Shown: positions 1 to 52,824 of the stretch, one piece after another | How the letters are laid out: every line of letters starts with the position of its first letter | Position numbering within the stretch: position 1 is the stretch's first letter | Assembly: GCA_944332225.1 (NCBI GenBank) | Contig: CALVJO010000006.1 | Span: 1-52,824 of the forward strand | Direction: 5' to 3' | Length of the DNA stretch: 52,824 nucleotides | Source: an uncultured Bacilli bacterium | GTDB lineage: Bacteria > Bacillota_I > Bacilli_A > RFN20 > CAG-449 | The notes under the pieces: model-generated | The model's input: the letters and a program-made list of their open reading frames with translations, nothing else | Told to the model about the DNA's origin: nothing | Database searches by the model: none | Made by a program: the position numbers and the translations under genes

Positions 1-74
1 TTATTTTTCCTGGTGAATAAATTGTTTTATTTGTTCAATTATGTTTTTTTGCTTTTTCTTCGGTGAATAGTAAC
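1..74. repeat. Left copy of a 74-bp perfect terminal inverted repeat
   Basis: These 74 bases are the exact reverse complement of 52749-52822. Identity stops at base 75 (t here, a in the mate). The copy begins 8 bases after the rimO stop. Read outward from the window (minus strand here), both copies contain the same short open frame ending in TAA, without a start codon, so they may be the tail of a repeated gene or element whose remainder lies outside the window. A length of 74-76 nt is also close to common assembler k-mer overlaps, so an assembly break at a genomic repeat is a plausible origin. Confidence 0.9.
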
Positions 75-81
75 TTTATTT

Positions 82-1374
82 TCACTCGTCCCATTCCGTC
101 GCGATCAAATCATAAATTTCACTAGAAATTATTTTAAAAGATACGATATCTCCTAAGGAATATTCTTTACTAGAATAATAGTAAATATTCCCATCTATTC
201 CTTCTGGGGCGTTCCATTCGCTTCTTAAAAGATAGGCATTTCTTTCTTGTGAATAGCCGATCACTAAACCTTTAGAAATAGTTCCAATTCTTTTTTTATT
301 ATTATCCGCGGCTATAGATTGCTGGAGTCTCATTATCTGATCTAATCTTCTCTTTTTCTCTTTTTCAGGAATCTGAGGTTTTAAAGAATATGATTTTGTG
401 TCTTCCTCTCTAGAATAGGTAAAAGCTCCTAGCTGATCGAATCTAACTTCTTTTAAGAATTCTTCTAAGTCTAATATATCGTCTTTCGTTTCACCTGGGA
501 ATCCGATTATCAATGTGGTTCTTAAAATTGCATTAGGCACTTTACTTCTAATTTTCTTAAAAAGATTTAATAAGAAATCTCGATCGCCTCTTCGATTCAT
601 GCTCTTTAATAATCTTGAGGAAGAATGCTGAATCGGAACATCAAAATAAGGGGTGAGACGAGGTTCAGAAGCAATTAAATCAATCAGCTCATCGCTTATC
701 TCATCAGGATATAGATACAATAATCTAATATAAGCAAATTCAGGAATTTTCAATAAATCTTTTAATAAGGAAACGATATTATAATTTTCTAAATCAATTC
801 CGTACTTCGTGGTATCTTGAGCGATTATAACTAGCTCCTTAACTCCTTGAGAAGCAATTTGCTTAGCCTGAAACAATAAATCTTCCTTTTTAAAAGAATG
901 CATCGGACCTCTTATTAAAGGAATCGCGCAGTAGGAACAGCAGTTTGAACATCCCTCCGCGATTTTTAAATACGCGGTGAAAGGAGGAGTTGAAAGTACT
1001 CTATTATTGTATGAAAATTGTCCTTTCATCTTTTTCTTTTGATATAAAGAAGCGAATTCATCAGCAAAAGAAGGATATTTATCGATAGGAACAAACATAT
1101 CAACTTCAGGTAATTCATTCTTTAATTGATCGATATAACGAGTAACTAAACATCCAGTTACAATTAAAAATTTATCTTCTTTAGCTAATTCTAAAATCGT
1201 GTTGATTGATTCTTTTTTTGCCGAGACTATAAATCCGCAGGTGTTTACAAGAATAACATCGGCTTCTTGAATATCATTAGTTAATTCAAAATCATTAGTT
1301 TTAAATAAATAGGCTAAAGATTCAGAATCCACTAGATTCTTCTCACAACCTAAAGATACAATGCTAACTTTCAT
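82..1374 (-). CDS. rimO: Ribosomal protein S12 methylthiotransferase RimO
   Basis: This radical-SAM enzyme adds a methylthio group to an aspartate of ribosomal protein S12. The 430 residues show the family order. An N-terminal UPF0004 domain has conserved cysteines C10, C46 and C75 for the auxiliary [4Fe-4S] cluster. The radical-SAM core carries the CxxxCxxC motif (C142, C146, C149). A C-terminal TRAM-like domain ends in an aromatic/acidic tail. The start SLGCEKNLVDSE is typical of RimO rather than MiaB. Its ATG overlaps the stop of the upstream NUDIX gene by ATGA, so the two are translationally coupled. Length is normal. It is the last gene of the minus-strand run before the terminal repeat. 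Confidence 0.93.
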   Translation of the reverse strand: MKVSIVSLGCEKNLVDSESLAYLFKTNDFELTNDIQEADVILVNTCGFIVSAKKESINTILELAKEDKFLIVTGCLVTRYIDQLKNELPEVDMFVPIDKYPSFADEFASLYQKKKMKGQFSYNNRVLSTPPFTAYLKIAEGCSNCCSYCAIPLIRGPMHSFKKEDLLFQAKQIASQGVKELVIIAQDTTKYGIDLENYNIVSLLKDLLKIPEFAYIRLLYLYPDEISDELIDLIASEPRLTPYFDVPIQHSSSRLLKSMNRRGDRDFLLNLFKKIRSKVPNAILRTTLIIGFPGETKDDILDLEEFLKEVRFDQLGAFTYSREEDTKSYSLKPQIPEKEKKRRLDQIMRLQQSIAADNNKKRIGTISKGLVIGYSQERNAYLLRSEWNAPEGIDGNIYYYSSKEYSLGDIVSFKIISSEIYDLIATEWDE

Positions 1375-1877
1375 AATCTCTCCTTTATATAATCAAATAT
1401 TGCCTTTTCACGAAGGTAAACTATCTTCTCTAATTCAGTCTTAGGAGAAGATAAAATATTAAGAATCTCATCTAAAGTATAAAACTTAATGCTCTTAAAG
1501 AATTTTTGTTCATATTCTTCTAAATGTTGCTTTCCTTTAGAAACTATATGACATAGAAAGTAATGATTCATGTTCTTTCGAGAAATAAGATTGTATTCGT
1601 CTTCAATCAATCCTAAATACTCATCGACAGAAACTATATATGAAGTCTCTTCTTCGATTTCTCTAATCAATCCCTGTTCTAAAGTTTCATTAAGCTCCAC
1701 GCCTCCTCCTGGAGTCTCGATATAATGATTCTTAGCAAAAATATCATCTCTAACTATCTCTTCCATCAAGATTTTTTTATCATCAGAGACTATTATCCCT
1801 CTAGCGATGATTCTTTTTTCTAAGCTTCTTTCTTGATTAAGAGAATAATAATTATCTTTAAATACTCGATAAATCAT
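1371..1877 (-). CDS. NUDIX hydrolase
   Basis: A 168-residue NUDIX-fold pyrophosphohydrolase; the substrate cannot be read from the sequence. The NUDIX box lies at about residues 58-80: GGGVELNE, then REIEEET, with the usual Gly after EE-x-T replaced by Ser. The catalytic REIEEE metal-binding glutamates are intact. It sits between mnmA (1-base gap upstream) and rimO (ATGA overlap downstream), so it is co-transcribed with two RNA/ribosome-modification genes. A house-cleaning or RNA-related role is possible, but that is only inference from position. Confidence 0.85.
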   Translation of the reverse strand: MIYRVFKDNYYSLNQERSLEKRIIARGIIVSDDKKILMEEIVRDDIFAKNHYIETPGGGVELNETLEQGLIREIEEETSYIVSVDEYLGLIEDEYNLISRKNMNHYFLCHIVSKGKQHLEEYEQKFFKSIKFYTLDEILNILSSPKTELEKIVYLREKAIFDYIKERL

Positions 1878-1878
1878 T

Positions 1879-3042
1879 TTAAATATTGCTTTCTAGATGC
1901 GTGGTAATCTTTCTTTTACCTTTAAAATAGATCTCTTCGATTATTCCTCCACCTAATAACCTTCCTTCAAAATCATATAAGACTCCAGCCTGTCCAGGGG
2001 TAACGCTTTTAAGGGGGATATTAGAGATTATTTCAATCGTGGAATCATCGATAAATCGATAGGAAATTGGATTATCTTTTTGTCTATAACGGAATTTAGC
2101 CATTCCATCGACAAAATCATAATTCTTCTCTTTTAAAAGATAATTGACGTTTTTAATAATAACCCGATCAGACATCAAATATTCATTTTCTTCGCCTTGA
2201 GATACATAAAGGATATTCTTCTTAACATCTTTAGCTACCACGAAATAAGATCCGGATTCATGATCTTTTATTCCTCCGATTCCTAAACCTCTTCTTTGAC
2301 CTAAGGTATAATAGAGGACTCCATTATGAGATCCTACTTTTTCTAAAGTATTGATATCGATGATATCACCTGGCTTAGCAGGAAGATAATTATTTAAAAA
2401 TTCTCTGAAGTTTCTTTCTCCGATGAAGCAAACTCCGGTTGAATCTTTCTTATCCGCGACTATGATATTTTGCTCATGGGCAATTTTTCTTACTTCTTCT
2501 TTAGTGATATCCCCTAAAGGAAATAAGGCTTTAGAGAATTGTTCTAATGATACTTGAGATAAAAAATATGTCTGATCTTTATTTAAATCTTTAGCTTTAT
2601 AGATTCTTACCTCTCCGTCAACTACCACCTTCTTTGCATAATGTCCCATCGCGATATAATCAAATCCCTTTGAGAACGCGAATTTTCTAAAGGTTTCAAA
2701 TTTAATGTATTTATTACAAAAAATATCAGGATTAGGAGTTCTTCCCTTTTTATATTCTTCTAAAAAGTAAGTAAAGACATCATCCCAATATTCTTTGACG
2801 AAATCGATTCGATAAAGAGGAATAGAAAGCTGCTCAGATACTTTTTTAGCATCTAAATAATCTACTTCCTGAGGGCAGATTGAATCATTAATCGTCGGAT
2901 TACCTTTAAGATCGTTATTAAGCATGCTATCCCAATTGCGCATGAAGCCTCCGCTGACATCGTAACCTTGACATTTTAAAATGTAAGCTGCGACGGAAGA
3001 ATCAACTCCTCCTGATAAACCAATCATCACTTTTTCTTTCAT
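1879..3042 (-). CDS. mnmA: tRNA-specific 2-thiouridylase MnmA
   Basis: MnmA uses ATP and relayed sulfur to make 2-thiouridine at wobble position 34 of tRNA Lys, Glu and Gln. The 387-residue protein has the PP-loop SGGVDSS at residues 10-16. The first catalytic cysteine is C109 in the NPDIFCN motif and the second is C205 in STGVCFIGER. A C-terminal beta-barrel carries the LGQRRGLG motif. Its ATG overlaps the dtd stop as ATGA. The grouping with dtd and rimO makes a small translation-quality cluster. Length and motifs are normal. Confidence 0.96.
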   Translation of the reverse strand: MKEKVMIGLSGGVDSSVAAYILKCQGYDVSGGFMRNWDSMLNNDLKGNPTINDSICPQEVDYLDAKKVSEQLSIPLYRIDFVKEYWDDVFTYFLEEYKKGRTPNPDIFCNKYIKFETFRKFAFSKGFDYIAMGHYAKKVVVDGEVRIYKAKDLNKDQTYFLSQVSLEQFSKALFPLGDITKEEVRKIAHEQNIIVADKKDSTGVCFIGERNFREFLNNYLPAKPGDIIDINTLEKVGSHNGVLYYTLGQRRGLGIGGIKDHESGSYFVVAKDVKKNILYVSQGEENEYLMSDRVIIKNVNYLLKEKNYDFVDGMAKFRYRQKDNPISYRFIDDSTIEIISNIPLKSVTPGQAGVLYDFEGRLLGGGIIEEIYFKGKRKITTHLESNI

Positions 3043-3485
3043 AAATCCTCACTATCTAAAATGATAGTCGTCGGACCATCATTTATTAAATGGACTTTCA
3101 TATCTTCTTGAAAAACTCCAGTTTGAAAACGATAACCTAAATTCTTAATATAGTCAACTGTCTTATTATATAGTTCTCTTCCTTCAACATTATTGATCGC
3201 CTTAACAAAAGATGGTCTTCTCCCCTTTTTACAATCCGCGTATAAAGTAAATTGAGAAACAATCATCACCTGATCTTGCTCTTTATCTAATGGAAGATTA
3301 ATTTTTCCGTTTTGATCAGGGAATAGTCTAAGCGACAAAGCTTTATCAATAACCTTTTTGATAATAGAAAAATCGTCTCCTTGAGTGAAACCGACAAAAA
3401 GAAGAAATCCTCTTTCGATGCTAGAGACGATTTTAGAATTAATTTCAATTTGACATTCTTTACAAACTAGCAGCAATAATCTCAT
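3039..3485 (-). CDS. dtd: D-aminoacyl-tRNA deacylase Dtd
   Basis: Dtd hydrolyses D-aminoacyl-tRNAs and recycles tRNA in the cytoplasm. From the ATG at 3485 it is 148 residues, the family length. The active-site motif SQFTLYAD has its catalytic Thr at residue 80, and the C-terminal NDGPTTIILD replaces the usual NDGPVT motif that holds the chirality-sensing Gly-Pro. I chose ATG at 3485 because upstream candidates in frame are TTG (3491) and GTG (3488), and Dtd proteins begin MR-V/L. The Shine-Dalgarno site is weak. The stop overlaps the mnmA start (ATGA). Confidence 0.92.
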   Translation of the reverse strand: MRLLLLVCKECQIEINSKIVSSIERGFLLFVGFTQGDDFSIIKKVIDKALSLRLFPDQNGKINLPLDKEQDQVMIVSQFTLYADCKKGRRPSFVKAINNVEGRELYNKTVDYIKNLGYRFQTGVFQEDMKVHLINDGPTTIILDSEDL

Positions 3486-3518
3486 CACCAAGATTATATA
3501 TTCTTTAAAGAAAATAAA

Positions 3519-4085
3519 CTATCTTCTTTTGAAAACCTTGTTAAGTCGATATAAAGGAGCAAGTAAAATAATTAAGACGATTAAATCTATAACGAAGGTA
3601 GGTCCGACATAGAGAATATTATAAGTTAAAGATCCTTCTAAAGGTGTCGCATAGTAAATCATTCCTGATACGACATGCCAAAAGTACCGTAAAACAAAGA
3701 CAATTATTAACGATATAACCATATAAATATAATTATCAACTGTAAGATTTTTATCAGTTGGTAAGACTAATTTTGAAAATAATCCAGCGATACAAATCGA
3801 ACCATAAGCTAGAAGATAATCAGCCCAATAACTTTGCCAAAATCCATCGATTGAACAGGCAACTAAGCCAAAGACTATGGATGCAAAAATAGATTTAATA
3901 AATCCATGACGGTAGGCGATAAAGAATAAAGGAATCATCGATAGACCAATCGATCCTCCGTTTTCCCCTATTCTAATTTGGCCAAAGGCATCTAATACAT
4001 TGGCTAAAGCGACAAAGATCGCAATCTCACAGATATCTTGAACTGTGATGAATTTTTTGATGCTAAATTTCTTTTTATTTTCCAT
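3519..4085 (-). CDS. thiT: Thiamine ECF transporter substrate-binding subunit ThiT
   Basis: This is the membrane S-component that binds thiamine and works with a shared energising module (EcfA/A'/T), which is not in this window. The 188 residues form about six membrane segments. The stretch GGSIGLSMIPLFFIAYRHG matches the ThiT signature, and the later YLLAYGSICIAGLF segment resembles the family helix 5. The start is preceded by a good GGAGGG ribosome site. The assignment is strongly reinforced by a TPP riboswitch in its leader (4131-4209), which implies repression by thiamine pyrophosphate. Only 33 bases separate its stop from dtd, so read-through to the tRNA genes is possible. Confidence 0.92.
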   Translation of the reverse strand: MENKKKFSIKKFITVQDICEIAIFVALANVLDAFGQIRIGENGGSIGLSMIPLFFIAYRHGFIKSIFASIVFGLVACSIDGFWQSYWADYLLAYGSICIAGLFSKLVLPTDKNLTVDNYIYMVISLIIVFVLRYFWHVVSGMIYYATPLEGSLTYNILYVGPTFVIDLIVLIILLAPLYRLNKVFKRR

Positions 4086-4130
4086 TTTCCCTCCAAAAAT
4101 TCATCCAGGTAACAACAGAAAATAAAAAAA

Positions 4131-4209
4131 TCCTTCCGCTAGAATTACCTAGATCAAGTACGGTCGAACCTAAGAAGGTTCCTCTCAGCCAGGTTCACCT
4201 AGCTCCCAA
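4131..4209 (-). ncRNA. TPP (thiamine pyrophosphate) riboswitch
   Basis: Read on the minus strand, this leader has the two conserved TPP aptamer halves. Near the 5' end is GGGAGCTAGG followed by GAACCTGGCTGAGAGG, with the invariant CTGAGA at 4183-4188. The 3' half is TTGATCTAGGTAATTCTAGC at about 4138-4158, the counterpart of the consensus CTGATCTGGATAATGCCAGC. A T-run follows the 3' strand, and the thiT ribosome site lies about 35 bases further on. I cannot tell whether control is by termination or by hiding the ribosome site. Confidence 0.93.
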
Positions 4210-4252
4210 AGAAATAATAATTCTAATGAAAGGAAAAATAAATAATAAAATG

Positions 4253-4762
4253 CTATTTAAAAATTAAAATTTTTCGTCCTAAATAATTAATTACTAATCC
4301 GATTAAGGTCATGATGATTCTAGCTATAAAATATGGAACCTTGAGTAAGTCGCTCATCAAGAATATTCCTAGATAAGAAAGAAGTAAGACAAAAACACCA
4401 ACTAAAGTAAAAATCACAAAATCTTTAACTGATTTTCCTTCTTTTTCGTCTTTTTTGTTCTTGTAAACAAAAATAATTGATAATACATAGTTTACTATTA
4501 ACCCGAGGGTAAAGCCAATCGTGGTCGCGATGGCTTTTTCTAGATGGAATTCACCAAATACCATATCAGGAAGAACCATCTCGCTTCCAATTGAGGCAGC
4601 CCAATCTAGTAAAGTTGCAATTCCTCCGACTAGCAAAAAACGAAATATTTCCCAAAGTAAATCCTTGTTTCTTTGATAAAAAGATAACTTTTTTTTGTTA
4701 TTTACATTGACGTCTTTAATTTCAATTTCTTCTTGTTCTTTAATATCATTCGTTTCGTTCAT
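4253..4762 (-). CDS. GtrA-like family membrane protein
   Basis: A 169-residue membrane protein with a charged N-terminal tail of about 30 residues and four hydrophobic helices. The first helix FLLVGGIATLLDWA and the later GLIVNYVLS and INYLGRKILIF motifs fit the GtrA/PF04138 family, small proteins linked to polyprenyl-phosphate sugar flipping or cell-surface polysaccharide work. It follows the nucleotidyltransferase gene by 55 bases on the same strand, at the end of the PqqD-type group. Membership in that group is possible but unproven, since no glycosyltransferase is adjacent. The Shine-Dalgarno signal is weak. Confidence 0.82.
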   Translation of the reverse strand: MNETNDIKEQEEIEIKDVNVNNKKKLSFYQRNKDLLWEIFRFLLVGGIATLLDWAASIGSEMVLPDMVFGEFHLEKAIATTIGFTLGLIVNYVLSIIFVYKNKKDEKEGKSVKDFVIFTLVGVFVLLLSYLGIFLMSDLLKVPYFIARIIMTLIGLVINYLGRKILIFK

Positions 4763-4817
4763 AGGGTAAATACTATCACTTTTTTTAAATAATTCACTAA
4801 ATAATTTAGATTTTAAA

Positions 4818-5924
4818 TCATTTATTTAAACCAAATTTTTTTAAAAACGAATTATCTTTTTTACTTTCTAAAACTGTTTCTAGCTTTTTTCTTTTATTGA
4901 AAAGCAAACTAAAGAAATGATGAATATAGGCAAAAGGCAAAAGAATAATTGTCTTAGAATAAGGGTATTTTTCTTTCATTAATGAAAATGGTAAAAAGAT
5001 TTTCTTTAATAAAAAGACAAATTTATTATCTTTAGAATTCTTAAATTCATTTTTAGTTGGTGAATTATTCTTTCCGTTACCATGAATTCCTGAATTTAAT
5101 AAATATTCAATAAACTGATCAATATCAGGATTCTTTTTATAGATTATATTGATTTTCTTAGCTAAAGCTTGGCTATTAAAATCAAAGATTTCCTCTAAAC
5201 AAGACAATATGGTATTTAAAAATTCTTGTAAATCATCTTCCTGAATTAAATAAGCTAATAAATCATAATCAATTTTACCCTTGAGCAAAAGAAGATAAAT
5301 ATCTCCTAAAGGACGAATTCCCGCGCCGCGAAGGAGATGCTTATAATAATGTAGTAAAATGTAGTATAGATGATAAGTTTGAATCATGTGTTTTTGAACT
5401 GACGATGATTCATCGATTATATTAAATGGATTCTTAAAGGAAGAATTACCAACATCATCCTTACTTAAAAGAGTATGATGAAGCTCAACAATTAATCCGT
5501 TTTTCTTAAATTCCGCGTGATGCTTAGCAATATTAAAGATAGTAAATCCGTTATTAGTTAATATTTCTTTAGCCTTTTTATAATCTTTTGAAGTTACAAT
5601 AAGATCGATATCACCTAATGTTCTTAAGCTTGGTTTAGGATATAAAGAATATATCTCCATTCCTTTAATAAAATAAAAAGGAATATTAGATTCAGTAAAT
5701 AGACGAATAATCTCATCTTTTAAAGCTAAAAATTTATCGAAAATGATCGAATATTGAATATCAAATTTTTTAAATTTGTCTTCTAAATAGACATTATATA
5801 AATATGGTAATAAAGATTGTTCTTTAATAATTTCAATAATCTCTTTTAGCTTAGAATCACCTATATAAGGTAGATTTTTTCCTGTGATTCCTGCTTTAAA
5901 TAATCTTAAAACTTCTCTATTCAT
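4818..5924 (-). CDS. Nucleotidyltransferase-fold protein (PF14907-like)
   Basis: A protein of about 368 residues with a Pol-beta-type nucleotidyltransferase core. The motif FIKGMEIYSLYP is followed by R-LGDIDLIV (the acidic metal-binding DxD), then ELHHTLL. This matches the uncharacterised nucleotidyltransferase family often found beside lasso-peptide and PqqD/HPr-kinase gene sets. I prefer the ATG at 5924 over 5930, because AGGA then sits 7 bases away. The gene overlaps the end of the ABC exporter gene, so the products are coupled. The last 100 residues are basic and hydrophobic and may touch the membrane. The acceptor substrate is unknown. Confidence 0.8.
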   Translation of the reverse strand: MNREVLRLFKAGITGKNLPYIGDSKLKEIIEIIKEQSLLPYLYNVYLEDKFKKFDIQYSIIFDKFLALKDEIIRLFTESNIPFYFIKGMEIYSLYPKPSLRTLGDIDLIVTSKDYKKAKEILTNNGFTIFNIAKHHAEFKKNGLIVELHHTLLSKDDVGNSSFKNPFNIIDESSSVQKHMIQTYHLYYILLHYYKHLLRGAGIRPLGDIYLLLLKGKIDYDLLAYLIQEDDLQEFLNTILSCLEEIFDFNSQALAKKINIIYKKNPDIDQFIEYLLNSGIHGNGKNNSPTKNEFKNSKDNKFVFLLKKIFLPFSLMKEKYPYSKTIILLPFAYIHHFFSLLFNKRKKLETVLESKKDNSFLKKFGLNK

Positions 5925-7494
5925 AATCATTTCCTAATTCTAATACTTTCGCCCCATCAATATCTATCGCGCGATGAGTGATTATTATCTTAGTTAAAGG
6001 TAATTTAATAACATTATTAACGATCTTCTTTTCCGTTTCTTGATCTAAGGATGAAGTAAATTCATCTAAAAGAAGAACTTTACGATTTTCTAATAAAGCG
6101 ATGGCTAATAATATTCTTTGAATCTGACCTAGTGATAGACCATCTCCTCCTTCTTTGATAATCGTGTCTAGTTTATCTTTCTTTTGATATATCTCATCAT
6201 AGATGCAGGCTAATTTTAAGGCTTCATCAATTTTCTTTTCATCAGTTTCGCCAGACAAAAGATAGATATTTTCACGAATTGATAAAGAAAATAAAATGTT
6301 ATCCTGCACTACATAAGAAAAGAAATTTTTAATTTTAGATGAATCGTATGAATCATTTTTATCAATAACTTTAATTGATCCTGATAAAGGTTTATTAAAG
6401 CCTAAAATCAATTTAAATAAGGTGGTTTTCCCTCTTCCAGAAGGACCTTTAATTAAGATGGTATCATTTTTATTAATAACATAATTAAAGGAAGAGAAAA
6501 TATTCTTGCTATCATAAGAAAAGGTTAAATCTTTAATCTCTATATAGTCAAAATCATCTAAGGTCACATCTTTATGATCATCTAATAAAGAAAATAGATT
6601 ATCGATTCTCGCTTTAGAGACTTTATAAGCATTATATCTAGAATGGAGGCTTCCTAAAGCTTGAATCGGTCCTTCAAAGTAGGATACAAGCATGATGATC
6701 GTCGTTAATAAAGCATACTCAATCTCTCCAAAATAAATTAATAAACAGCCAACGATCAAAGCTAAACCTGAGATAAAATTTAGTATTAAAGAAAAACCTC
6801 CATTACCGATTAAAGTGAGAAGATTTCTTTTATTCTTAAGCTGATAATTTTCTTTTAAGGCTTCTTTAATATTAGATGTGAAACGTTTTTGAGAATCAGT
6901 TGAGTTAATTAAAGCGATGTTTTCAATTGACTCTTCGACGAATGAATTTATTTTCCCATCACTTTCTAAAGCTCTTTTTTGATATCTTTTAATAATCTTA
7001 GAGTAAAATCTCATCAGAATTAATGAGATGAGAGCAATTATCAATAAAACGATTAATAATTGATACGATATAACTGAAAGAGCCACGATTGCTAGGATGA
7101 ATCTAGATAGATATAATGATAAAGAAGGAATGATTTCACTTAGACCAACATTAATAATATTAATGTCGCTTATAAAGATATTACCGATTTCACCTGAATG
7201 ATATTTTTTAATCTCTCTAACATCTTTAACGATTAATTTTGAATATAGTTTTTCTTTTAAATTTACTTCTATATTCAACGATAAACGATTTTTGATAAAT
7301 AAAGAAACCATGCCTAGAATCACTAATAAAACTAAGCATGAAGCAAATAAAACTATATCGATAGTTAAATCATTTTTAGATACTGAATCTTGCACTATTT
7401 GTCGCATCAAAAAAGCTTGTCCGATTAAAAGACAAGATCTGATGATATTAATTAATGATATAATTACAAGTGTTAGTTTTTGCTTTTTTTCCAT
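5917..7494 (-). CDS. ABC exporter, fused membrane and ATPase domains
   Basis: A 525-residue half-transporter with about six N-terminal membrane segments and a C-terminal ATPase. Walker A is GPSGRGKTT at about residue 350. The signature is LSLGQ rather than LSGGQ, followed by Walker B KVLLLDEFTSSLD with the catalytic Glu, then the switch His in IITHR. It probably works as a homodimer, since no partner half is present. It begins one base after the stop of the S26 peptidase gene and overlaps the nucleotidyltransferase gene. No N-terminal C39 peptidase domain is present. Context suggests peptide or lipid-linked substrate export, but the substrate is not visible. Confidence 0.85.
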   Translation of the reverse strand: MEKKQKLTLVIISLINIIRSCLLIGQAFLMRQIVQDSVSKNDLTIDIVLFASCLVLLVILGMVSLFIKNRLSLNIEVNLKEKLYSKLIVKDVREIKKYHSGEIGNIFISDINIINVGLSEIIPSLSLYLSRFILAIVALSVISYQLLIVLLIIALISLILMRFYSKIIKRYQKRALESDGKINSFVEESIENIALINSTDSQKRFTSNIKEALKENYQLKNKRNLLTLIGNGGFSLILNFISGLALIVGCLLIYFGEIEYALLTTIIMLVSYFEGPIQALGSLHSRYNAYKVSKARIDNLFSLLDDHKDVTLDDFDYIEIKDLTFSYDSKNIFSSFNYVINKNDTILIKGPSGRGKTTLFKLILGFNKPLSGSIKVIDKNDSYDSSKIKNFFSYVVQDNILFSLSIRENIYLLSGETDEKKIDEALKLACIYDEIYQKKDKLDTIIKEGGDGLSLGQIQRILLAIALLENRKVLLLDEFTSSLDQETEKKIVNNVIKLPLTKIIITHRAIDIDGAKVLELGNDYE

Positions 7495-7495
7495 C

Positions 7496-7918
7496 TTATC
7501 CCTGCAAAAATAAGTATATATAATGAACTATCATAAAGGAAAATAAGAATTTATAAAATCGATATTTAAATGAAGTTAATTCAATAATCTTTTCTTGTTT
7601 ATTTCTAATTTTGATGATTTTTCTAACTTTTGCCTCAATCTGTTCTTTTTTGATATTCTTTTCTATTTTGATTTGATGGTCGCCTAATAGATAATAACTA
7701 TCTTTTTTTACTTTAAAAATTCGATGAAGAATATATTCTCCGTTCTCGCGTCTATAAAAGATGATATCTCCTTTTTTTAAATTTAAAGGATGAGTCAATT
7801 CAACTTTATCCCCATCGATTAATAAAGGGTTCATGCTAGTTCCCTTAATTGGCATGATAAAAGTTAAATTATTTTCAAGAGCTTCTTTTAAGAAAAAAGC
7901 GGCTTCGTTAACTTTCAT
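7496..7918 (-). CDS. S24/S26-family signal-peptidase-like protein
   Basis: A 140-residue serine peptidase of the S26 type with one C-terminal membrane helix. The nucleophile is S28 in KGTSMNP. The general base position is a His (H65 in YILHRIF) rather than the Lys of standard bacterial LepB, as in SipW/ER-type signal peptidases. LLGDH at about 77-81 gives the conserved Asp. The small size and lack of an N-terminal membrane anchor differ from housekeeping signal peptidase. It lies 2 bases after the PqqD stop and 1 base before the ABC exporter gene. Cleavage of a dedicated peptide substrate during export is a reasonable inference. Confidence 0.83.
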   Translation of the reverse strand: MKVNEAAFFLKEALENNLTFIMPIKGTSMNPLLIDGDKVELTHPLNLKKGDIIFYRRENGEYILHRIFKVKKDSYYLLGDHQIKIEKNIKKEQIEAKVRKIIKIRNKQEKIIELTSFKYRFYKFLFSFMIVHYIYLFLQG

Positions 7919-7920
7919 AA

Positions 7921-8187
7921 TTATTCAATTAAGATTTTTTCTTTTTTTAATTTCTTTAAAAATTCTTGCAAATCTTTTGAGGCCGTTTCTTGATCTATTT
8001 GATAGTTATCAAGTATTGAAGATAATATCTCTTCTTCACTTTTATTTTCTTTCAATAGATTATAAATAAAATAGCCAAGTGAATTTAAGGCGATAAACTT
8101 AGAAAAATCGACGCTTTTTTCATCTTGATAGATTAAGACACGCTCGCCATCATATTCTTTTAAGACAAAGTTTTGATTAAGTTTCAT
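7921..8187 (-). CDS. PqqD-like peptide-binding protein (RRE domain)
   Basis: An 88-residue protein with the PqqD/RRE fold pattern: beta strands at the N-terminus (NFVLKEYDGERVLIY), an ALNSLGYFIYNLL helix typical of PqqD, and a C-terminal helical pair ending in a K/E-rich segment. PqqD-like domains bind leader peptides of ribosomally made, modified peptides. I placed the start at the ATG at 8187. GGAGGA lies a proper distance upstream, and this ATG forms an ATGA overlap with the kinase stop. A longer in-frame reading to 8244 would begin inside the kinase gene and is unlikely. No leader-peptide gene is adjacent. Confidence 0.85.
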   Translation of the reverse strand: MKLNQNFVLKEYDGERVLIYQDEKSVDFSKFIALNSLGYFIYNLLKENKSEEEILSSILDNYQIDQETASKDLQEFLKKLKKEKILIE

Positions 8188-9014
8188 AAATTTTCCTCCA
8201 AAGTTGTTCTTAAAGCAAGATAGGCTTCTTTTGATACATTGCATTCTAATAAAAAGAAGTTCACCTTTTCAAGAATCGAATCGGTAATTAAATTATATGA
8301 CGCGCGTTCTAACATAAAAGATGTATTTAAAATATGAGGAGTCAATAATTTAAATCCTTCAATCTTTTTAATCTTTCTTGCTTGAGAAACTAAGTTTCTC
8401 TTTAAGATGATGATTCCTTTTAACTCTTTTACTAGATTATTATCCTTAAGACTCTTACCTGAAAAAGGATTAGGAAAAACTTTTAAGATTCCTTCATCTA
8501 ATAAGACGATATTTTTATCATCATTAATTAAAAGGCTATTATTATATTTTTCCCATAAACTCGCATGGGTTGATTTTCCTGTTCCTGATGAGGCGACAAG
8601 ACAATAAGCATAATCATTAAAGACAAAGCAAGATGAATGAATCACAATTCCCTTATGATTCTTTAAAATAAAATAAAAGCAAACATATTCTAAAAAGATA
8701 TATTCGCTTTTAAAAGAGGCATATTTCTCTAAAATTTGAATCGAGGCTCCATTTGAAGAATAGATAACATTTCCAATTAGAGTCTTATTTTCATCGTAAA
8801 CTTCTTGAATAAAACTAGTTTCATCTATCTGATAGATGCTATAAAACTTAGATTTAATTTTGGCTTCTAAAGTCGATTTTTCTAAAGAAGCAACATATTT
8901 TATATTAATAACAAAACCATCATCAAAATCAGTATGATATTTTTGAAGTTGAGAATTAATTAAAGGATTTGAAGATATAATTTCAAAATTAGTTAAGCCA
9001 AAATTAACCTTCAT
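8184..9014 (-). CDS. HPr-kinase-like P-loop protein of a PqqD-type cluster
   Basis: A 276-residue protein with an N-terminal alpha/beta region and a C-terminal HPr-kinase/PEPCK-like fold. The P-loop ASSGTGKST spans residues 141-149. It is followed by HASLW and by LLINDDKN, whose acidic pair is the expected metal or base site. Relatives are often annotated as serine kinases or ATP-type PEP carboxykinases next to PqqD and S26 genes; related lasso-peptide kinases phosphorylate the precursor tail. The start was set to ATG 9014, which has GAGG nine bases upstream; the longer 9023 start is TTG. It overlaps pdp by 11 bases. Confidence 0.83.
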   Translation of the reverse strand: MKVNFGLTNFEIISSNPLINSQLQKYHTDFDDGFVINIKYVASLEKSTLEAKIKSKFYSIYQIDETSFIQEVYDENKTLIGNVIYSSNGASIQILEKYASFKSEYIFLEYVCFYFILKNHKGIVIHSSCFVFNDYAYCLVASSGTGKSTHASLWEKYNNSLLINDDKNIVLLDEGILKVFPNPFSGKSLKDNNLVKELKGIIILKRNLVSQARKIKKIEGFKLLTPHILNTSFMLERASYNLITDSILEKVNFFLLECNVSKEAYLALRTTLEENL

Positions 9015-10320
9015 TAGAAACAACCTCGTAGATTAACGGTTTTGTTTTAATTGGTTTATCTTCAATTCTATAAGCATCAAGAGCAAGCGCGCATGCATCT
9101 TCATGCTCATCAACATTAGTAAAGATAGTTAATAAAGTATCACCTTTTTTACAATAATCATTAATTTTCTTATTTAAAATAATCCCTGCATCAAAATCAA
9201 TTGTATCTTCTTTAGTCTTTCTTCCCGCGCCGGAAAGGAGGCTAGCTTCACCGATTTTTAAAGCATCGATCGTCACAACATATCCATCTCTAGGAGCTTT
9301 GATTTCGATTATATATTTAGTTTTATCGATACCTTCTTTCATTAGTTTTTCTAAAAATGATACATCTCCGTGCTGATATGAAACCATCTCGAAAAGTTTT
9401 TTTAATCCATAGCCATTATTGATTCTCTCTTGAATTATTTTTTCGCCTTCTTCAAAAGAAGTTACTTCCTTAGCTTGATAAAGGATGATGCCTCCAAGTT
9501 TTATAATTAGCTCATGAAAATCCTTACTTCCCCTACCTTGAAGAGTTTCTAATGATTCTATTAACTCTAAGCGATTACCAATATGAGTTCCTAAAGGTTG
9601 ATCCATATCAGTGATCACCGCGATGGTATTTTTATTAAAATGAGTTCCAATTTTAACCATTAATGAAGCTAATTTTCTCGCGTCAGGTAAAGTCTTCATA
9701 AAGGCTCCTGAGCCAAATTTAACATCAAGTAAAATGGTATCAGCATTAGAAGCTAATTTTTTTGACATGATAGAAGAGGCGATAAGAGAAAGATTATCGA
9801 CAGTCGCGGTTACATCTCTTAAGGCATATAGTTTCTTATCCGCGGGAACTAAATTACCCGTTTGGGCGATGATGGCAATAGATATATCATTTACTTGCTT
9901 TTCAAATTCTTCTAAAGAAAGATTCACTTTAAAATTAGGAATTGATTCTAATTTATCAATCGTTCCTCCAGTATGGCCTAAACCTCTTCCTGACATCTTA
10001 GCTACCTTGACTTTATCTGAGCAAACTAAAGGTAATAAAGCTAAAGAAGTCTTATCTCCTACTCCTCCAGTTGAATGCTTATCAACCTTGATTCCTGGAA
10101 TATTTTTTAAAGAGACGATATCTCCTGAATTAAGCATCGCTTCAGTTAGATCAAAAGTTTCTCTTTCATTCATTCCCTTCAGACAGATAGCCATCAATAA
10201 AGAGGAAGCTTGATAATCTTTAACAATATCTTTACAGTAACCATCGATGAAAAAATTTATCTCTTCTTTAGATAGTTCTAATCCTTGTTTCTTTTTTTCA
10301 ATTATTTCAGTTATAACCAT
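9004..10320 (-). CDS. pdp: Pyrimidine-nucleoside phosphorylase
   Basis: This enzyme splits uridine, thymidine and deoxyuridine with phosphate to give the base and (deoxy)ribose-1-phosphate. The 438-residue protein has the family signature SGRGLGHTGGTIDKLESIP and the phosphate-binding KHSTGGVGDKTS loop. The C-terminal domain carries the GRKTKED motif. Length and motifs fit Firmicutes Pdp better than enteric DeoA. GAGG precedes the ATG. It lies 7 bases after rex and overlaps the kinase gene of the PqqD-type group, so nucleoside salvage and that group share a transcript. deoC is on the same strand at 20642-21301. Confidence 0.93.
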   Translation of the reverse strand: MVITEIIEKKKQGLELSKEEINFFIDGYCKDIVKDYQASSLLMAICLKGMNERETFDLTEAMLNSGDIVSLKNIPGIKVDKHSTGGVGDKTSLALLPLVCSDKVKVAKMSGRGLGHTGGTIDKLESIPNFKVNLSLEEFEKQVNDISIAIIAQTGNLVPADKKLYALRDVTATVDNLSLIASSIMSKKLASNADTILLDVKFGSGAFMKTLPDARKLASLMVKIGTHFNKNTIAVITDMDQPLGTHIGNRLELIESLETLQGRGSKDFHELIIKLGGIILYQAKEVTSFEEGEKIIQERINNGYGLKKLFEMVSYQHGDVSFLEKLMKEGIDKTKYIIEIKAPRDGYVVTIDALKIGEASLLSGAGRKTKEDTIDFDAGIILNKKINDYCKKGDTLLTIFTNVDEHEDACALALDAYRIEDKPIKTKPLIYEVVSNEG

Positions 10321-10327
10321 ATAAACC

Positions 10328-10969
10328 TCAATCTAAATTTCTTTTTTCGTTTAAATGACGCGATAAAACGGCTAAAGATGAAGCCATGTTTTCATTTTGT
10401 ACGATGACGTTAGGCGGAACGGTAAGCTTAGTTGGAGCAAAATTCCAAATCGCTAGAATTCCAGATGAGACTAATATATCACATATCCCCTGCGCGGAAC
10501 GTTCAGGAACTGTGATGATTCCTACATGAATCTCATGCTCTTTAATATATTCAGGCAAAGTATCTAAAGACGATATATTAATATCATTAATTGACTTTCC
10601 AATCTTATTGATATCGTTATCGAAAGCTTGAACAATCTTCAACCCGTACTCTTTGAAACCATGATAACGAAGTAAAGCAGTTCCTAAAGAACCGACTCCA
10701 ACTAAGATTGAAGTATTATTATTGTTAAGTCCTAAGAATCTTCCAATATCTCTTAATAGCTCATCGATTTCATATCCAACCTTTGGCTTACCTCCAGTTT
10801 TAGATATTAAGGCTAAATCTTTTCTAACTTGAACATCATTAAGATTCAATCCCTTTGCAATCGCGGTTGATGAAAGGAAACTATCTCCTTCCATCTTTCT
10901 TCGTTTGAGATAATCTATATAAAAGGGAATCCTTTTTAAAGTATTTTGAGAGATATATTGTTTTTCCAT
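10328..10969 (-). CDS. rex: Redox-sensing transcriptional repressor Rex
   Basis: Rex senses the NADH/NAD+ ratio and represses fermentation and respiration genes in Gram-positive bacteria. The 213 residues have an N-terminal winged helix of about 80 residues (LKRIPFYIDYLKRR, then IAKGLNLNDVQVRKDLALIS). The Rossmann NAD(H) domain starts with GVGSLGTALLRYHGF. The C-terminal ALAVLSRHLNEK helix is the domain-swapping dimer helix. Length is normal. No clear Rex operator was seen in its short upstream gap. Confidence 0.95.
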   Translation of the reverse strand: MEKQYISQNTLKRIPFYIDYLKRRKMEGDSFLSSTAIAKGLNLNDVQVRKDLALISKTGGKPKVGYEIDELLRDIGRFLGLNNNNTSILVGVGSLGTALLRYHGFKEYGLKIVQAFDNDINKIGKSINDINISSLDTLPEYIKEHEIHVGIITVPERSAQGICDILVSSGILAIWNFAPTKLTVPPNVIVQNENMASSLAVLSRHLNEKRNLD

Positions 10970-11025
10970 GCCTTTATTTTAAATCTACTTTAATCTAGTT
11001 TCAAGGTCTAAAGAGTAATACTCTT

Positions 11026-11667
11026 TCAAGATTCTAAAACTATGCTTATAAGTTCTAAGATGAATTTGATATTATAGGTTGCTTTAGGATAGATATGGTC
11101 GCTTAAAAAGCAAGTATCAATCAACGCGAAAGAGCCTGAATATATCCCGCAGTAAGAATCTTCAACAACTATTAAATCTTTTTTATCTAAATCTATTTTT
11201 TTAGCAGCAAGATTAAATATCACAGGATCAGGCTTAGGATTTTTAACATCGTTCCCGGATACAACAACATTAAAATAAGGTAATAATTTAGTTTGCTCTA
11301 AAAGTTTCCAGGCGTGAGTTGATGATGAAGCAATCGCCATCTTAATATTATTTTCTTTAAAAACATTTAAAACTTGCTTGACGCTAGAAGAGACAAAATC
11401 TTCATTTATCGAAGTTAGATATTTTTCGTAATAATGATTTTTTTCTTCAATCAAAAGTCTTTTCTTCTCTTCATCAAAAGTTAAATTGGCTTTCTTTAAA
11501 ATGACTTCAAGAGCCTCTTTTTTAGATATTCCTAATGTATCTTGATATATATGATTTGAGAAAGGAATATTCTCGTAAAAACATACTTTTTTCCAAGCTA
11601 AATAATGAAGTTTAGAAGATGGAAGAATCACTCCATCTAAATCAAAGAGGATACCTTTATAACTCAT
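11026..11667 (-). CDS. HAD phosphatase, beta-phosphoglucomutase-like
   Basis: A 213-residue HAD-superfamily enzyme. Motif I is FDLDGVI near residue 10, with the nucleophile and acid/base aspartates as DLD. Motif II is ASSSTHAW, motif III is the Lys of NPKPDPVIF, and motif IV is VEDSYCG. The cap domain and the NPKPDP segment match beta-phosphoglucomutase (PgmB) and close sugar-phosphatases. No maltose or trehalose phosphorylase gene is nearby, so a general sugar-phosphate phosphatase is the alternative. Its start shares one base with the stop of the 108-residue gene upstream (TGATG), so the two are coupled. Confidence 0.78.
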   Translation of the reverse strand: MSYKGILFDLDGVILPSSKLHYLAWKKVCFYENIPFSNHIYQDTLGISKKEALEVILKKANLTFDEEKKRLLIEEKNHYYEKYLTSINEDFVSSSVKQVLNVFKENNIKMAIASSSTHAWKLLEQTKLLPYFNVVVSGNDVKNPKPDPVIFNLAAKKIDLDKKDLIVVEDSYCGIYSGSFALIDTCFLSDHIYPKATYNIKFILELISIVLES

Positions 11668-11993
11668 CAGATAATCTCTTCGATTATAACTTCAGGACAC
11701 TTAATTTTTAAAACATCATCAATCTTAAAAGTGCCTTCTTCAAACGATGATTTACTAACTAAATAAGTACCTTCAAATCTTGAAATGATCTTATCAAGAG
11801 AAGAAAAGTAATCATCAGATAAAGATTCTAACCCTAAAAATGTTAGATGATAACGTTGATATACATCGACTTCATCATTATCGACTTTTAAAGAGCAATC
11901 GACATGTAAATTTTTCCCAACCAAAGCTAAATAGGTGATTTTAGAATCTTTAAAGCAATAATTAGAAGCAAATTTTTCTAAAGCTAATAGCAT
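11667..11993 (-). CDS. Small conserved-looking protein of unknown function
   Basis: A 108-residue soluble protein that I do not recognise. It has no signal peptide or membrane helix. The pattern is alternating strands (TYLALVGKNLHVDCSLKV, DVYQRYHLTFLG), then a helix (DDYFSSLDKIISRF) and an acidic, Val/Ile-rich tail. It has a strong ribosome site (AAAGGAG) and is translationally coupled to the HAD gene through TGATG, which supports it being a real gene. A role linked to the HAD enzyme is inference only. Confidence 0.65.
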   Translation of the reverse strand: MLLALEKFASNYCFKDSKITYLALVGKNLHVDCSLKVDNDEVDVYQRYHLTFLGLESLSDDYFSSLDKIISRFEGTYLVSKSSFEEGTFKIDDVLKIKCPEVIIEEII

Positions 11994-12081
11994 GTTTTCT
12001 CCTTTTTTTAATTTTAAAATAATATGAAAATATTTTTCAATTCATTTATCTTAAAAAGAAGAAAAATCCCTTATTTATGGC

Positions 12082-13473
12082 TTATTTATCGATTTTAGTC
12101 ACTTTTTGAATAGCATGTTGCTTCTTTAACGTGGCTTTAGGATATTTAAGTTTAATTTCCATTTTTCCTTTTTTATAAACTGCTTTTAGATGAGAAAAGG
12201 TTTCAAAAGAATATTTACCATGATAATTACCAATTCCTGACGTGCCGACACCTCCAAAAGGAAGATGATGATTAGTAAGCATCATGATGCAATCATTGAT
12301 CCCTAATGATCCCGCGGATAAAGAATCTCTAACTTTGTTTATTTCGTGATTGTCAGATGAGAAGACATAGCTTGTTAAAGGTTTAGGTTTTCTTTTTAAA
12401 GAATTTAATAAAACATCTAAATCTTGATAAGTTTCAATAACCATGATCGGCCCAAATATCTCATCTATAAATAAGTTAGAATCTTTCTTACAATTTTCAA
12501 TGATCGTCGGATGCAAAGTTAGATTTTCACTTTTTCCTCCAAAGATAACATCTCCATCATCTAGATAACTTTTTAATCGATCTAAATGTTTTTGAGAGAT
12601 GATTTTAACAAAATCAACTAACTGATCGCCTTGATAATAAAACTCTTTGATATAGTCGATCATTTTAGAAACTAATTTATCTTTAATCTCTTGTTCAACA
12701 TAGACAATATCGACTCCAACGCAGGTTTGACCCGCGTTAAGATATTTACCCCAAACAATTCTTCTCGCGGCTAAATCAATATTTGCATTTTTACTAACAA
12801 TTGTCGGTGATTTTCCTCCTAGCTCTAAAGTTAAAGGTATAAGATTAGAAGAACATTGTTCCATTATTAATTTTCCAACTCTTGTAGAACCTGTGAAAAA
12901 ACAATAATCTAGTTCTTTAGATAATAAATAATTTACCGAATCTTTATCACCTAACAAAACAAAAGCAATTGATGGATCTAAAGAATTTATAAGATTAAAC
13001 ATTAGATAAGAAACATTAATTGATTCTTCTGAAGGTTTGATTAAGACTCTATTTCCAGCAGAAATCGCTCCTACAAGAGGGACTAAGGCTAATTGCAAAG
13101 GATAATTCCATGGAGATATGATTAAAACTGTTCCATAAGGTTCGTGATATAGATAATTTTTAGAAGGGAAGTTGACTAAATTAGTTTTTACTCTTTTTAT
13201 CTTCATCAACTTCTTTAAGTTTTTTAAAAAATAATCAATCTCTTGAACGACTGTAGATATTTCGCTCATGTCAACTTCAAAAGGAGACTTATTTAAGTCT
13301 TTTAAAAAGGCATCATATATTTGATCTTTAGACGAAACTAAGGTTTTTCTTAATTTTTTCAAATAAGAAATTCTCTCTTCGTAAGTTAATCTATGATTTA
13401 TATTCAAAGTTTTATATTCATCAACTTTTTGATTTATCAACTCTTTATTATTAAAATCATTTTTCTCAATCAT
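12082..13473 (-). CDS. Aldehyde dehydrogenase, class-3-like
   Basis: An NAD(P)-dependent aldehyde dehydrogenase of 463 residues, the short class-3 form that lacks the long tail of class 1/2. The catalytic Cys is in NAGQTCVG and the general-base Glu in LELGGKSP. The cofactor loop GSTRVGKLIM and the substrate region GGVGTSGIGNYHG are intact. A good ribosome site (GGAGGTAA) supports the start, which overlaps the end of addA by 8 bases. The substrate aldehyde cannot be inferred. Oxidation of acetaldehyde from the DeoC reaction is conceivable from the wider operon but not shown. Confidence 0.88.
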   Translation of the reverse strand: MIEKNDFNNKELINQKVDEYKTLNINHRLTYEERISYLKKLRKTLVSSKDQIYDAFLKDLNKSPFEVDMSEISTVVQEIDYFLKNLKKLMKIKRVKTNLVNFPSKNYLYHEPYGTVLIISPWNYPLQLALVPLVGAISAGNRVLIKPSEESINVSYLMFNLINSLDPSIAFVLLGDKDSVNYLLSKELDYCFFTGSTRVGKLIMEQCSSNLIPLTLELGGKSPTIVSKNANIDLAARRIVWGKYLNAGQTCVGVDIVYVEQEIKDKLVSKMIDYIKEFYYQGDQLVDFVKIISQKHLDRLKSYLDDGDVIFGGKSENLTLHPTIIENCKKDSNLFIDEIFGPIMVIETYQDLDVLLNSLKRKPKPLTSYVFSSDNHEINKVRDSLSAGSLGINDCIMMLTNHHLPFGGVGTSGIGNYHGKYSFETFSHLKAVYKKGKMEIKLKYPKATLKKQHAIQKVTKIDK

Positions 13474-16400
13474 TAAATGTTACCTCCTGATACTTTTTAT
13501 CGATTAATGAATATAGATAGCATTTAACTGAGTAATCATTTAACTGCTTTTTAATATAATCGCTGTAAATCTTTAATTGACGAGAATATTCTTCATCATC
13601 AATATTCTTTAATTTGTAATCGATGATATATGCTTCTTTTTGATCTTTTGAGATGATCAAGCAGTCTATGATTCCTCTTAGATGATTAACTGAATCATAG
13701 AAAGAATATTCTTTATAAATACGAGAATTATTTAAAAGAGGTTTAAGCAAGGATGAAGACAAGAATGATTCAATATAATGACGATATTTTGCTTCAATAT
13801 CGCTTAAATCAGGATTATTAAAATCGATTGTTTCAAGATAGAAATGCAAACGATTACCTAATTCTAAATAATCTTTATTTGATTTAAATGATAATTGTTT
13901 TGATGGTCTAGATTCTTTTTCTTCATCATTTTGTAACCATTCAATTTTAATATCATCTAAAATAATTTCTTCCTTAGAATTAATATCATTTTTAGAATCT
14001 TTATCATCATTTGAATTGTTTTTAGCGTTAAATTTTTTATTAGAATCAAAGGTCTTATCATCAATTACGAAAGCATTTAAATTTTGCATGACTAAAGAAG
14101 ATAACTTAGTTTTCTTACCATCTAAAGAAGGAACTTTATCAAATAACTTATTACTTAAAAGAAGGATATTTTGCTCATGCGCGCGAGTCATACAAACATA
14201 GAGTAATCTAATTTGCTCGGATAATTCTTCTTTGCTATCAAGAGCAAAATATGGACTAGCAAAATATGGTTTAGCAAAGAACATATTTGGTAAAATTATT
14301 CTTCCATCATTTTCCACCTTATAATTAATTTTATCATTTGTATTTGGCTGAGTGCCTAATTTTAAAATATAGACAAACGGGAATTCTAATCCCTTAGATT
14401 TATGGATATTCATCATCTTCGCGCAGACATAGTTAGTTTTAGAAGAAGTGATTTCAATCTTATCGTTATCTTCAAAATTTGTGAAATAATCAATATAGTC
14501 ATCAATTCCATAATCTAAATCATTAAAGAAGCTAATCGTATTCAAAAAATTATCAAAATTTTTCTGATACAGCTCAATGTCACCTAAAGAAGTAAGTTTA
14601 GAATAGAATCCTAAAGCATCAATTAAACGAAGGATCAATTCATAAGGAGAGTTATAATCTTTCTCCATAATAACGTCTTCAAAAGGTTTTAAAACTAAAG
14701 AATAATCTTTTTTGTCAATAGAATCATAGATTTGCTGATCGCTAAGAGAGAAAAGATATGATCTGCCTAATGAGACAAAACTATGAATAAAAGTAGATGA
14801 TGAATAATCATTATCTACGATCGATTTGATTATTTTTAAGGTGGAGATAAAGGCTTTGATATGGTGATCATCACGAATATCTGTGTTGTTTTCAATAAAT
14901 AAAGGAATCTTCTTTTTCTTAAATACTTTTTGAATGACAGGGAATTTTGTTCCTGAATCAAGCAAGAGACAGAAATCAGAAAGATTAGCTTTTCTCATAT
15001 AAGCTTCACCATTTTCAATTTCGCATACTTCAATTCCAGCATTGATTTTATCGATGATATCGTCAGCTACTATATTAGCCTCAACTTCAATATCGCATTC
15101 TTTATTACTTTCATAACGATAAATTTTCGCGTGATAATCATAATTATCCATCTTATTGTCGTCATAAAGAGTTTGCCCTGGATTAATCAAATGATCCTTT
15201 TTATAATCGCAGCCACCTTGATCTTTAAGCATGATGGTAGAGAATAAATCATTAATATTTGTTAAAACTTCTCTTCGAGAACGGAAATTATCATTTAATT
15301 TAATTAATACTCCTCCATCATCTTGTTGATAACGATCAAATTTATCTCTAAATAGATCTGGTTTTGCATTTCTAAAGCGATAGATTGATTGTTTGATATC
15401 TCCAACCTGATAGACATTATTGTTGCTTATTAAGTTAACGAAACTTTCTTGAATCTCTGAAGTATCTTGATATTCATCAATCATGATGGTTTTAAATTGA
15501 TTCTTAACTTCTTCTCTAATTTCGTTATTTTCCTTCAGCATCTTAATTCCTAATTTTGCGATATCGCTGAAGGTATAAAGATTGTTTTCTTTCTTAAATT
15601 CATCGACTCTTTTAGTAAGTTTATCTAAAAGATAAAGAATCTCCTCAAGAGCGATTTTTCCTTTATCAAAATCTTCTCTTAGTTCATCCTCGGAAGAATA
15701 AGTAAATTGTTCTCCACATTTTTTAATCTTTTCTTTGGATGAGTCTACATATTCTTTATATGGGTGATTCTTACTTATTCTAGAAAATGGCTTTATATTC
15801 TTGATAAATTGAACTTTAGAAATTAATGAATCTTGCTCAAAATAGCCCTCAATTTGGTCTACAGCTTTTTTTGTTTCTTTTGGAACTTCGTTTTCACCAT
15901 ATTTAACATTTTCAATATAATCAGCGACGGCTATATCTAATTTATCTTCAAAATCTTTCTTATATTGGATAAAAGCCTGTTGAGAATAAGAATTTTTTAG
16001 ATTCTTATCAAAGGAATCGACATCTGTCGCGCTTTCTCTTTTTAAATAAATTTGATAGATGATATCAAATATAATATCGTCATCTTTTAAACAAAGATAT
16101 TTAATCATCTCAACGAATTTATCATTCATCGAGTCATATTCTTCAGCTAGGATATCTGAGAGAATTTTCTTGATTTTAATTTTTAAGATATTGCTATCTA
16201 TAATATTTATTTCTTTATTAAGATTTAAATATGAATGATATTTCTTCACTAAAGAGTATGAAAATGAATCGAATGTGGTGATATATGCATTCTTAACTTT
16301 TTTAGCTTCCTCAGGGAATTGATCTTTTAATTTCTTTTCAATTCTATTAGCCATCTCTTTCGCGGCTAATTTTGTGAAAGTTAAAATTAAAAACTGTTCA

Positions 16401-16540
16401 ATTTTTAATCCTTTGTTTTCAATTAAATATTTTACTCTCGAGGATAAAACCATCGTTTTTCCTGACCCCGCGCCCGCGGAGACTAAACAATTCGTTCCGT
16501 ATGCTTCAGTAGCTTTTTTTTGATTTTCAGTTAATCCCAT
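13466..16540 (-). CDS. addA: ATP-dependent helicase/nuclease subunit A (AddA)
   Basis: AddA is the UvrD-type helicase-nuclease subunit that resects double-strand breaks for RecA loading. The 1024-residue protein begins with Walker A SAGAGSGKT (residues 21-29), then LILTFTKLAAKEM, Walker B IDEYQDTSEIQ, QVGDIKQSIYRFR and the late helicase motif LLYVCMTRAHEQ. The C-terminal PD-(D/E)xK nuclease is marked by AYIIDYKLK. It is about 200 residues shorter than the Bacillus subtilis protein. It follows addB by two bases, so subunits are made from one transcript. Confidence 0.93.
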   Translation of the reverse strand: MGLTENQKKATEAYGTNCLVSAGAGSGKTMVLSSRVKYLIENKGLKIEQFLILTFTKLAAKEMANRIEKKLKDQFPEEAKKVKNAYITTFDSFSYSLVKKYHSYLNLNKEINIIDSNILKIKIKKILSDILAEEYDSMNDKFVEMIKYLCLKDDDIIFDIIYQIYLKRESATDVDSFDKNLKNSYSQQAFIQYKKDFEDKLDIAVADYIENVKYGENEVPKETKKAVDQIEGYFEQDSLISKVQFIKNIKPFSRISKNHPYKEYVDSSKEKIKKCGEQFTYSSEDELREDFDKGKIALEEILYLLDKLTKRVDEFKKENNLYTFSDIAKLGIKMLKENNEIREEVKNQFKTIMIDEYQDTSEIQESFVNLISNNNVYQVGDIKQSIYRFRNAKPDLFRDKFDRYQQDDGGVLIKLNDNFRSRREVLTNINDLFSTIMLKDQGGCDYKKDHLINPGQTLYDDNKMDNYDYHAKIYRYESNKECDIEVEANIVADDIIDKINAGIEVCEIENGEAYMRKANLSDFCLLLDSGTKFPVIQKVFKKKKIPLFIENNTDIRDDHHIKAFISTLKIIKSIVDNDYSSSTFIHSFVSLGRSYLFSLSDQQIYDSIDKKDYSLVLKPFEDVIMEKDYNSPYELILRLIDALGFYSKLTSLGDIELYQKNFDNFLNTISFFNDLDYGIDDYIDYFTNFEDNDKIEITSSKTNYVCAKMMNIHKSKGLEFPFVYILKLGTQPNTNDKINYKVENDGRIILPNMFFAKPYFASPYFALDSKEELSEQIRLLYVCMTRAHEQNILLLSNKLFDKVPSLDGKKTKLSSLVMQNLNAFVIDDKTFDSNKKFNAKNNSNDDKDSKNDINSKEEIILDDIKIEWLQNDEEKESRPSKQLSFKSNKDYLELGNRLHFYLETIDFNNPDLSDIEAKYRHYIESFLSSSLLKPLLNNSRIYKEYSFYDSVNHLRGIIDCLIISKDQKEAYIIDYKLKNIDDEEYSRQLKIYSDYIKKQLNDYSVKCYLYSLIDKKYQEVTFND

Positions 16541-16542
16541 AA

Positions 16543-18813
16543 TTAATCCTCAACATTATTATTTTTATTATTTTCTACTTTAGGTAAAATGATATAATCT
16601 TCGTCTTTTCGATAGCAAATATCTCGATAAGAGCATCTATCGCACGATCGATCATTTAGAGAACCTTGCTTAGAATAAGTCTTTTTCGGCTGAATCGGGA
16701 AAGAATTATTTTTGACTCCTTCAATCATCTCTTGAATCTTTGTTTTACCGAGTTGAACATATTGATCAAAATCATCTTTAGATAAATTTTCTCCTTTGAT
16801 CATATTATTTTCTGACGCGTAAGTCTTACTAAATGCTTCTAAATCAGCAAAGGATATACCATTAAAAACGCCTTTAATTTTAGTGATATACTCTTTATCA
16901 TATATATTTTCAATAAATATTCCTAATGGCTCTAAAGAAGGATAATTATGACTCATCAAAAGATAATAGATGATAAGCTGCATTGAAAAACCATATTGAA
17001 TATCATCTTTATTAAAGGTATCGCTTCCAGTTTTATAGTCAATCAAGACATATTTAGAGTCGTTTTTCATGATTAAATCGACTCTTCCATTTAGTTTCAC
17101 TCCATCGATATCATATTGAAGATTGCTTATCTCCGGGCATAAAGTATTTAATTCTGTCTCTTGGAAGATATTTTTTTGAATATCTAAAATATCATTAAAA
17201 ATTATTTCTTGATCTCTAGAAAGGAAGATATTTGCCTTATTATCTAGATTAAAAGAAGCAATGTAAGGAGAAGAAAAATAATTCTTATAATCAAAAGAAA
17301 GATCCTTTGCTAATAATTCTAATTCTTTATGAAACACTTTGCCTCTTGTTGAATAGATATTATCTTCAAACTCATCAATCTTTAATACATACTTTAAATA
17401 ATATTTAAATTGACATTTAAAATATTCATTAATCGAGGTATATGATATTTTATCCAATTTATAATTAGTTTTAACAAAAGTATATTGATTTGAATAAGTT
17501 TTATAGTTGACATCTATACGACAATTAACCGCGTCATTTTCATTAACAAAATCAACTATGTAAGGAGAAGAAAAGCCAAAAGAATTAAATTCATCTAATC
17601 TCTTTCCAATAAAATTATTCTTCTTTTCGATAGATAAAAGATGATTTGAATGTAATTTATTGTCTTGAGAATATGAAACAACATCAAGATTCAAACTATC
17701 TTTAAGAGATGAAACGATGATTTCTTTTTGAGGCTTATTATAAGAAATATATAGATGCTTAATTAATGATAAATTAGTTTTAAGTTCCTCTTCGCTTAAT
17801 TTAGATAGATTTAAATAGTTATTACGGGACAAAGCATCTTTTTCATATGAAGAAAAAAGATCATCATCTTTATACGCGGAAGGATAATTATCTTGATTAA
17901 AGTCTAAAACAAAAACATAATCATCAACATTAACATTATCTAATGATGTCACCATTATCGAATTATCAAAGATAAAATCGTAATGCATCTTTTTAGCTTT
18001 ATAGATAAAATATGGTTTAATCTCATCTTTAGGTAAGGAATCTTTATCTAAGATATATTGATCAAGCAAGTTTTTAAATAATGAAAGATTCTTAATCTTA
18101 GGAAGAATAGATAAAGCACTTTGTTCAATATCATCGCAGTTAAGATTATCCATGAATAATTTAAAATCATGGTGATTTAAATAAGAAAAATATTTATCCT
18201 TAGAAAATTTAATCGGGCTAAATTGATTTTCTACATAAAGATGCAAATAGTAATCTTTACTAGCTATCACTTTAATCTGATTTAATTTAACTCCTTGAGA
18301 CAATAATTTTCTTATCTCTTGTATTAGATAGATAATTTCTTCGTCAACATTATTAAATTCTTTAATCGATGGAAGATGATTATCGATATTTAAATCATAA
18401 AATTCATGATCTAGAGAATATAAATCAAGTAAATGTAAAAGTTCTACATCATCTTTTAAATAACTAGGAATTAATAAAATAGAATCTTTAAAGAGGCGAA
18501 GATACTCTTTATTGATAGTTAATAAATTATGTTCTAATAATTCTTTAAAAATAGAATAAAATCTATCTACCTTTTTAGAGACCCCTTCTTTGATAAATAA
18601 AAAGTTTTCTAAAGTCTCTTCAGCCTTTTCATAAGAATAATTGTAATGATTCTTTAGATACATGATAGTATCTATATTTCCTTGGTAAGTTAAGGCGTTA
18701 AATAAGTCCTCGCGGGTGATAAATTTTTCATCAGCAAAAAAATTATCTTCTTTTTGCTTTTCTAGTACTTGTCTAATTAAATTATTTACTAGATAAATCT
18801 TTTTCTTTTGCAT
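16543..18813 (-). CDS. addB: AddB-like nuclease subunit with iron-sulfur cysteines, short N-terminus
   Basis: The second subunit of the AddAB break-repair complex. The 756 residues end with a PD-(D/E)xK nuclease (VLIDYKTGSDTF) bracketed by the iron-sulfur cysteines: one in EYFKCQFKYY and three in the late CxxCxxxxxC motif (SCDRCSYRDICY). AddB of Bacillus is near 1160 residues and opens with a P-loop. Here the N-terminus begins directly with KIYLVNN and no Walker A is present, so the helicase-like half is reduced. It overlaps the end of plsC by 32 bases and lacks a clear ribosome site, suggesting coupled translation. Confidence 0.83.
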   Translation of the reverse strand: MQKKKIYLVNNLIRQVLEKQKEDNFFADEKFITREDLFNALTYQGNIDTIMYLKNHYNYSYEKAEETLENFLFIKEGVSKKVDRFYSIFKELLEHNLLTINKEYLRLFKDSILLIPSYLKDDVELLHLLDLYSLDHEFYDLNIDNHLPSIKEFNNVDEEIIYLIQEIRKLLSQGVKLNQIKVIASKDYYLHLYVENQFSPIKFSKDKYFSYLNHHDFKLFMDNLNCDDIEQSALSILPKIKNLSLFKNLLDQYILDKDSLPKDEIKPYFIYKAKKMHYDFIFDNSIMVTSLDNVNVDDYVFVLDFNQDNYPSAYKDDDLFSSYEKDALSRNNYLNLSKLSEEELKTNLSLIKHLYISYNKPQKEIIVSSLKDSLNLDVVSYSQDNKLHSNHLLSIEKKNNFIGKRLDEFNSFGFSSPYIVDFVNENDAVNCRIDVNYKTYSNQYTFVKTNYKLDKISYTSINEYFKCQFKYYLKYVLKIDEFEDNIYSTRGKVFHKELELLAKDLSFDYKNYFSSPYIASFNLDNKANIFLSRDQEIIFNDILDIQKNIFQETELNTLCPEISNLQYDIDGVKLNGRVDLIMKNDSKYVLIDYKTGSDTFNKDDIQYGFSMQLIIYYLLMSHNYPSLEPLGIFIENIYDKEYITKIKGVFNGISFADLEAFSKTYASENNMIKGENLSKDDFDQYVQLGKTKIQEMIEGVKNNSFPIQPKKTYSKQGSLNDRSCDRCSYRDICYRKDEDYIILPKVENNKNNNVED

Positions 18814-19591
18814 GGTGGTTAAAATGTAAATATGGTGTTCCTTTCTCGTAAAAATTTTCTAAAGTCTCTTTCATCTTATTAAAGCATCTAAGCGATAAAT
18901 CTTCTTCGCATTCCTTAAATGGGAGATCTTTATTTGGATAAAGAGGCTCTAGTACTTCTATTATAGGATATACATGTGATTTTCTTATCCGACCTTTTCT
19001 AAATAACACGACCATCGGGAAAACTGGCTTATTATTTTTGATGGCAAAACGGAAGGCTCCATCATAAAACGGACGAAGTCCAGGATAATAAGGCCAGAGG
19101 AATCCTTCAGGGGCAACAGCGATGAAACCTTTATTTTGTAATACCTTATTCATTTCTTTTTGAAAGTTGATATTAGCCCTAAATGAAGAAGGAATCGGCA
19201 CACATAATAAATATTTCATAAATAATCTAGCGACAGGCACTCCGAAAGATTCTTCAAGGGTAAGTATTTTAATGAAGGAAAAGCGAGTCACTAAAGCATC
19301 TATCATTACAATATCCATGAAGTTAACATGGTTAAAGATGACTACCCCACCTTCTTTATTATTCTTTTTAAAGTTCTTTTTATTCTTTACCTTAACAAAC
19401 TGAAAGAGCCTAAAATAAATAGTGAATACTATTAAAGCGATGAACAATAAAAAATAAGAAAAGGTTTTTTGAAAAAAACCTTTTGGCAAAAATTCATATT
19501 TTTCATCACATTTAAATCCATCCCCCGTATTAACTTGAGCAATATGGGTATCAAATTTATCTTCAGGATAAGATTTATATTTATTCTTCAT
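18782..19591 (-). CDS. 1-acyl-sn-glycerol-3-phosphate acyltransferase (PlsC family)
   Basis: A membrane-bound phospholipid-synthesis acyltransferase that would convert lysophosphatidate to phosphatidate. One N-terminal membrane helix (residues about 41-62) is followed by the catalytic HxxxxD box in FNHVNFMDIV and by the substrate motif APEGFLWPYYPG, which replaces the more common EGTRS. The 269-residue length is typical. The start codon directly follows the stop of the LacI-type gene, and the 3' end overlaps addB. The close spacing to a regulator and repair genes is probably simple operon packing. Confidence 0.85.
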   Translation of the reverse strand: MKNKYKSYPEDKFDTHIAQVNTGDGFKCDEKYEFLPKGFFQKTFSYFLLFIALIVFTIYFRLFQFVKVKNKKNFKKNNKEGGVVIFNHVNFMDIVMIDALVTRFSFIKILTLEESFGVPVARLFMKYLLCVPIPSSFRANINFQKEMNKVLQNKGFIAVAPEGFLWPYYPGLRPFYDGAFRFAIKNNKPVFPMVVLFRKGRIRKSHVYPIIEVLEPLYPNKDLPFKECEEDLSLRCFNKMKETLENFYEKGTPYLHFNHHAKEKDLSSK

Positions 19592-20614
19592 TTATTTTCT
19601 AGTTGAACTTCTTTCTAAGATAGAAGAATAGAAAGGATACTCTTTAGTTTGTAAAGTTTTGTTAAGTTGCTTGGTAAGCATTCTCATAGCAATTGAGCCA
19701 ACTTCATACATATCTACATCAAGAATAGTTAATGATGGACGAACAATTTTAGAATACTTAGTTCCAATTATTGAAAGAATTTGTACCTCATGAGGAACAT
19801 CGATATGATTATCAGTCGCGGCGTTTAAGACTCCGCATGCTAAAGAATCTCTAGGACAAATATAAAATCCTAAATCTTTTCTTTCTTTAAATAATTCATA
19901 GAATTGATCATAAGTTTGCGTGTAGGAATCCGAAATTTCCTTTACAAAGAATTTATCTCCGTGACCTAATTTAATACATTCATCCTCAGCAATTTTTAAA
20001 AGCGAGGTCATAAGGGAGCCTTCACCTTCATCCATCTTTAAGAAATAGACATTTTCATCACCTTTTTCAAAGTGTAAAGAGATAGTTTTTCTTAAAGTTT
20101 GTTCATATTTTAGAGGAATGATTGCTACATTATCAGAAATTGATAATGAATCTCTACCGATCACGCAGACAGGGACCGAGTAGGAAACCATCTTTTTAAT
20201 ATCATCTTCCGATAGCTGATCATCAAAAATAACAACGCCTTCAACATTAGCTTGAATTACCTCTTCTACGACTTTTGAGGAAGCTTGCTTATCTTGAGAT
20301 GTGACAAACAAAATAGTTTTATATCCATATATCTTAGCGATATCAGTCATACCTGAAAGCATATTAGCGACATATGAATACATCGATGAAGGAATAACAA
20401 TACCAACCGAAGTAGTGTTTGATTTAGCTAAGCCTTGAGCAATCGCTGAAGGTTTATAGCCTAATCTTTCAATTGTTTCTAAAACTTTCCTCTTAGTTTC
20501 TTCTGTCACATTTCCTTTATCATTAATTACTCTAGAAACCGTAGCTAAAGAGAAGCCAGATTCAGTAGCAACCTGATAGATAGTGACTCTTTTCTTCATG
20601 TAATCTTCGTTCAT
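19592..20614 (-). CDS. LacI-family transcriptional regulator
   Basis: A 340-residue repressor-type protein. The N-terminal helix-turn-helix reads VTIYQVATESGFSLATVSRVIND, followed by the hinge helix PSAIAQGLA that inserts into the operator minor groove. The rest is a periplasmic-binding-protein-like sensor domain. AGGAGG seven bases before the ATG fixes the start at 20614. It lies 27 bases after deoC and 1 base before plsC. The operator-like palindrome at 21367-21380 upstream of deoC is the obvious autoregulatory site. CcpA-like global control is an alternative, but the sensor domain does not let me decide. Confidence 0.87.
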   Translation of the reverse strand: MNEDYMKKRVTIYQVATESGFSLATVSRVINDKGNVTEETKRKVLETIERLGYKPSAIAQGLAKSNTTSVGIVIPSSMYSYVANMLSGMTDIAKIYGYKTILFVTSQDKQASSKVVEEVIQANVEGVVIFDDQLSEDDIKKMVSYSVPVCVIGRDSLSISDNVAIIPLKYEQTLRKTISLHFEKGDENVYFLKMDEGEGSLMTSLLKIAEDECIKLGHGDKFFVKEISDSYTQTYDQFYELFKERKDLGFYICPRDSLACGVLNAATDNHIDVPHEVQILSIIGTKYSKIVRPSLTILDVDMYEVGSIAMRMLTKQLNKTLQTKEYPFYSSILERSSTRK

Positions 20615-20641
20615 AATATTCCTCCTAAATTATTTAATTTA

Positions 20642-21301
20642 TTACTTTCCTAATTCTTTTAATCCTTCCATGATTTTAATGCCGGATGAGGCTCCAATTC
20701 TAGAAGCCCCAGCTTCAATCATAGCTAAGAAATCTTGAGCAGTTTTAACTCCTCCAGATGCTTTCACTAAAGCTTGATCTTTAACTGTATCTTTCATCAA
20801 TTTAACATCATGAACAGTTGCTCCACCTTTAGAGAAGCCTGTTGATGTTTTAACAAAGTCAGCTTTAGCTTCTAAAGAAGCTTGACAGGCTAAAATCTTT
20901 TCTTCATCAGTTAAAAGACAAGTTTCAATAATTACTTTTAAGATTCGATCTTGACATGCTTCTTTAACTTTGGATATTTCTTCGACCAATAAATCTTTTC
21001 TATGGGCTTTTAAATCTCCAATAGATAAGACCATATCAATCTCATCCGCGCCATTAGAGATAGCGTCTTTAGTTTCGAATACTTTCGTTTCCGTTGAATT
21101 AGCCCCTAAAGGAAAACCGATTACCGTACATACTTTAACATCGGTTCCTTCAAGGCATTTTTTTGCTAAAGGAACGAATTTAGGGTTGATGCATACCGAG
21201 CAAAAATCATATTGTCTTGCTTCAGAGCATAGAGAAACAATTTCACTTTCAACTGCTTCTGGTTTTAATAAAGTGTGATCAATATATTTCGAATATTTCA
21301 T
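20642..21301 (-). CDS. deoC: Deoxyribose-phosphate aldolase DeoC
   Basis: DeoC cleaves 2-deoxyribose-5-phosphate to glyceraldehyde-3-phosphate and acetaldehyde, the last step of deoxynucleoside breakdown. The 219-residue TIM barrel starts IDHTLLKPEA. The Schiff-base Lys is in VKTSTGFSKGGAT and the proton-relay region is in VKASGGVKT. A promoter (21318-21346) and a cre-type operator lie upstream, and the LacI-type gene follows. With pdp at 9004-10320 it supports salvage of deoxynucleosides as carbon source. No phosphopentomutase gene is in the window. Confidence 0.95.
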   Translation of the reverse strand: MKYSKYIDHTLLKPEAVESEIVSLCSEARQYDFCSVCINPKFVPLAKKCLEGTDVKVCTVIGFPLGANSTETKVFETKDAISNGADEIDMVLSIGDLKAHRKDLLVEEISKVKEACQDRILKVIIETCLLTDEEKILACQASLEAKADFVKTSTGFSKGGATVHDVKLMKDTVKDQALVKASGGVKTAQDFLAMIEAGASRIGASSGIKIMEGLKELGK

Positions 21302-21317
21302 AAATAACCTCTTTTTA

Positions 21318-21346
21318 ATTATATATCACCTCAAAAAAATAGTAAA
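21318..21346 (-). promoter_or_regulatory. Sigma-A-type promoter for deoC
   Basis: On the minus strand TTTACT (-35) is separated by exactly 17 bases from TATAAT (-10), which lies about 17 bases before the deoC start codon. The short leader contains the ribosome site AGAGG. Confidence 0.7.
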
Positions 21347-21366
21347 ACATAATGAAAAAAATTTTC

Positions 21367-21380
21367 AGTAAACGTTTACA
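21367..21380 (-). promoter_or_regulatory. cre-type operator upstream of deoC
   Basis: The minus-strand sequence TGTAAACGTTTACT matches the cre consensus TGWAARCGYTWNCW at every position, and its core is a perfect 12-bp palindrome (21368-21379). It sits about 20 bases upstream of the deoC -35 box. LacI-family regulators bind such sites, and one is encoded in the same operon. The location above -35 leaves room for activation as well as repression. Confidence 0.75.
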
Positions 21381-21414
21381 TTAAATATTTCTAATTTAAA
21401 TTTATTAAATAAAC

Positions 21415-21454
21415 ATCAAAAAAACCTAAAGTTTTGCCTCTAGGTTTTTTTGAT
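21415..21454 (-). terminator. Rho-independent terminator after the GH3/lipoprotein operon
   Basis: A perfect 14-bp stem (arms 21415-21428 and 21441-21454) with a 12-base loop; the 3' arm contains a run of seven T on either strand. It lies 20 bases past the lipoprotein stop and could work in both directions. Confidence 0.85.
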
Positions 21455-21473
21455 TTATAAGAACGGAATGCTT

Positions 21474-23507
21474 TTAAGCTTGAGAAGGACTTCTATAAAT
21501 GAACATTGCTAGCTTGATATTCGCTATAGCTTCTTCTCCAACATATTGGATAGAAATCATTTCAGAAGAGTTATTCGCATCATAATTGACAGTATAAGGA
21601 ATTTCTACAATTTGATTTGGCTCGATGGTTATAGCTTCAGAAGATCCATTTTGAGAATATTTTCCGCTGGATCTAGAAGCATGTATTTTGATGGTGATTG
21701 CTTCTTCACCTAAGTTTTGAACGGTAGCAACATCATTATATTGTCCTTTAACAATATTATGATTGAGTTGCATCATGAATACTGAATCAGGTGCAATAGT
21801 CTCAGTTGTAGTATCATTAGTTCCATCATAACCAACTAAATCAAAGAGAGTTGCTTCCTCTTCTTCAATGGTAGTTTGCGTAGCCATACATACTGTAGAG
21901 TAGTTAGTTTGGTATGTACCATTAATATTGGTGTCCCCGCGAGATACCATTTGGCTCTTATCCCCTCTCCACTTATGAGGATTGTTTCCAGAATCTGAAG
22001 CGTAAGGTGGTAAGCCTATCTTTCCGTTAGTTGAAGAATATACAACTTCAGTTCTAGCAAAGCTAATTGTTACATCAGAATCAGGCATTGTTAAGTTATC
22101 TAATGCCGATATTTCATAACTGATTCCATCAGCTTCAATAGTATAAATAATTTGTTGTCCTGGTCTAATTTCACCTGAATAAGTGATGTCGGCTAAATTA
22201 AGAACATCATTCCAAACTAAATCTTTAGTGTTGGTGCCATCAGAGAAAGTTAAGTTTTCTCCTAAGGTAACTGTGTGAGTGTGATCAGCCTTACTTTCAA
22301 AATATGGGGATAAGGTGAGATCTTTATTTGGCATGTTGAAACTTGAAGGATAAACTTGATTTTCATCAGCAGTATCTTGCCATCCCATGAATAATGAATC
22401 AGCTGGTACAGTTACATTATCATTAGAAAGGGTTACCGCGGAACCAGGTTTATAATCCTTAGTTTTACCGATTGAAGCATCTTCTTCAATAATGTCGCCT
22501 TCAGTTAAGGTAAGAGTCTTATCTTCGATAGTTTCATAGTCTTCAACATATCCATAGATACCAACTTTAAGCTCTTCAACTGGATTAATTAATTCCATAG
22601 TTACTAATGTATTACCGTTAGTCCAACCAGAGAAAGAAGTAAAGACAGTTTCAACTGAGTTAGGTTCAATATGGATTGGAGCTGATGCATTCTTCTCATT
22701 TAAGACATTTCCTGAACTATTGGTTTGATATAGTTTTAAATCAACTGCTTCATCACCAAAGTTTTCAATGGTGTAAGTAATCGCATATGATTCAGTATCA
22801 ATTACTTGATAACGAGATAAGAACATCGTATGCCATCCACCTGGAACTTTTAAATCCTTATTTAAGGTTTCAAATGTTCCTCCATCAGCATGGAAATAAA
22901 CTCCAGCTTCATCATTAACAGTAACTGTAGTTAAAGTGTCTGAGTAAAGATAAGCATTTTGAGAAGTTTGAGGGTCGCTAGTACGTTGCTCCCAAGCAAA
23001 GTCAGAAATCTTACCATAGGTTGGCTTTTCGCCCTCAGCGACTTTCTGAGCGGCATAAGCTTCGCTTGGAACATCAAATATAGGTTGAATTGCTGCATCT
23101 TTTCTGATGGTAACAAAGTTAGCCCCAGCGTAGAAGTCACCATATAAGTTTGAATCATTAGGATTATCGGCTAACCAACCGGTTATAATCTTACCTTCAG
23201 GAATATCAATTAAGATATCTTCGCCGATAACAAGTTCAGTGTTAGAAAGAATAGTTTTTGAGGTAGTGCCATCAGCAAAGGTAGCCCCACCTTTTAAGGT
23301 AAGAACCTTTTCAACAGGTTCACGGTCATGACGATTAGGATCATCTTCAAAATCGTTATCTGGACGAGTGGTAATTCCAAAAGGTGGACGATCTTCTCCT
23401 CCTGGAACGCTAGATGAAGATGAAGTCGTGTTACAAGCAGTGAAGCTCATTAGACCGACTAAACCTAAAAGTAAGGAACAAGATGTTAATTTAGCAATTT
23501 TTTTCAT
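21474..23507 (-). CDS. Large surface lipoprotein with Gly-rich beta repeats
   Basis: A 677-residue secreted lipoprotein. The signal peptide ends in the lipobox SFTAC with the lipid-anchored Cys at 25, followed by TTSSSSS. The mature part has three InlB-like or bacterial-repeat modules built on a pattern such as LKGGATFADGTTSK, LTEGDIIEEDASIG and LGENLTFSDGTNTK, each ending in a GW or GWQD turn. Between and after these are beta-rich domains. No catalytic motif is recognised. It is the last gene of an operon with the GH3 enzyme, two bases after it, so glycan binding or adhesion is a fair guess. Confidence 0.75.
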   Translation of the reverse strand: MKKIAKLTSCSLLLGLVGLMSFTACNTTSSSSSVPGGEDRPPFGITTRPDNDFEDDPNRHDREPVEKVLTLKGGATFADGTTSKTILSNTELVIGEDILIDIPEGKIITGWLADNPNDSNLYGDFYAGANFVTIRKDAAIQPIFDVPSEAYAAQKVAEGEKPTYGKISDFAWEQRTSDPQTSQNAYLYSDTLTTVTVNDEAGVYFHADGGTFETLNKDLKVPGGWHTMFLSRYQVIDTESYAITYTIENFGDEAVDLKLYQTNSSGNVLNEKNASAPIHIEPNSVETVFTSFSGWTNGNTLVTMELINPVEELKVGIYGYVEDYETIEDKTLTLTEGDIIEEDASIGKTKDYKPGSAVTLSNDNVTVPADSLFMGWQDTADENQVYPSSFNMPNKDLTLSPYFESKADHTHTVTLGENLTFSDGTNTKDLVWNDVLNLADITYSGEIRPGQQIIYTIEADGISYEISALDNLTMPDSDVTISFARTEVVYSSTNGKIGLPPYASDSGNNPHKWRGDKSQMVSRGDTNINGTYQTNYSTVCMATQTTIEEEEATLFDLVGYDGTNDTTTETIAPDSVFMMQLNHNIVKGQYNDVATVQNLGEEAITIKIHASRSSGKYSQNGSSEAITIEPNQIVEIPYTVNYDANNSSEMISIQYVGEEAIANIKLAMFIYRSPSQA

Positions 23508-23509
23508 AA

Positions 23510-26500
23510 TTAATTTGCCTCCTCGTCATCATGATGGACAAATATCTTTTTGAGATTATCTTTATTGATTAAGAAGATGCAGACTAGAACTTCCGCAGCG
23601 CTTAATCCAAGTAAGACGCCGAAAGATATTTGAATTGCGTTAACTGCTTTAATCCAATCAGGAGTGATTTTATAGATTTTATCAGTCGCAGCGATACCGT
23701 TCATCGCATTAGAGTGAACGACAGTATATAAGATTCTATGCGCGCTTTCTCTCATCGCCCAAGCAAATTCACCATATTCACCAGTTCCTCCTTCGCTAGT
23801 AGGAGCTGCGAAATCAAAGGCACCATCGCTGATTCTTCCATCAGGTAAATCATTTCCGGTGAAGACGCTGACTGCAAAGTTTCCGCCCATTGCTGATGTA
23901 GTATCAGTAACAGCTGCTCCAGTCATACCAAATTCATCACGTAAGACAGTATTGAAGAATCCTTGAGTTCCAGAGCTCATCATACCGATTGAGTTAAGGC
24001 TTCCCATAACTCCTTGAGCCCCGTATTCAGAGATGGCGATTTCGTAAGGTTTTAAATAGATTTCTCTAATGGTTTGTTCATTAGCCCAGGTGAATCCGCC
24101 GCATCTATAAGTTTCTTGATCATTTAAGACGCAGTGCTTTAAGTAGACATAGGCTCCTCTAGTTGCCATACCTCTAACGGTTTCACCAGCGATGACACCC
24201 ATCAAGAGAGGATCTTCAGAATAATATTCGAAGTTTCTTCCGCCGTAAGCTGAACGATGGATATTCATTCCCATTCCATATAATCCAGCCATACCTGCCC
24301 AGAGCATATCTTCACCCCATTGGCAGCCATAGTAGTAAGCTAATTCTTTGTTAAATGTTGAAGCGACGATACCATTACATGGATAAACAACTGGAGATTC
24401 ATTCTTTAATGAATCGTTCTTTCTAGTTGCTAATCCTTGCTCGTTAGCCCCGCCGATGCTGTAGCCTTGGTTTGGTCCATTACCACCATTATGGTCAATG
24501 ACTGCAGGTTTAGAAACAGAACCCATAGCTACGTTCTTTCTTTCACCATCGGATAATAAGCTAACTAAATCATCCCAAGTCATTTGATCTAATAAGTCAT
24601 CCCACATTGGATCATTATAATCGATCCATTCATCGTTAGTTGGATCTTCATCCTCGTCAGCTTTCGCTCTTAACATAGCAAGTGTGTATGAAGTGCTAGT
24701 CGAACCAAATGTTGGATATCCTCTATCAGAAGTTTTAGCTTCTTCAGGGATTAAGGTTGGTTGAGCTCCGCAGCTAGTTACTCCTCCCCAGCTCTTTTCT
24801 AAGTCATCTTTCATCTGTTGAGTTGGGATAACTACTTCGCGATCATAAGTTCTTGTGTTATCAGCATTTAAACCATATTTAACTGTTCCAGTCCAATCAG
24901 AACGAGAAATATAATCAACGTGATTGGCTTCATTAGCGTTATCATAGATATTTAAATCTGCGTTATCAAATTTATTAGTAATTTGATTTCCGGTAGCTAA
25001 TGATGTGCTATAAGTAGTTTTATCTTCTTCTTTATCGAAGGAATAAACCATTTCAGGATCACCAGCTTCAGTCATACCATCTTGAGTAGTATAACCTTTA
25101 TCAGCTAAGATATTGTTAATTGCCTCATGGGAATCTTTAGCAACAGTAAAGTAGTAAGTTCCTTCATCGACAACATAAGTTTTCGCGTCATATGAATCAT
25201 AAGAAGCTAAATCTTTTCCGCTGACTTCCATAGTGATGGTCGCTGTTTGTCCTGATTCTAGTAATGGAGTTTTTCCAAAGTCTACTAATTCAACAGAAGC
25301 TTTTTCAATTCCACCTTCAATATATGGCTTTTGTAAATATAATTGAACGGCTTCTTTTGCTGTAACATCACCGGTATTGGTAACATCTACCGTAATCGTG
25401 TATTTATCATATAATTTATGATCGATTTCTTCAGTTCCAGGAACGACATTAAAGTTAGAATATTCAAATGTTGAATAAGATAAGCCATAGCCAAAAGGAT
25501 AAGCAACCGCTTGATTATAATCAAAGTTACCTGCGTTACCTTTCTTCATGACAAAGTCTTCATAGCGGGTCTCTGTATAACGATATCCCATATAGATACC
25601 TTCTTGATAGACGATGTTTTCAATGCTATCGGTATCAGTGTCGGTTCCAGCATTAACCGCGTTTTGGAATGTGCTAGCAGAGGTTTGTCTCCATTGATTT
25701 ACTAGAGGGCTCTCTGCTCCGTTAACTAAAGTTCCATAGTTAGCTAAAACTGGATTAAGGTAATGATATTTCCAGAAAGTATCAGATAATTTTCCTGAAG
25801 GAGAAATTGCCCCACTTAAGACTTCACCGATTGCGTAAGCACCTTGAGACCCCCAAGATCCTGCCCAGATTAATCCATCGATACCAATTTCATCGACGAA
25901 ATCGCATTGAACAGGGTTAGCTGAGTTCATGATGACGATGACGCTATCGAAGACTCCATTATCTCTCTGCGCGCATAAATTAGTTAAAATGTCTCTTTCA
26001 GTATCTGATAATTTAAGATAGTTTCCATCTTTATAATCGACTGTATAATTGCTACCGAAGACATTAAAGTTATTATCATCTTCATAAGCCGTTAGATCCA
26101 TACCTTCGCCGCCGGTACGAGAAAGAACGAACACCGCAGCATTAGCTCTTTGATTTTTAGCTTCTGGTAAAACATCCCAAGGTGCATCGCCAATAGTTGC
26201 AAATTTACCAACGCCGGATGCTCCAGCTGGCCATTGTCTACCGTATGTTCCAAAATTTTCTTCATACCAGGTGTATAAATCGCGGTTTACAGTTAAACCA
26301 GCGTCTTCAATACCATCGATTAAAGAAACGTTTTCCGTTCCTCCGCCTCCTGAGCCAGTACCACTTAAGATAGGTTGAACGGATGAAGTTGAGAATAAGC
26401 TAACGCTAGCTCCTTCACCTAAAGGTAAAACTGGATTGCCTTCTTTATTACTATTTTTTAAAAGGGTCAAGCCTTCATCGACTACTGTTTCCGCGTAAAC

Positions 26501-26746
26501 TCTACCATTATTCTTAACATCAGATAGATTATCAAATGCTGACTTATAATATTCTAAGTCACGATATCTTGCATCTGGATCTGGTTCAAGTATCTGAGTA
26601 GGTTGATTGAGGAAGGCAGAGATTGTTCCTGCATTTTCCATAGCAATCGAACTAGCAGTAGAAATGATAGCAAATAAAACTGTGGTTGCAGTTAAGCAGA
26701 TTTTACCTGTCAACAATAAACCTTTTAGATGTTTTGATTTTGACAT
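23510..26746 (-). CDS. Membrane-anchored GH3 glycoside hydrolase with permuted domain order
   Basis: A 1078-residue family-3 glycosidase whose domains run in reverse order. First comes an N-terminal membrane segment (about 10-35), then the GH3 C-terminal alpha/beta domain (from EGLTLLKN to YPFGYGLSYS). A fibronectin-III-like domain (VTNTGDVTAKEAVQLYLQKP) follows, then the GH3 TIM barrel (AVIDHNGGNG, NIHRSAYGGRNFEYYSEDP, YLKHCVLND). The barrel holds the likely nucleophile Asp in AAVTDTT. A second membrane helix closes the C-terminus. Reverse-order GH3 enzymes are known from rumen bacteria. The usual SDW nucleophile motif is VTDT here. Substrate is unknown. GGAGGAAATG supports the start. Confidence 0.87.
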   Translation of the reverse strand: MSKSKHLKGLLLTGKICLTATTVLFAIISTASSIAMENAGTISAFLNQPTQILEPDPDARYRDLEYYKSAFDNLSDVKNNGRVYAETVVDEGLTLLKNSNKEGNPVLPLGEGASVSLFSTSSVQPILSGTGSGGGGTENVSLIDGIEDAGLTVNRDLYTWYEENFGTYGRQWPAGASGVGKFATIGDAPWDVLPEAKNQRANAAVFVLSRTGGEGMDLTAYEDDNNFNVFGSNYTVDYKDGNYLKLSDTERDILTNLCAQRDNGVFDSVIVIMNSANPVQCDFVDEIGIDGLIWAGSWGSQGAYAIGEVLSGAISPSGKLSDTFWKYHYLNPVLANYGTLVNGAESPLVNQWRQTSASTFQNAVNAGTDTDTDSIENIVYQEGIYMGYRYTETRYEDFVMKKGNAGNFDYNQAVAYPFGYGLSYSTFEYSNFNVVPGTEEIDHKLYDKYTITVDVTNTGDVTAKEAVQLYLQKPYIEGGIEKASVELVDFGKTPLLESGQTATITMEVSGKDLASYDSYDAKTYVVDEGTYYFTVAKDSHEAINNILADKGYTTQDGMTEAGDPEMVYSFDKEEDKTTYSTSLATGNQITNKFDNADLNIYDNANEANHVDYISRSDWTGTVKYGLNADNTRTYDREVVIPTQQMKDDLEKSWGGVTSCGAQPTLIPEEAKTSDRGYPTFGSTSTSYTLAMLRAKADEDEDPTNDEWIDYNDPMWDDLLDQMTWDDLVSLLSDGERKNVAMGSVSKPAVIDHNGGNGPNQGYSIGGANEQGLATRKNDSLKNESPVVYPCNGIVASTFNKELAYYYGCQWGEDMLWAGMAGLYGMGMNIHRSAYGGRNFEYYSEDPLLMGVIAGETVRGMATRGAYVYLKHCVLNDQETYRCGGFTWANEQTIREIYLKPYEIAISEYGAQGVMGSLNSIGMMSSGTQGFFNTVLRDEFGMTGAAVTDTTSAMGGNFAVSVFTGNDLPDGRISDGAFDFAAPTSEGGTGEYGEFAWAMRESAHRILYTVVHSNAMNGIAATDKIYKITPDWIKAVNAIQISFGVLLGLSAAEVLVCIFLINKDNLKKIFVHHDDEEAN

Positions 26747-27216
26747 ACTTCATTTCCTCCTTCATTTTCAGTTTGTTTAATTTGTTTAGATTGTCTTAAA
26801 AAGACAGAAGCGATGCTAACGCCTAAAATAAGTAAGAATAAGATGATGCTGCATAGATAGCCATAGTAAGTTGTAACTATAGCTTGCATTGTGATTCCAC
26901 CAAAGAATTGGGTTGTAAAATACCAATAACCATCTTTAATGAATAGCATAAAAGCAGCAAGTTCAAGGACGCCTAAAGCAACAGGTGCCAATGACTCTGT
27001 CCATTTTGTTAAGGATAATCCTACTCCTAGGATAATAGCAAAAACGGAACAGATGACGGCAGGTTGGCTAAAGTATTGAGCGTAATCCATTGTAGAAAAA
27101 GCTACAGAATAGATGATTACTTCAATGACAGACAATAAAACTCCACCCATTGTGAAGTAAAAGCCTATCCCGCGTCGTTTAAAGAAATTTTTAATTCCTA
27201 AGATAACGTTTTGCAT
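26725..27216 (-). CDS. Four-helix membrane protein of the GH3 operon
   Basis: A 163-residue integral membrane protein with four hydrophobic helices and a short basic N-terminus and charged C-terminus. I do not recognise a named family. AAGGAG precedes the start. It is the first gene of the operon and overlaps the GH3 gene by 22 bases, so the two proteins are translationally coupled and may form a membrane unit, but no transport motif is visible. Confidence 0.7.
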   Translation of the reverse strand: MQNVILGIKNFFKRRGIGFYFTMGGVLLSVIEVIIYSVAFSTMDYAQYFSQPAVICSVFAIILGVGLSLTKWTESLAPVALGVLELAAFMLFIKDGYWYFTTQFFGGITMQAIVTTYYGYLCSIILFLLILGVSIASVFLRQSKQIKQTENEGGNEVCQNQNI

Positions 27217-27264
27217 GATAAGTTATCTCCTTTCAATAACAAAATTAATCACTATTAGTAATAT

Positions 27265-27278
27265 TGCAAGCGGTTACA
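27265..27278 (-). promoter_or_regulatory. cre-like operator upstream of the GH3 operon
   Basis: On the minus strand TGTAACCGCTTGCA matches the cre consensus TGWAARCGYTWNCW except at one position (C for R). It lies about 50 bases before the first start codon of the operon, in the expected position for carbon-catabolite or LacI-type repression. I saw no convincing -35/-10 pair around it. The remainder of the gap 27217-27451 holds nothing else I can support. Confidence 0.5.
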
Positions 27279-27451
27279 CATAATACCAATATAAGTAAGA
27301 CATAACTGCAATAATTTTTCAAAAGATGTGCATTATGCTATAAAATAAAAGGCTAAATTTGCAATCTTAAGACTAAATTATGGCTATTCATGAAGTGAAA
27401 ACTAAAGAAAATATTTGCAATGTAAAAGATAGATATTTTTCATATTCAAAT

Positions 27452-27485
27452 AAAAAAAGACCCCTAGAAATTAATCTAGAGGTCT
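27452..27485 (-). terminator. Rho-independent terminator after the 27499-30476 locus
   Basis: On the minus strand AGACCTCTAGA pairs with TCTAGGGGTCT (11 bp, one U-G wobble) around a six-base loop, followed by seven T. It lies just past the stop of the frame-shifted domain copy. Confidence 0.85.
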
Positions 27486-27498
27486 AAGTTTTTATCTC

Positions 27499-28065
27499 CT
27501 AAATTGAGGTAAAATCTTGCTTTTGATAAGATTCATTCTTAGTTAGTTTTTTTATCTCCGCGACGATTCTAATAAGCTCTTTACATCTTCTAAATAATAA
27601 TTCAGATCTTATTTTTACTGTGAACGGAACATCTTTATAAGATGGTTTCTCCGCTAAAGAGAATTGATTATAGCGTTCAAACGGTAAGGTTGGATCGTTT
27701 GGATCGAGAGCAAGATGCAATCTGACAATCTTTCCAGAAATTGAAAGCTTAGCCACGATTTCGCCATCTTTAGTGAACTCTTCATTCTTGAATGTCATAT
27801 TAGCTTCTAATCCAAATGACAATAATAGATTCTTTAAATCAGAATAATAGAGTCGGCTGCGAGGAGAAATATCATTAAACTTTTCAGTAAATGGAACCCT
27901 AACTATCGATGAATCATCATTATTGATTGGGGTTTCACTTTCTTCGTCATTATCATCAGGATCATCATCGAAATCATCTTCGATTGTAGCTTGATCCTCT
28001 AAAGATTCTGCTTCATCGTTATCATTAACAAACGGTGAGTAGACAACATCTTCTACATCAAAAGT
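27499..28065 (-). CDS. Frame-shifted second copy of the unknown domain (C-terminal part of the 28053-30476 protein)
   Basis: An open frame of 188 codons in the -1 frame relative to the gene at 28053-30476, entered at the A9 run. It starts KTFDVEDVVYSPF, continues through a highly acidic linker (DDFDDDPDDNDEESE) and ends in a domain (VAKLSISGKIVRLHLALD, FSLAEKPSYKDVPFTVKIRS) that closely matches the upstream protein (VAKMTISGKTLRLHLALD, FSLGEKHAFKDVPFTVKVKS). There is no ATG, GTG or TTG in frame before a TTG at 27822, so it is unlikely to start on its own at full length. A gene caller would give only 107 residues (27499-27822). The copy lacks the last 130 residues of the upstream domain. Confidence 0.7.
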   Translation of the reverse strand, partial: TFDVEDVVYSPFVNDNDEAESLEDQATIEDDFDDDPDDNDEESETPINNDDSSIVRVPFTEKFNDISPRSRLYYSDLKNLLLSFGLEANMTFKNEEFTKDGEIVAKLSISGKIVRLHLALDPNDPTLPFERYNQFSLAEKPSYKDVPFTVKIRSELLFRRCKELIRIVAEIKKLTKNESYQKQDFTSI

Positions 28066-30476
28066 TTTTTTTTATAGAAGAACACTTTTCCGTGAGTTGC
28101 TAAGACGGCAACCGCGACATTTAAATCGATATCATCACAGATGACGGTGATAGGTTCGCTCACCGCTTCATGCATCTTAACGAAGATTCTTTGAGTTGAT
28201 AGAGGAATCTCGTTGCAGGCTTTTAATGAATCGATTGAGATAGTCTTATCTGCGACATATTTTAATGCGGTCTCAATATAGACGTTTTGACTCTCGCCAT
28301 CTTCATGGTTAAGTCCATCATCAAATTCAACTGCAGGAATTAACGAGCAAATCATATTAACCGAAGGTAATTTGTTTCCATCAAATCTAGCTGCGTAGAA
28401 TTCATCAGCCGAATCAGTCATATGCTCGGTGATACCTAATTTTTCAAAAATTGCATCTCCGTCGATTTCAATATCTTTTGTGAAATCATAAACTTCATAA
28501 TTTTTCTTGAATCTAAATTTACGATCTTGACATAAAATCTTAATTAAATCGCAAGCTCTTCTACATCCGAGGTCTGATTTAACTTTGACGGTAAATGGAA
28601 CATCCTTGAAGGCATGTTTTTCACCTAAAGAGAATTGATGGTATTTAGTGACTTCAAATCTCTCGTCTTCAACATCTAAGGCAAGGTGTAATCTTAATGT
28701 CTTACCAGAGATAGTCATCTTTGCGACTAATCCACGTTTTCTAAAGGTTTCATTTTTATTAGTTAAACGAGATGTAACGCCGTATTGTAATAAAGTATTT
28801 TTAAGAGTTGAATAATATTCTTTAGTCTTAGTTGGTAAGAATTTTAACTTATTAATATAAGTACGTTTTGCAATTGTTCTAAAGACTTGAGTTTCTTCTC
28901 CTTCGCTTACTGGAACAACAACTGGTTCAACTTTAGTTTCTTCAACAGTTTCAACTACAGGTTCTTCTTCTAAGGCAATTGTAGTTTCTTCAACTGTTTC
29001 TTCCTTAGCTTCTTCTTGAGGCTCTTCGGTAGCTTCTTCCGCTACTGTCTCTTCAACAGGTGCCTCTTCGCTTAATTGAGGTTCTGCCTCTTCTTTCGCT
29101 ACAGCAGGTTCTTCGTAAACTGTTTCTTCTACAATCTCCTCAGCGATTGGTTCAGCTTCAGTTTCAGGAACATAAGGAATATCCTCAGCTAATAAACCTT
29201 CATAAACTTTTTTAGCTCTGTAAGCTAAGATGAAAAGTAAGATAAGGAATGCGATTCCGATAACTAACACTTTATATAAAGCATAGAAACCAACTAAAGG
29301 GATGGTGACGAATACTCCGCCGAACAAGCAGATTTCTAAGCAGATATCTAAAGTGTTAACCTTAGTTTCAACCATTTGCTTCTTGAATAAAGAAATGATG
29401 ATAGTAACTGCTAATAGAACTAAGATAATTGCAGTAATTACTAAGATTGTTAAGTTAACTGCGCCTTCAGTGATATTATTAATTCCGCAATAATCGACAT
29501 AGAAGAAACCATATGTAGCGATTGCTGCGATTAATACTACAGTTGGTAAAGATAATTTCTTTGCCATCTCAGAGAAATAATAAGAAGATGGGCGATCAGT
29601 TTTAAGCTTTTGTTTTGGCGCGCCTAAAGCTCTAAAGTAGGTGATAGCTAATAATCCAAATAAAATCATTAACCATACCGCGATTAAAGTCATGATAATG
29701 TATCTATTATATTTGTTTTCATAATAAGAAAGAGATATGCAGGAAGCAAATCCGATTACTACATAGATACAGAAGTGAACGATGTAATCGATAGCGTTTA
29801 ACTTTCTTAACGATTTAAAGATAGATAAAGCTAAAATGATAAGCAATATGATCATTGGAACTAAACCAACTATCATAATTTGCTCAGCTGGAGCAAAATC
29901 TGCAAATGCAGGAATTGCTTCCTCTAATAAGAAGATTCCATTCGCGTAGTAAGCAACGATTCCGAATACTAATCCTAAAACTAATCCGCTGATGATGAAT
30001 AACAATGGATTGAATGCTTTATAAAGATTTACAAAATAAGTTCCAAGTCCTGTAGATTCTTCATTTGTCTCGGTAATCTTCAACGCGCGGACAACTAAAA
30101 GAATTAATCCAAGAACCGCTAAGATAGTCCAAACAATAACTCGGACTGATGTGTTTTGGTCGTAACCGACCGAAAGACCAAAGCAAGCCAAGCTTATCCC
30201 TAAGAAAGTAACTAAGGAAACATCAGCTTTTGTAGAATACTTTTTGGTCAATCCTGGTAAGGAGAATAATAGGAATAATGCCGTGACAAACAATAAGAAA
30301 ATGTTCATTCCCATATTAAATGGTTCAACATAATCTGTTGGGAGAATTACATCAAAAAATCCTAATTGAACGGATAAAAAGCATCCTATTCCAAATAGGG
30401 CTCCCATGGCAAGGGCAAAGATTCCATCGATTTTTCCAAAAAAATCTTTAAAAAAGTTTGTTTGTTCTTTTTTCAT
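28053..30476 (-). CDS. Polytopic membrane protein with acidic linker and cytoplasmic domain of unknown function
   Basis: An 807-residue protein. Residues 1-440 contain about twelve membrane helices. Roughly 100 residues follow that are mostly Glu, Val, Ala, Thr and Pro (EEIVEETVYEEP type). Then comes a soluble domain of about 260 residues with the core motif VAKMTISGKTLRLHLALD and KHAFKDVPFTVKVKSD. I recall similar domains in many uncharacterised Firmicutes proteins, without known function. The reading frame ends three codons after an A9 run. Its ribosome site AAAGGGG can pair with an upstream ACCCCTTT (30547-30554). Confidence 0.75.
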   Translation of the reverse strand: MKKEQTNFFKDFFGKIDGIFALAMGALFGIGCFLSVQLGFFDVILPTDYVEPFNMGMNIFLLFVTALFLLFSLPGLTKKYSTKADVSLVTFLGISLACFGLSVGYDQNTSVRVIVWTILAVLGLILLVVRALKITETNEESTGLGTYFVNLYKAFNPLLFIISGLVLGLVFGIVAYYANGIFLLEEAIPAFADFAPAEQIMIVGLVPMIILLIILALSIFKSLRKLNAIDYIVHFCIYVVIGFASCISLSYYENKYNRYIIMTLIAVWLMILFGLLAITYFRALGAPKQKLKTDRPSSYYFSEMAKKLSLPTVVLIAAIATYGFFYVDYCGINNITEGAVNLTILVITAIILVLLAVTIIISLFKKQMVETKVNTLDICLEICLFGGVFVTIPLVGFYALYKVLVIGIAFLILLFILAYRAKKVYEGLLAEDIPYVPETEAEPIAEEIVEETVYEEPAVAKEEAEPQLSEEAPVEETVAEEATEEPQEEAKEETVEETTIALEEEPVVETVEETKVEPVVVPVSEGEETQVFRTIAKRTYINKLKFLPTKTKEYYSTLKNTLLQYGVTSRLTNKNETFRKRGLVAKMTISGKTLRLHLALDVEDERFEVTKYHQFSLGEKHAFKDVPFTVKVKSDLGCRRACDLIKILCQDRKFRFKKNYEVYDFTKDIEIDGDAIFEKLGITEHMTDSADEFYAARFDGNKLPSVNMICSLIPAVEFDDGLNHEDGESQNVYIETALKYVADKTISIDSLKACNEIPLSTQRIFVKMHEAVSEPITVICDDIDLNVAVAVLATHGKVFFYKKKLLM
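28065..28073 (-). other. A9 slippery run joining two reading frames
   Basis: Nine A in a row on the minus strand (codons AAA AAA AAA in the upstream gene) followed by CTT TTG ATG TAG. A -1 shift, or one extra A, joins the upstream frame to a 188-codon frame carrying a second copy of the same domain. The run contains A AAA AAA, a legal -1 slippery heptamer, and nine A is long enough for polymerase slippage. A sequencing or assembly miscount is the plain alternative. Confidence 0.75.
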
Positions 30477-30620
30477 AAAAGAAAACCCCTTTCATTTATC
30501 CCATTTTAATATTAAAAACTTATAAATGACAATATCTTTTTCTAAAAAAGGGGTAAAACGTATCTAAAAAACAGCAATTTTGGCAAAAATGTTTCCTAAT
30601 ATTTCGCTATATTGAAAAAA

Positions 30621-31796
30621 TTATTCATATTTTTCAAGGATATAAAGAGGCTTTAAAACGGTATTTAAATTAACGTAATACGGTTTTTCAGTTTTAGAAG
30701 CTACATTAACAGGGCTATCTTCATCTCTTAAATTTTCTATTTTTATTAAAAATGGTTCTCTATCATATGGAATAACTCTAACGATTTCATTATTTTTAAA
30801 ATCGTTCTTTCTAACGATTTTAATAGTTTTTGAAACTTGATCTACTTCATCTATATATCCAAGATAAGAATGATTTACATCTCTAGATACTCTTAAATCT
30901 ATAATATCATCGGAAGTAAAATTATTTTTTAAGTACCCTAATGATAACGGTCTATTTTCAATTTCTAATAACGCCTTTAAAAGTTCTTTTTTAGAATTCT
31001 CATCATACTTATTTTCTTTAATTAATCGTAATGCTTTAGAGTAAATTAAACCTATCTTAGCTACATAGTATTCTGATTTCATTCTTCCTTCCACCTTAAA
31101 AGATTGACAGTATGAAGCTAATTTATCGATGATTTCAATTCCCATCAAATCTTTTACTCCTAAGACAAAAGGATCCTTTTTATCTATATCATTAGAAAGA
31201 TAATATTTCCATCTACATGAATGCGCGCATAATCCGTCATTTGCCCCGCGAAGACATAAATGATCGCTAAGGGAACATCTTCCAGAGATCGATGAGCACA
31301 TTCCTCCATGAATAAATACTTCTATATCACAAATATTTTCTTTGCTAAGAGATATTATGTTATCTAAGGTGCATTCTCTAGCTAAGACGATTCTCTTTAC
31401 TCCGAGGGAGGCAAAGAACTTCATCGCTTCTTTATTCATGCATGATACTTGAGTTGAAAGATGGACTTCTAGTTTCAAGCCTAGTTCCTTAATTTTTTGA
31501 ATTAAGAATAAAGATGATACGATAACTCCATCAACATTTCTTTTTTCTAATTCTCTAAGATAATCTACAATTTGATTTCCTAGATTATTCTTTATTACCA
31601 CATTAACAGTAACATAGACTTTCTTATTATAGGAATGAGCAAACTTAACTCCTTCTTCAATCTCATCTAGGGTAAAATTATCTGCTTTATTACGAAGTGA
31701 AAAGTTTTTTCCACCTAGATAGACTTCATCTCCTCCATAGAGAACAGCAAACTTTAATTTTAATAAATTTCCAGCAGGTAATAATAATTTACTCAT
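30621..31796 (-). CDS. U32-family protein, TrhP2/YrrO-like
   Basis: A 391-residue member of the U32 'peptidase' family. Despite that name, characterised members act in RNA hydroxylation: TrhP/YrrN-YrrO for 5-hydroxyuridine at tRNA position 34 and RlhA for 23S rRNA. The U32 core reads VFIHGGMCSSISGRC, then a Cys-rich run with LCLRGANDG and CAHSCRW, then FKVEGRMKS. The conserved cysteines suit an iron-sulfur cluster. Its ATG overlaps the stop of the 253-residue gene upstream (ATGA), which looks like its smaller partner. The pairing parallels yrrN-yrrO of Bacillus subtilis. Confidence 0.8.
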   Translation of the reverse strand: MSKLLLPAGNLLKLKFAVLYGGDEVYLGGKNFSLRNKADNFTLDEIEEGVKFAHSYNKKVYVTVNVVIKNNLGNQIVDYLRELEKRNVDGVIVSSLFLIQKIKELGLKLEVHLSTQVSCMNKEAMKFFASLGVKRIVLARECTLDNIISLSKENICDIEVFIHGGMCSSISGRCSLSDHLCLRGANDGLCAHSCRWKYYLSNDIDKKDPFVLGVKDLMGIEIIDKLASYCQSFKVEGRMKSEYYVAKIGLIYSKALRLIKENKYDENSKKELLKALLEIENRPLSLGYLKNNFTSDDIIDLRVSRDVNHSYLGYIDEVDQVSKTIKIVRKNDFKNNEIVRVIPYDREPFLIKIENLRDEDSPVNVASKTEKPYYVNLNTVLKPLYILEKYE

Positions 31797-32554
31797 AGTC
31801 CCTCTTTAATCTTTTTTACGATATCTTTATCATCATCTAAATACGAATCAATAATTAGATATTTTATTTTATCTTGATTTTCCTTAATAAAAGGCAAATT
31901 AAACACTAGTTTAGATGAATATAAAGCGAATTGATCATCTTCATAATAGATTAATTCTTCCTCTCTAGATTCTTCTTTAAGGGAATTAAAATCAAAATGA
32001 TTAATATTTAAAGAAGGATTTAATTCTAAATTAGCTTTAGACAACTTTCTTTTAGAAACAAATAATTGAGGATAATAATAACCTAAGATCCCTAATGGTC
32101 CATAAGAAGATAAAATATCTTCCATAGTTATCTCATCTAAATAAGATAAAATCACATTATCTATTTTAAAAGAAAATAAAGTTGATACTTCCTCTTTAGA
32201 ACGAAGTAAAGTTGGAGAGAAATATATCATCTTATCTAAACAGTTATACTCTCTAGCCTTATTTAGATAATAAAAATCAGAAAAAATAATCTTATACTTA
32301 CTTTTCATAAGAGAAGCAATCACCAAAGTAAGATACACTTCATCTTTAGATAAGACCATCTTATCTAAGAGAAGATAAATATCTTTATTAAACTTTTTTT
32401 CAATTTTATAAACAAGCTCAAAATCTATTTGATACTTTTCTTTATCAGTTAGGTATTTGATAGGTACGATGATTCCATCACAGTAGAGAAGATTAGAATC
32501 TTTAACTTCCTTACTTCTTAAATCATCATATTTAAAATAATATAGTATTTCCAT
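31793..32554 (-). CDS. Small U32-related protein, possible TrhP1/YrrN-like partner
   Basis: A 253-residue protein with alternating strands and helices typical of a TIM barrel (LYCDGIIVPIKYL, DIYLLLDKMVLS, KIIFSDFYYLNKAREY, IYFSPTLLRS). It lacks the Cys motif of full U32 proteins. It lies directly upstream of the U32 gene, as yrrN does to yrrO, and its start overlaps the stop of the ABC exporter gene (TAATG). Assignment as the shorter tRNA-hydroxylation partner rests mainly on this pairing and fold impression. Confidence 0.55.
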   Translation of the reverse strand: MEILYYFKYDDLRSKEVKDSNLLYCDGIIVPIKYLTDKEKYQIDFELVYKIEKKFNKDIYLLLDKMVLSKDEVYLTLVIASLMKSKYKIIFSDFYYLNKAREYNCLDKMIYFSPTLLRSKEEVSTLFSFKIDNVILSYLDEITMEDILSSYGPLGILGYYYPQLFVSKRKLSKANLELNPSLNINHFDFNSLKEESREEELIYYEDDQFALYSSKLVFNLPFIKENQDKIKYLIIDSYLDDDKDIVKKIKEGL

Positions 32555-34443
32555 TATTCAAGTTCAAAGGCTCCGGTGTAGAGCTGATAGTAGACTCCTT
32601 TCTTAGCAATTAAATCATCATGATCGCCGCGTTCAATAATTCTTCCATGATCTAAAACGATAATCGCATTAGAATTTTGAATGGTAGAAAGTCTATGAGC
32701 GATCACGAAGACTGTTCTTCCTTTCATTAGTTCATCCATTCCTTCTTGGACTAATGATTCAGTATAAGTATCAATCGATGAAGTCGCCTCATCTAAGATT
32801 AATACCGGAGGATTATATAATGCCGCGCGCGCGATGCTCAATAATTGTCTTTGACCTTGGGATAAATTTCCTCCGTCTCCAGTTATATATGTATCGTAAC
32901 CATTTTCAAGAAGTGATATAAATTGATCAGCACGGGCTAATTTTGCTGCCTTAATGACATCGTCATCGCTAGAATCCATCTTTCCATAACGGATATTATC
33001 CTTGATGGTACCAGAGAACAAGTGAGTATCTTGAAGCACCATGCCTAAAGAATGTCTTAAATCATCTTTTTTAATATCTTTTATATTGATTCCGTCATAA
33101 GTGATAATTCCTTCTTCAATATCATAGAAGCGATTGATTAAATTAGTAATTGTAGTTTTTCCTGCACCTGTTGCCCCTACGAAAGCTAATTTTTGACCTG
33201 GCTTTGCATATAAAGATATATCGTGTAATACCTCTTTATCTTTAGAATAGCCAAAATTAACATTAAAGAAGCGAACATCTCCTTTTAATTTAATTAACTT
33301 AACTTGGTTATTTTCATCAATATATTTCCAAGCCCATTGATTGGTAGCTTCATTTTTTTCAATCAAATTACCGTCTTCATCTTCAATAACATTGACTAAA
33401 GTAACCTTGCCATCATCTATTTCCTTCTCTTGATCTAATAAATCAAAGATTCGTTTTGCTCCGGCAAGAGCCATGAATATATAGTTAATTTGATTAGATA
33501 CTTGACCTATTGGATTAGTAAATTGACGGTTATAAAGCAAGAAAGCCGCGAAAGCTCCAGTTGTGAATCCACCTACATTATTGAAGGCTAATAAAGAACC
33601 GATAACCGCGGTTATTGCAAAGTTTACATATCCTAAATTATGTATTATCGGCATTAAAGATATCGAATATTTGTTAGCTTTATAGTTAGACTCTCTCATT
33701 CTATCATTTAAAACATCGAATCCTTTTTTTACTTCATCTTCATGATTAAAGACTTTAATCACTCTTTGTCCTTCAATCATCTCTTCGATATAACCATTGA
33801 TTTTAGATAAGACTATCTGGTTATCTAAAAAGTATCCTGAAGATTTACTTCCGATGATTTTAATAGCTATTAACATCAAGCTTACTGAAAATACAGTTAC
33901 TAAAGTTAATATCCAAGATGTCATAATCATCAAGATAAAAACTGTCACTATAGTAACTAATGAAGCGAAAATTTGAGGGATAGATTGAGAAATCATCTGC
34001 CTTAAAGAATCAGTATCATTGGTATAAGTTGACATGACTTCACCAATAGTCTTGTTATCAAAATAATTTAAAGGTAAAGTTTCCATCTTTTTAAACATGT
34101 CATCTCTTAACTTTTTTAAAGTATCTTGAGTTACAAAGACTAAGATAAATTGATATAGATAAGATGTGATAATCGAGACTAAAAATAAGCTACCCATCAA
34201 AATAGTAAACGTGATTAAAGGTCCGATTTCTGAAGGATTCTCGATTAAAGGAGGCAACACTTTATCAATCAAATCTCTTAAAAGCGACATCGCATAAACT
34301 TGTGAGATGCTAGAAGCTAGTAAAAGAATGACGATAATAACTATCTTATAAGTATTAATCTTCCAAACATAAGAAAGAATCCTTTTTAAGATTCTAAAAG
34401 GATGATCGATTTTAACTCGATAATTGATTCTTCTTTGAGCCAT
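32554..34443 (-). CDS. Heterodimeric ABC exporter, canonical half
   Basis: A 629-residue half-exporter with six membrane helices and an ATPase. Walker A is GATGAGKTT, the signature LSQGQRQLLSIARA, and Walker B VLILDEATSSID with the catalytic Glu and switch HRLSTI. An extra insertion of about 35 residues (EDEDGNLIEKNEATNQ region) sits before the ATPase domain. The ATG at 34443 was chosen because AAAGGAGG stands before it; a longer 646-residue reading starts inside the upstream gene. It is paired with the half encoded at 34445-36241, which has a degenerate ATP site, as in BmrC/BmrD and LmrC/D-type exporters. Substrate unknown. Confidence 0.88.
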   Translation of the reverse strand: MAQRRINYRVKIDHPFRILKRILSYVWKINTYKIVIIVILLLASSISQVYAMSLLRDLIDKVLPPLIENPSEIGPLITFTILMGSLFLVSIITSYLYQFILVFVTQDTLKKLRDDMFKKMETLPLNYFDNKTIGEVMSTYTNDTDSLRQMISQSIPQIFASLVTIVTVFILMIMTSWILTLVTVFSVSLMLIAIKIIGSKSSGYFLDNQIVLSKINGYIEEMIEGQRVIKVFNHEDEVKKGFDVLNDRMRESNYKANKYSISLMPIIHNLGYVNFAITAVIGSLLAFNNVGGFTTGAFAAFLLYNRQFTNPIGQVSNQINYIFMALAGAKRIFDLLDQEKEIDDGKVTLVNVIEDEDGNLIEKNEATNQWAWKYIDENNQVKLIKLKGDVRFFNVNFGYSKDKEVLHDISLYAKPGQKLAFVGATGAGKTTITNLINRFYDIEEGIITYDGINIKDIKKDDLRHSLGMVLQDTHLFSGTIKDNIRYGKMDSSDDDVIKAAKLARADQFISLLENGYDTYITGDGGNLSQGQRQLLSIARAALYNPPVLILDEATSSIDTYTESLVQEGMDELMKGRTVFVIAHRLSTIQNSNAIIVLDHGRIIERGDHDDLIAKKGVYYQLYTGAFELE

Positions 34444-34444
34444 A

Positions 34445-36241
34445 TCACTTTCCTCCTTTAGTTTGAGCAAGATATATTTTCTTATATACCTCATTCTCTT
34501 TTAAGAGCTGTTCATGGGTTCCAATATTGGCAATTTTTCCGTCAACCATGAACAAAATAATATCAGCATCTTCAACGGAGGAGATTCTTTGAGTGATTAT
34601 AAATTTTGTTGTAGACGGAATCTCTTCTTTAAAAGCTTTACGAATCAAAGCATCAGTTTTGGTGTCAACCGCGGAGGTTGAATCATCTAAGATTAATATT
34701 TTAGGTTTTTTTAATAGAGCCCTAGCAATACAGATTCTTTGCTTTTGACCTCCTGAAACATTCGTTCCACCTTGTTCAATATAGGTATCATATCCATCAT
34801 TAAACCTAGAGATGAACTCATCAGCTTGAGCTAATTTACATGCAGCGATTAATTCTTCATCAGTTGCATCTTTATTTCCCCAACGGAGATTATCTTTGAT
34901 AGTTCCGGAAAATAAGACGTTCTTTTGTAAAACCATGCTTACTTGATCGCGAAGAGATTTAATATCATAGTCTTTAACATTAACTCCTCCGACTAATACT
35001 TCACCTTGATTGACATCATATAATCTAGGAATTAGATTCATCAAGGTAGTTTTACCTGATCCAGTTGAGCCAAATATTCCAACAACCATTCCTGATTCAA
35101 CTTTAAATGAAATATTTTTTAAGGCTAATTTATCATCATCATGCAAATAAGAAAAAGATACATCTTTAAATTCAACTGAACCATCTTTAATCTCATAAAG
35201 CGGAGAAGAGCAATTTTGAATGGTAGGAACTTCGTTTAATGCTTCAATGATTCTATCGGTAGAAGCTTTAGCCATAACTAGCATCATGAATACCATCGAA
35301 ACCATCATTAAAGCTGATAATATTTGAATCGCATAAGTTATAAATAAATATAGAGTTGAGCCTTCTCCATAGCCATCCCGCGCGATCATTAATGAGCCAA
35401 CAAAAGCAACTATAGTAACTGAAGCATAGATAATAAACATCATAACTGGAGAGTTTAAAGCTATGATCTTTTCAGCCATTTTAGAATTAGATGCAACTTC
35501 AGATGAAGCGTGTTCAAATTTTTTATTTTCTAAATCTTCATTAACATAAGATTTAACTGTTCTAATTCCAGTTATATTCTCTTGAACAATTAAATTTAAA
35601 TGATCATATTTTTTAAACATCTTTTTAAAATAAGGATTAGCTTTTGTAATAATTATGATAAGTAAGATAACTAAGATAGGTGAAGCGATAACAAATACCC
35701 AGGCTAACCTAGAATTAGCTAAAAAAGCCATGATTAAAGAAAATATAAAAATCAGAGGCGCGCGAAATGAAATTCTAGTCGTCATCTGAAATGATTGCTG
35801 ACAGTTTGTGATATCGGTAGTTAATCTAGTAATCAAAGAAGAAGTAGAAAATCTATCAATATTTTCAAAAGAATAATCTTGAATGTGATAGTAAAGATCT
35901 TTTCTAACACTTTTTGCAAATCCAGAAGAAGCATTAGTAGCTAATATTCCAGATACGACTCCTCCCATGAGGGCTAGTAAAGCTAAAATGAGCATTATTA
36001 CCCCATAACAATAAACATAAACATTTGGAGTTTGAGGAAATAACCATTCAAAGTAATTTACCACATTATTCATGAATCCAGAGATAATCGAACTAGGCTC
36101 AAGTCCCGAAGCCCTATCAATAACATCGGCCATAAATAATGGTAATATAGCCTCAATTAAAGCTTCGATAGCAACAAAAACAGGTGTCAGCAACGCCTGG
36201 GCACGATAACCTTTTGAATGCTTAAAATATAATTTCCACAT
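34445..36241 (-). CDS. Heterodimeric ABC exporter, degenerate-site half
   Basis: A 598-residue half-exporter: six helices, then an ATPase with Walker A GSTGSGKTT, signature VSGGQKQRICIARAL and Walker B KILILDDSTSAVD. The residue after the Walker B Asp is Asp, not the catalytic Glu, and the switch position reads ITQRISS with Gln in place of His. These are the marks of the non-hydrolysing partner in a heterodimer. The stop is one base from the next gene's start, so the two halves are made together. The operon continues into the U32 pair. Confidence 0.88.
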   Translation of the reverse strand: MWKLYFKHSKGYRAQALLTPVFVAIEALIEAILPLFMADVIDRASGLEPSSIISGFMNNVVNYFEWLFPQTPNVYVYCYGVIMLILALLALMGGVVSGILATNASSGFAKSVRKDLYYHIQDYSFENIDRFSTSSLITRLTTDITNCQQSFQMTTRISFRAPLIFIFSLIMAFLANSRLAWVFVIASPILVILLIIIITKANPYFKKMFKKYDHLNLIVQENITGIRTVKSYVNEDLENKKFEHASSEVASNSKMAEKIIALNSPVMMFIIYASVTIVAFVGSLMIARDGYGEGSTLYLFITYAIQILSALMMVSMVFMMLVMAKASTDRIIEALNEVPTIQNCSSPLYEIKDGSVEFKDVSFSYLHDDDKLALKNISFKVESGMVVGIFGSTGSGKTTLMNLIPRLYDVNQGEVLVGGVNVKDYDIKSLRDQVSMVLQKNVLFSGTIKDNLRWGNKDATDEELIAACKLAQADEFISRFNDGYDTYIEQGGTNVSGGQKQRICIARALLKKPKILILDDSTSAVDTKTDALIRKAFKEEIPSTTKFIITQRISSVEDADIILFMVDGKIANIGTHEQLLKENEVYKKIYLAQTKGGK

Positions 36242-36258
36242 CGCTTACCTCCATAAAT

Positions 36259-36284
36259 AAATATCCAACTTTCGTTGGATATTT
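36259..36284 (-). terminator. Rho-independent terminator after the DUF308-like gene
   Basis: An 11-bp perfect stem (AAATATCCAAC with GTTGGATATTT) around a GAAA tetraloop on the minus strand, followed by an A/T-rich tail. It separates the membrane-protein gene from the ABC exporter operon. Confidence 0.75.
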
Positions 36285-36287
36285 AAT

Positions 36288-36923
36288 TTATTTTTTTGAA
36301 TCTTTATTATTTCCTTTTATCTTTTTTTCTGGTTTAGAGTAGATTCCATATCCAATTAACAATAAACCTGAAACAATTAATAGACAGACAAATATCCATA
36401 ATAAAGTTATATCGGTTATCATCGGAGCAACCATCATCCACATACCAACGGAAACGAAAGTTAAGGCGACGACAACCCACCAGATCGGATAATATGATTT
36501 AGAGTCTCTTTGATGGAAATATCCCCTAAAGACTTCAACGCAGCCACGAATCCATAAAGCAAGTCCAGTGATCGCGCATGCTCCGTTAACCGGAATGATA
36601 TTTAATTGAGGAATCCATTGTCCTAAAATTAAATATAAATCCACTAAAAGTAACAAGATAAATTCGATTATCGTTAATATTTTAAGGGTTTGTCCAGTGG
36701 TTCTAATCATCTTTCTAAGTAACCAACCAAACAAATATAAAGATAAGAAGAAGGCAATTATTAAATTAATGATTTGTTGCCCCCAAGATTTCCAAACAGC
36801 CCATTCTACATTATTCCAAACAGGCATTAAGAAAATCGATAAAATAATTAATAAGATACCTACAACAATGAAAAGCCAAAATAATTTGTTGTTCTTTTTA
36901 AGTTCAGGAAGTTTTAAACTCAT
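36288..36923 (-). CDS. Six-helix membrane protein, HdeD/DUF308-like
   Basis: A 211-residue protein with about six hydrophobic helices arranged as three pairs, rich in Trp, with a short basic C-terminus (KKIKGNNKDSKK). The helix-pair layout and the length resemble the DUF308/HdeD family, but the match is by pattern only. GAGGTGA before the ATG supports the start. It is a single-gene unit with terminators on both sides. Function unknown. Confidence 0.65.
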   Translation of the reverse strand: MSLKLPELKKNNKLFWLFIVVGILLIILSIFLMPVWNNVEWAVWKSWGQQIINLIIAFFLSLYLFGWLLRKMIRTTGQTLKILTIIEFILLLLVDLYLILGQWIPQLNIIPVNGACAITGLALWIRGCVEVFRGYFHQRDSKSYYPIWWVVVALTFVSVGMWMMVAPMITDITLLWIFVCLLIVSGLLLIGYGIYSKPEKKIKGNNKDSKK

Positions 36924-36993
36924 AATATATTCACCTCGTGTGTATTATAATATTTTTAATTTATTAATTAAAATAATAACATTTTATAACATT

Positions 36994-37021
36994 AAAAAAG
37001 TAGGGAACTTGTCCCTACTTT
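36994..37021 (-). terminator. Rho-independent terminator after the OB-fold lipoprotein
   Basis: A 10-bp stem (AAAGTAGGGA with TCCCTACTTT) and a five-base loop, followed on the minus strand by six T. It lies 20 bases past the lipoprotein stop. Confidence 0.82.
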
Positions 37022-37042
37022 AGTAAATAAAGATTAGATTAA

Positions 37043-38677
37043 TTAAGCAGCGTCAGCAATTGGAGCAAAGTATAAGGTTATGCTTCTAACTCTAATTTGT
37101 GCTCCAACAGCATCTAACTTAATATATTGATATGTTGTATCAAAAGATAATGTATAGTCAGCATAAGCTGAAGTGACAGCCTGATCTGCGATAGTAGTGC
37201 TGAAATCAACTCCATCAGTAGAAGCGGTGACATTTAATGTTGCGTCTTTATTACCAGCACTAAATGAAATTCCATACATAGCACGAGTAGTAGCAATTAT
37301 AGCTGTTGAATCGTTTGTATCACTATCATATAATCTTAATTCTTTTGTGAAGTGAGCTATATTAGTTGTAACGGTAGTAACTGTATCTAGAGTATGAACT
37401 TCATTTTCAGCATATTGAACACCTGCTGGATAATCTCCAAACACATATGTTACTGCATCGGCAGTAGTTGGATCTACTGGCTCTGGCTCTTCTGGTAAAG
37501 GTGTTTCATTAGTAGTTCCAGTTCTTTCTCCAGTGTAATAGATAGTAATAGAATAAACATTTACAGTATAAGTAGAAGGATTAACTAAGAAAAATTCATC
37601 AGTGGTTCCATCAAATGTATAGGTATAAATCTTTCCATCACCTGAAGTAGTAGAAGTAGCTGTGATTTTTGTTCCTTGATCATTTAATCCTGCATACATT
37701 TCTAAATTATCATATTGACCATAGACAAATACTTCTATTTTAGTGATATCAGAAATGTTATTACTGATTAAGAATCCATCAGGATTAATATTAAACTCTT
37801 GAGGAAATTGAGTGTTTTCTACAACATCTCTAGTGATGACTTCAGGAACGCTATTGAAGTTAGATGGATCAATAACGATTGTCTTATCATCTGATGGATC
37901 AGGATCTGGTTCTGGATCGGTATCAGGTAATAATTCAATGTCAGTAGCGATAACATTAATTCTTCCACTAGTAACTCCAACTGCATAACATTCAAGATTA
38001 ACTTTTCTTCCGTTGTTTTCCTGTGTAACTATTTCTTCTAAATCAGAAGGTAAATATGCGAAAGATAAGGTGACAGATGAACCTTCTACTGTGAAGTTTT
38101 CATACTGACTAACAACGAGAGTTGCATTTTCCATAGATACATAATGAATATCATCAGCGTCAGCAGCATAAGCATCAACTTCGGTTGCTGTCCATGCAAC
38201 AGGTGTGACAGGATCTAAAGTAGGTGCAGTTTCAGTTAAAACTGTTACATCAGAATCATTTGTAACTTCAACTTGCATTACTTTTTGATAGTCGCTAGCA
38301 GTTCCATCAACACGAACATAAGCTCCTACAGCAGCTGGGGAAGTAAATCCTTTTCCACCCTTGTAAACATAAACATAGCCGGTTTCATCTCTTAAGACTA
38401 AAGCTTTTTCAGTCGAAGCAACGACGACACCTCTTAAGTTTGTGATTGTCGCGCCGTCTGCAGCTTGTTTAGCCTCCGCGCAAGTTGTGACATCTTCTTC
38501 ATCAGGAACTGATGTCGTGGTATTTGAAGGTGAGCTGGTAGTTGGGTTAGAGGTTTGTGAGGTTGATGAAGATGAGCCACCGTCAGAAGTAGGTGTAGAA
38601 GAGCTTGTTGGTCCTCCACACGCGACTAATACGCCACATAAGGCGAATAGTCCTAATGTAAATAATCTCTTATTCAT
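37043..38677 (-). CDS. Lipoprotein with Ser/Thr linker and OB-fold-like domain
   Basis: A 544-residue secreted lipoprotein with lipobox LVAC (Cys 20), then about 40 residues mainly of Ser, Thr, Pro and Gly, a cell-wall-spanning linker. The first folded part (from TCAEAKQAADGA) resembles the OB-fold domains found in YhcR-type extracellular nucleases and other surface proteins. A related segment with IHYVSMENATLVV follows. The C-terminal 250 residues are beta-rich with two repeated units that end in ITIYYTGER and ITLYFAP. No nuclease catalytic motif is visible. Monocistronic, with terminator 36994-37021. Confidence 0.7.
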   Translation of the reverse strand: MNKRLFTLGLFALCGVLVACGGPTSSSTPTSDGGSSSSTSQTSNPTTSSPSNTTTSVPDEEDVTTCAEAKQAADGATITNLRGVVVASTEKALVLRDETGYVYVYKGGKGFTSPAAVGAYVRVDGTASDYQKVMQVEVTNDSDVTVLTETAPTLDPVTPVAWTATEVDAYAADADDIHYVSMENATLVVSQYENFTVEGSSVTLSFAYLPSDLEEIVTQENNGRKVNLECYAVGVTSGRINVIATDIELLPDTDPEPDPDPSDDKTIVIDPSNFNSVPEVITRDVVENTQFPQEFNINPDGFLISNNISDITKIEVFVYGQYDNLEMYAGLNDQGTKITATSTTSGDGKIYTYTFDGTTDEFFLVNPSTYTVNVYSITIYYTGERTGTTNETPLPEEPEPVDPTTADAVTYVFGDYPAGVQYAENEVHTLDTVTTVTTNIAHFTKELRLYDSDTNDSTAIIATTRAMYGISFSAGNKDATLNVTASTDGVDFSTTIADQAVTSAYADYTLSFDTTYQYIKLDAVGAQIRVRSITLYFAPIADAA

Positions 38678-38823
38678 TTAAATCTCCTTTATATTTACAA
38701 GCTCATTCTAACAAAAAACGAAATTAAAATGCAACTTTTAGGTGAAAAAGTGAGTATTAAAAATGATTTTTAAGAAGAAACCCCTTACAAATGTATTTAA
38801 AACAAAATTTTCGATAAAAATGA

Positions 38824-39261
38824 TTAAAGAGTGACTGATTCTTGATTCGAAAGTATTAAAAGTTCATTTAATCCTTCATCGCGGAAGACTTTTAAAGTAG
38901 CTAAAAAATGTTCAGATAGATTATTAGATTTTTGAACTTCATTGATATTATACCAATTAACTTCACCTTCATCTGATGATTTTAGCTCTCCATCAAAGTC
39001 ATTTGTCTTTAATAGGATAGATAAATATTTATCATCTTTATCAAAATACTCTTTTACTCCGACTATTTTTAAAGAATGAACATCTAAATTTGTCTCTTCT
39101 TTAATTTCTCTAACCGCGGTTAAGATTATCGAATCATCATTTTCAACATGACCACCTATAAAGGAAAGACCATGAGTTTTCTTATTAATTCGGTTTTGCA
39201 ATAATATTTTATCGTCTTTATAAATCATAATTATAACTGTGACAAAAACTTTTTTTCTCAT
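38824..39261 (-). CDS. NUDIX hydrolase
   Basis: A 145-residue NUDIX protein. The box reads GGHVENDDS, then AVREIKEETNL. The position of the first conserved Glu of the box is Asp, while the catalytic REIKEE is intact. The likely role is nucleotide diphosphate hydrolysis; substrate unknown. AAGGAGG before the ATG supports the start. It is a single gene between terminators and is not similar enough to the NUDIX gene at 1371-1877 to be a simple duplicate. Confidence 0.85.
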   Translation of the reverse strand: MRKKVFVTVIIMIYKDDKILLQNRINKKTHGLSFIGGHVENDDSIILTAVREIKEETNLDVHSLKIVGVKEYFDKDDKYLSILLKTNDFDGELKSSDEGEVNWYNINEVQKSNNLSEHFLATLKVFRDEGLNELLILSNQESVTL

Positions 39262-39342
39262 AATTCCCTCCTTGTTGATACTAAATTTTATATCGTTAAC
39301 AAGCTTTCTTTCAAGAAAAAATCTTATTTTAGTTTGTCATTT

Positions 39343-39366
39343 AAAAAATAGATGGTTTCCCATCTA
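39343..39366 (-). terminator. Rho-independent terminator after the ABC-2 permease
   Basis: A 7-bp stem (TAGATGG with CCATCTA) with a four-base loop and, on the minus strand, a run of six T. It lies 15 bases past the permease stop. Confidence 0.7.
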
Positions 39367-39381
39367 CTTTTAATATTTGTC

Positions 39382-40941
39382 TTAGCAAGAGATTTGTAAT
39401 AGCCATTTAGGCGATTTTTTGAATAATGGAATTCCAAAACCAATAGTCAAAGCGATGACATATAAAATCGAAATTATAAAAGTTACATATGAAGGTAATC
39501 CAGCGAATAATCCAATTAATGAGATCACGATTGTTAAGGCTCCAAAAAGAAGCGCGGTTAAAGAATAAATAACTGATGAGACAGAATTTTTGATTTCATT
39601 ATAAGAAGACCAGTTGATCTTATAATAATGGAAGTTAAGGATTAAGCCGTACATTCCCATTCCTAAAATGTAGATTTGAGGCATCAATATTACTTCTAAG
39701 ATGATAAAGATATCTAATGGAAATAATACGCAAGTGATTATCGAAGCAATTAAGGTAAGGGAACCAACAATTGTCTGATTTACTATTAGTTTAGATAAAA
39801 CAAATTTTTTAGAAGAAATCGGCAATGATTTAATTATCGAAATACCTTGTTTTTCTAAAGTTATCGCAAATGCCGTGTAATTAGAGATTGAGCTAATAAC
39901 GGCTAATATTCCAGGCATGACTAATCCTAATACATAGTAATATGTCATAATTTCATCAGGATCTTGAGATTCAAACGGCGTGTATCTTAAAAGAAACGGC
40001 ATTATGAGGGCTAGTATAGATCCAACAAAGCAGCCAAGTAGGACCATAGGATTAGAGACTAATGTTGCTATATCCTTTTTAAACATAGTCCATGTTAAAG
40101 GAGACGATCTAATATCTTTTGAATTAAACTTTCTTTTTGATTCTACGATAAATAAAGCTTGATAGAATTTTTCATAGAATAGGGAATATAAAACAACAAT
40201 GATTGCTGTCGATAATATAGCAAAACCTACCAGCAAGCAAACATAGAGGATATCATGATCGATAATTCCTAATTCAACCCATTTTAAGAATGGTAATATT
40301 ATTGAGATGACATTATTAATTTGATTTGCCATCTCTGAATTAGTCGAGTAGCTAACAAAGAAGATAAATATGATAAATGCTAAATAAATTAATATATAAA
40401 TGATATTAGATATAGTTTTTGCTTTTTGAAATCTATTAGTTAATAAAGTTACGATGAAGCCAATAGCTACAGAGATAACAACAGTAATTAAAGGAACGAA
40501 GATCATTCCAATAGTTCCTAATAGTAGATACCATCTATCCATTTGAGTGTAGAACACTAAAGTAGGTAGCATGAATAATAAGGAAAATAATAACTCTTCA
40601 AGATAGAAGAAACTTAATTTAGCCCCGATTATCGTCTTTTTGTTAATAGGCATCGGAACTAGAATATTATGATCTTTTACTGAGAATAAGACATCTTTTG
40701 CTCTAAAAAATGAGGTAAAGAAAGTAATTGAGCAAGTCATTCCAGTCATCAAGATGATATATTGATCCGTCATATTGACAGACGAATATACCTGCATAAA
40801 CATATAATTAAAGTAAAAGGAACATCCTAAAAGCAAAACGATAGTCAAAATAATAAGAGCTAAGGAAGAAGATTTACGGCTATTATTTAAAGAAAACTTC
40901 TCCTTAAAGAATATTTTTAATAATAGAAAATAATTACTCAT
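39382..40941 (-). CDS. ABC-2-type transporter permease
   Basis: A 519-residue integral membrane protein with about twelve hydrophobic helices in two sets of six, separated by a loop of about 45 residues starting FYEKFYQALFIVESKR. This layout resembles the YtrC/YtrD and bacitracin-type ABC-2 permeases of Firmicutes. Its start overlaps the last 8 bases of the ATPase gene. The pair probably exports or removes a peptide or lipid from the membrane; no substrate clue is present. Confidence 0.82.
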   Translation of the reverse strand: MSNYFLLLKIFFKEKFSLNNSRKSSSLALIILTIVLLLGCSFYFNYMFMQVYSSVNMTDQYIILMTGMTCSITFFTSFFRAKDVLFSVKDHNILVPMPINKKTIIGAKLSFFYLEELLFSLLFMLPTLVFYTQMDRWYLLLGTIGMIFVPLITVVISVAIGFIVTLLTNRFQKAKTISNIIYILIYLAFIIFIFFVSYSTNSEMANQINNVISIILPFLKWVELGIIDHDILYVCLLVGFAILSTAIIVVLYSLFYEKFYQALFIVESKRKFNSKDIRSSPLTWTMFKKDIATLVSNPMVLLGCFVGSILALIMPFLLRYTPFESQDPDEIMTYYYVLGLVMPGILAVISSISNYTAFAITLEKQGISIIKSLPISSKKFVLSKLIVNQTIVGSLTLIASIITCVLFPLDIFIILEVILMPQIYILGMGMYGLILNFHYYKINWSSYNEIKNSVSSVIYSLTALLFGALTIVISLIGLFAGLPSYVTFIISILYVIALTIGFGIPLFKKSPKWLLQISC

Positions 40942-41647
40942 GCTCAGTTAACTCCAAGAAGAATGATTCAAGAGAATCGTCTTCCTTAATTGAATCGATA
41001 TTGCCATCGTAGATGATCTCTCCATCTTTAATAATCGCAATGTGATTACATAATTTTTCAACAACTTCTAAAACATGGGATGAAAAGAAGATTATATTAC
41101 CTTGAGATACAAATTCCTTCATCATCTCTTTTAAGATATGTGATGATTTTGGATCTAATCCAACAAAAGGTTCATCTAAGATTAATAATTTAGGACTATG
41201 CATCAATGAAGAAATAACCGCGAGTTTTTGCTTCATACCATGAGAATAAGTTTTGATTTTATTTCCTAAAGCTTCTTTAATTTCAAATCTTGTAGCTAAT
41301 TCATCAATTTTCTTCTTTCGCTCTTCTTGAGAGATATTATATACATCTCCGATAAAATTAAGATAATTAACACCAGATAAGTTTTCATATAAATCAGGAT
41401 TATCAGGTATGTAGGCGATTTGCTTTTTATATTTAATTTCATCTTGCTTCAAGGTTAAATCATTTAAAATAATCTCGCCTGAATCAAAAGGATGGATTCC
41501 TACTATAGATTTAATAAGAGTCGACTTTCCAGCTCCATTAGGTCCGATGAATCCGAAAATTTCTCCATCATTAATAGTAAGATTAATGTTTTTATTCGCG
41601 TATTTTCCTCCGCGATATTGCTTATTGCAATTCTCTATTTTAAGCAT
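40934..41647 (-). CDS. ABC transporter ATP-binding protein
   Basis: A 237-residue ATPase subunit. Walker A is GPNGAGKST, the signature YSHGMKQKLAVISSL, Walker B KLLILDEPFVGLDP, and the switch His lies in FFSSHVLEVVE. The YSHGMKQ form and the short C-terminus are typical of CcmA/YtrB-type drug or bacteriocin export ATPases. ATG 41647 was chosen because CAAGGAGG precedes it; the 41668 start lies inside the ribosome site region. It forms an operon with the permease gene. Confidence 0.9.
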   Translation of the reverse strand: MLKIENCNKQYRGGKYANKNINLTINDGEIFGFIGPNGAGKSTLIKSIVGIHPFDSGEIILNDLTLKQDEIKYKKQIAYIPDNPDLYENLSGVNYLNFIGDVYNISQEERKKKIDELATRFEIKEALGNKIKTYSHGMKQKLAVISSLMHSPKLLILDEPFVGLDPKSSHILKEMMKEFVSQGNIIFFSSHVLEVVEKLCNHIAIIKDGEIIYDGNIDSIKEDDSLESFFLELTEHE

Positions 41648-41800
41648 AACTGCCTCCTTGCCTATCAAGTTACATTATGCCTAGATGAAAAACAAGAAAC
41701 TTTTAGTTGCCATTGTAAGTTATTATTATTTTTTTCATCAGTTTGTCGAAAAAGAATATTAAAATTAACTAAATATATAGACCTTTATTTAATCAAGTAG

Positions 41801-42421
41801 TTATTCATTATTATTGCATCCTCTCTCACCAAGTAACAAATAGCATAATTGACAATATATTTGGCATTTAGCTTTACAAATTTTATCTATGTCAAGTTTA
41901 TATACGAACTCTTCTACTTTTGTCCCTTTAACATAAATCTTATTGGCTTTCTTATATAAAAATCGTAATTTTTCAAAGCCGTTTCCACTTAATTTCTTTG
42001 ATATATTTTTAGAAAGTTTTAAGAATTTTAAAATATTATCAATATCAAGCAAAAATATATCTTCAATTGATTTTTCGGCAACCAAATGTATGACTTTGCT
42101 TGCTCCAGATGCTTTTAATTCTCGCTCAACAATTTTCCAATCAACAGGAGGAGTTTGATTGATTAATTCAAAAACGTCTTTATCGTAACATAGAACAACT
42201 ATTTTCTTATAATTTTTATATTTAGAGGCTTTTGTCTCACGATTAAACTTATTAATTAACTTTGTCTTAAAGTTACCTATACCAGCAATGTTATATTTTT
42301 TTATCTCGTCGACATTAAATTTTTTGTTAGATTTTTCTCGAATATGTTCAATTAATATATCGTAAAATACTTTATCAGTTGCTCCTTCAGTATAGATGCA
42401 AACCAAAGTTTTATTCGACAT
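41801..42421 (-). CDS. TOPRIM-like protein (RloB/AriB-type) of a two-gene ATPase module
   Basis: A 206-residue protein with TOPRIM-type acidic motifs: TEGATDKVFY near the N-terminus (E12) and VVLCYDKDVF (D80 and D82), with a further acidic pair in KSIEDIFLLD. The C-terminus is Cys- and Lys-rich and ends GERGCNNNE. TOPRIM nucleases of this kind act with ATPase partners in RloAB, PARIS and OLD systems. It starts inside the last codons of the ATPase gene (11-base overlap). At 206 residues it is nearer RloB than AriB (about 300). No terminator was seen downstream. Confidence 0.68.
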   Translation of the reverse strand: MSNKTLVCIYTEGATDKVFYDILIEHIREKSNKKFNVDEIKKYNIAGIGNFKTKLINKFNRETKASKYKNYKKIVVLCYDKDVFELINQTPPVDWKIVERELKASGASKVIHLVAEKSIEDIFLLDIDNILKFLKLSKNISKKLSGNGFEKLRFLYKKANKIYVKGTKVEEFVYKLDIDKICKAKCQIYCQLCYLLLGERGCNNNE

Positions 42422-43706
42422 AAGAAAGCAATTCCTCTATATCATCATCACTGCCGCTCATAAGATCAAATAAATAATCTCCTAAGCCCATATTACTCAC
42501 GATTAAATCTTTCATTAATCTTTTTTTCGCGTTAGTAGAAGATTTTAACTTTTTAAAAATTGCTAACCCATAATCATTGGTGATTCCTAAATAAATATTT
42601 TCAGGATTTAAGTAATTAATTAAATATGGAGAATGACTAGAAAATAACAATTTTGTATTTTCAGCTAATTCAGTTACAGTAAAAAGAAATTTTTTCAATA
42701 ATCCAGGGTGAACAGAGTTTTCAGGCTCTTCAATACATATTAAATCGTAGTTGTTAATCTGTGCTAGAACGACAAAAGTTAACAGCAATAAAACTCGTTG
42801 AGCCCCATCTGACATCTGAGAAAAGTTAATTGAGGTGGCAAGATTTTTATCTTCAACGAACAATAAGTAATATTTATTGCTAAATGGGATTGTTTTATCA
42901 TCATTTGTTTGTTTTTTTGTTTTTTGCAAGAAATTTTTATTACTTATTTCCTCTACATAAATATTTTTAATCGAAGGAAATAATGAAATAAAGGAATTAA
43001 TTAACAATTGATATTTATCATTATGCGATTCTTTTATACGATATAAAGTCTTAGGAATGTTAAGCTCAGGTTTCAATGTTAAATCTGTGAGTTCTTGTTC
43101 GCTCATAAAAGTTATTCCATACCCATAACTTGAATCAAAATGCCTATCTATATATACATTGATATTGTGAAACTGTTTTATCGTTGTTTGATAAAATAAG
43201 TCATCGTAAGCTAGTAGTTTATTTAGAACTAAATCACTTTCACTGATTTGAATCTTTGTAGAGCACCTGCCAGTTTTTGATGATTTATAAAATGCTGAAT
43301 CATTTTCACGCTTTATATAAGTTGTTGCAGATTGACTACAATTCTTAATTTTTAAACATTCAGAAACAATTCTTCCTTTGTAACCATTTTTATAAGATGG
43401 CCATTCAAAAGAATATGAATAAATTATATTCGCTTGTGAGTTAATTGTTGTTTCTAAACATTCAATTTCAAAAGAAAATAAATCATCAACATTATCTTTT
43501 AAGCATGGTCTAGACTTATTATCATTCATCATTGTTTGCTTTATTCTTGGATGTTGTTGAATAAAAGAAAGGCCAAAAACAATAGAAGTAAACAAATTTG
43601 ACTTTCCATAGTTATTTAAAGAAAGAATGCTTGTTAATTGATTTAGATTGATTGATGTATTCTTGATATTACAGTATCCGTTTACTCTTATTCGCTTTAG
43701 ATTCAT
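42411..43706 (-). CDS. AAA_15/AAA_21-type ATPase (RloA/AriA/OLD-like)
   Basis: A 431-residue ABC/SMC-like ATPase. The P-loop is SLNNYGKSN (K35), where the first Gly of the GxNxxGKS motif is Ser, a mild degeneration. The signature region is FSQMSDGAQRVLLLL, Walker B is LICIEEPENSVHPG, and the switch His lies in LLFSSHSPYLINYL. These match the OLD-type ATPases that form the first gene of RloAB and PARIS anti-phage modules. The next gene is the TOPRIM-like partner. A helpful AAGGA precedes the start. It is divergent from the dehydratase-activator operon with an AT-rich 270-base gap. Confidence 0.82.
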   Translation of the reverse strand: MNLKRIRVNGYCNIKNTSINLNQLTSILSLNNYGKSNLFTSIVFGLSFIQQHPRIKQTMMNDNKSRPCLKDNVDDLFSFEIECLETTINSQANIIYSYSFEWPSYKNGYKGRIVSECLKIKNCSQSATTYIKRENDSAFYKSSKTGRCSTKIQISESDLVLNKLLAYDDLFYQTTIKQFHNINVYIDRHFDSSYGYGITFMSEQELTDLTLKPELNIPKTLYRIKESHNDKYQLLINSFISLFPSIKNIYVEEISNKNFLQKTKKQTNDDKTIPFSNKYYLLFVEDKNLATSINFSQMSDGAQRVLLLLTFVVLAQINNYDLICIEEPENSVHPGLLKKFLFTVTELAENTKLLFSSHSPYLINYLNPENIYLGITNDYGLAIFKKLKSSTNAKKRLMKDLIVSNMGLGDYLFDLMSGSDDDIEELLSYVE

Positions 43707-43929
43707 ATTTTTTCCTTAATAAAAGGATATGTTTAATTATAATCTCGTGCAATATTTTTTTGCTTAAATTTAATAAAAGTGACGAAATTTTCAGCATTTT
43801 TTAAAAATTAGCGATTTTTTAATCACATATTTTATTAATTAATAATTTATTTTTTATAAAGATATTTTAGCTAAATCGACATCACTTTTATCTAAAATGC
43901 TAATAAAAATATAGTTTTTTGCTTTTTTG

Positions 43930-43960
43930 TTAACATTTAATTTAAATATTTTTTTATAAT
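43930..43960 (+). promoter_or_regulatory. Possible promoter of the dehydratase-activator operon
   Basis: TATAAT (43955-43960) is 17 bases before the start codon, with TTAACA 19 bases further up as the best -35. Spacing is slightly long. The gap 43707-43929 is very A/T-rich and shows no other feature that I can support. Confidence 0.5.
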
Positions 43961-43976
43961 ATCAAACGGTGAAAAT

Positions 43977-46919
43977 ATGAAAGAAAACAAAGCTAGCTTT
44001 AAAATGGGAATAGACGTTGGATCTACAACGGTAAAAATAGTCATTCTTAACGAATCTGATGTAGTAATATATAGAAATTATGTCAGACACTTTTCTGAAG
44101 TTAAAAACACAGTATTATTCGAATTAAAAGAAATTTTTAAGCAAATAGGTAATATAGATTTAAAAGTGGCAATAACTGGTTCCGCGGGATTAGGATTGGC
44201 CCAAAAATGTAACTTAGATTTTGTTCAAGAAGTTCATTCTGCATTTATATGCGTTAAAAAATATTATCCTGACGCTGACTGCGTTATCGAATTAGGTGGT
44301 GAAGACGCTAAGATAATATTTTTAACTAACGGAGTTGAAGAGAGAATGAATGGTTCCTGTGCTGGAGGAACAGGCGCTTTTATCGACCAGATGGCCACAT
44401 TATTAGGAGTCAGCGTCGATGAATTAGACAAACTTTCTTTAAAGCATGAAAAAGTTTATCCGATTGCTTCCCGCTGCGGAGTATTCGCTAAAAGCGATAT
44501 TCAACCTTTAATCAATCAAGGAGCTAGAAAAGAAGATATAGCCGCGTCTATATTTCATTCTGTAGTCGATCAAACCGTATCTGGTTTAGCACAAGGTCGA
44601 AAAATTGAAGGTAAGGTCTTATTTTTAGGTGGACCTTTATCTTTCATTCAAGGATTAAGAGACGCTTTCACTTCCACATTAAAATTAGACTCTGAGCATG
44701 CAATTTTCCCTCCTTTAGGTTCAGTTTTCATGGCGTTAGGTGCTTCTTTATATGCAGAAAACACTAATAATACCTATAAATTAGAAGAGTTGATTTCTAG
44801 AATTGAGCAAACTAAGATGGCTGGAAACATCGTAGTTACTAAGCCTCTATTTGATTCTATTGAAGATTATAATAAGTTCCTTTTACGTCATAAAAGACAT
44901 GATGTAGAAAGAGTTGATATTAAAGACTATTCTGGAAAAGCTTATTTAGGAATCGATGCTGGGTCAACGACCACGAAATTAGTTTTACTAACTGAAGATT
45001 ATAAAATTTTATATTCTCATTATGTATCTAATAAAGGTCGACCTTTAGATATAGTAGTCGAACAATTAAAGAAGATTTATTCATTGATAGGCGATCGCGA
45101 TATTAAAATTGTTTCTTCTTCAGTAACTGGATATGGAGAAGAATTAATTAAAGCTGGTTTAGGAATCACTAATGGAATCGTTGAAACTGTCGCGCATTTT
45201 AAAGCTGCTTCTTATTTCTGTAAGGATGTTGATTTTATAATCGATATCGGTGGACAAGATATCAAATGCTTTAAAATTAAAAATCATGCGATTGATTCAA
45301 TTATTTTAAATGAAGCTTGCTCCTCTGGCTGCGGATCATTTATTCAATCTTTCGCGGAAGCTTTAGGATATGATATTGCAACCTTCTCTAAGATGGGACT
45401 ATTTGCTTTGCATCCAGTTGATCTAGGTTCTCGATGCACAGTGTTTATGAATTCTCTTGTTAAGCAAGCACAAAAAGATGGAGCCTCAGTTGATGATATA
45501 TCCGCGGGTTTATCTCAATCAATTATCAAAAATGCGATTTATAAGGTTATAAGAGTTAAAAACCCTAAAGAGTTAGGTGCTAATATCGTGGTTCAAGGAG
45601 GAACTTTCTTAAACGATGCTGTTTTGAGATCGTTTGAAAGAGAATTAGGAATTAATGTTATTAGACCGGAAATATCTGAGCTTATGGGAGCTTTCGGCGC
45701 GGCGATTTACGCGTCTAATCATATCGATTCTTCTATTCATTTATTAACTAAAGAAGAGCTAGATAATTTTTCTTACACGACTATAAATTCTATATGTAGA
45801 GCCTGCACCGCGCATTGTAAATTAAATATTATTTCTTTTGCTTCAGGTAATAAATTTATCTCAGGTAATAAATGCGATAGAGTGTCAGTTACTAGCAAAA
45901 AAGAATCTTTGCCATCAATGTATGATTATAAATTTCATAAGATATTAGATTATGGAAAATCGTTTGATGATAAGGATTATAAAGCTATCGTTGGAATTCC
46001 TCTATGTTTAAACTTTTATGATCAGATTCCTTTCTTTGTCACTTTATTTAAGGAATTGAATTTTAAAGTTATTTTCTCTGATGTCACGACTAGAAGCACA
46101 TATTATAAAGGGCAGCACACTATAGCTTCTGATACCGCATGCTATCCTGCTAAATTGATTCATGGTCACATCTATAATTTATTAGATAAGAATGTAGATT
46201 TTATTTTCTATCCTTGTCAAACCTATAACTTTGATGAAGGTGGATCTGATAATCATTATAACTGTCCTTTAGTTGCTTATTATCCAGAGACTTTAAAAGC
46301 TAATATGGAAGAATTAAATAAGGATAATTTTATTTCTCCATATCTTGATTTAAATAATAAAAACCAAGTTTCTAATGAGATATTTAAAGCTTTAAAGAAG
46401 TATAATGTTTCTAAAAATCAAGTTAAAGAAGCTTTAGAAAAAGCCTATTTAGAAGAAGCAAATTATCATAAAGACATCTATTTAAAAGGACAAGAGTATA
46501 TAAACTTAGCTAGAGAAAAGAAAGCAAAGATCATCGTTTTAGCAGGTAGACCTTATCATATTGATCCTGAGATTAATCACGGAATCGCAAACTATATTTC
46601 GTCTTTAGGTTTGATGGTTCTTTCTGAAGATTGCCTTTCATATAATAGCGAATCACCTAAATTAAATATTTTAAATCAATGGACTTATCATTCTCGTTTA
46701 TTTAAAGCCGCGGAGTATGTTTTCACTCAAAAAGATATGCAGATTATACAGCTTGTATCCTTTGGCTGCGGAATCGATGCGATCACTACCGATGAATTAA
46801 GATCGTTGCTTGAATCTCATGGTAAACTCTACACTCAGCTTAAGATTGATGAAATAACTAATTTAGGCGCATTAAAGATTAGAATTAGATCTCTTCTCGC
46901 GGCTATGGAGGAAGAATAA
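43977..46919 (+). CDS. 2-Hydroxyacyl-CoA dehydratase activator, double BcrA/BadF-type domain
   Basis: A 980-residue protein with two ATPase domains of the ASKHA/BcrAD-BadFG family. The first opens GIDVGSTTVKIVIL, carries cluster Cys in GSCAGGTGAF and SRCGVFAKSD, and ends about residue 280. The second opens GIDAGSTTTKLVLL, with ACSSGCGSF and GSRCTVFMNS. A DUF2229-type C-terminal region follows (GIPLCLNFYDQIPFF, TACYPAKLIHGH). Such proteins use ATP to drive electrons into 2-hydroxyacyl-CoA dehydratases. The usual fused form is near 1400 residues; here the last 416 residues are a separate gene. GGTGA precedes the ATG. Confidence 0.85.
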   Translation: MKENKASFKMGIDVGSTTVKIVILNESDVVIYRNYVRHFSEVKNTVLFELKEIFKQIGNIDLKVAITGSAGLGLAQKCNLDFVQEVHSAFICVKKYYPDADCVIELGGEDAKIIFLTNGVEERMNGSCAGGTGAFIDQMATLLGVSVDELDKLSLKHEKVYPIASRCGVFAKSDIQPLINQGARKEDIAASIFHSVVDQTVSGLAQGRKIEGKVLFLGGPLSFIQGLRDAFTSTLKLDSEHAIFPPLGSVFMALGASLYAENTNNTYKLEELISRIEQTKMAGNIVVTKPLFDSIEDYNKFLLRHKRHDVERVDIKDYSGKAYLGIDAGSTTTKLVLLTEDYKILYSHYVSNKGRPLDIVVEQLKKIYSLIGDRDIKIVSSSVTGYGEELIKAGLGITNGIVETVAHFKAASYFCKDVDFIIDIGGQDIKCFKIKNHAIDSIILNEACSSGCGSFIQSFAEALGYDIATFSKMGLFALHPVDLGSRCTVFMNSLVKQAQKDGASVDDISAGLSQSIIKNAIYKVIRVKNPKELGANIVVQGGTFLNDAVLRSFERELGINVIRPEISELMGAFGAAIYASNHIDSSIHLLTKEELDNFSYTTINSICRACTAHCKLNIISFASGNKFISGNKCDRVSVTSKKESLPSMYDYKFHKILDYGKSFDDKDYKAIVGIPLCLNFYDQIPFFVTLFKELNFKVIFSDVTTRSTYYKGQHTIASDTACYPAKLIHGHIYNLLDKNVDFIFYPCQTYNFDEGGSDNHYNCPLVAYYPETLKANMEELNKDNFISPYLDLNNKNQVSNEIFKALKKYNVSKNQVKEALEKAYLEEANYHKDIYLKGQEYINLAREKKAKIIVLAGRPYHIDPEINHGIANYISSLGLMVLSEDCLSYNSESPKLNILNQWTYHSRLFKAAEYVFTQKDMQIIQLVSFGCGIDAITTDELRSLLESHGKLYTQLKIDEITNLGALKIRIRSLLAAMEEE

Positions 46920-48169
46920 TGGAAACAAATTACCCAAAATTTACTAAAGAGATGAAAAAAACTCACACCATTCTTTTCCCGGATATGCTTCCTATTCATT
47001 TTGATTTATTCCAATCTATATTTGAAAAAGAAGGATATAAAGTTGCTTGCTTACATAATTCATCCAGAAAAGTGGTCGATGAAGGATTGATGCATGTTCA
47101 TAATGATGCTTGCTATCCTGCTCTTTTAGTAATTGGCCAATTTATCGATGCTTTAAAAAGCGGAGAATATGATGTTGATCATGTCGCTTTGCTCATGTCT
47201 CAAACTGGAGGAGGATGCCGCGCGTCTAACTATATTAATTTAATTAGAAAAGCAATTTATGATGAATATCCTTCAATTCCAGTTGTCTCTTTAAATTTCT
47301 CAGGATTAGAAAAAGATAAAGATGCTGGTTTTAAATTAAAATTAAAAGATTATTTACGTTTAATCTACTGCGCTTTCTATGGCGATATCTTAATGAATAT
47401 CTATAATCAAGTTTTACCTTATGAAGTAAATGTTGGTGATTCTAAAAAATTATTAACTTCATTAGCAAGTAAAATCAAAGCTCAAATTGGAACTAGAAAA
47501 CTATATAAGCTTAAGAAAAACACCAAGATGATTATTGATGAATTCTCTAAAATCAAAATCAATAAAACAGATAAAATTAAAGTTGGAATCGTTGGAGAAA
47601 TCTATGTTAAATATTCTCCTTTAGCTAATAATCATCTAGAAGATTTTCTTCATAAAGAGGGATGTGAAGTTGTTGTTTCTGCCTTAATGGATTTTATTAT
47701 GTATTCATGCGACGCGACTATTTGGAATCACGATACTTATAAAAATAAGAATAAAATAGCGTTTATCTATAAAATCTTTTATAAGATCATGTATCGTTTC
47801 CAAAAGAAGATTAATAAGATCATTACTTCGCATTCAGATTATGAACCTTTCCATGATTTTGAACGATTAAAAGCTTTATCTCAAGAGCTGATCTCTGAAG
47901 GTGTAGTCATGGGTGAAGGATGGTTAATTCCTGCAGAGATGGCTGCTTTAGTCGAAGGAGGATGCAACAATATAGTGACCTGTCAACCTTTTGGTTGCTT
48001 ACCAAATCATATCGTTTCTAAAGGAATGCAAAGAACTATTAAAAAACATTATCCTAAGGCTAATATAGTCGCGATTGATTATGATGCAGGAGCCACTCAA
48101 GTAAATCAGGAAAATAGAATTAAGCTAATGTTATCTAACGCAAAACTGGAAAGTATGGATAATAAATAA
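46919..48169 (+). CDS. 2-Hydroxyacyl-CoA dehydratase-like subunit (split C-terminal part of the activator protein)
   Basis: A 416-residue protein of the HgdB/DUF2229-like family. Conserved Cys-containing motifs are HNDACYPALLVIG, GGGCRASNYI and TCQPFGCLPNHIV, suited to an iron-sulfur cluster. The ending IDYDAGATQVNQENRI is the family C-terminal motif. Its ATG shares the last A of the upstream stop (TAATG), so the two are translationally coupled. The combined length of 1396 residues equals the fused protein common in Clostridia. A true dehydratase (HgdA/HgdB pair) is not present, so the electron acceptor is unknown. Confidence 0.8.
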   Translation: METNYPKFTKEMKKTHTILFPDMLPIHFDLFQSIFEKEGYKVACLHNSSRKVVDEGLMHVHNDACYPALLVIGQFIDALKSGEYDVDHVALLMSQTGGGCRASNYINLIRKAIYDEYPSIPVVSLNFSGLEKDKDAGFKLKLKDYLRLIYCAFYGDILMNIYNQVLPYEVNVGDSKKLLTSLASKIKAQIGTRKLYKLKKNTKMIIDEFSKIKINKTDKIKVGIVGEIYVKYSPLANNHLEDFLHKEGCEVVVSALMDFIMYSCDATIWNHDTYKNKNKIAFIYKIFYKIMYRFQKKINKIITSHSDYEPFHDFERLKALSQELISEGVVMGEGWLIPAEMAALVEGGCNNIVTCQPFGCLPNHIVSKGMQRTIKKHYPKANIVAIDYDAGATQVNQENRIKLMLSNAKLESMDNK

Positions 48170-48170
48170 T

Positions 48171-49499
48171 TTACCAATCTAATGAATCTTCATTAATTAA
48201 AAAATCTAGTAAACTTATTCTTAAAAAGCCTTCGTCAGTGTAATAATATTTACCTTCATTCTTTACGATAATAACTTTTTTAAATGAATCAGGAATATTT
48301 CTAAGCGATTGATATTCTTGATTTTTCTTTTCTTCATTATTAATTTCATAGGCGACTTGAACATAATATGTTTTATTGCCTTTATTAGCTACGAAATCAA
48401 CTTCAGTAGCTTTTTCATCGTATATAGGATTATTATTAATATCTAATCTATCTGATTTAATTCTTATCTTACAAACGCCTACATCAACATTGAATCCTCG
48501 ATATCTAAGCTCATTATAGACAATATTTTCAATTAAATCAGTCTCATCAACTTCTCTAAAATTTAATATTGCATTGCGAATTCCGACATCCTCAAAATAT
48601 ATTTTATATGGCGATCCAATGTACTTCCTACCCTTCACATCATATCTTAATACAATATTTAAAAGATAGGCTTCTTCAAACCATTTGATATATTCGCTTA
48701 TTGTATCATTTGATAAATTAAGGTTCTTAACCCCTTTAAATGTGTTAGCTATTTTATTTGGATTAATAAGAGTAGAAATCATCGAGGCAACAACTTTTAA
48801 AGTATCATTAATACTTTCAAGATTAACTCTTGGATGTCTTAATTTTAGATCTTTAATATAAGTCTCATTAAGTATCGATATAGCTTGATTTGTCTTCCTT
48901 AAATCATTGTTTTGAAGTTGGACTAAAGGAATTCCTCCATAACGAATATATTCATTCAAAGCATCTCTAATATCTAATTTAGTGTTCGATAGATATTCAT
49001 TAAATGTTAATGGTAATAAATGAATTCTATCTCCTCTTCCTCCAAATTCAGTATCTACCTCACTTGATAAAAATCTAGAATTACTTCCTGTTACATAAAC
49101 ATCAATATTATCCTTATACAAAAACGAATTTAGAACTCTAACAAAACTTTCTAAGTTTTGAATCTCATCAAGAAGTAGGTAATAATAGCCTTCCTTTTTT
49201 GTTTTATCCTGAATATAGGATAAGAACTTTCGATTATTTATTACTTCTTGCCCGTTTATTTTTTTTATTGTCTTTTGTTCAGTTAGATATTGATCTAAAG
49301 AAGCAATATCTTCTTCATTATCAAAAGCAAAGCGAATAATATTATCCTCGTTTACTTTTTTTTCTTTAACTAAATAATCATAAAATATCTTATTTAAAAG
49401 AAAAGATTTTCCTGACCTTCTAATGCCCGTTATGACCTTTATTAAACCATTACCTTGCTTATCTATTAATTCATTTAAATAATATTCTCTTTTAAACAT
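48171..49499 (-). CDS. AAA_14/DUF4143 ATPase
   Basis: A 442-residue ATPase with Walker A GIRRSGKS (residues 25-32), Walker B YYLLLDEIQN, sensor 1 VYVTGSNSRFL and box RIHLLPLTFNEYL. The C-terminal DUF4143 domain includes GSPYKIYFEDVGIRNAIL and a nuclease-like VDFVANKGNKTYYVQVAYE. This is a widespread, often multicopy family of unknown role. It is convergent with the activator operon, with a 1-base gap. GGAGG precedes the ATG. A pair of 32-bp direct repeats lies upstream at 49516-49620. Confidence 0.88.
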   Translation of the reverse strand: MFKREYYLNELIDKQGNGLIKVITGIRRSGKSFLLNKIFYDYLVKEKKVNEDNIIRFAFDNEEDIASLDQYLTEQKTIKKINGQEVINNRKFLSYIQDKTKKEGYYYLLLDEIQNLESFVRVLNSFLYKDNIDVYVTGSNSRFLSSEVDTEFGGRGDRIHLLPLTFNEYLSNTKLDIRDALNEYIRYGGIPLVQLQNNDLRKTNQAISILNETYIKDLKLRHPRVNLESINDTLKVVASMISTLINPNKIANTFKGVKNLNLSNDTISEYIKWFEEAYLLNIVLRYDVKGRKYIGSPYKIYFEDVGIRNAILNFREVDETDLIENIVYNELRYRGFNVDVGVCKIRIKSDRLDINNNPIYDEKATEVDFVANKGNKTYYVQVAYEINNEEKKNQEYQSLRNIPDSFKKVIIVKNEGKYYYTDEGFLRISLLDFLINEDSLDW

Positions 49500-49515
49500 T
49501 GTCGATATTTTCCTC

Positions 49516-49547
49516 CAAACTGTGACTTTTTTCGATGATATTTTATT
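49516..49547. repeat. Direct repeat unit 1 upstream of the AAA_14 gene
   Basis: A 32-base unit starting CAAACTGTGAC and ending GATATTTTATT. It is 28 of 32 identical to 49589-49620, 73 bases away on the same strand. It includes the ribosome-site side of the AAA_14 leader. Confidence 0.7.
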
Positions 49548-49588
49548 GTTTTTCTATTACAATTGCAACTAAACTTGATATTTTTATG

Positions 49589-49620
49589 CAAACTGAGGTT
49601 TTTTTCGAGGATATTTTATT
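49589..49620. repeat. Direct repeat unit 2 upstream of the AAA_14 gene
   Basis: A 32-base unit starting CAAACTGAGGT and ending GATATTTTATT, with four differences from unit 1. The spacing of about seven helical turns would suit paired binding of one protein. A duplication remnant is equally possible. Confidence 0.7.
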
Positions 49621-49883
49621 ATATTTTGAAATTCAAAAACAGTTATGTAAGGCATATTTCATTGATGCCAAGGCTGATTAACTAGGTAAAGCCATCTCAC
49701 CTTCATTAATACCTCAAACCTTAGAAATTTAGATGTAAATAGCCAAGGCTAGAGACATTCAAACTTCAAATTACGTTAATGAGAATATTATCTTTAAATT
49801 TATAAACACAATTTCAAAACATCGATTTTTAAAAATTTAAATATAACTATAGAGTGAATATAAATTTATACTATTATTAATCT

Positions 49884-50540
49884 ATGATTCCTCCTTATAA
49901 AAAATTAATAACATCAAAATTGATTAACTATGGATTTATTAAAGAAAACAACTGCTATTTTTATCAAACATCTATTTTAGATAACGAATTTAATTTAATT
50001 GTAAAGATTAATCTTCTTGGAGACATCGAAACTCAATTAATAGATAAGGAGACTTTAGAAGAATACTCATTATACAAAACTTCATCTAGAGGAACTTTTA
50101 TTACTAAAATAAAAGAGAAAATAGATTTAATAATCAATGATATAATCTCTTGTTGCTTTGAAATAGATATTTATAAATCAAAACAGGCGAAAGAGATAAT
50201 TGAGTATATAAGTTCTTGTTATGGCGATATGCAAGAATTCTTATGGGATAAATTTCCTTCTACATCTATATATAGGCGAAAGGACAACAAAAAATGGTAT
50301 GCAGCATTAATGTGCATAAAAGCATCAAAATTAAATTTAAATTATGATCAAGAAGTAGAAGTAATATTATTAAGAACATCGAATATAAAAGAGATATTAT
50401 CTAAACCAAATCACTATATAGGATATCATTTCAATAAAAAGAACTGGTTTTCAATAATACTTAACGATTCTATTTCTACTAATCAAATTAAAACTTATAT
50501 TGATATTTCATATTCATTGGCTAATAAAAAGTATCCCTAA
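49884..50540 (+). CDS. YjbR/MmcQ-like protein with N-terminal extension
   Basis: A 218-residue protein whose C-terminal 120 residues match the YjbR/MmcQ pattern, a CyaY-like fold: FLWDKFPSTSIYRRKDNKKWYAAL, then VILLRTS, HYIGYHFNKKNWFSIIL and IDISYSLANKK. The N-terminal 100 residues are a frequent extension in Firmicutes. The family is called DNA-binding, but its function is not settled. No ribosome site is visible before the ATG; a TATACT box close upstream would make a nearly leaderless message. Confidence 0.82.
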   Translation: MIPPYKKLITSKLINYGFIKENNCYFYQTSILDNEFNLIVKINLLGDIETQLIDKETLEEYSLYKTSSRGTFITKIKEKIDLIINDIISCCFEIDIYKSKQAKEIIEYISSCYGDMQEFLWDKFPSTSIYRRKDNKKWYAALMCIKASKLNLNYDQEVEVILLRTSNIKEILSKPNHYIGYHFNKKNWFSIILNDSISTNQIKTYIDISYSLANKKYP

Positions 50541-50625
50541 AAAGATATAAGAAGATCAATTATCGTTTCTTAAAGTGTATTAAAATTCATTCTCATCGTA
50601 TGGATAGTTGATTATAAAAAGCTTT

Positions 50626-50778
50626 TTAATGAAATAAAGTTTTGTAAGCTGCATTAGAATTATCGTCACTCGTTGTCTCAACGATTGGCAAATTTTCATT
50701 TGATGGAACAGTCAACGTAATAGGTGCATTGCCTACACTTCCTAAAACCGTTCCGACCATTAATATTGTTTCCAGCAT
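50626..50778 (-). CDS. Tiny ORF downstream of the small lipoprotein gene
   Basis: A 50-codon open frame starting at ATG 50778. It begins MLETILMVGTVLGSVG, a possible short membrane helix or signal-like segment, and continues with a Thr/Asn/Ser/Asp-rich tail ending AAYKTLFH. It starts 10 bases after the stop of the lipoprotein gene with GGGGATCT in front, so it could be translated from the same message. No family is recognised. A chance ORF cannot be excluded. Confidence 0.4.
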   Translation of the reverse strand: MLETILMVGTVLGSVGNAPITLTVPSNENLPIVETTSDDNSNAAYKTLFH

Positions 50779-50787
50779 AGATCCCCA

Positions 50788-51330
50788 TTAATAAACAAAC
50801 TTAACTTTATTGTCTGACAAAAATTTAAATAATATAGACAAACTACGAATAGTAAATAATTCATCTTCAATAATGCAAGAAATAACAATCTCTAAATTAT
50901 AGCTATTATTTTCTTTTAAAAAGTGAAATAGTGACTTAGGAATTTCATAGTCGCGTTCAAAAGCAAAAGTTTTACCTTTAAAAAAATCATTTTCAACTAG
51001 AAAAGTATCGCTGCAGTATTCGCTTCCTGTAAATTCTTCTAATACATAATTTTCTTGTAAATCTATAGATTTTTGAGCGCTCAATAGCAATTGGACCTTG
51101 ACATTTTCATCACATACCTTAGAAGAGTATCCTCCGTAATGTCCAATGCCAATAGTAATAGGTATATCTTCCAAATAAGAATATATATTAGTTTCAGTTC
51201 TATATGCAATCGCATCTCTTTGTGGATATCCATCAAATTGATAACCATTAGAAAATCTTGGAACATTAAAACAAGAAGATAACATCATGGTTGAACAAAG
51301 CATAATTGCTGCAATTCTTTTGCTTTTCAT
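50788..51330 (-). CDS. Small lipoprotein of unknown function
   Basis: A 180-residue protein with a typical lipoprotein signal: basic MKSKRIA, hydrophobic core, and the lipobox LSSC with Cys 20. The mature part is beta-rich (IPITIGIGHYGGYSS, VKVQLLLSAQKS, YNLEIVISCIIEDEL) without recognised motifs. It begins at ATG 51330; the 51339 start gives only three more residues. The ribosome site is weak. It lies in the CGCG-poor tail of the window. Confidence 0.65.
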   Translation of the reverse strand: MKSKRIAAIMLCSTMMLSSCFNVPRFSNGYQFDGYPQRDAIAYRTETNIYSYLEDIPITIGIGHYGGYSSKVCDENVKVQLLLSAQKSIDLQENYVLEEFTGSEYCSDTFLVENDFFKGKTFAFERDYEIPKSLFHFLKENNSYNLEIVISCIIEDELFTIRSLSILFKFLSDNKVKFVY

Positions 51331-51493
51331 ATTTATCACTAATAATAGTTTACAACAGGCCTGTCAATTTTCAATGCACTTCAGGATTTTATTATCAATA
51401 TGTGTAATCGCTTTCTTACTATTTTTATATCTAAGTCCTTTCTTTACCATTATAAAAGTTAATTTGATGACAATCAGATTTTGATTGCTTAGG

Positions 51494-51519
51494 AAATTGT
51501 TTTTTGGTAAAAACAATTT
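51494..51519 (+). promoter_or_regulatory. Hairpin directly before the start of the membrane-protein ORF
   Basis: AAATTGTTTTT and AAAAACAATTT form a perfect 11-bp stem with a TGGT loop; the ATG at 51520 follows with no gap. The only ribosome-site-like sequence, AGGA at 51491-51494, lies on the 5' side of the stem. If the hairpin forms it would bring AGGA close to the ATG. It could also be an operator palindrome. Confidence 0.55.
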
Positions 51520-52026
51520 ATGAAAGAGATTGAAAATCATTGTAAAAAAATCAAAGTGAACTATATTCAAGTCATTTTGTCTTTCTTGATTTTTGATGAA
51601 GCGGCTTTTTTAATCTCCTTCATTTGGCTTATATGTTGTTTGTTTGACTCGCAGCAATTTCAAGGATACATGACAATTGTAATCATTTGGTCTATTGCCC
51701 TTGGCTTTAATTTGATTTCAATTATTTATTCGATTTTTTGCCCATGCTATTTAAAGACATATCATGATGATATCGAAATCAAATTCTTTAGAAAGAAGTA
51801 TTATATAAAGAGAAATCAAATTATTTCAATTGAACATTACACTTGTAATTTTATTCAAGCAATTTTGTATTGGTTGTATTGGTTAGATTGGTCATTTGAA
51901 TGCGGTCCGTTAACATTAAGTACTTATGTAAAATATCGCGATGAAAATGGCAACGTTAGAAAAGTATTCTTTATATCCTCAACAAAAACAATTAAAAATA
52001 TTTTTCCTAATGCGAAAATTAATTAA
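51520..52026 (+). CDS. Small membrane protein with PH-like C-terminal domain
   Basis: A 168-residue protein with two hydrophobic helices (about 15-45 and 48-72) and a cytoplasmic part whose strand pattern (YHDDIEIKFFRKKYYIKRNQIISIEHY) resembles bacterial PH-like domains. The charge pattern KKYYIKRNQI is the typical first strand pair of that fold. No function known. It has no Shine-Dalgarno site at normal distance, only the hairpin-separated AGGA. Flanked by gene-poor DNA. Confidence 0.6.
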   Translation: MKEIENHCKKIKVNYIQVILSFLIFDEAAFLISFIWLICCLFDSQQFQGYMTIVIIWSIALGFNLISIIYSIFCPCYLKTYHDDIEIKFFRKKYYIKRNQIISIEHYTCNFIQAILYWLYWLDWSFECGPLTLSTYVKYRDENGNVRKVFFISSTKTIKNIFPNAKIN

Positions 52027-52409
52027 AAGCACCCTCTCATGATATAATTTAAACCTATACTATAAGAGGCATTTATTGTGTTTGCAAATGTTTAAACCCG
52101 ATGTGCTATTATAGTGAATCTTTCTTTCTAAGGTCTTTTTGACTGATTTTAATGCTTTAGAGTTTTAGGACACGCTATAGTTATTACAAATAATTAATAT
52201 ATGGTAAAAAATAACCTACAATGACGAAACATTATAGGCGTATATCTTGACTGTGCTTGCAAACCGCCTTAGATGCCTTCAAAATCAATGAACGAACACG
52301 TTTAATGCATAAAAAGGATTATTCTTCTATTTATTAACGATTTCCCAGTGACTTAATCTATTAATACCAACTCTTATGAGCGCTCCAGAATCTTTCAAAT
52401 TTTAATTGA
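52027..52409. other. 383-base gap without a supported gene
   Basis: Contains TGCTATTAT at about 52091-52099, which looks like an extended -10 box, followed by TTTTAGGACACGCTATAG and an imperfect inverted repeat (TAGTTATTAC with GTAAAAAATAACCTA). These could belong to a small RNA, but no terminator or repeat array follows. No tRNA and no open frame of note were found. Confidence 0.4.
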
Positions 52410-52672
52410 TTATTTTATAGTAGAAATCTCTTTATTAAGTTTATTAGCTAATTCAGCTATCGTTATATCATTCTTTTCTTTAATTAAAGATAAAATCGCT
52501 ACTTGTGTATCAGATAATAGAATGGTGGAATCATTGGCGGAATTATGGTGGAAATTTAAGTCAGGTAAGGTGATTCTAAATATCATAAGTAAAACCATCC
52601 TCGTAATTTGAAATCGAATTAACTTCTTCGATTTGTGTTTTAGAGTTTAAGATTTCCTTCACGAAATAAACC
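52410..52672 (-). pseudogene. Broken C-terminal winged-helix fragment
   Basis: The last 60 residues of a longer protein. The main frame ends with a winged-helix segment (LSDTQVAILSLIKE, ITIAELANKLNKEISTIK) like the tail of AlbA_2-type ATP-binding regulators. Upstream the reading continues in another frame (IEEVNSISNYEDGFTYDI, then a stop), and joining the two with a one-base shift gives a continuous GFTYDIFRITLPDLNF-like stretch. There is no room for the N-terminal domains before the end repeat. It is a decayed remnant, probably from an older insertion or rearrangement. Confidence 0.5.
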
Positions 52673-52748
52673 GAATTTAAACATAGTCCTTAACTAACGT
52701 AAAAACGAATAACTTCTTGATGATAAGCAAAAGCAATTAAGTATTTTT

Positions 52749-52822
52749 GTTACTATTCACCGAAGAAAAAGCAAAAAAACATAATTGAACAAATAAAACA
52801 ATTTATTCACCAGGAAAAATAA
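52749..52822. repeat. Right copy of the 74-bp perfect terminal inverted repeat
   Basis: Exact reverse complement of 1-74; two more bases (CT) follow at the window edge. It lies in non-coding DNA after the winged-helix fragment. Its plus-strand reading ends an open frame (YYSPKKKQKNIIEQIKQF-like, then TAA) that lacks a start codon. The same frame occurs reading outward at the left end. Confidence 0.9.
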
Positions 52823-52824
52823 CT

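Follow-up and report, generated by a model that had tools for sequence, protein, structure and literature searches.

A probable lasso-related, cyclase-free peptide maturation and export gene set of an uncultured Bacilli bacterium and its probable substrates encoded in trans

Results

Gene content of the locus

The window, i.e. the whole 52,824-nucleotide stretch of DNA analysed here (contig CALVJO010000006.1, uncultured Bacilli bacterium), carries six open reading frames on the minus strand between positions 4253 and 9014. They had been reported in a first-pass annotation as five overlapping or nearly overlapping genes plus a GtrA-like gene, and profile searches and the predicted kinase fold agreed with this description. 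Five of them form a tight run (4818-9014, minus strand), here called the kit. The kinase ATG and the 3' end of pdp overlap. Lpp names below refer to the linear polyphosphorylated peptide (LPP) family of RiPPs, described for the lppA-K-B-S-D-N genes of Paenibacillus alginolyticus (Popov et al., May 2026; PMC13381572).

8184..9014, minus strand: putative HprK-fold peptide kinase (LppK/PadeK/BsfK-like), by fold and invariant residues
7921..8187, minus strand: PqqD-family RRE (LppB/lasso-B1-like), 88 aa; PF05402, E=2.4e-14
7496..7918, minus strand: putative S26/SipW-type Ser/His/Asp leader peptidase (LppS-like), 140 aa; TIGR02228, 1.6e-9
5917..7494, minus strand: fused ABC exporter (LppD/MsbA-like), 525 aa; ABC_membrane PF00664, 1.3e-34, and ABC_tran PF00005, 4.7e-22
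4818..5930, minus strand: PF14907 nucleotidyltransferase, NTP_transf_5 (LppN/PsmN-like), 370 aa; PF14907, 7.8e-31
4253..4762, minus strand: GtrA-like membrane protein, judged to lie outside the system; GtrA profile, 1.5e-20

Pfam and NCBIfam profiles supported every kit protein except the kinase, which had nearly no sequence-family match (TIGR04352, 17.9 bits). Its AlphaFold model (mean pLDDT 96) matched exclusively PEPCK and HPr kinase/phosphorylase in Foldseek at E<1e-3. In 42 homologues H125, K146 and S147 of the P-loop, D164 and D165 were invariant (numbering without Met1). Their spacing is nearly that of H148, K169, S170, D186 and D187, which are essential in the lasso kinase BsfK (PMC10368454). 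The first-pass assignment of the 88-residue protein to PqqD/RRE held, with a PF05402 score of 53.8 bits, above the curated cut-off of 23.4. Its profile matched the solved RREs TbiB1 (5v1u, 2.9e-10) and LppB (9x8z, 5.4e-7).

The S26 protein matched Peptidase_S24-like PF00717 (4.9e-7), the signal peptidase family TIGR02228 at a score below its curated cut-off, and SEC11C (1.1e-6) and SEC11A (7.1e-6). S28, H65 and D80 were invariant in 30 homologues. The protein has a C-terminal hydrophobic helix and lacks an N-terminal signal; it likely acts on a cytoplasmic leader. In the nucleotidyltransferase K89, R103, D107, D109 and H151, including the DxD pair, were invariant in 16 homologues. Its best fold neighbours were the antibiotic nucleotidyltransferases ANT(2'') and LnuA at moderate E-values (1.4e-3 to 2.5e-3); a sequence search of the PDB returned nothing, i.e. 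the match is one of fold. The GtrA-like gene, which the first-pass annotation had counted as part of the cluster, was left out of the system because it adjoins the kit in this genus only and because its homologues occur in kit-less genomes, there away from the kit, pdp and thiT genes.

Conservation of the kit in relatives

The five genes are a recurring and co-evolving unit, beyond chance. A kinase search of 98 genomes of the order gave 18 matches. The sister species and other genera (G001, G002, G003, G006, G009, G017, G058 and G090) have all five genes in identical order. Variants were a fusion of kinase and S26 peptidase (G069), a kit without an adjoining ABC gene (G013) and a set of kinase, PqqD and S26 genes with a nucleotidyltransferase of the same family elsewhere (G005). 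Where G005 has its kit, G008 and G011 retain just a kinase-like reading frame that lacks the P-loop. Across the window and 12 other full kits, the pairwise distances of the five proteins correlated with r=0.58-0.90 (p=0.001 each); these p-values and those below are optimistic because relatives of one clade are not independent. The genomes are mostly MAGs. The earlier suggestion of a long-resident system stands for the genus, three species of which have the kit at a common site; in the family, by contrast, the kit is patchy and decayed in two relatives.

To the relatives we added 80 named kit loci from Clostridia, Bacilli and Bacteroidota. Among their neighbour-gene families no further constant gene was found besides polysaccharide genes. 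In 13 of the 80 loci a chain-length/BY-kinase family was encoded at most seven genes away from the kinase; it was also present near the kits of L024-L026 and L239, and LPP clusters likewise occur near or in capsule loci (PMC13381572). This raises the question whether the mature peptides, instead of acting free, become attached to exopolysaccharide or capsule or take part in its synthesis. We regard this as unlikely, albeit worth keeping in mind: the window kit is flanked by pdp and gtrA and has no polysaccharide genes beside it, and many kits are far from such genes.

Candidate precursor peptides

No precursor gene was found in or near the window cluster. Short reading frames beside the 80 named kits share a leader which is reminiscent of lasso leaders. 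A first regular expression for this leader was unspecific on its own (48 matches versus 31 in reversed sequence), and profile searches took over. Profile A5 was built from eleven kit-adjacent peptides, none of them taken from the 21 genomes in which it was tested. It matched all seven kit genomes among the 21; the window genome contributed two peptides and the six others several each. Outside the kit genomes clear matches were seen in a single genome, which is 65% complete (p=6.9e-5). A scan of 1.31 of the 1.33 Mb of the window genome yielded exactly two precursor peptides, MKKEYIKPNFEIEEITLDDVITSSTLGEEQAGDTVIDNPWAGLWG on contig C15 and MKKNYIKPELTEEIIVLDDVIASSTGTIGDILPGDQESPFDDVFNK on contig C37. 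In both cases the gene for a large secreted protein lies immediately upstream. The first-pass annotation had predicted a peptide tailoring and export system with its substrate encoded elsewhere and had proposed a genome-wide look for short peptides with a common leader; the two YxKP peptides on other contigs, and their co-occurrence with the kit, bear this out.

The wider profile A6 matched 14 of the 98 genomes of the order at E<1e-3. The PqqD profile was strong in 14 as well; 13 genomes had both and each was alone in one, a table which is partly circular as A6 includes sequences from some of these genomes. In the family 2-11 precursors were present per genome. Independent tests of co-occurrence are the A5 search of 21 genomes and a survey of 296 genomes of the class. 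In the latter the S26 peptidase was present in 45 genomes, precursors in 29 and both in 25; outside the order the co-occurrence had a p of about 1e-11 or lower. A precursor was located within 6 kb of the S26 gene in 14 of 19 genomes checked outside the order, and in 13 loci of these class relatives the arrangement was read directly. Locus L239 has the genes for the peptide and for all five kit proteins within 7 kb. The first-pass annotation had asked whether the same five genes recur in related genomes and which small reading frames track with them: the genes do recur in order, they co-evolve, and short YxKP peptides track with them.

Both kit and peptides are patchy, and the accessory load differs between MAG-rich lineages. 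Peptides and kit could, therefore, be unrelated accessory genes that travel together. This is very improbable considering that their presence and absence matched within several genera, that they are closely linked in the 14 of 19 genomes, and that the leader motif is a known ligand of this RRE fold. The kit genome G039 and 20 of the 45 S26 genomes of the class had no precursor match. Such genomes point either to additional substrates or to a precursor model that misses some true precursors. For the precursors, Pfam and NCBIfam gave nothing above noise, and no solved chain matched.

Precursor anatomy and secreted partners

The leader is rigid, with the consensus YxKPx[LIV]E..E[DE][VI][IL][AT]xS, and 50 precursors aligned across it without gaps. 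Tyr was present in 49 of the 50, Pro at +3 in 48 and Ser at Tyr+19 in 41. A hydrophobic residue at +5 and acidic residues at +13/+14 are followed by [VI][IL][AT]x ahead of the Ser. The cores are variable; 45/50 are acidic, and towards their end 47/50 have an aromatic residue.

In the window's family the precursor mostly starts 12-24 nt after the end of the reading frame for a signal-peptide protein of 480-890 residues. Each precursor has its own Shine-Dalgarno ribosome-binding site. At a few loci the order of peptide and partner is reversed, and there the genes overlap slightly. A gene for a small Ser-rich lipoprotein often comes next after the peptide. Several partners carry Listeria-Bacteroides repeats, and the domain make-up varies among partners. 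Their shared C-terminal domain was present in precursor-bearing genomes only, bar one weak match in G014.

The tight bicistrons and the near confinement of this domain to precursor-bearing genomes of the family would also fit a kit that tailors the large secreted partners, the short peptides being co-transcribed helpers or regulators. We consider this quite improbable. The partners lack a YxxP leader, their signal peptides are ordinary ones of the Sec type, they differ in domain make-up, and it is the peptide, not the partner, which carries the motif of lasso/LPP-type RREs and the conserved Ser. With the peptide as the substrate, gene position suggests that it and its secreted partner probably act jointly outside the cell. 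Tentatively, the peptide may be a dedicated extracellular ligand, subunit or tag, and one maturase set may serve many scattered pairs of peptide and secreted protein. If true, kit and peptides would amount to a modular peptide-plus-adhesin system, present in gut Bacilli, Clostridia and Bacteroidota alike, and not to a free natural product.

Discussion

A probable maturation and export set acting in trans

The kit is, very probably, the maturation and export set of an LPP-type RiPP, i.e. lasso-related and cyclase-free, that acts in trans. This reading builds on genes, folds, catalytic residues, precursor family, co-occurrence and linkage as observed; all the biochemical steps below and the precise position of the cut are inferred from these. 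By homology to TbiB1 and LppB the RRE (7921-8187) probably binds the YxKP leader, and it would grip the YxKPx[LIV] part in peptides encoded elsewhere. The HprK-fold kinase would then phosphorylate the conserved Ser at Tyr+19 once or several times, and the nucleotidyltransferase may decorate the phosphate with a nucleotide or sugar, as was proposed for PsmN. The S26 peptidase, guided by the RRE, would cut the leader just upstream of or at [AT]xS, and the product released by the ABC exporter would be linear, acidic and about 20-25 residues long.

In P. alginolyticus multiple phosphates on Ser3 and an RRE-dependent cut by the SipW-like peptidase were established by experiment; the cut lies three residues before the phosphorylated Ser (PMC13381572). 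Because of this position the conserved Ser is more likely the phosphorylation site, and by analogy the mature peptide would begin with [AT]xS. Less likely, the cut is after the Ser, with the conserved residue as P1 of a signal-peptidase AxS site. The cut site is uncertain because the leader shares 2-3 of 11 LPP residues and because its Ser is at Tyr+19 and not at Tyr+18. In the LPP system a deletion of lppN was without effect (PMC13381572).

Going by its sequence, the kit should phosphorylate, trim and export small peptides in a gut bacterium. RRE-Finder collected roughly 8,000 lasso-type RREs, of which about half were without lasso enzymes and were set aside as possible false positives (PMC7470986). 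Our data suggest that part of these cyclase-less RREs are LPP-type kits with distant peptides, missed by cluster-based mining. The fixed spacing of the leader motif makes such peptides findable in any genome. The pairing of peptide and secreted protein gives a handle on the purpose of the peptides, a question which the LPP authors leave open (PMC13381572).

Comparison with known systems

Kinase and PqqD are paired as in the HPr-rel-A system (TIGR04352 HprK_rel_A/TIGR04353 PqqD_rel_X), yet with 17.9 bits against a curated cut-off of 200 and 14.7 against 35 both proteins are far below membership. With type I signal peptidases of the SipW/SEC11 kind the S26 protein shares the catalytic fold and the Ser/His/Asp residues. 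In contrast to these it has no N-terminal signal or anchor helix and is encoded in an RRE operon.

The likeness to lasso peptide systems of the paeninodin, Bsf and pseudomycoidin types is closer. It comprises an HprK-like kinase with a His-Lys-Asp-Asp set, a discrete RRE (B1), which is assigned by homology, an ABC exporter, a nucleotidyltransferase (N) and a leader motif of the YxxPxL type. Hence a lasso cluster whose cyclase and cysteine leader peptidase are located elsewhere or were lost has to be considered. It has very little to commend it. As the first-pass annotation had noted for the locus, an asparagine synthetase is missing: the macrolactam cyclase profile Asn_synthase (PF00733) had no match in the 97% complete window genome, whereas the same search was positive in 11 of 14 controls. 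The transglutaminase-like B2 (Transglut_core3, PF13471) had no match in the window genome either, and an S26 peptidase takes its place in the kit. Finally, the cores of the 50 precursors are without the fixed pattern of Gly/Ala/Ser1 to Asp/Glu8.

The cluster, called orphan in the first-pass annotation, is of a known kind: the set of five enzymes and their order equal the KBSDN core of LPP, and so this is not a new class. The window S26 protein resembles LppS, a SipW-like Ser/His/Asp leader peptidase, and keeps the residue set whose mutation inactivated LppS (PMC13381572). Both systems have a YxxP leader with a conserved Ser at nearly equal distance, both are without a cyclase and both are often near polysaccharide genes. 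By profile, the RRE is no closer to LppB (5.4e-7) than to the lasso RRE TbiB1 (2.9e-10).

The differences concern the substrates and the host range. One to three LPP precursors are encoded in the cluster, whereas those of the window kit are scattered in trans and, in its group, bicistronic with secreted proteins. The LPP leader reads YxxPxVLxHQxIxFETxxS, that of the window group YxKPx[LIV]E..E[DE][VI][IL][AT]xS; the latter keeps Y and P, in all 2-3 of 11 LPP consensus residues, and has its Ser at Tyr+19 instead of Tyr+18. The window-group cores are short and acidic. LPPs were described as restricted to Bacillota (PMC13381572), whereas the window group is present in uncultured Bacilli, Clostridia and Prevotella (L087, L115). 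New in comparison with the published LPPs are thus the leader sequence, the precursors in trans, the coupling to secreted proteins and the reach into Prevotella. By analogy, the window group appears to keep the LPP logic and would work like an LPP system.

Variants and remnants of the kit

In genome G069 the kinase and the S26 peptidase of the kit are encoded as one ORF of 383 residues. This fusion independently points to joint action of the two enzymes.

L034 (G069:C29), 9132-10283, minus strand: fused kinase and S26 peptidase

Three kits are a variant carrying another tailoring enzyme: beside the gene for the kinase or for PqqD they encode a radical SAM protein some 340-370 residues long.

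L082, 7976-9094: radical SAM protein
L229, 5826-6845: radical SAM protein
L235, 3617-4639: radical SAM protein

In genomes G008 and G011 the kit is decaying. Full-length kinase-like ORFs devoid of a P-loop stand alone there, at the site where G005 retains kinase, PqqD and S26 peptidase; precursor peptides are likewise absent from both genomes. A lone kinase of the window-kit family is encoded next to mnmG and an O-methyltransferase-like gene and adjoins neither RRE nor peptidase genes.

L033, 9489-10322: kinase-like ORF
L035, 5044-5859: kinase-like ORF
L027/L049 (G023:C95), 3517-4362: lone kinase

Genes beside the precursor peptides and others in the window

Two islands of the window's genome, G000, resemble each other: both carry genes for a large lipoprotein, for a small membrane protein and for a GH3 beta-glucosidase (34% identity across 1111 columns). 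Of the two, the C15 copy alone comes with a precursor peptide.

Window, 21474-27216: island
G000:C15 (L130), 2378-8783: island beside precursor 1

Elsewhere in the window, a domain within a membrane protein recurs in the neighbouring small ORF (...SGKxxRLHLALD...FTVKxxS...).

Window, 27499-27822: 107-residue ORF
Window, 28053-30476: 807-residue membrane protein

The secreted partner proteins encoded directly next to precursors can end in a domain of roughly 170 residues (examples: L187, 8163-8690, minus strand; L197; L211; L214). This C-terminal domain has no Pfam match and is nearly restricted to proteins encoded beside precursor peptides. A frequent third gene adjoining the precursor encodes a small Ser-rich lipoprotein of about 73-111 residues (L199, L200, L204, L206, L211, L213, L214). 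Its C-termini (WGEIV, ELPWLRYE, EFPPIH) resemble the acidic, aromatic tail in which the adjoining core peptide ends, as if the lipoprotein bore a tethered copy of that tail.

Follow-up and report, generated by a model that had tools for sequence, protein, structure and literature searches.

In an uncultured Bacilli bacterium, a gene for a membrane protein closes shortly after a run of nine A, and a second open frame beyond the run carries another copy of one of its domains. The question raised by this locus is whether the two frames are joined by recoding of the dnaX type, as the preliminary description proposed, or whether a base has been lost, and if so, whether from the cell or from the assembled sequence. 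We analyzed the locus in a window of 52,824 nt (positions 1 to 52,824 of contig CALVJO010000006.1, assembly GCA_944332225.1; features in Table 1).

The gene is an 807-codon ORF on the minus strand of the window, which reads as an 807-aa zero-frame product. Its end is TAT-A9-CTTTTGATG-TAG. After the run the zero frame adds Leu-Leu-Met, and the protein ends in KKKLLM. In the -1 frame, 188 codons beyond the run were open up to a TAG. The earliest ATG, GTG or TTG in this frame is a TTG at codon index 81, and an ATG follows at 89. An own start for the second frame is unlikely, since the first of these codons lies 81 codons in and inside the domain. The preliminary description was correct on the position of the stop three codons past the nine A, on the long open -1 frame with its acidic linker and second domain copy, and on the lack of a start codon in the first 80 codons. 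Its size for the short product (807 residues) also stood, but that for the read-through product (about 994) did not; a -1 shift gives 992.

Hydropathy gave 16 raw hydrophobic stretches, one of them outside the membrane part; with overlapping stretches merged by eye, about 12 were counted, in agreement with the 12 transmembrane segments noticed earlier. The D1-D2 unit was modeled by AlphaFold2 with a mean pLDDT of 90.8. The second frame encodes acidic linker 2 followed by another D1, and lacks D2. That its domain is a copy of the first, as had been claimed, was borne out as true homology: copy 2 matched copy 1 with E=1.0e-31, and the copy 2 region of the relatives with E=4.3e-48.

Searches of Pfam and NCBIfam with copy 1 found no family, and sequence searches of the PDB gave nothing useful. 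By fold, the copy-2 model of D1 matched 9t2w (Z 8.0, rmsd 3.3, 105 aligned) and 2fki (Z 7.9, rmsd 3.7, 102 aligned). The first six fold matches had Z scores of 6.7-8.0, with YdhG, YjbR, DUF1801 and DUF419 proteins among them, and the best E in Foldseek was 0.013. The fold of D2 matched uL15 with a best Foldseek E of 3.8e-4 and a best Z of 8.3 (rmsd 2.3, 77 aligned). Pfam Ribosomal_L27A matched D2 in one of six members (E 9.3e-5), and hhalign of D2 against the genome's own uL15 was weak (probability 2.1). These matches suggested that D1 may be YjbR/YdhG-like and D2 uL15-like, a likeness of fold that points to no function.

Such a uL15-C-terminal-like domain adjoins a YjbR/YdhG-like domain in a membrane protein both in the window and in its relatives. 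Further membrane proteins of all three genus members (loci L003, L008 and L009; open frames of 632-665 codons), putatively SipW-like by resemblance, also carry D1 in their C-terminal half. A further break that would have shortened the second unit was considered and is not favored: copy 2 ends approximately where other one-module D1 proteins end, the terminator-like hairpin comes next, and the D2 half is absent.

Table 1. Features of the split gene and its flanks, in window coordinates
Feature	Position	Strand	Description
Promoter-like site	30503..30532	-	TTGTCA-18-TAAAAT, upstream of the ATG
Zero-frame ORF, 807 aa	28053..30476	-	about 12 TM segments, acidic linker, one D1-D2 unit
Membrane part, residues ~12-424	29205..30443	-	by hydropathy
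Acidic linker 1	28887..29174	-	D/E at 36 of 96 residues
D1 domain, copy 1	28464..28892	-	putative YjbR/YdhG-like fold, taken from the copy-2 model
D2 domain	28071..28310	-	sole copy in the gene here; similar to the uL15 ribosomal protein in its C-terminal part
A9 run at the frame break	28065..28073	-	A AAA AAA heptamer, zero frame
Zero-frame stop	28053..28055	-	TAG, from the sequence
Acidic linker 2, -1 frame	27907..28064	-	no ATG, GTG or TTG
D1 domain, copy 2, -1 frame	27502..27906	-	modeled as a complete domain (pLDDT 95.0)
-1 frame stop	27499..27501	-	TAG, from the sequence
Intrinsic-terminator-like hairpin	27458..27485	-	11-bp stem, then a T run; directly past the -1 frame stop

The gene was found in all three genomes of the genus that were compared, the window's own included. 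In both of the other members, which are MAGs of uncultured Bacilli, an uninterrupted 1114-codon open frame encodes the protein, with two D1-D2 units. The junction in both reads TAT ACT CCA AAA GAA TTT, with no homopolymer longer than 4. The relatives' FYTPKEFEVED and the window's FYKKK/TFDVED aligned without a gap only via a -1 shift, and around the junction the window matched the relatives residue for residue once its reading was shifted by -1 at the A9. Compared with the relatives' frame, the window lacks exactly one base.

Under recoding, the preliminary description had expected related genomes to carry a conserved run of A with both frames intact, and continuous relatives free of the homopolymer were to speak against it. 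The latter was what we found in both genus members, and conserved recoding was rejected on this ground. A search of viral contigs for the junction pattern gave no hit. A scan of genome contigs gave the two genus members only, in a set from which the window's own genome may be missing.

In the family, 17 of 18 genomes had a match. Three of these (G007-G009) encode single-unit proteins in open frames of 752 to 780 codons, and the ends of these proteins aligned to the Lys triplet of the window. The break thus sits where the single-copy orthologues stop, and from this alignment the 807-aa product looks like a complete protein. At the order level, 103 of 147 genomes matched (E up to 1e-10), chiefly in the linker and D1 part, and some proteins had several matches.

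The upstream neighbors are common to the window and both genus members. The gene order downstream (window 23510-27216, minus strand) differs from that at the relatives' loci L010 and L011, and the 3' end of the gene adjoins this synteny break. The gene downstream in the window encodes 1078 aa and is presumably GH3-like by resemblance.

Within the window, no run other than this A9 reaches nine bases. The 1.33-Mb assembly has 94 A8 and five A9 runs, none of A10-A15 and two A16, both in copies of one repeat. A second A9, in a gene that we take to be gpsA-like, stands in frame. On contig C14 of the same assembly, A8 and A16 runs recurred at a spacing of exactly 10,542 bp (17645/28187/38729; 26890/37432); a repeating unit of roughly 10.5 kb, which might be a circular element, may have been assembled there as a concatemer.

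Lys-Lys-Lys triplets were counted in a sample of 344,824 bases (31% G+C), which yielded 238 non-overlapping ORFs of 150 codons or more. Only one of 54 triplets was written as nine A, against 21.6 expected from the Lys codon bias, and that one was the present site. The shortage is significant by a binomial test (P=3.6e-11), in which overlapping windows are not fully independent. The genome avoids nine-A Lys triplets, and the A9 here is unusual. Of the 54 triplets, 33 have a codon pattern in which the loss of one base, followed by ACT, yields A9-CT. With nine-A triplets so rare, the loss of a G would be the simplest origin of the run. A single step would suffice: one G lost from AAG AAA AAA or AAA AAG AAA, followed by ACT, would create the A9 and shift the frame at once.

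We favor, with modest confidence, a real, recent and lineage-specific loss of one base at the hinge between tandem domain units, after which the one-unit protein is mainly made and leakage into the second frame is tolerated. The main product would be the 807-aa membrane protein with one D1-D2 unit, ending like its single-copy orthologues. Slippage at the A9, either by RNA polymerase (one A added) or by the ribosome (-1), would give some 992-aa protein with an extra D1. This reading draws on the sequence of one genome of the species.

The two frames may lie on one transcript, as judged from the terminator-like hairpin past the second frame and the promoter-like site before the ATG. In the region, two terminator-like hairpins were found against 1.5 expected, and 14 promoter-like sites against 14.9, no more than in shuffles. 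The A9 itself is of a kind known to be slippery, as the preliminary description had held. The nine-A cassette of magnesium chelatase is described as giving about 40% shift in an E. coli reporter (PMC3711429), and bacterial RNA polymerase is reported to slip well on nine A or T (PMC5009743). The present site also has the form of slippage-corrected genes, an indel in a run of about nine or more A in a gene otherwise in frame. A study across the transcriptomes of E. coli and Buchnera is reported to have detected no reading frame restored by transcription error (PMC5574713). Leaky slippage at the A9 is plausible by analogy, and since such a run is slippery for RNA polymerases and ribosomes alike, some 992-aa product is probably still made, perhaps as a minority. 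The best reading is that this leakage is tolerated, rather than a programmed switch.

The base might be missing only from the data, through a sequencing or assembly artefact or a mixture of strains, and the true gene would then be continuous like that of the relatives. The assembly is a draft of 48 contigs, and the 188 codons of the -1 frame have no stop, as this explanation would have it. According to PMC3711429, an isolated frame break backed by database matches should be expected to reflect a sequencing error, not a real indel. However, a miscalled longer run would require a true A10, and in a genome with no A10-A15 an in-frame A10 would be unique. The break also falls exactly at the end of a domain.

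A survey of split frames bore on the same point. It covered 344,824 bases (the window and 15 other stretches, 26% of the assembly) and sought startless frames that continue an upstream frame. Under its rule the present gene was the only case. With the strict start rule and a 60-codon minimum, there were two real cases, and 40 of 144 simulated one-base deletions were recovered; two looser settings gave 6 and 12 candidates and recovered 67 and 95 of the 144. Indels look rare in this genome, though the strict survey would miss most. Together with the absence of a second split frame under the survey rule, these points left the artefact rather unlikely.

With no stop in the 188 codons of the second frame, the break must be young, if it is real, or the frame is still used. 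Were the whole difference between copy 2 and its orthologue neutral, 5.1 stops should have arisen, and only 0.7% of the simulated runs were free of them (P(0)=0.007). With neutrality confined to the last 7% of identity, 35% of the runs had no stop. The second frame was therefore in use over most of its past. Branch lengths were 0.75 for copy 2 against 0.17 in the relatives, and 0.34 against 0.22 for copy 1. When copy 1 of the relatives served as outgroup, the relative-rate counts for copy 2 were 27:4; four other outgroups gave 19:10, 15:11, 18:11 and 19:8. Relaxed selection or faster evolution of copy 2 is possible from these counts, in a signal not robust to the outgroup. The codon-position G+C of the -1 frame is gene-like and does not separate the models.

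Several of these features would also suit a young programmed recoding site, in which selection keeps the A9 for a fixed ratio of 807-aa and 992-aa products through RNA-polymerase slippage or a -1 ribosomal shift. The heptamer A AAA AAA before CTT is in phase with both frames, and the zero-frame stop comes three codons on. Both products are made of whole domains, the terminator-like hairpin stands only past the second frame, the A9 stands in a genome that avoids nine-A Lys triplets, and the stops expected under neutrality are missing. On the other hand, the site is conserved in neither of the two genus members, and copy 2 evolves no slower than its orthologue. No SD-like motif (GAGG, GGAG, AGGA, GGNGG or AGGKG) was present in the 30 bases upstream of the run, and the downstream RNA folded no better than shuffles (z of -0.35, 0.20 and -0.78). 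Such stimulators are described as absent from some proven frameshift sites (PMC4066793). Nothing pointed to a ratio fixed by selection, and the relatives lack the site; therefore we did not file the gene as programmed recoding, and the dnaX-type scheme of the preliminary description went unsupported. A young programmed site appeared improbable to us.

A recoding switch at its birth, in which a continuous two-domain gene has just become one base short and polymerase slippage at the A9 sets the copy number of a soluble domain on a 12-TM protein, we hold to be quite doubtful as well. Phase variation, with replication slippage at the run toggling the second domain between cells, would fit a long A run in a membrane-protein gene, a layout known for slipped-strand phase variation (PMC3711429), but is highly improbable: the run is just nine bases long, the window's other runs are all shorter, and even the off state keeps a whole protein.

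If the one-base loss is real, as we favor, the gene would illustrate clearly how a single event, exactly at a domain border, can create both a frame break and a slippery run that partly undoes it. This would offer a testable route by which recoding sites may arise from ordinary genes. If the break is an artefact, the case calls for caution in inferring recoding from a single draft genome.

In E. coli dnaX, the early stop lies in the -1 frame, and stimulators are known. In the present gene it is the zero frame that stops early, and the search for stimulators came up empty. The two share an A-rich heptamer near the stop, at which E. coli dnaX undergoes -1 ribosomal frameshifting (PMC5009743). 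The same source mentions a reversed dnaX layout as a candidate. Thermus thermophilus dnaX resembles our gene in its slippery run of nine T/A and in the two product lengths expected (PMC5009743). There the zero frame encodes the long form, and experiments have demonstrated slippage, whereas here a long form would need the shift. The frame-transition genes of magnesium chelatase have a -1 transition at 7-11 A and continuous fused homologues elsewhere, as does the present gene, but are described as recurring in six genera (PMC3711429), and the break here was in one genome.

Poly-A frameshifted genes have been described in Blochmannia (PMC3017870). Like our case, those of Blochmannia and Buchnera have, in that source, one base gained or lost within a run of A in a particular lineage, are otherwise in frame and may be rescued by transcriptional slippage. 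A single-copy essential gene is hit there, whereas here the break severs a second domain copy, the genome avoids such runs, and the genus members are MAGs of uncultured Bacilli. The most likely verdict on the locus is a frame break private to this lineage, its kind being known already.
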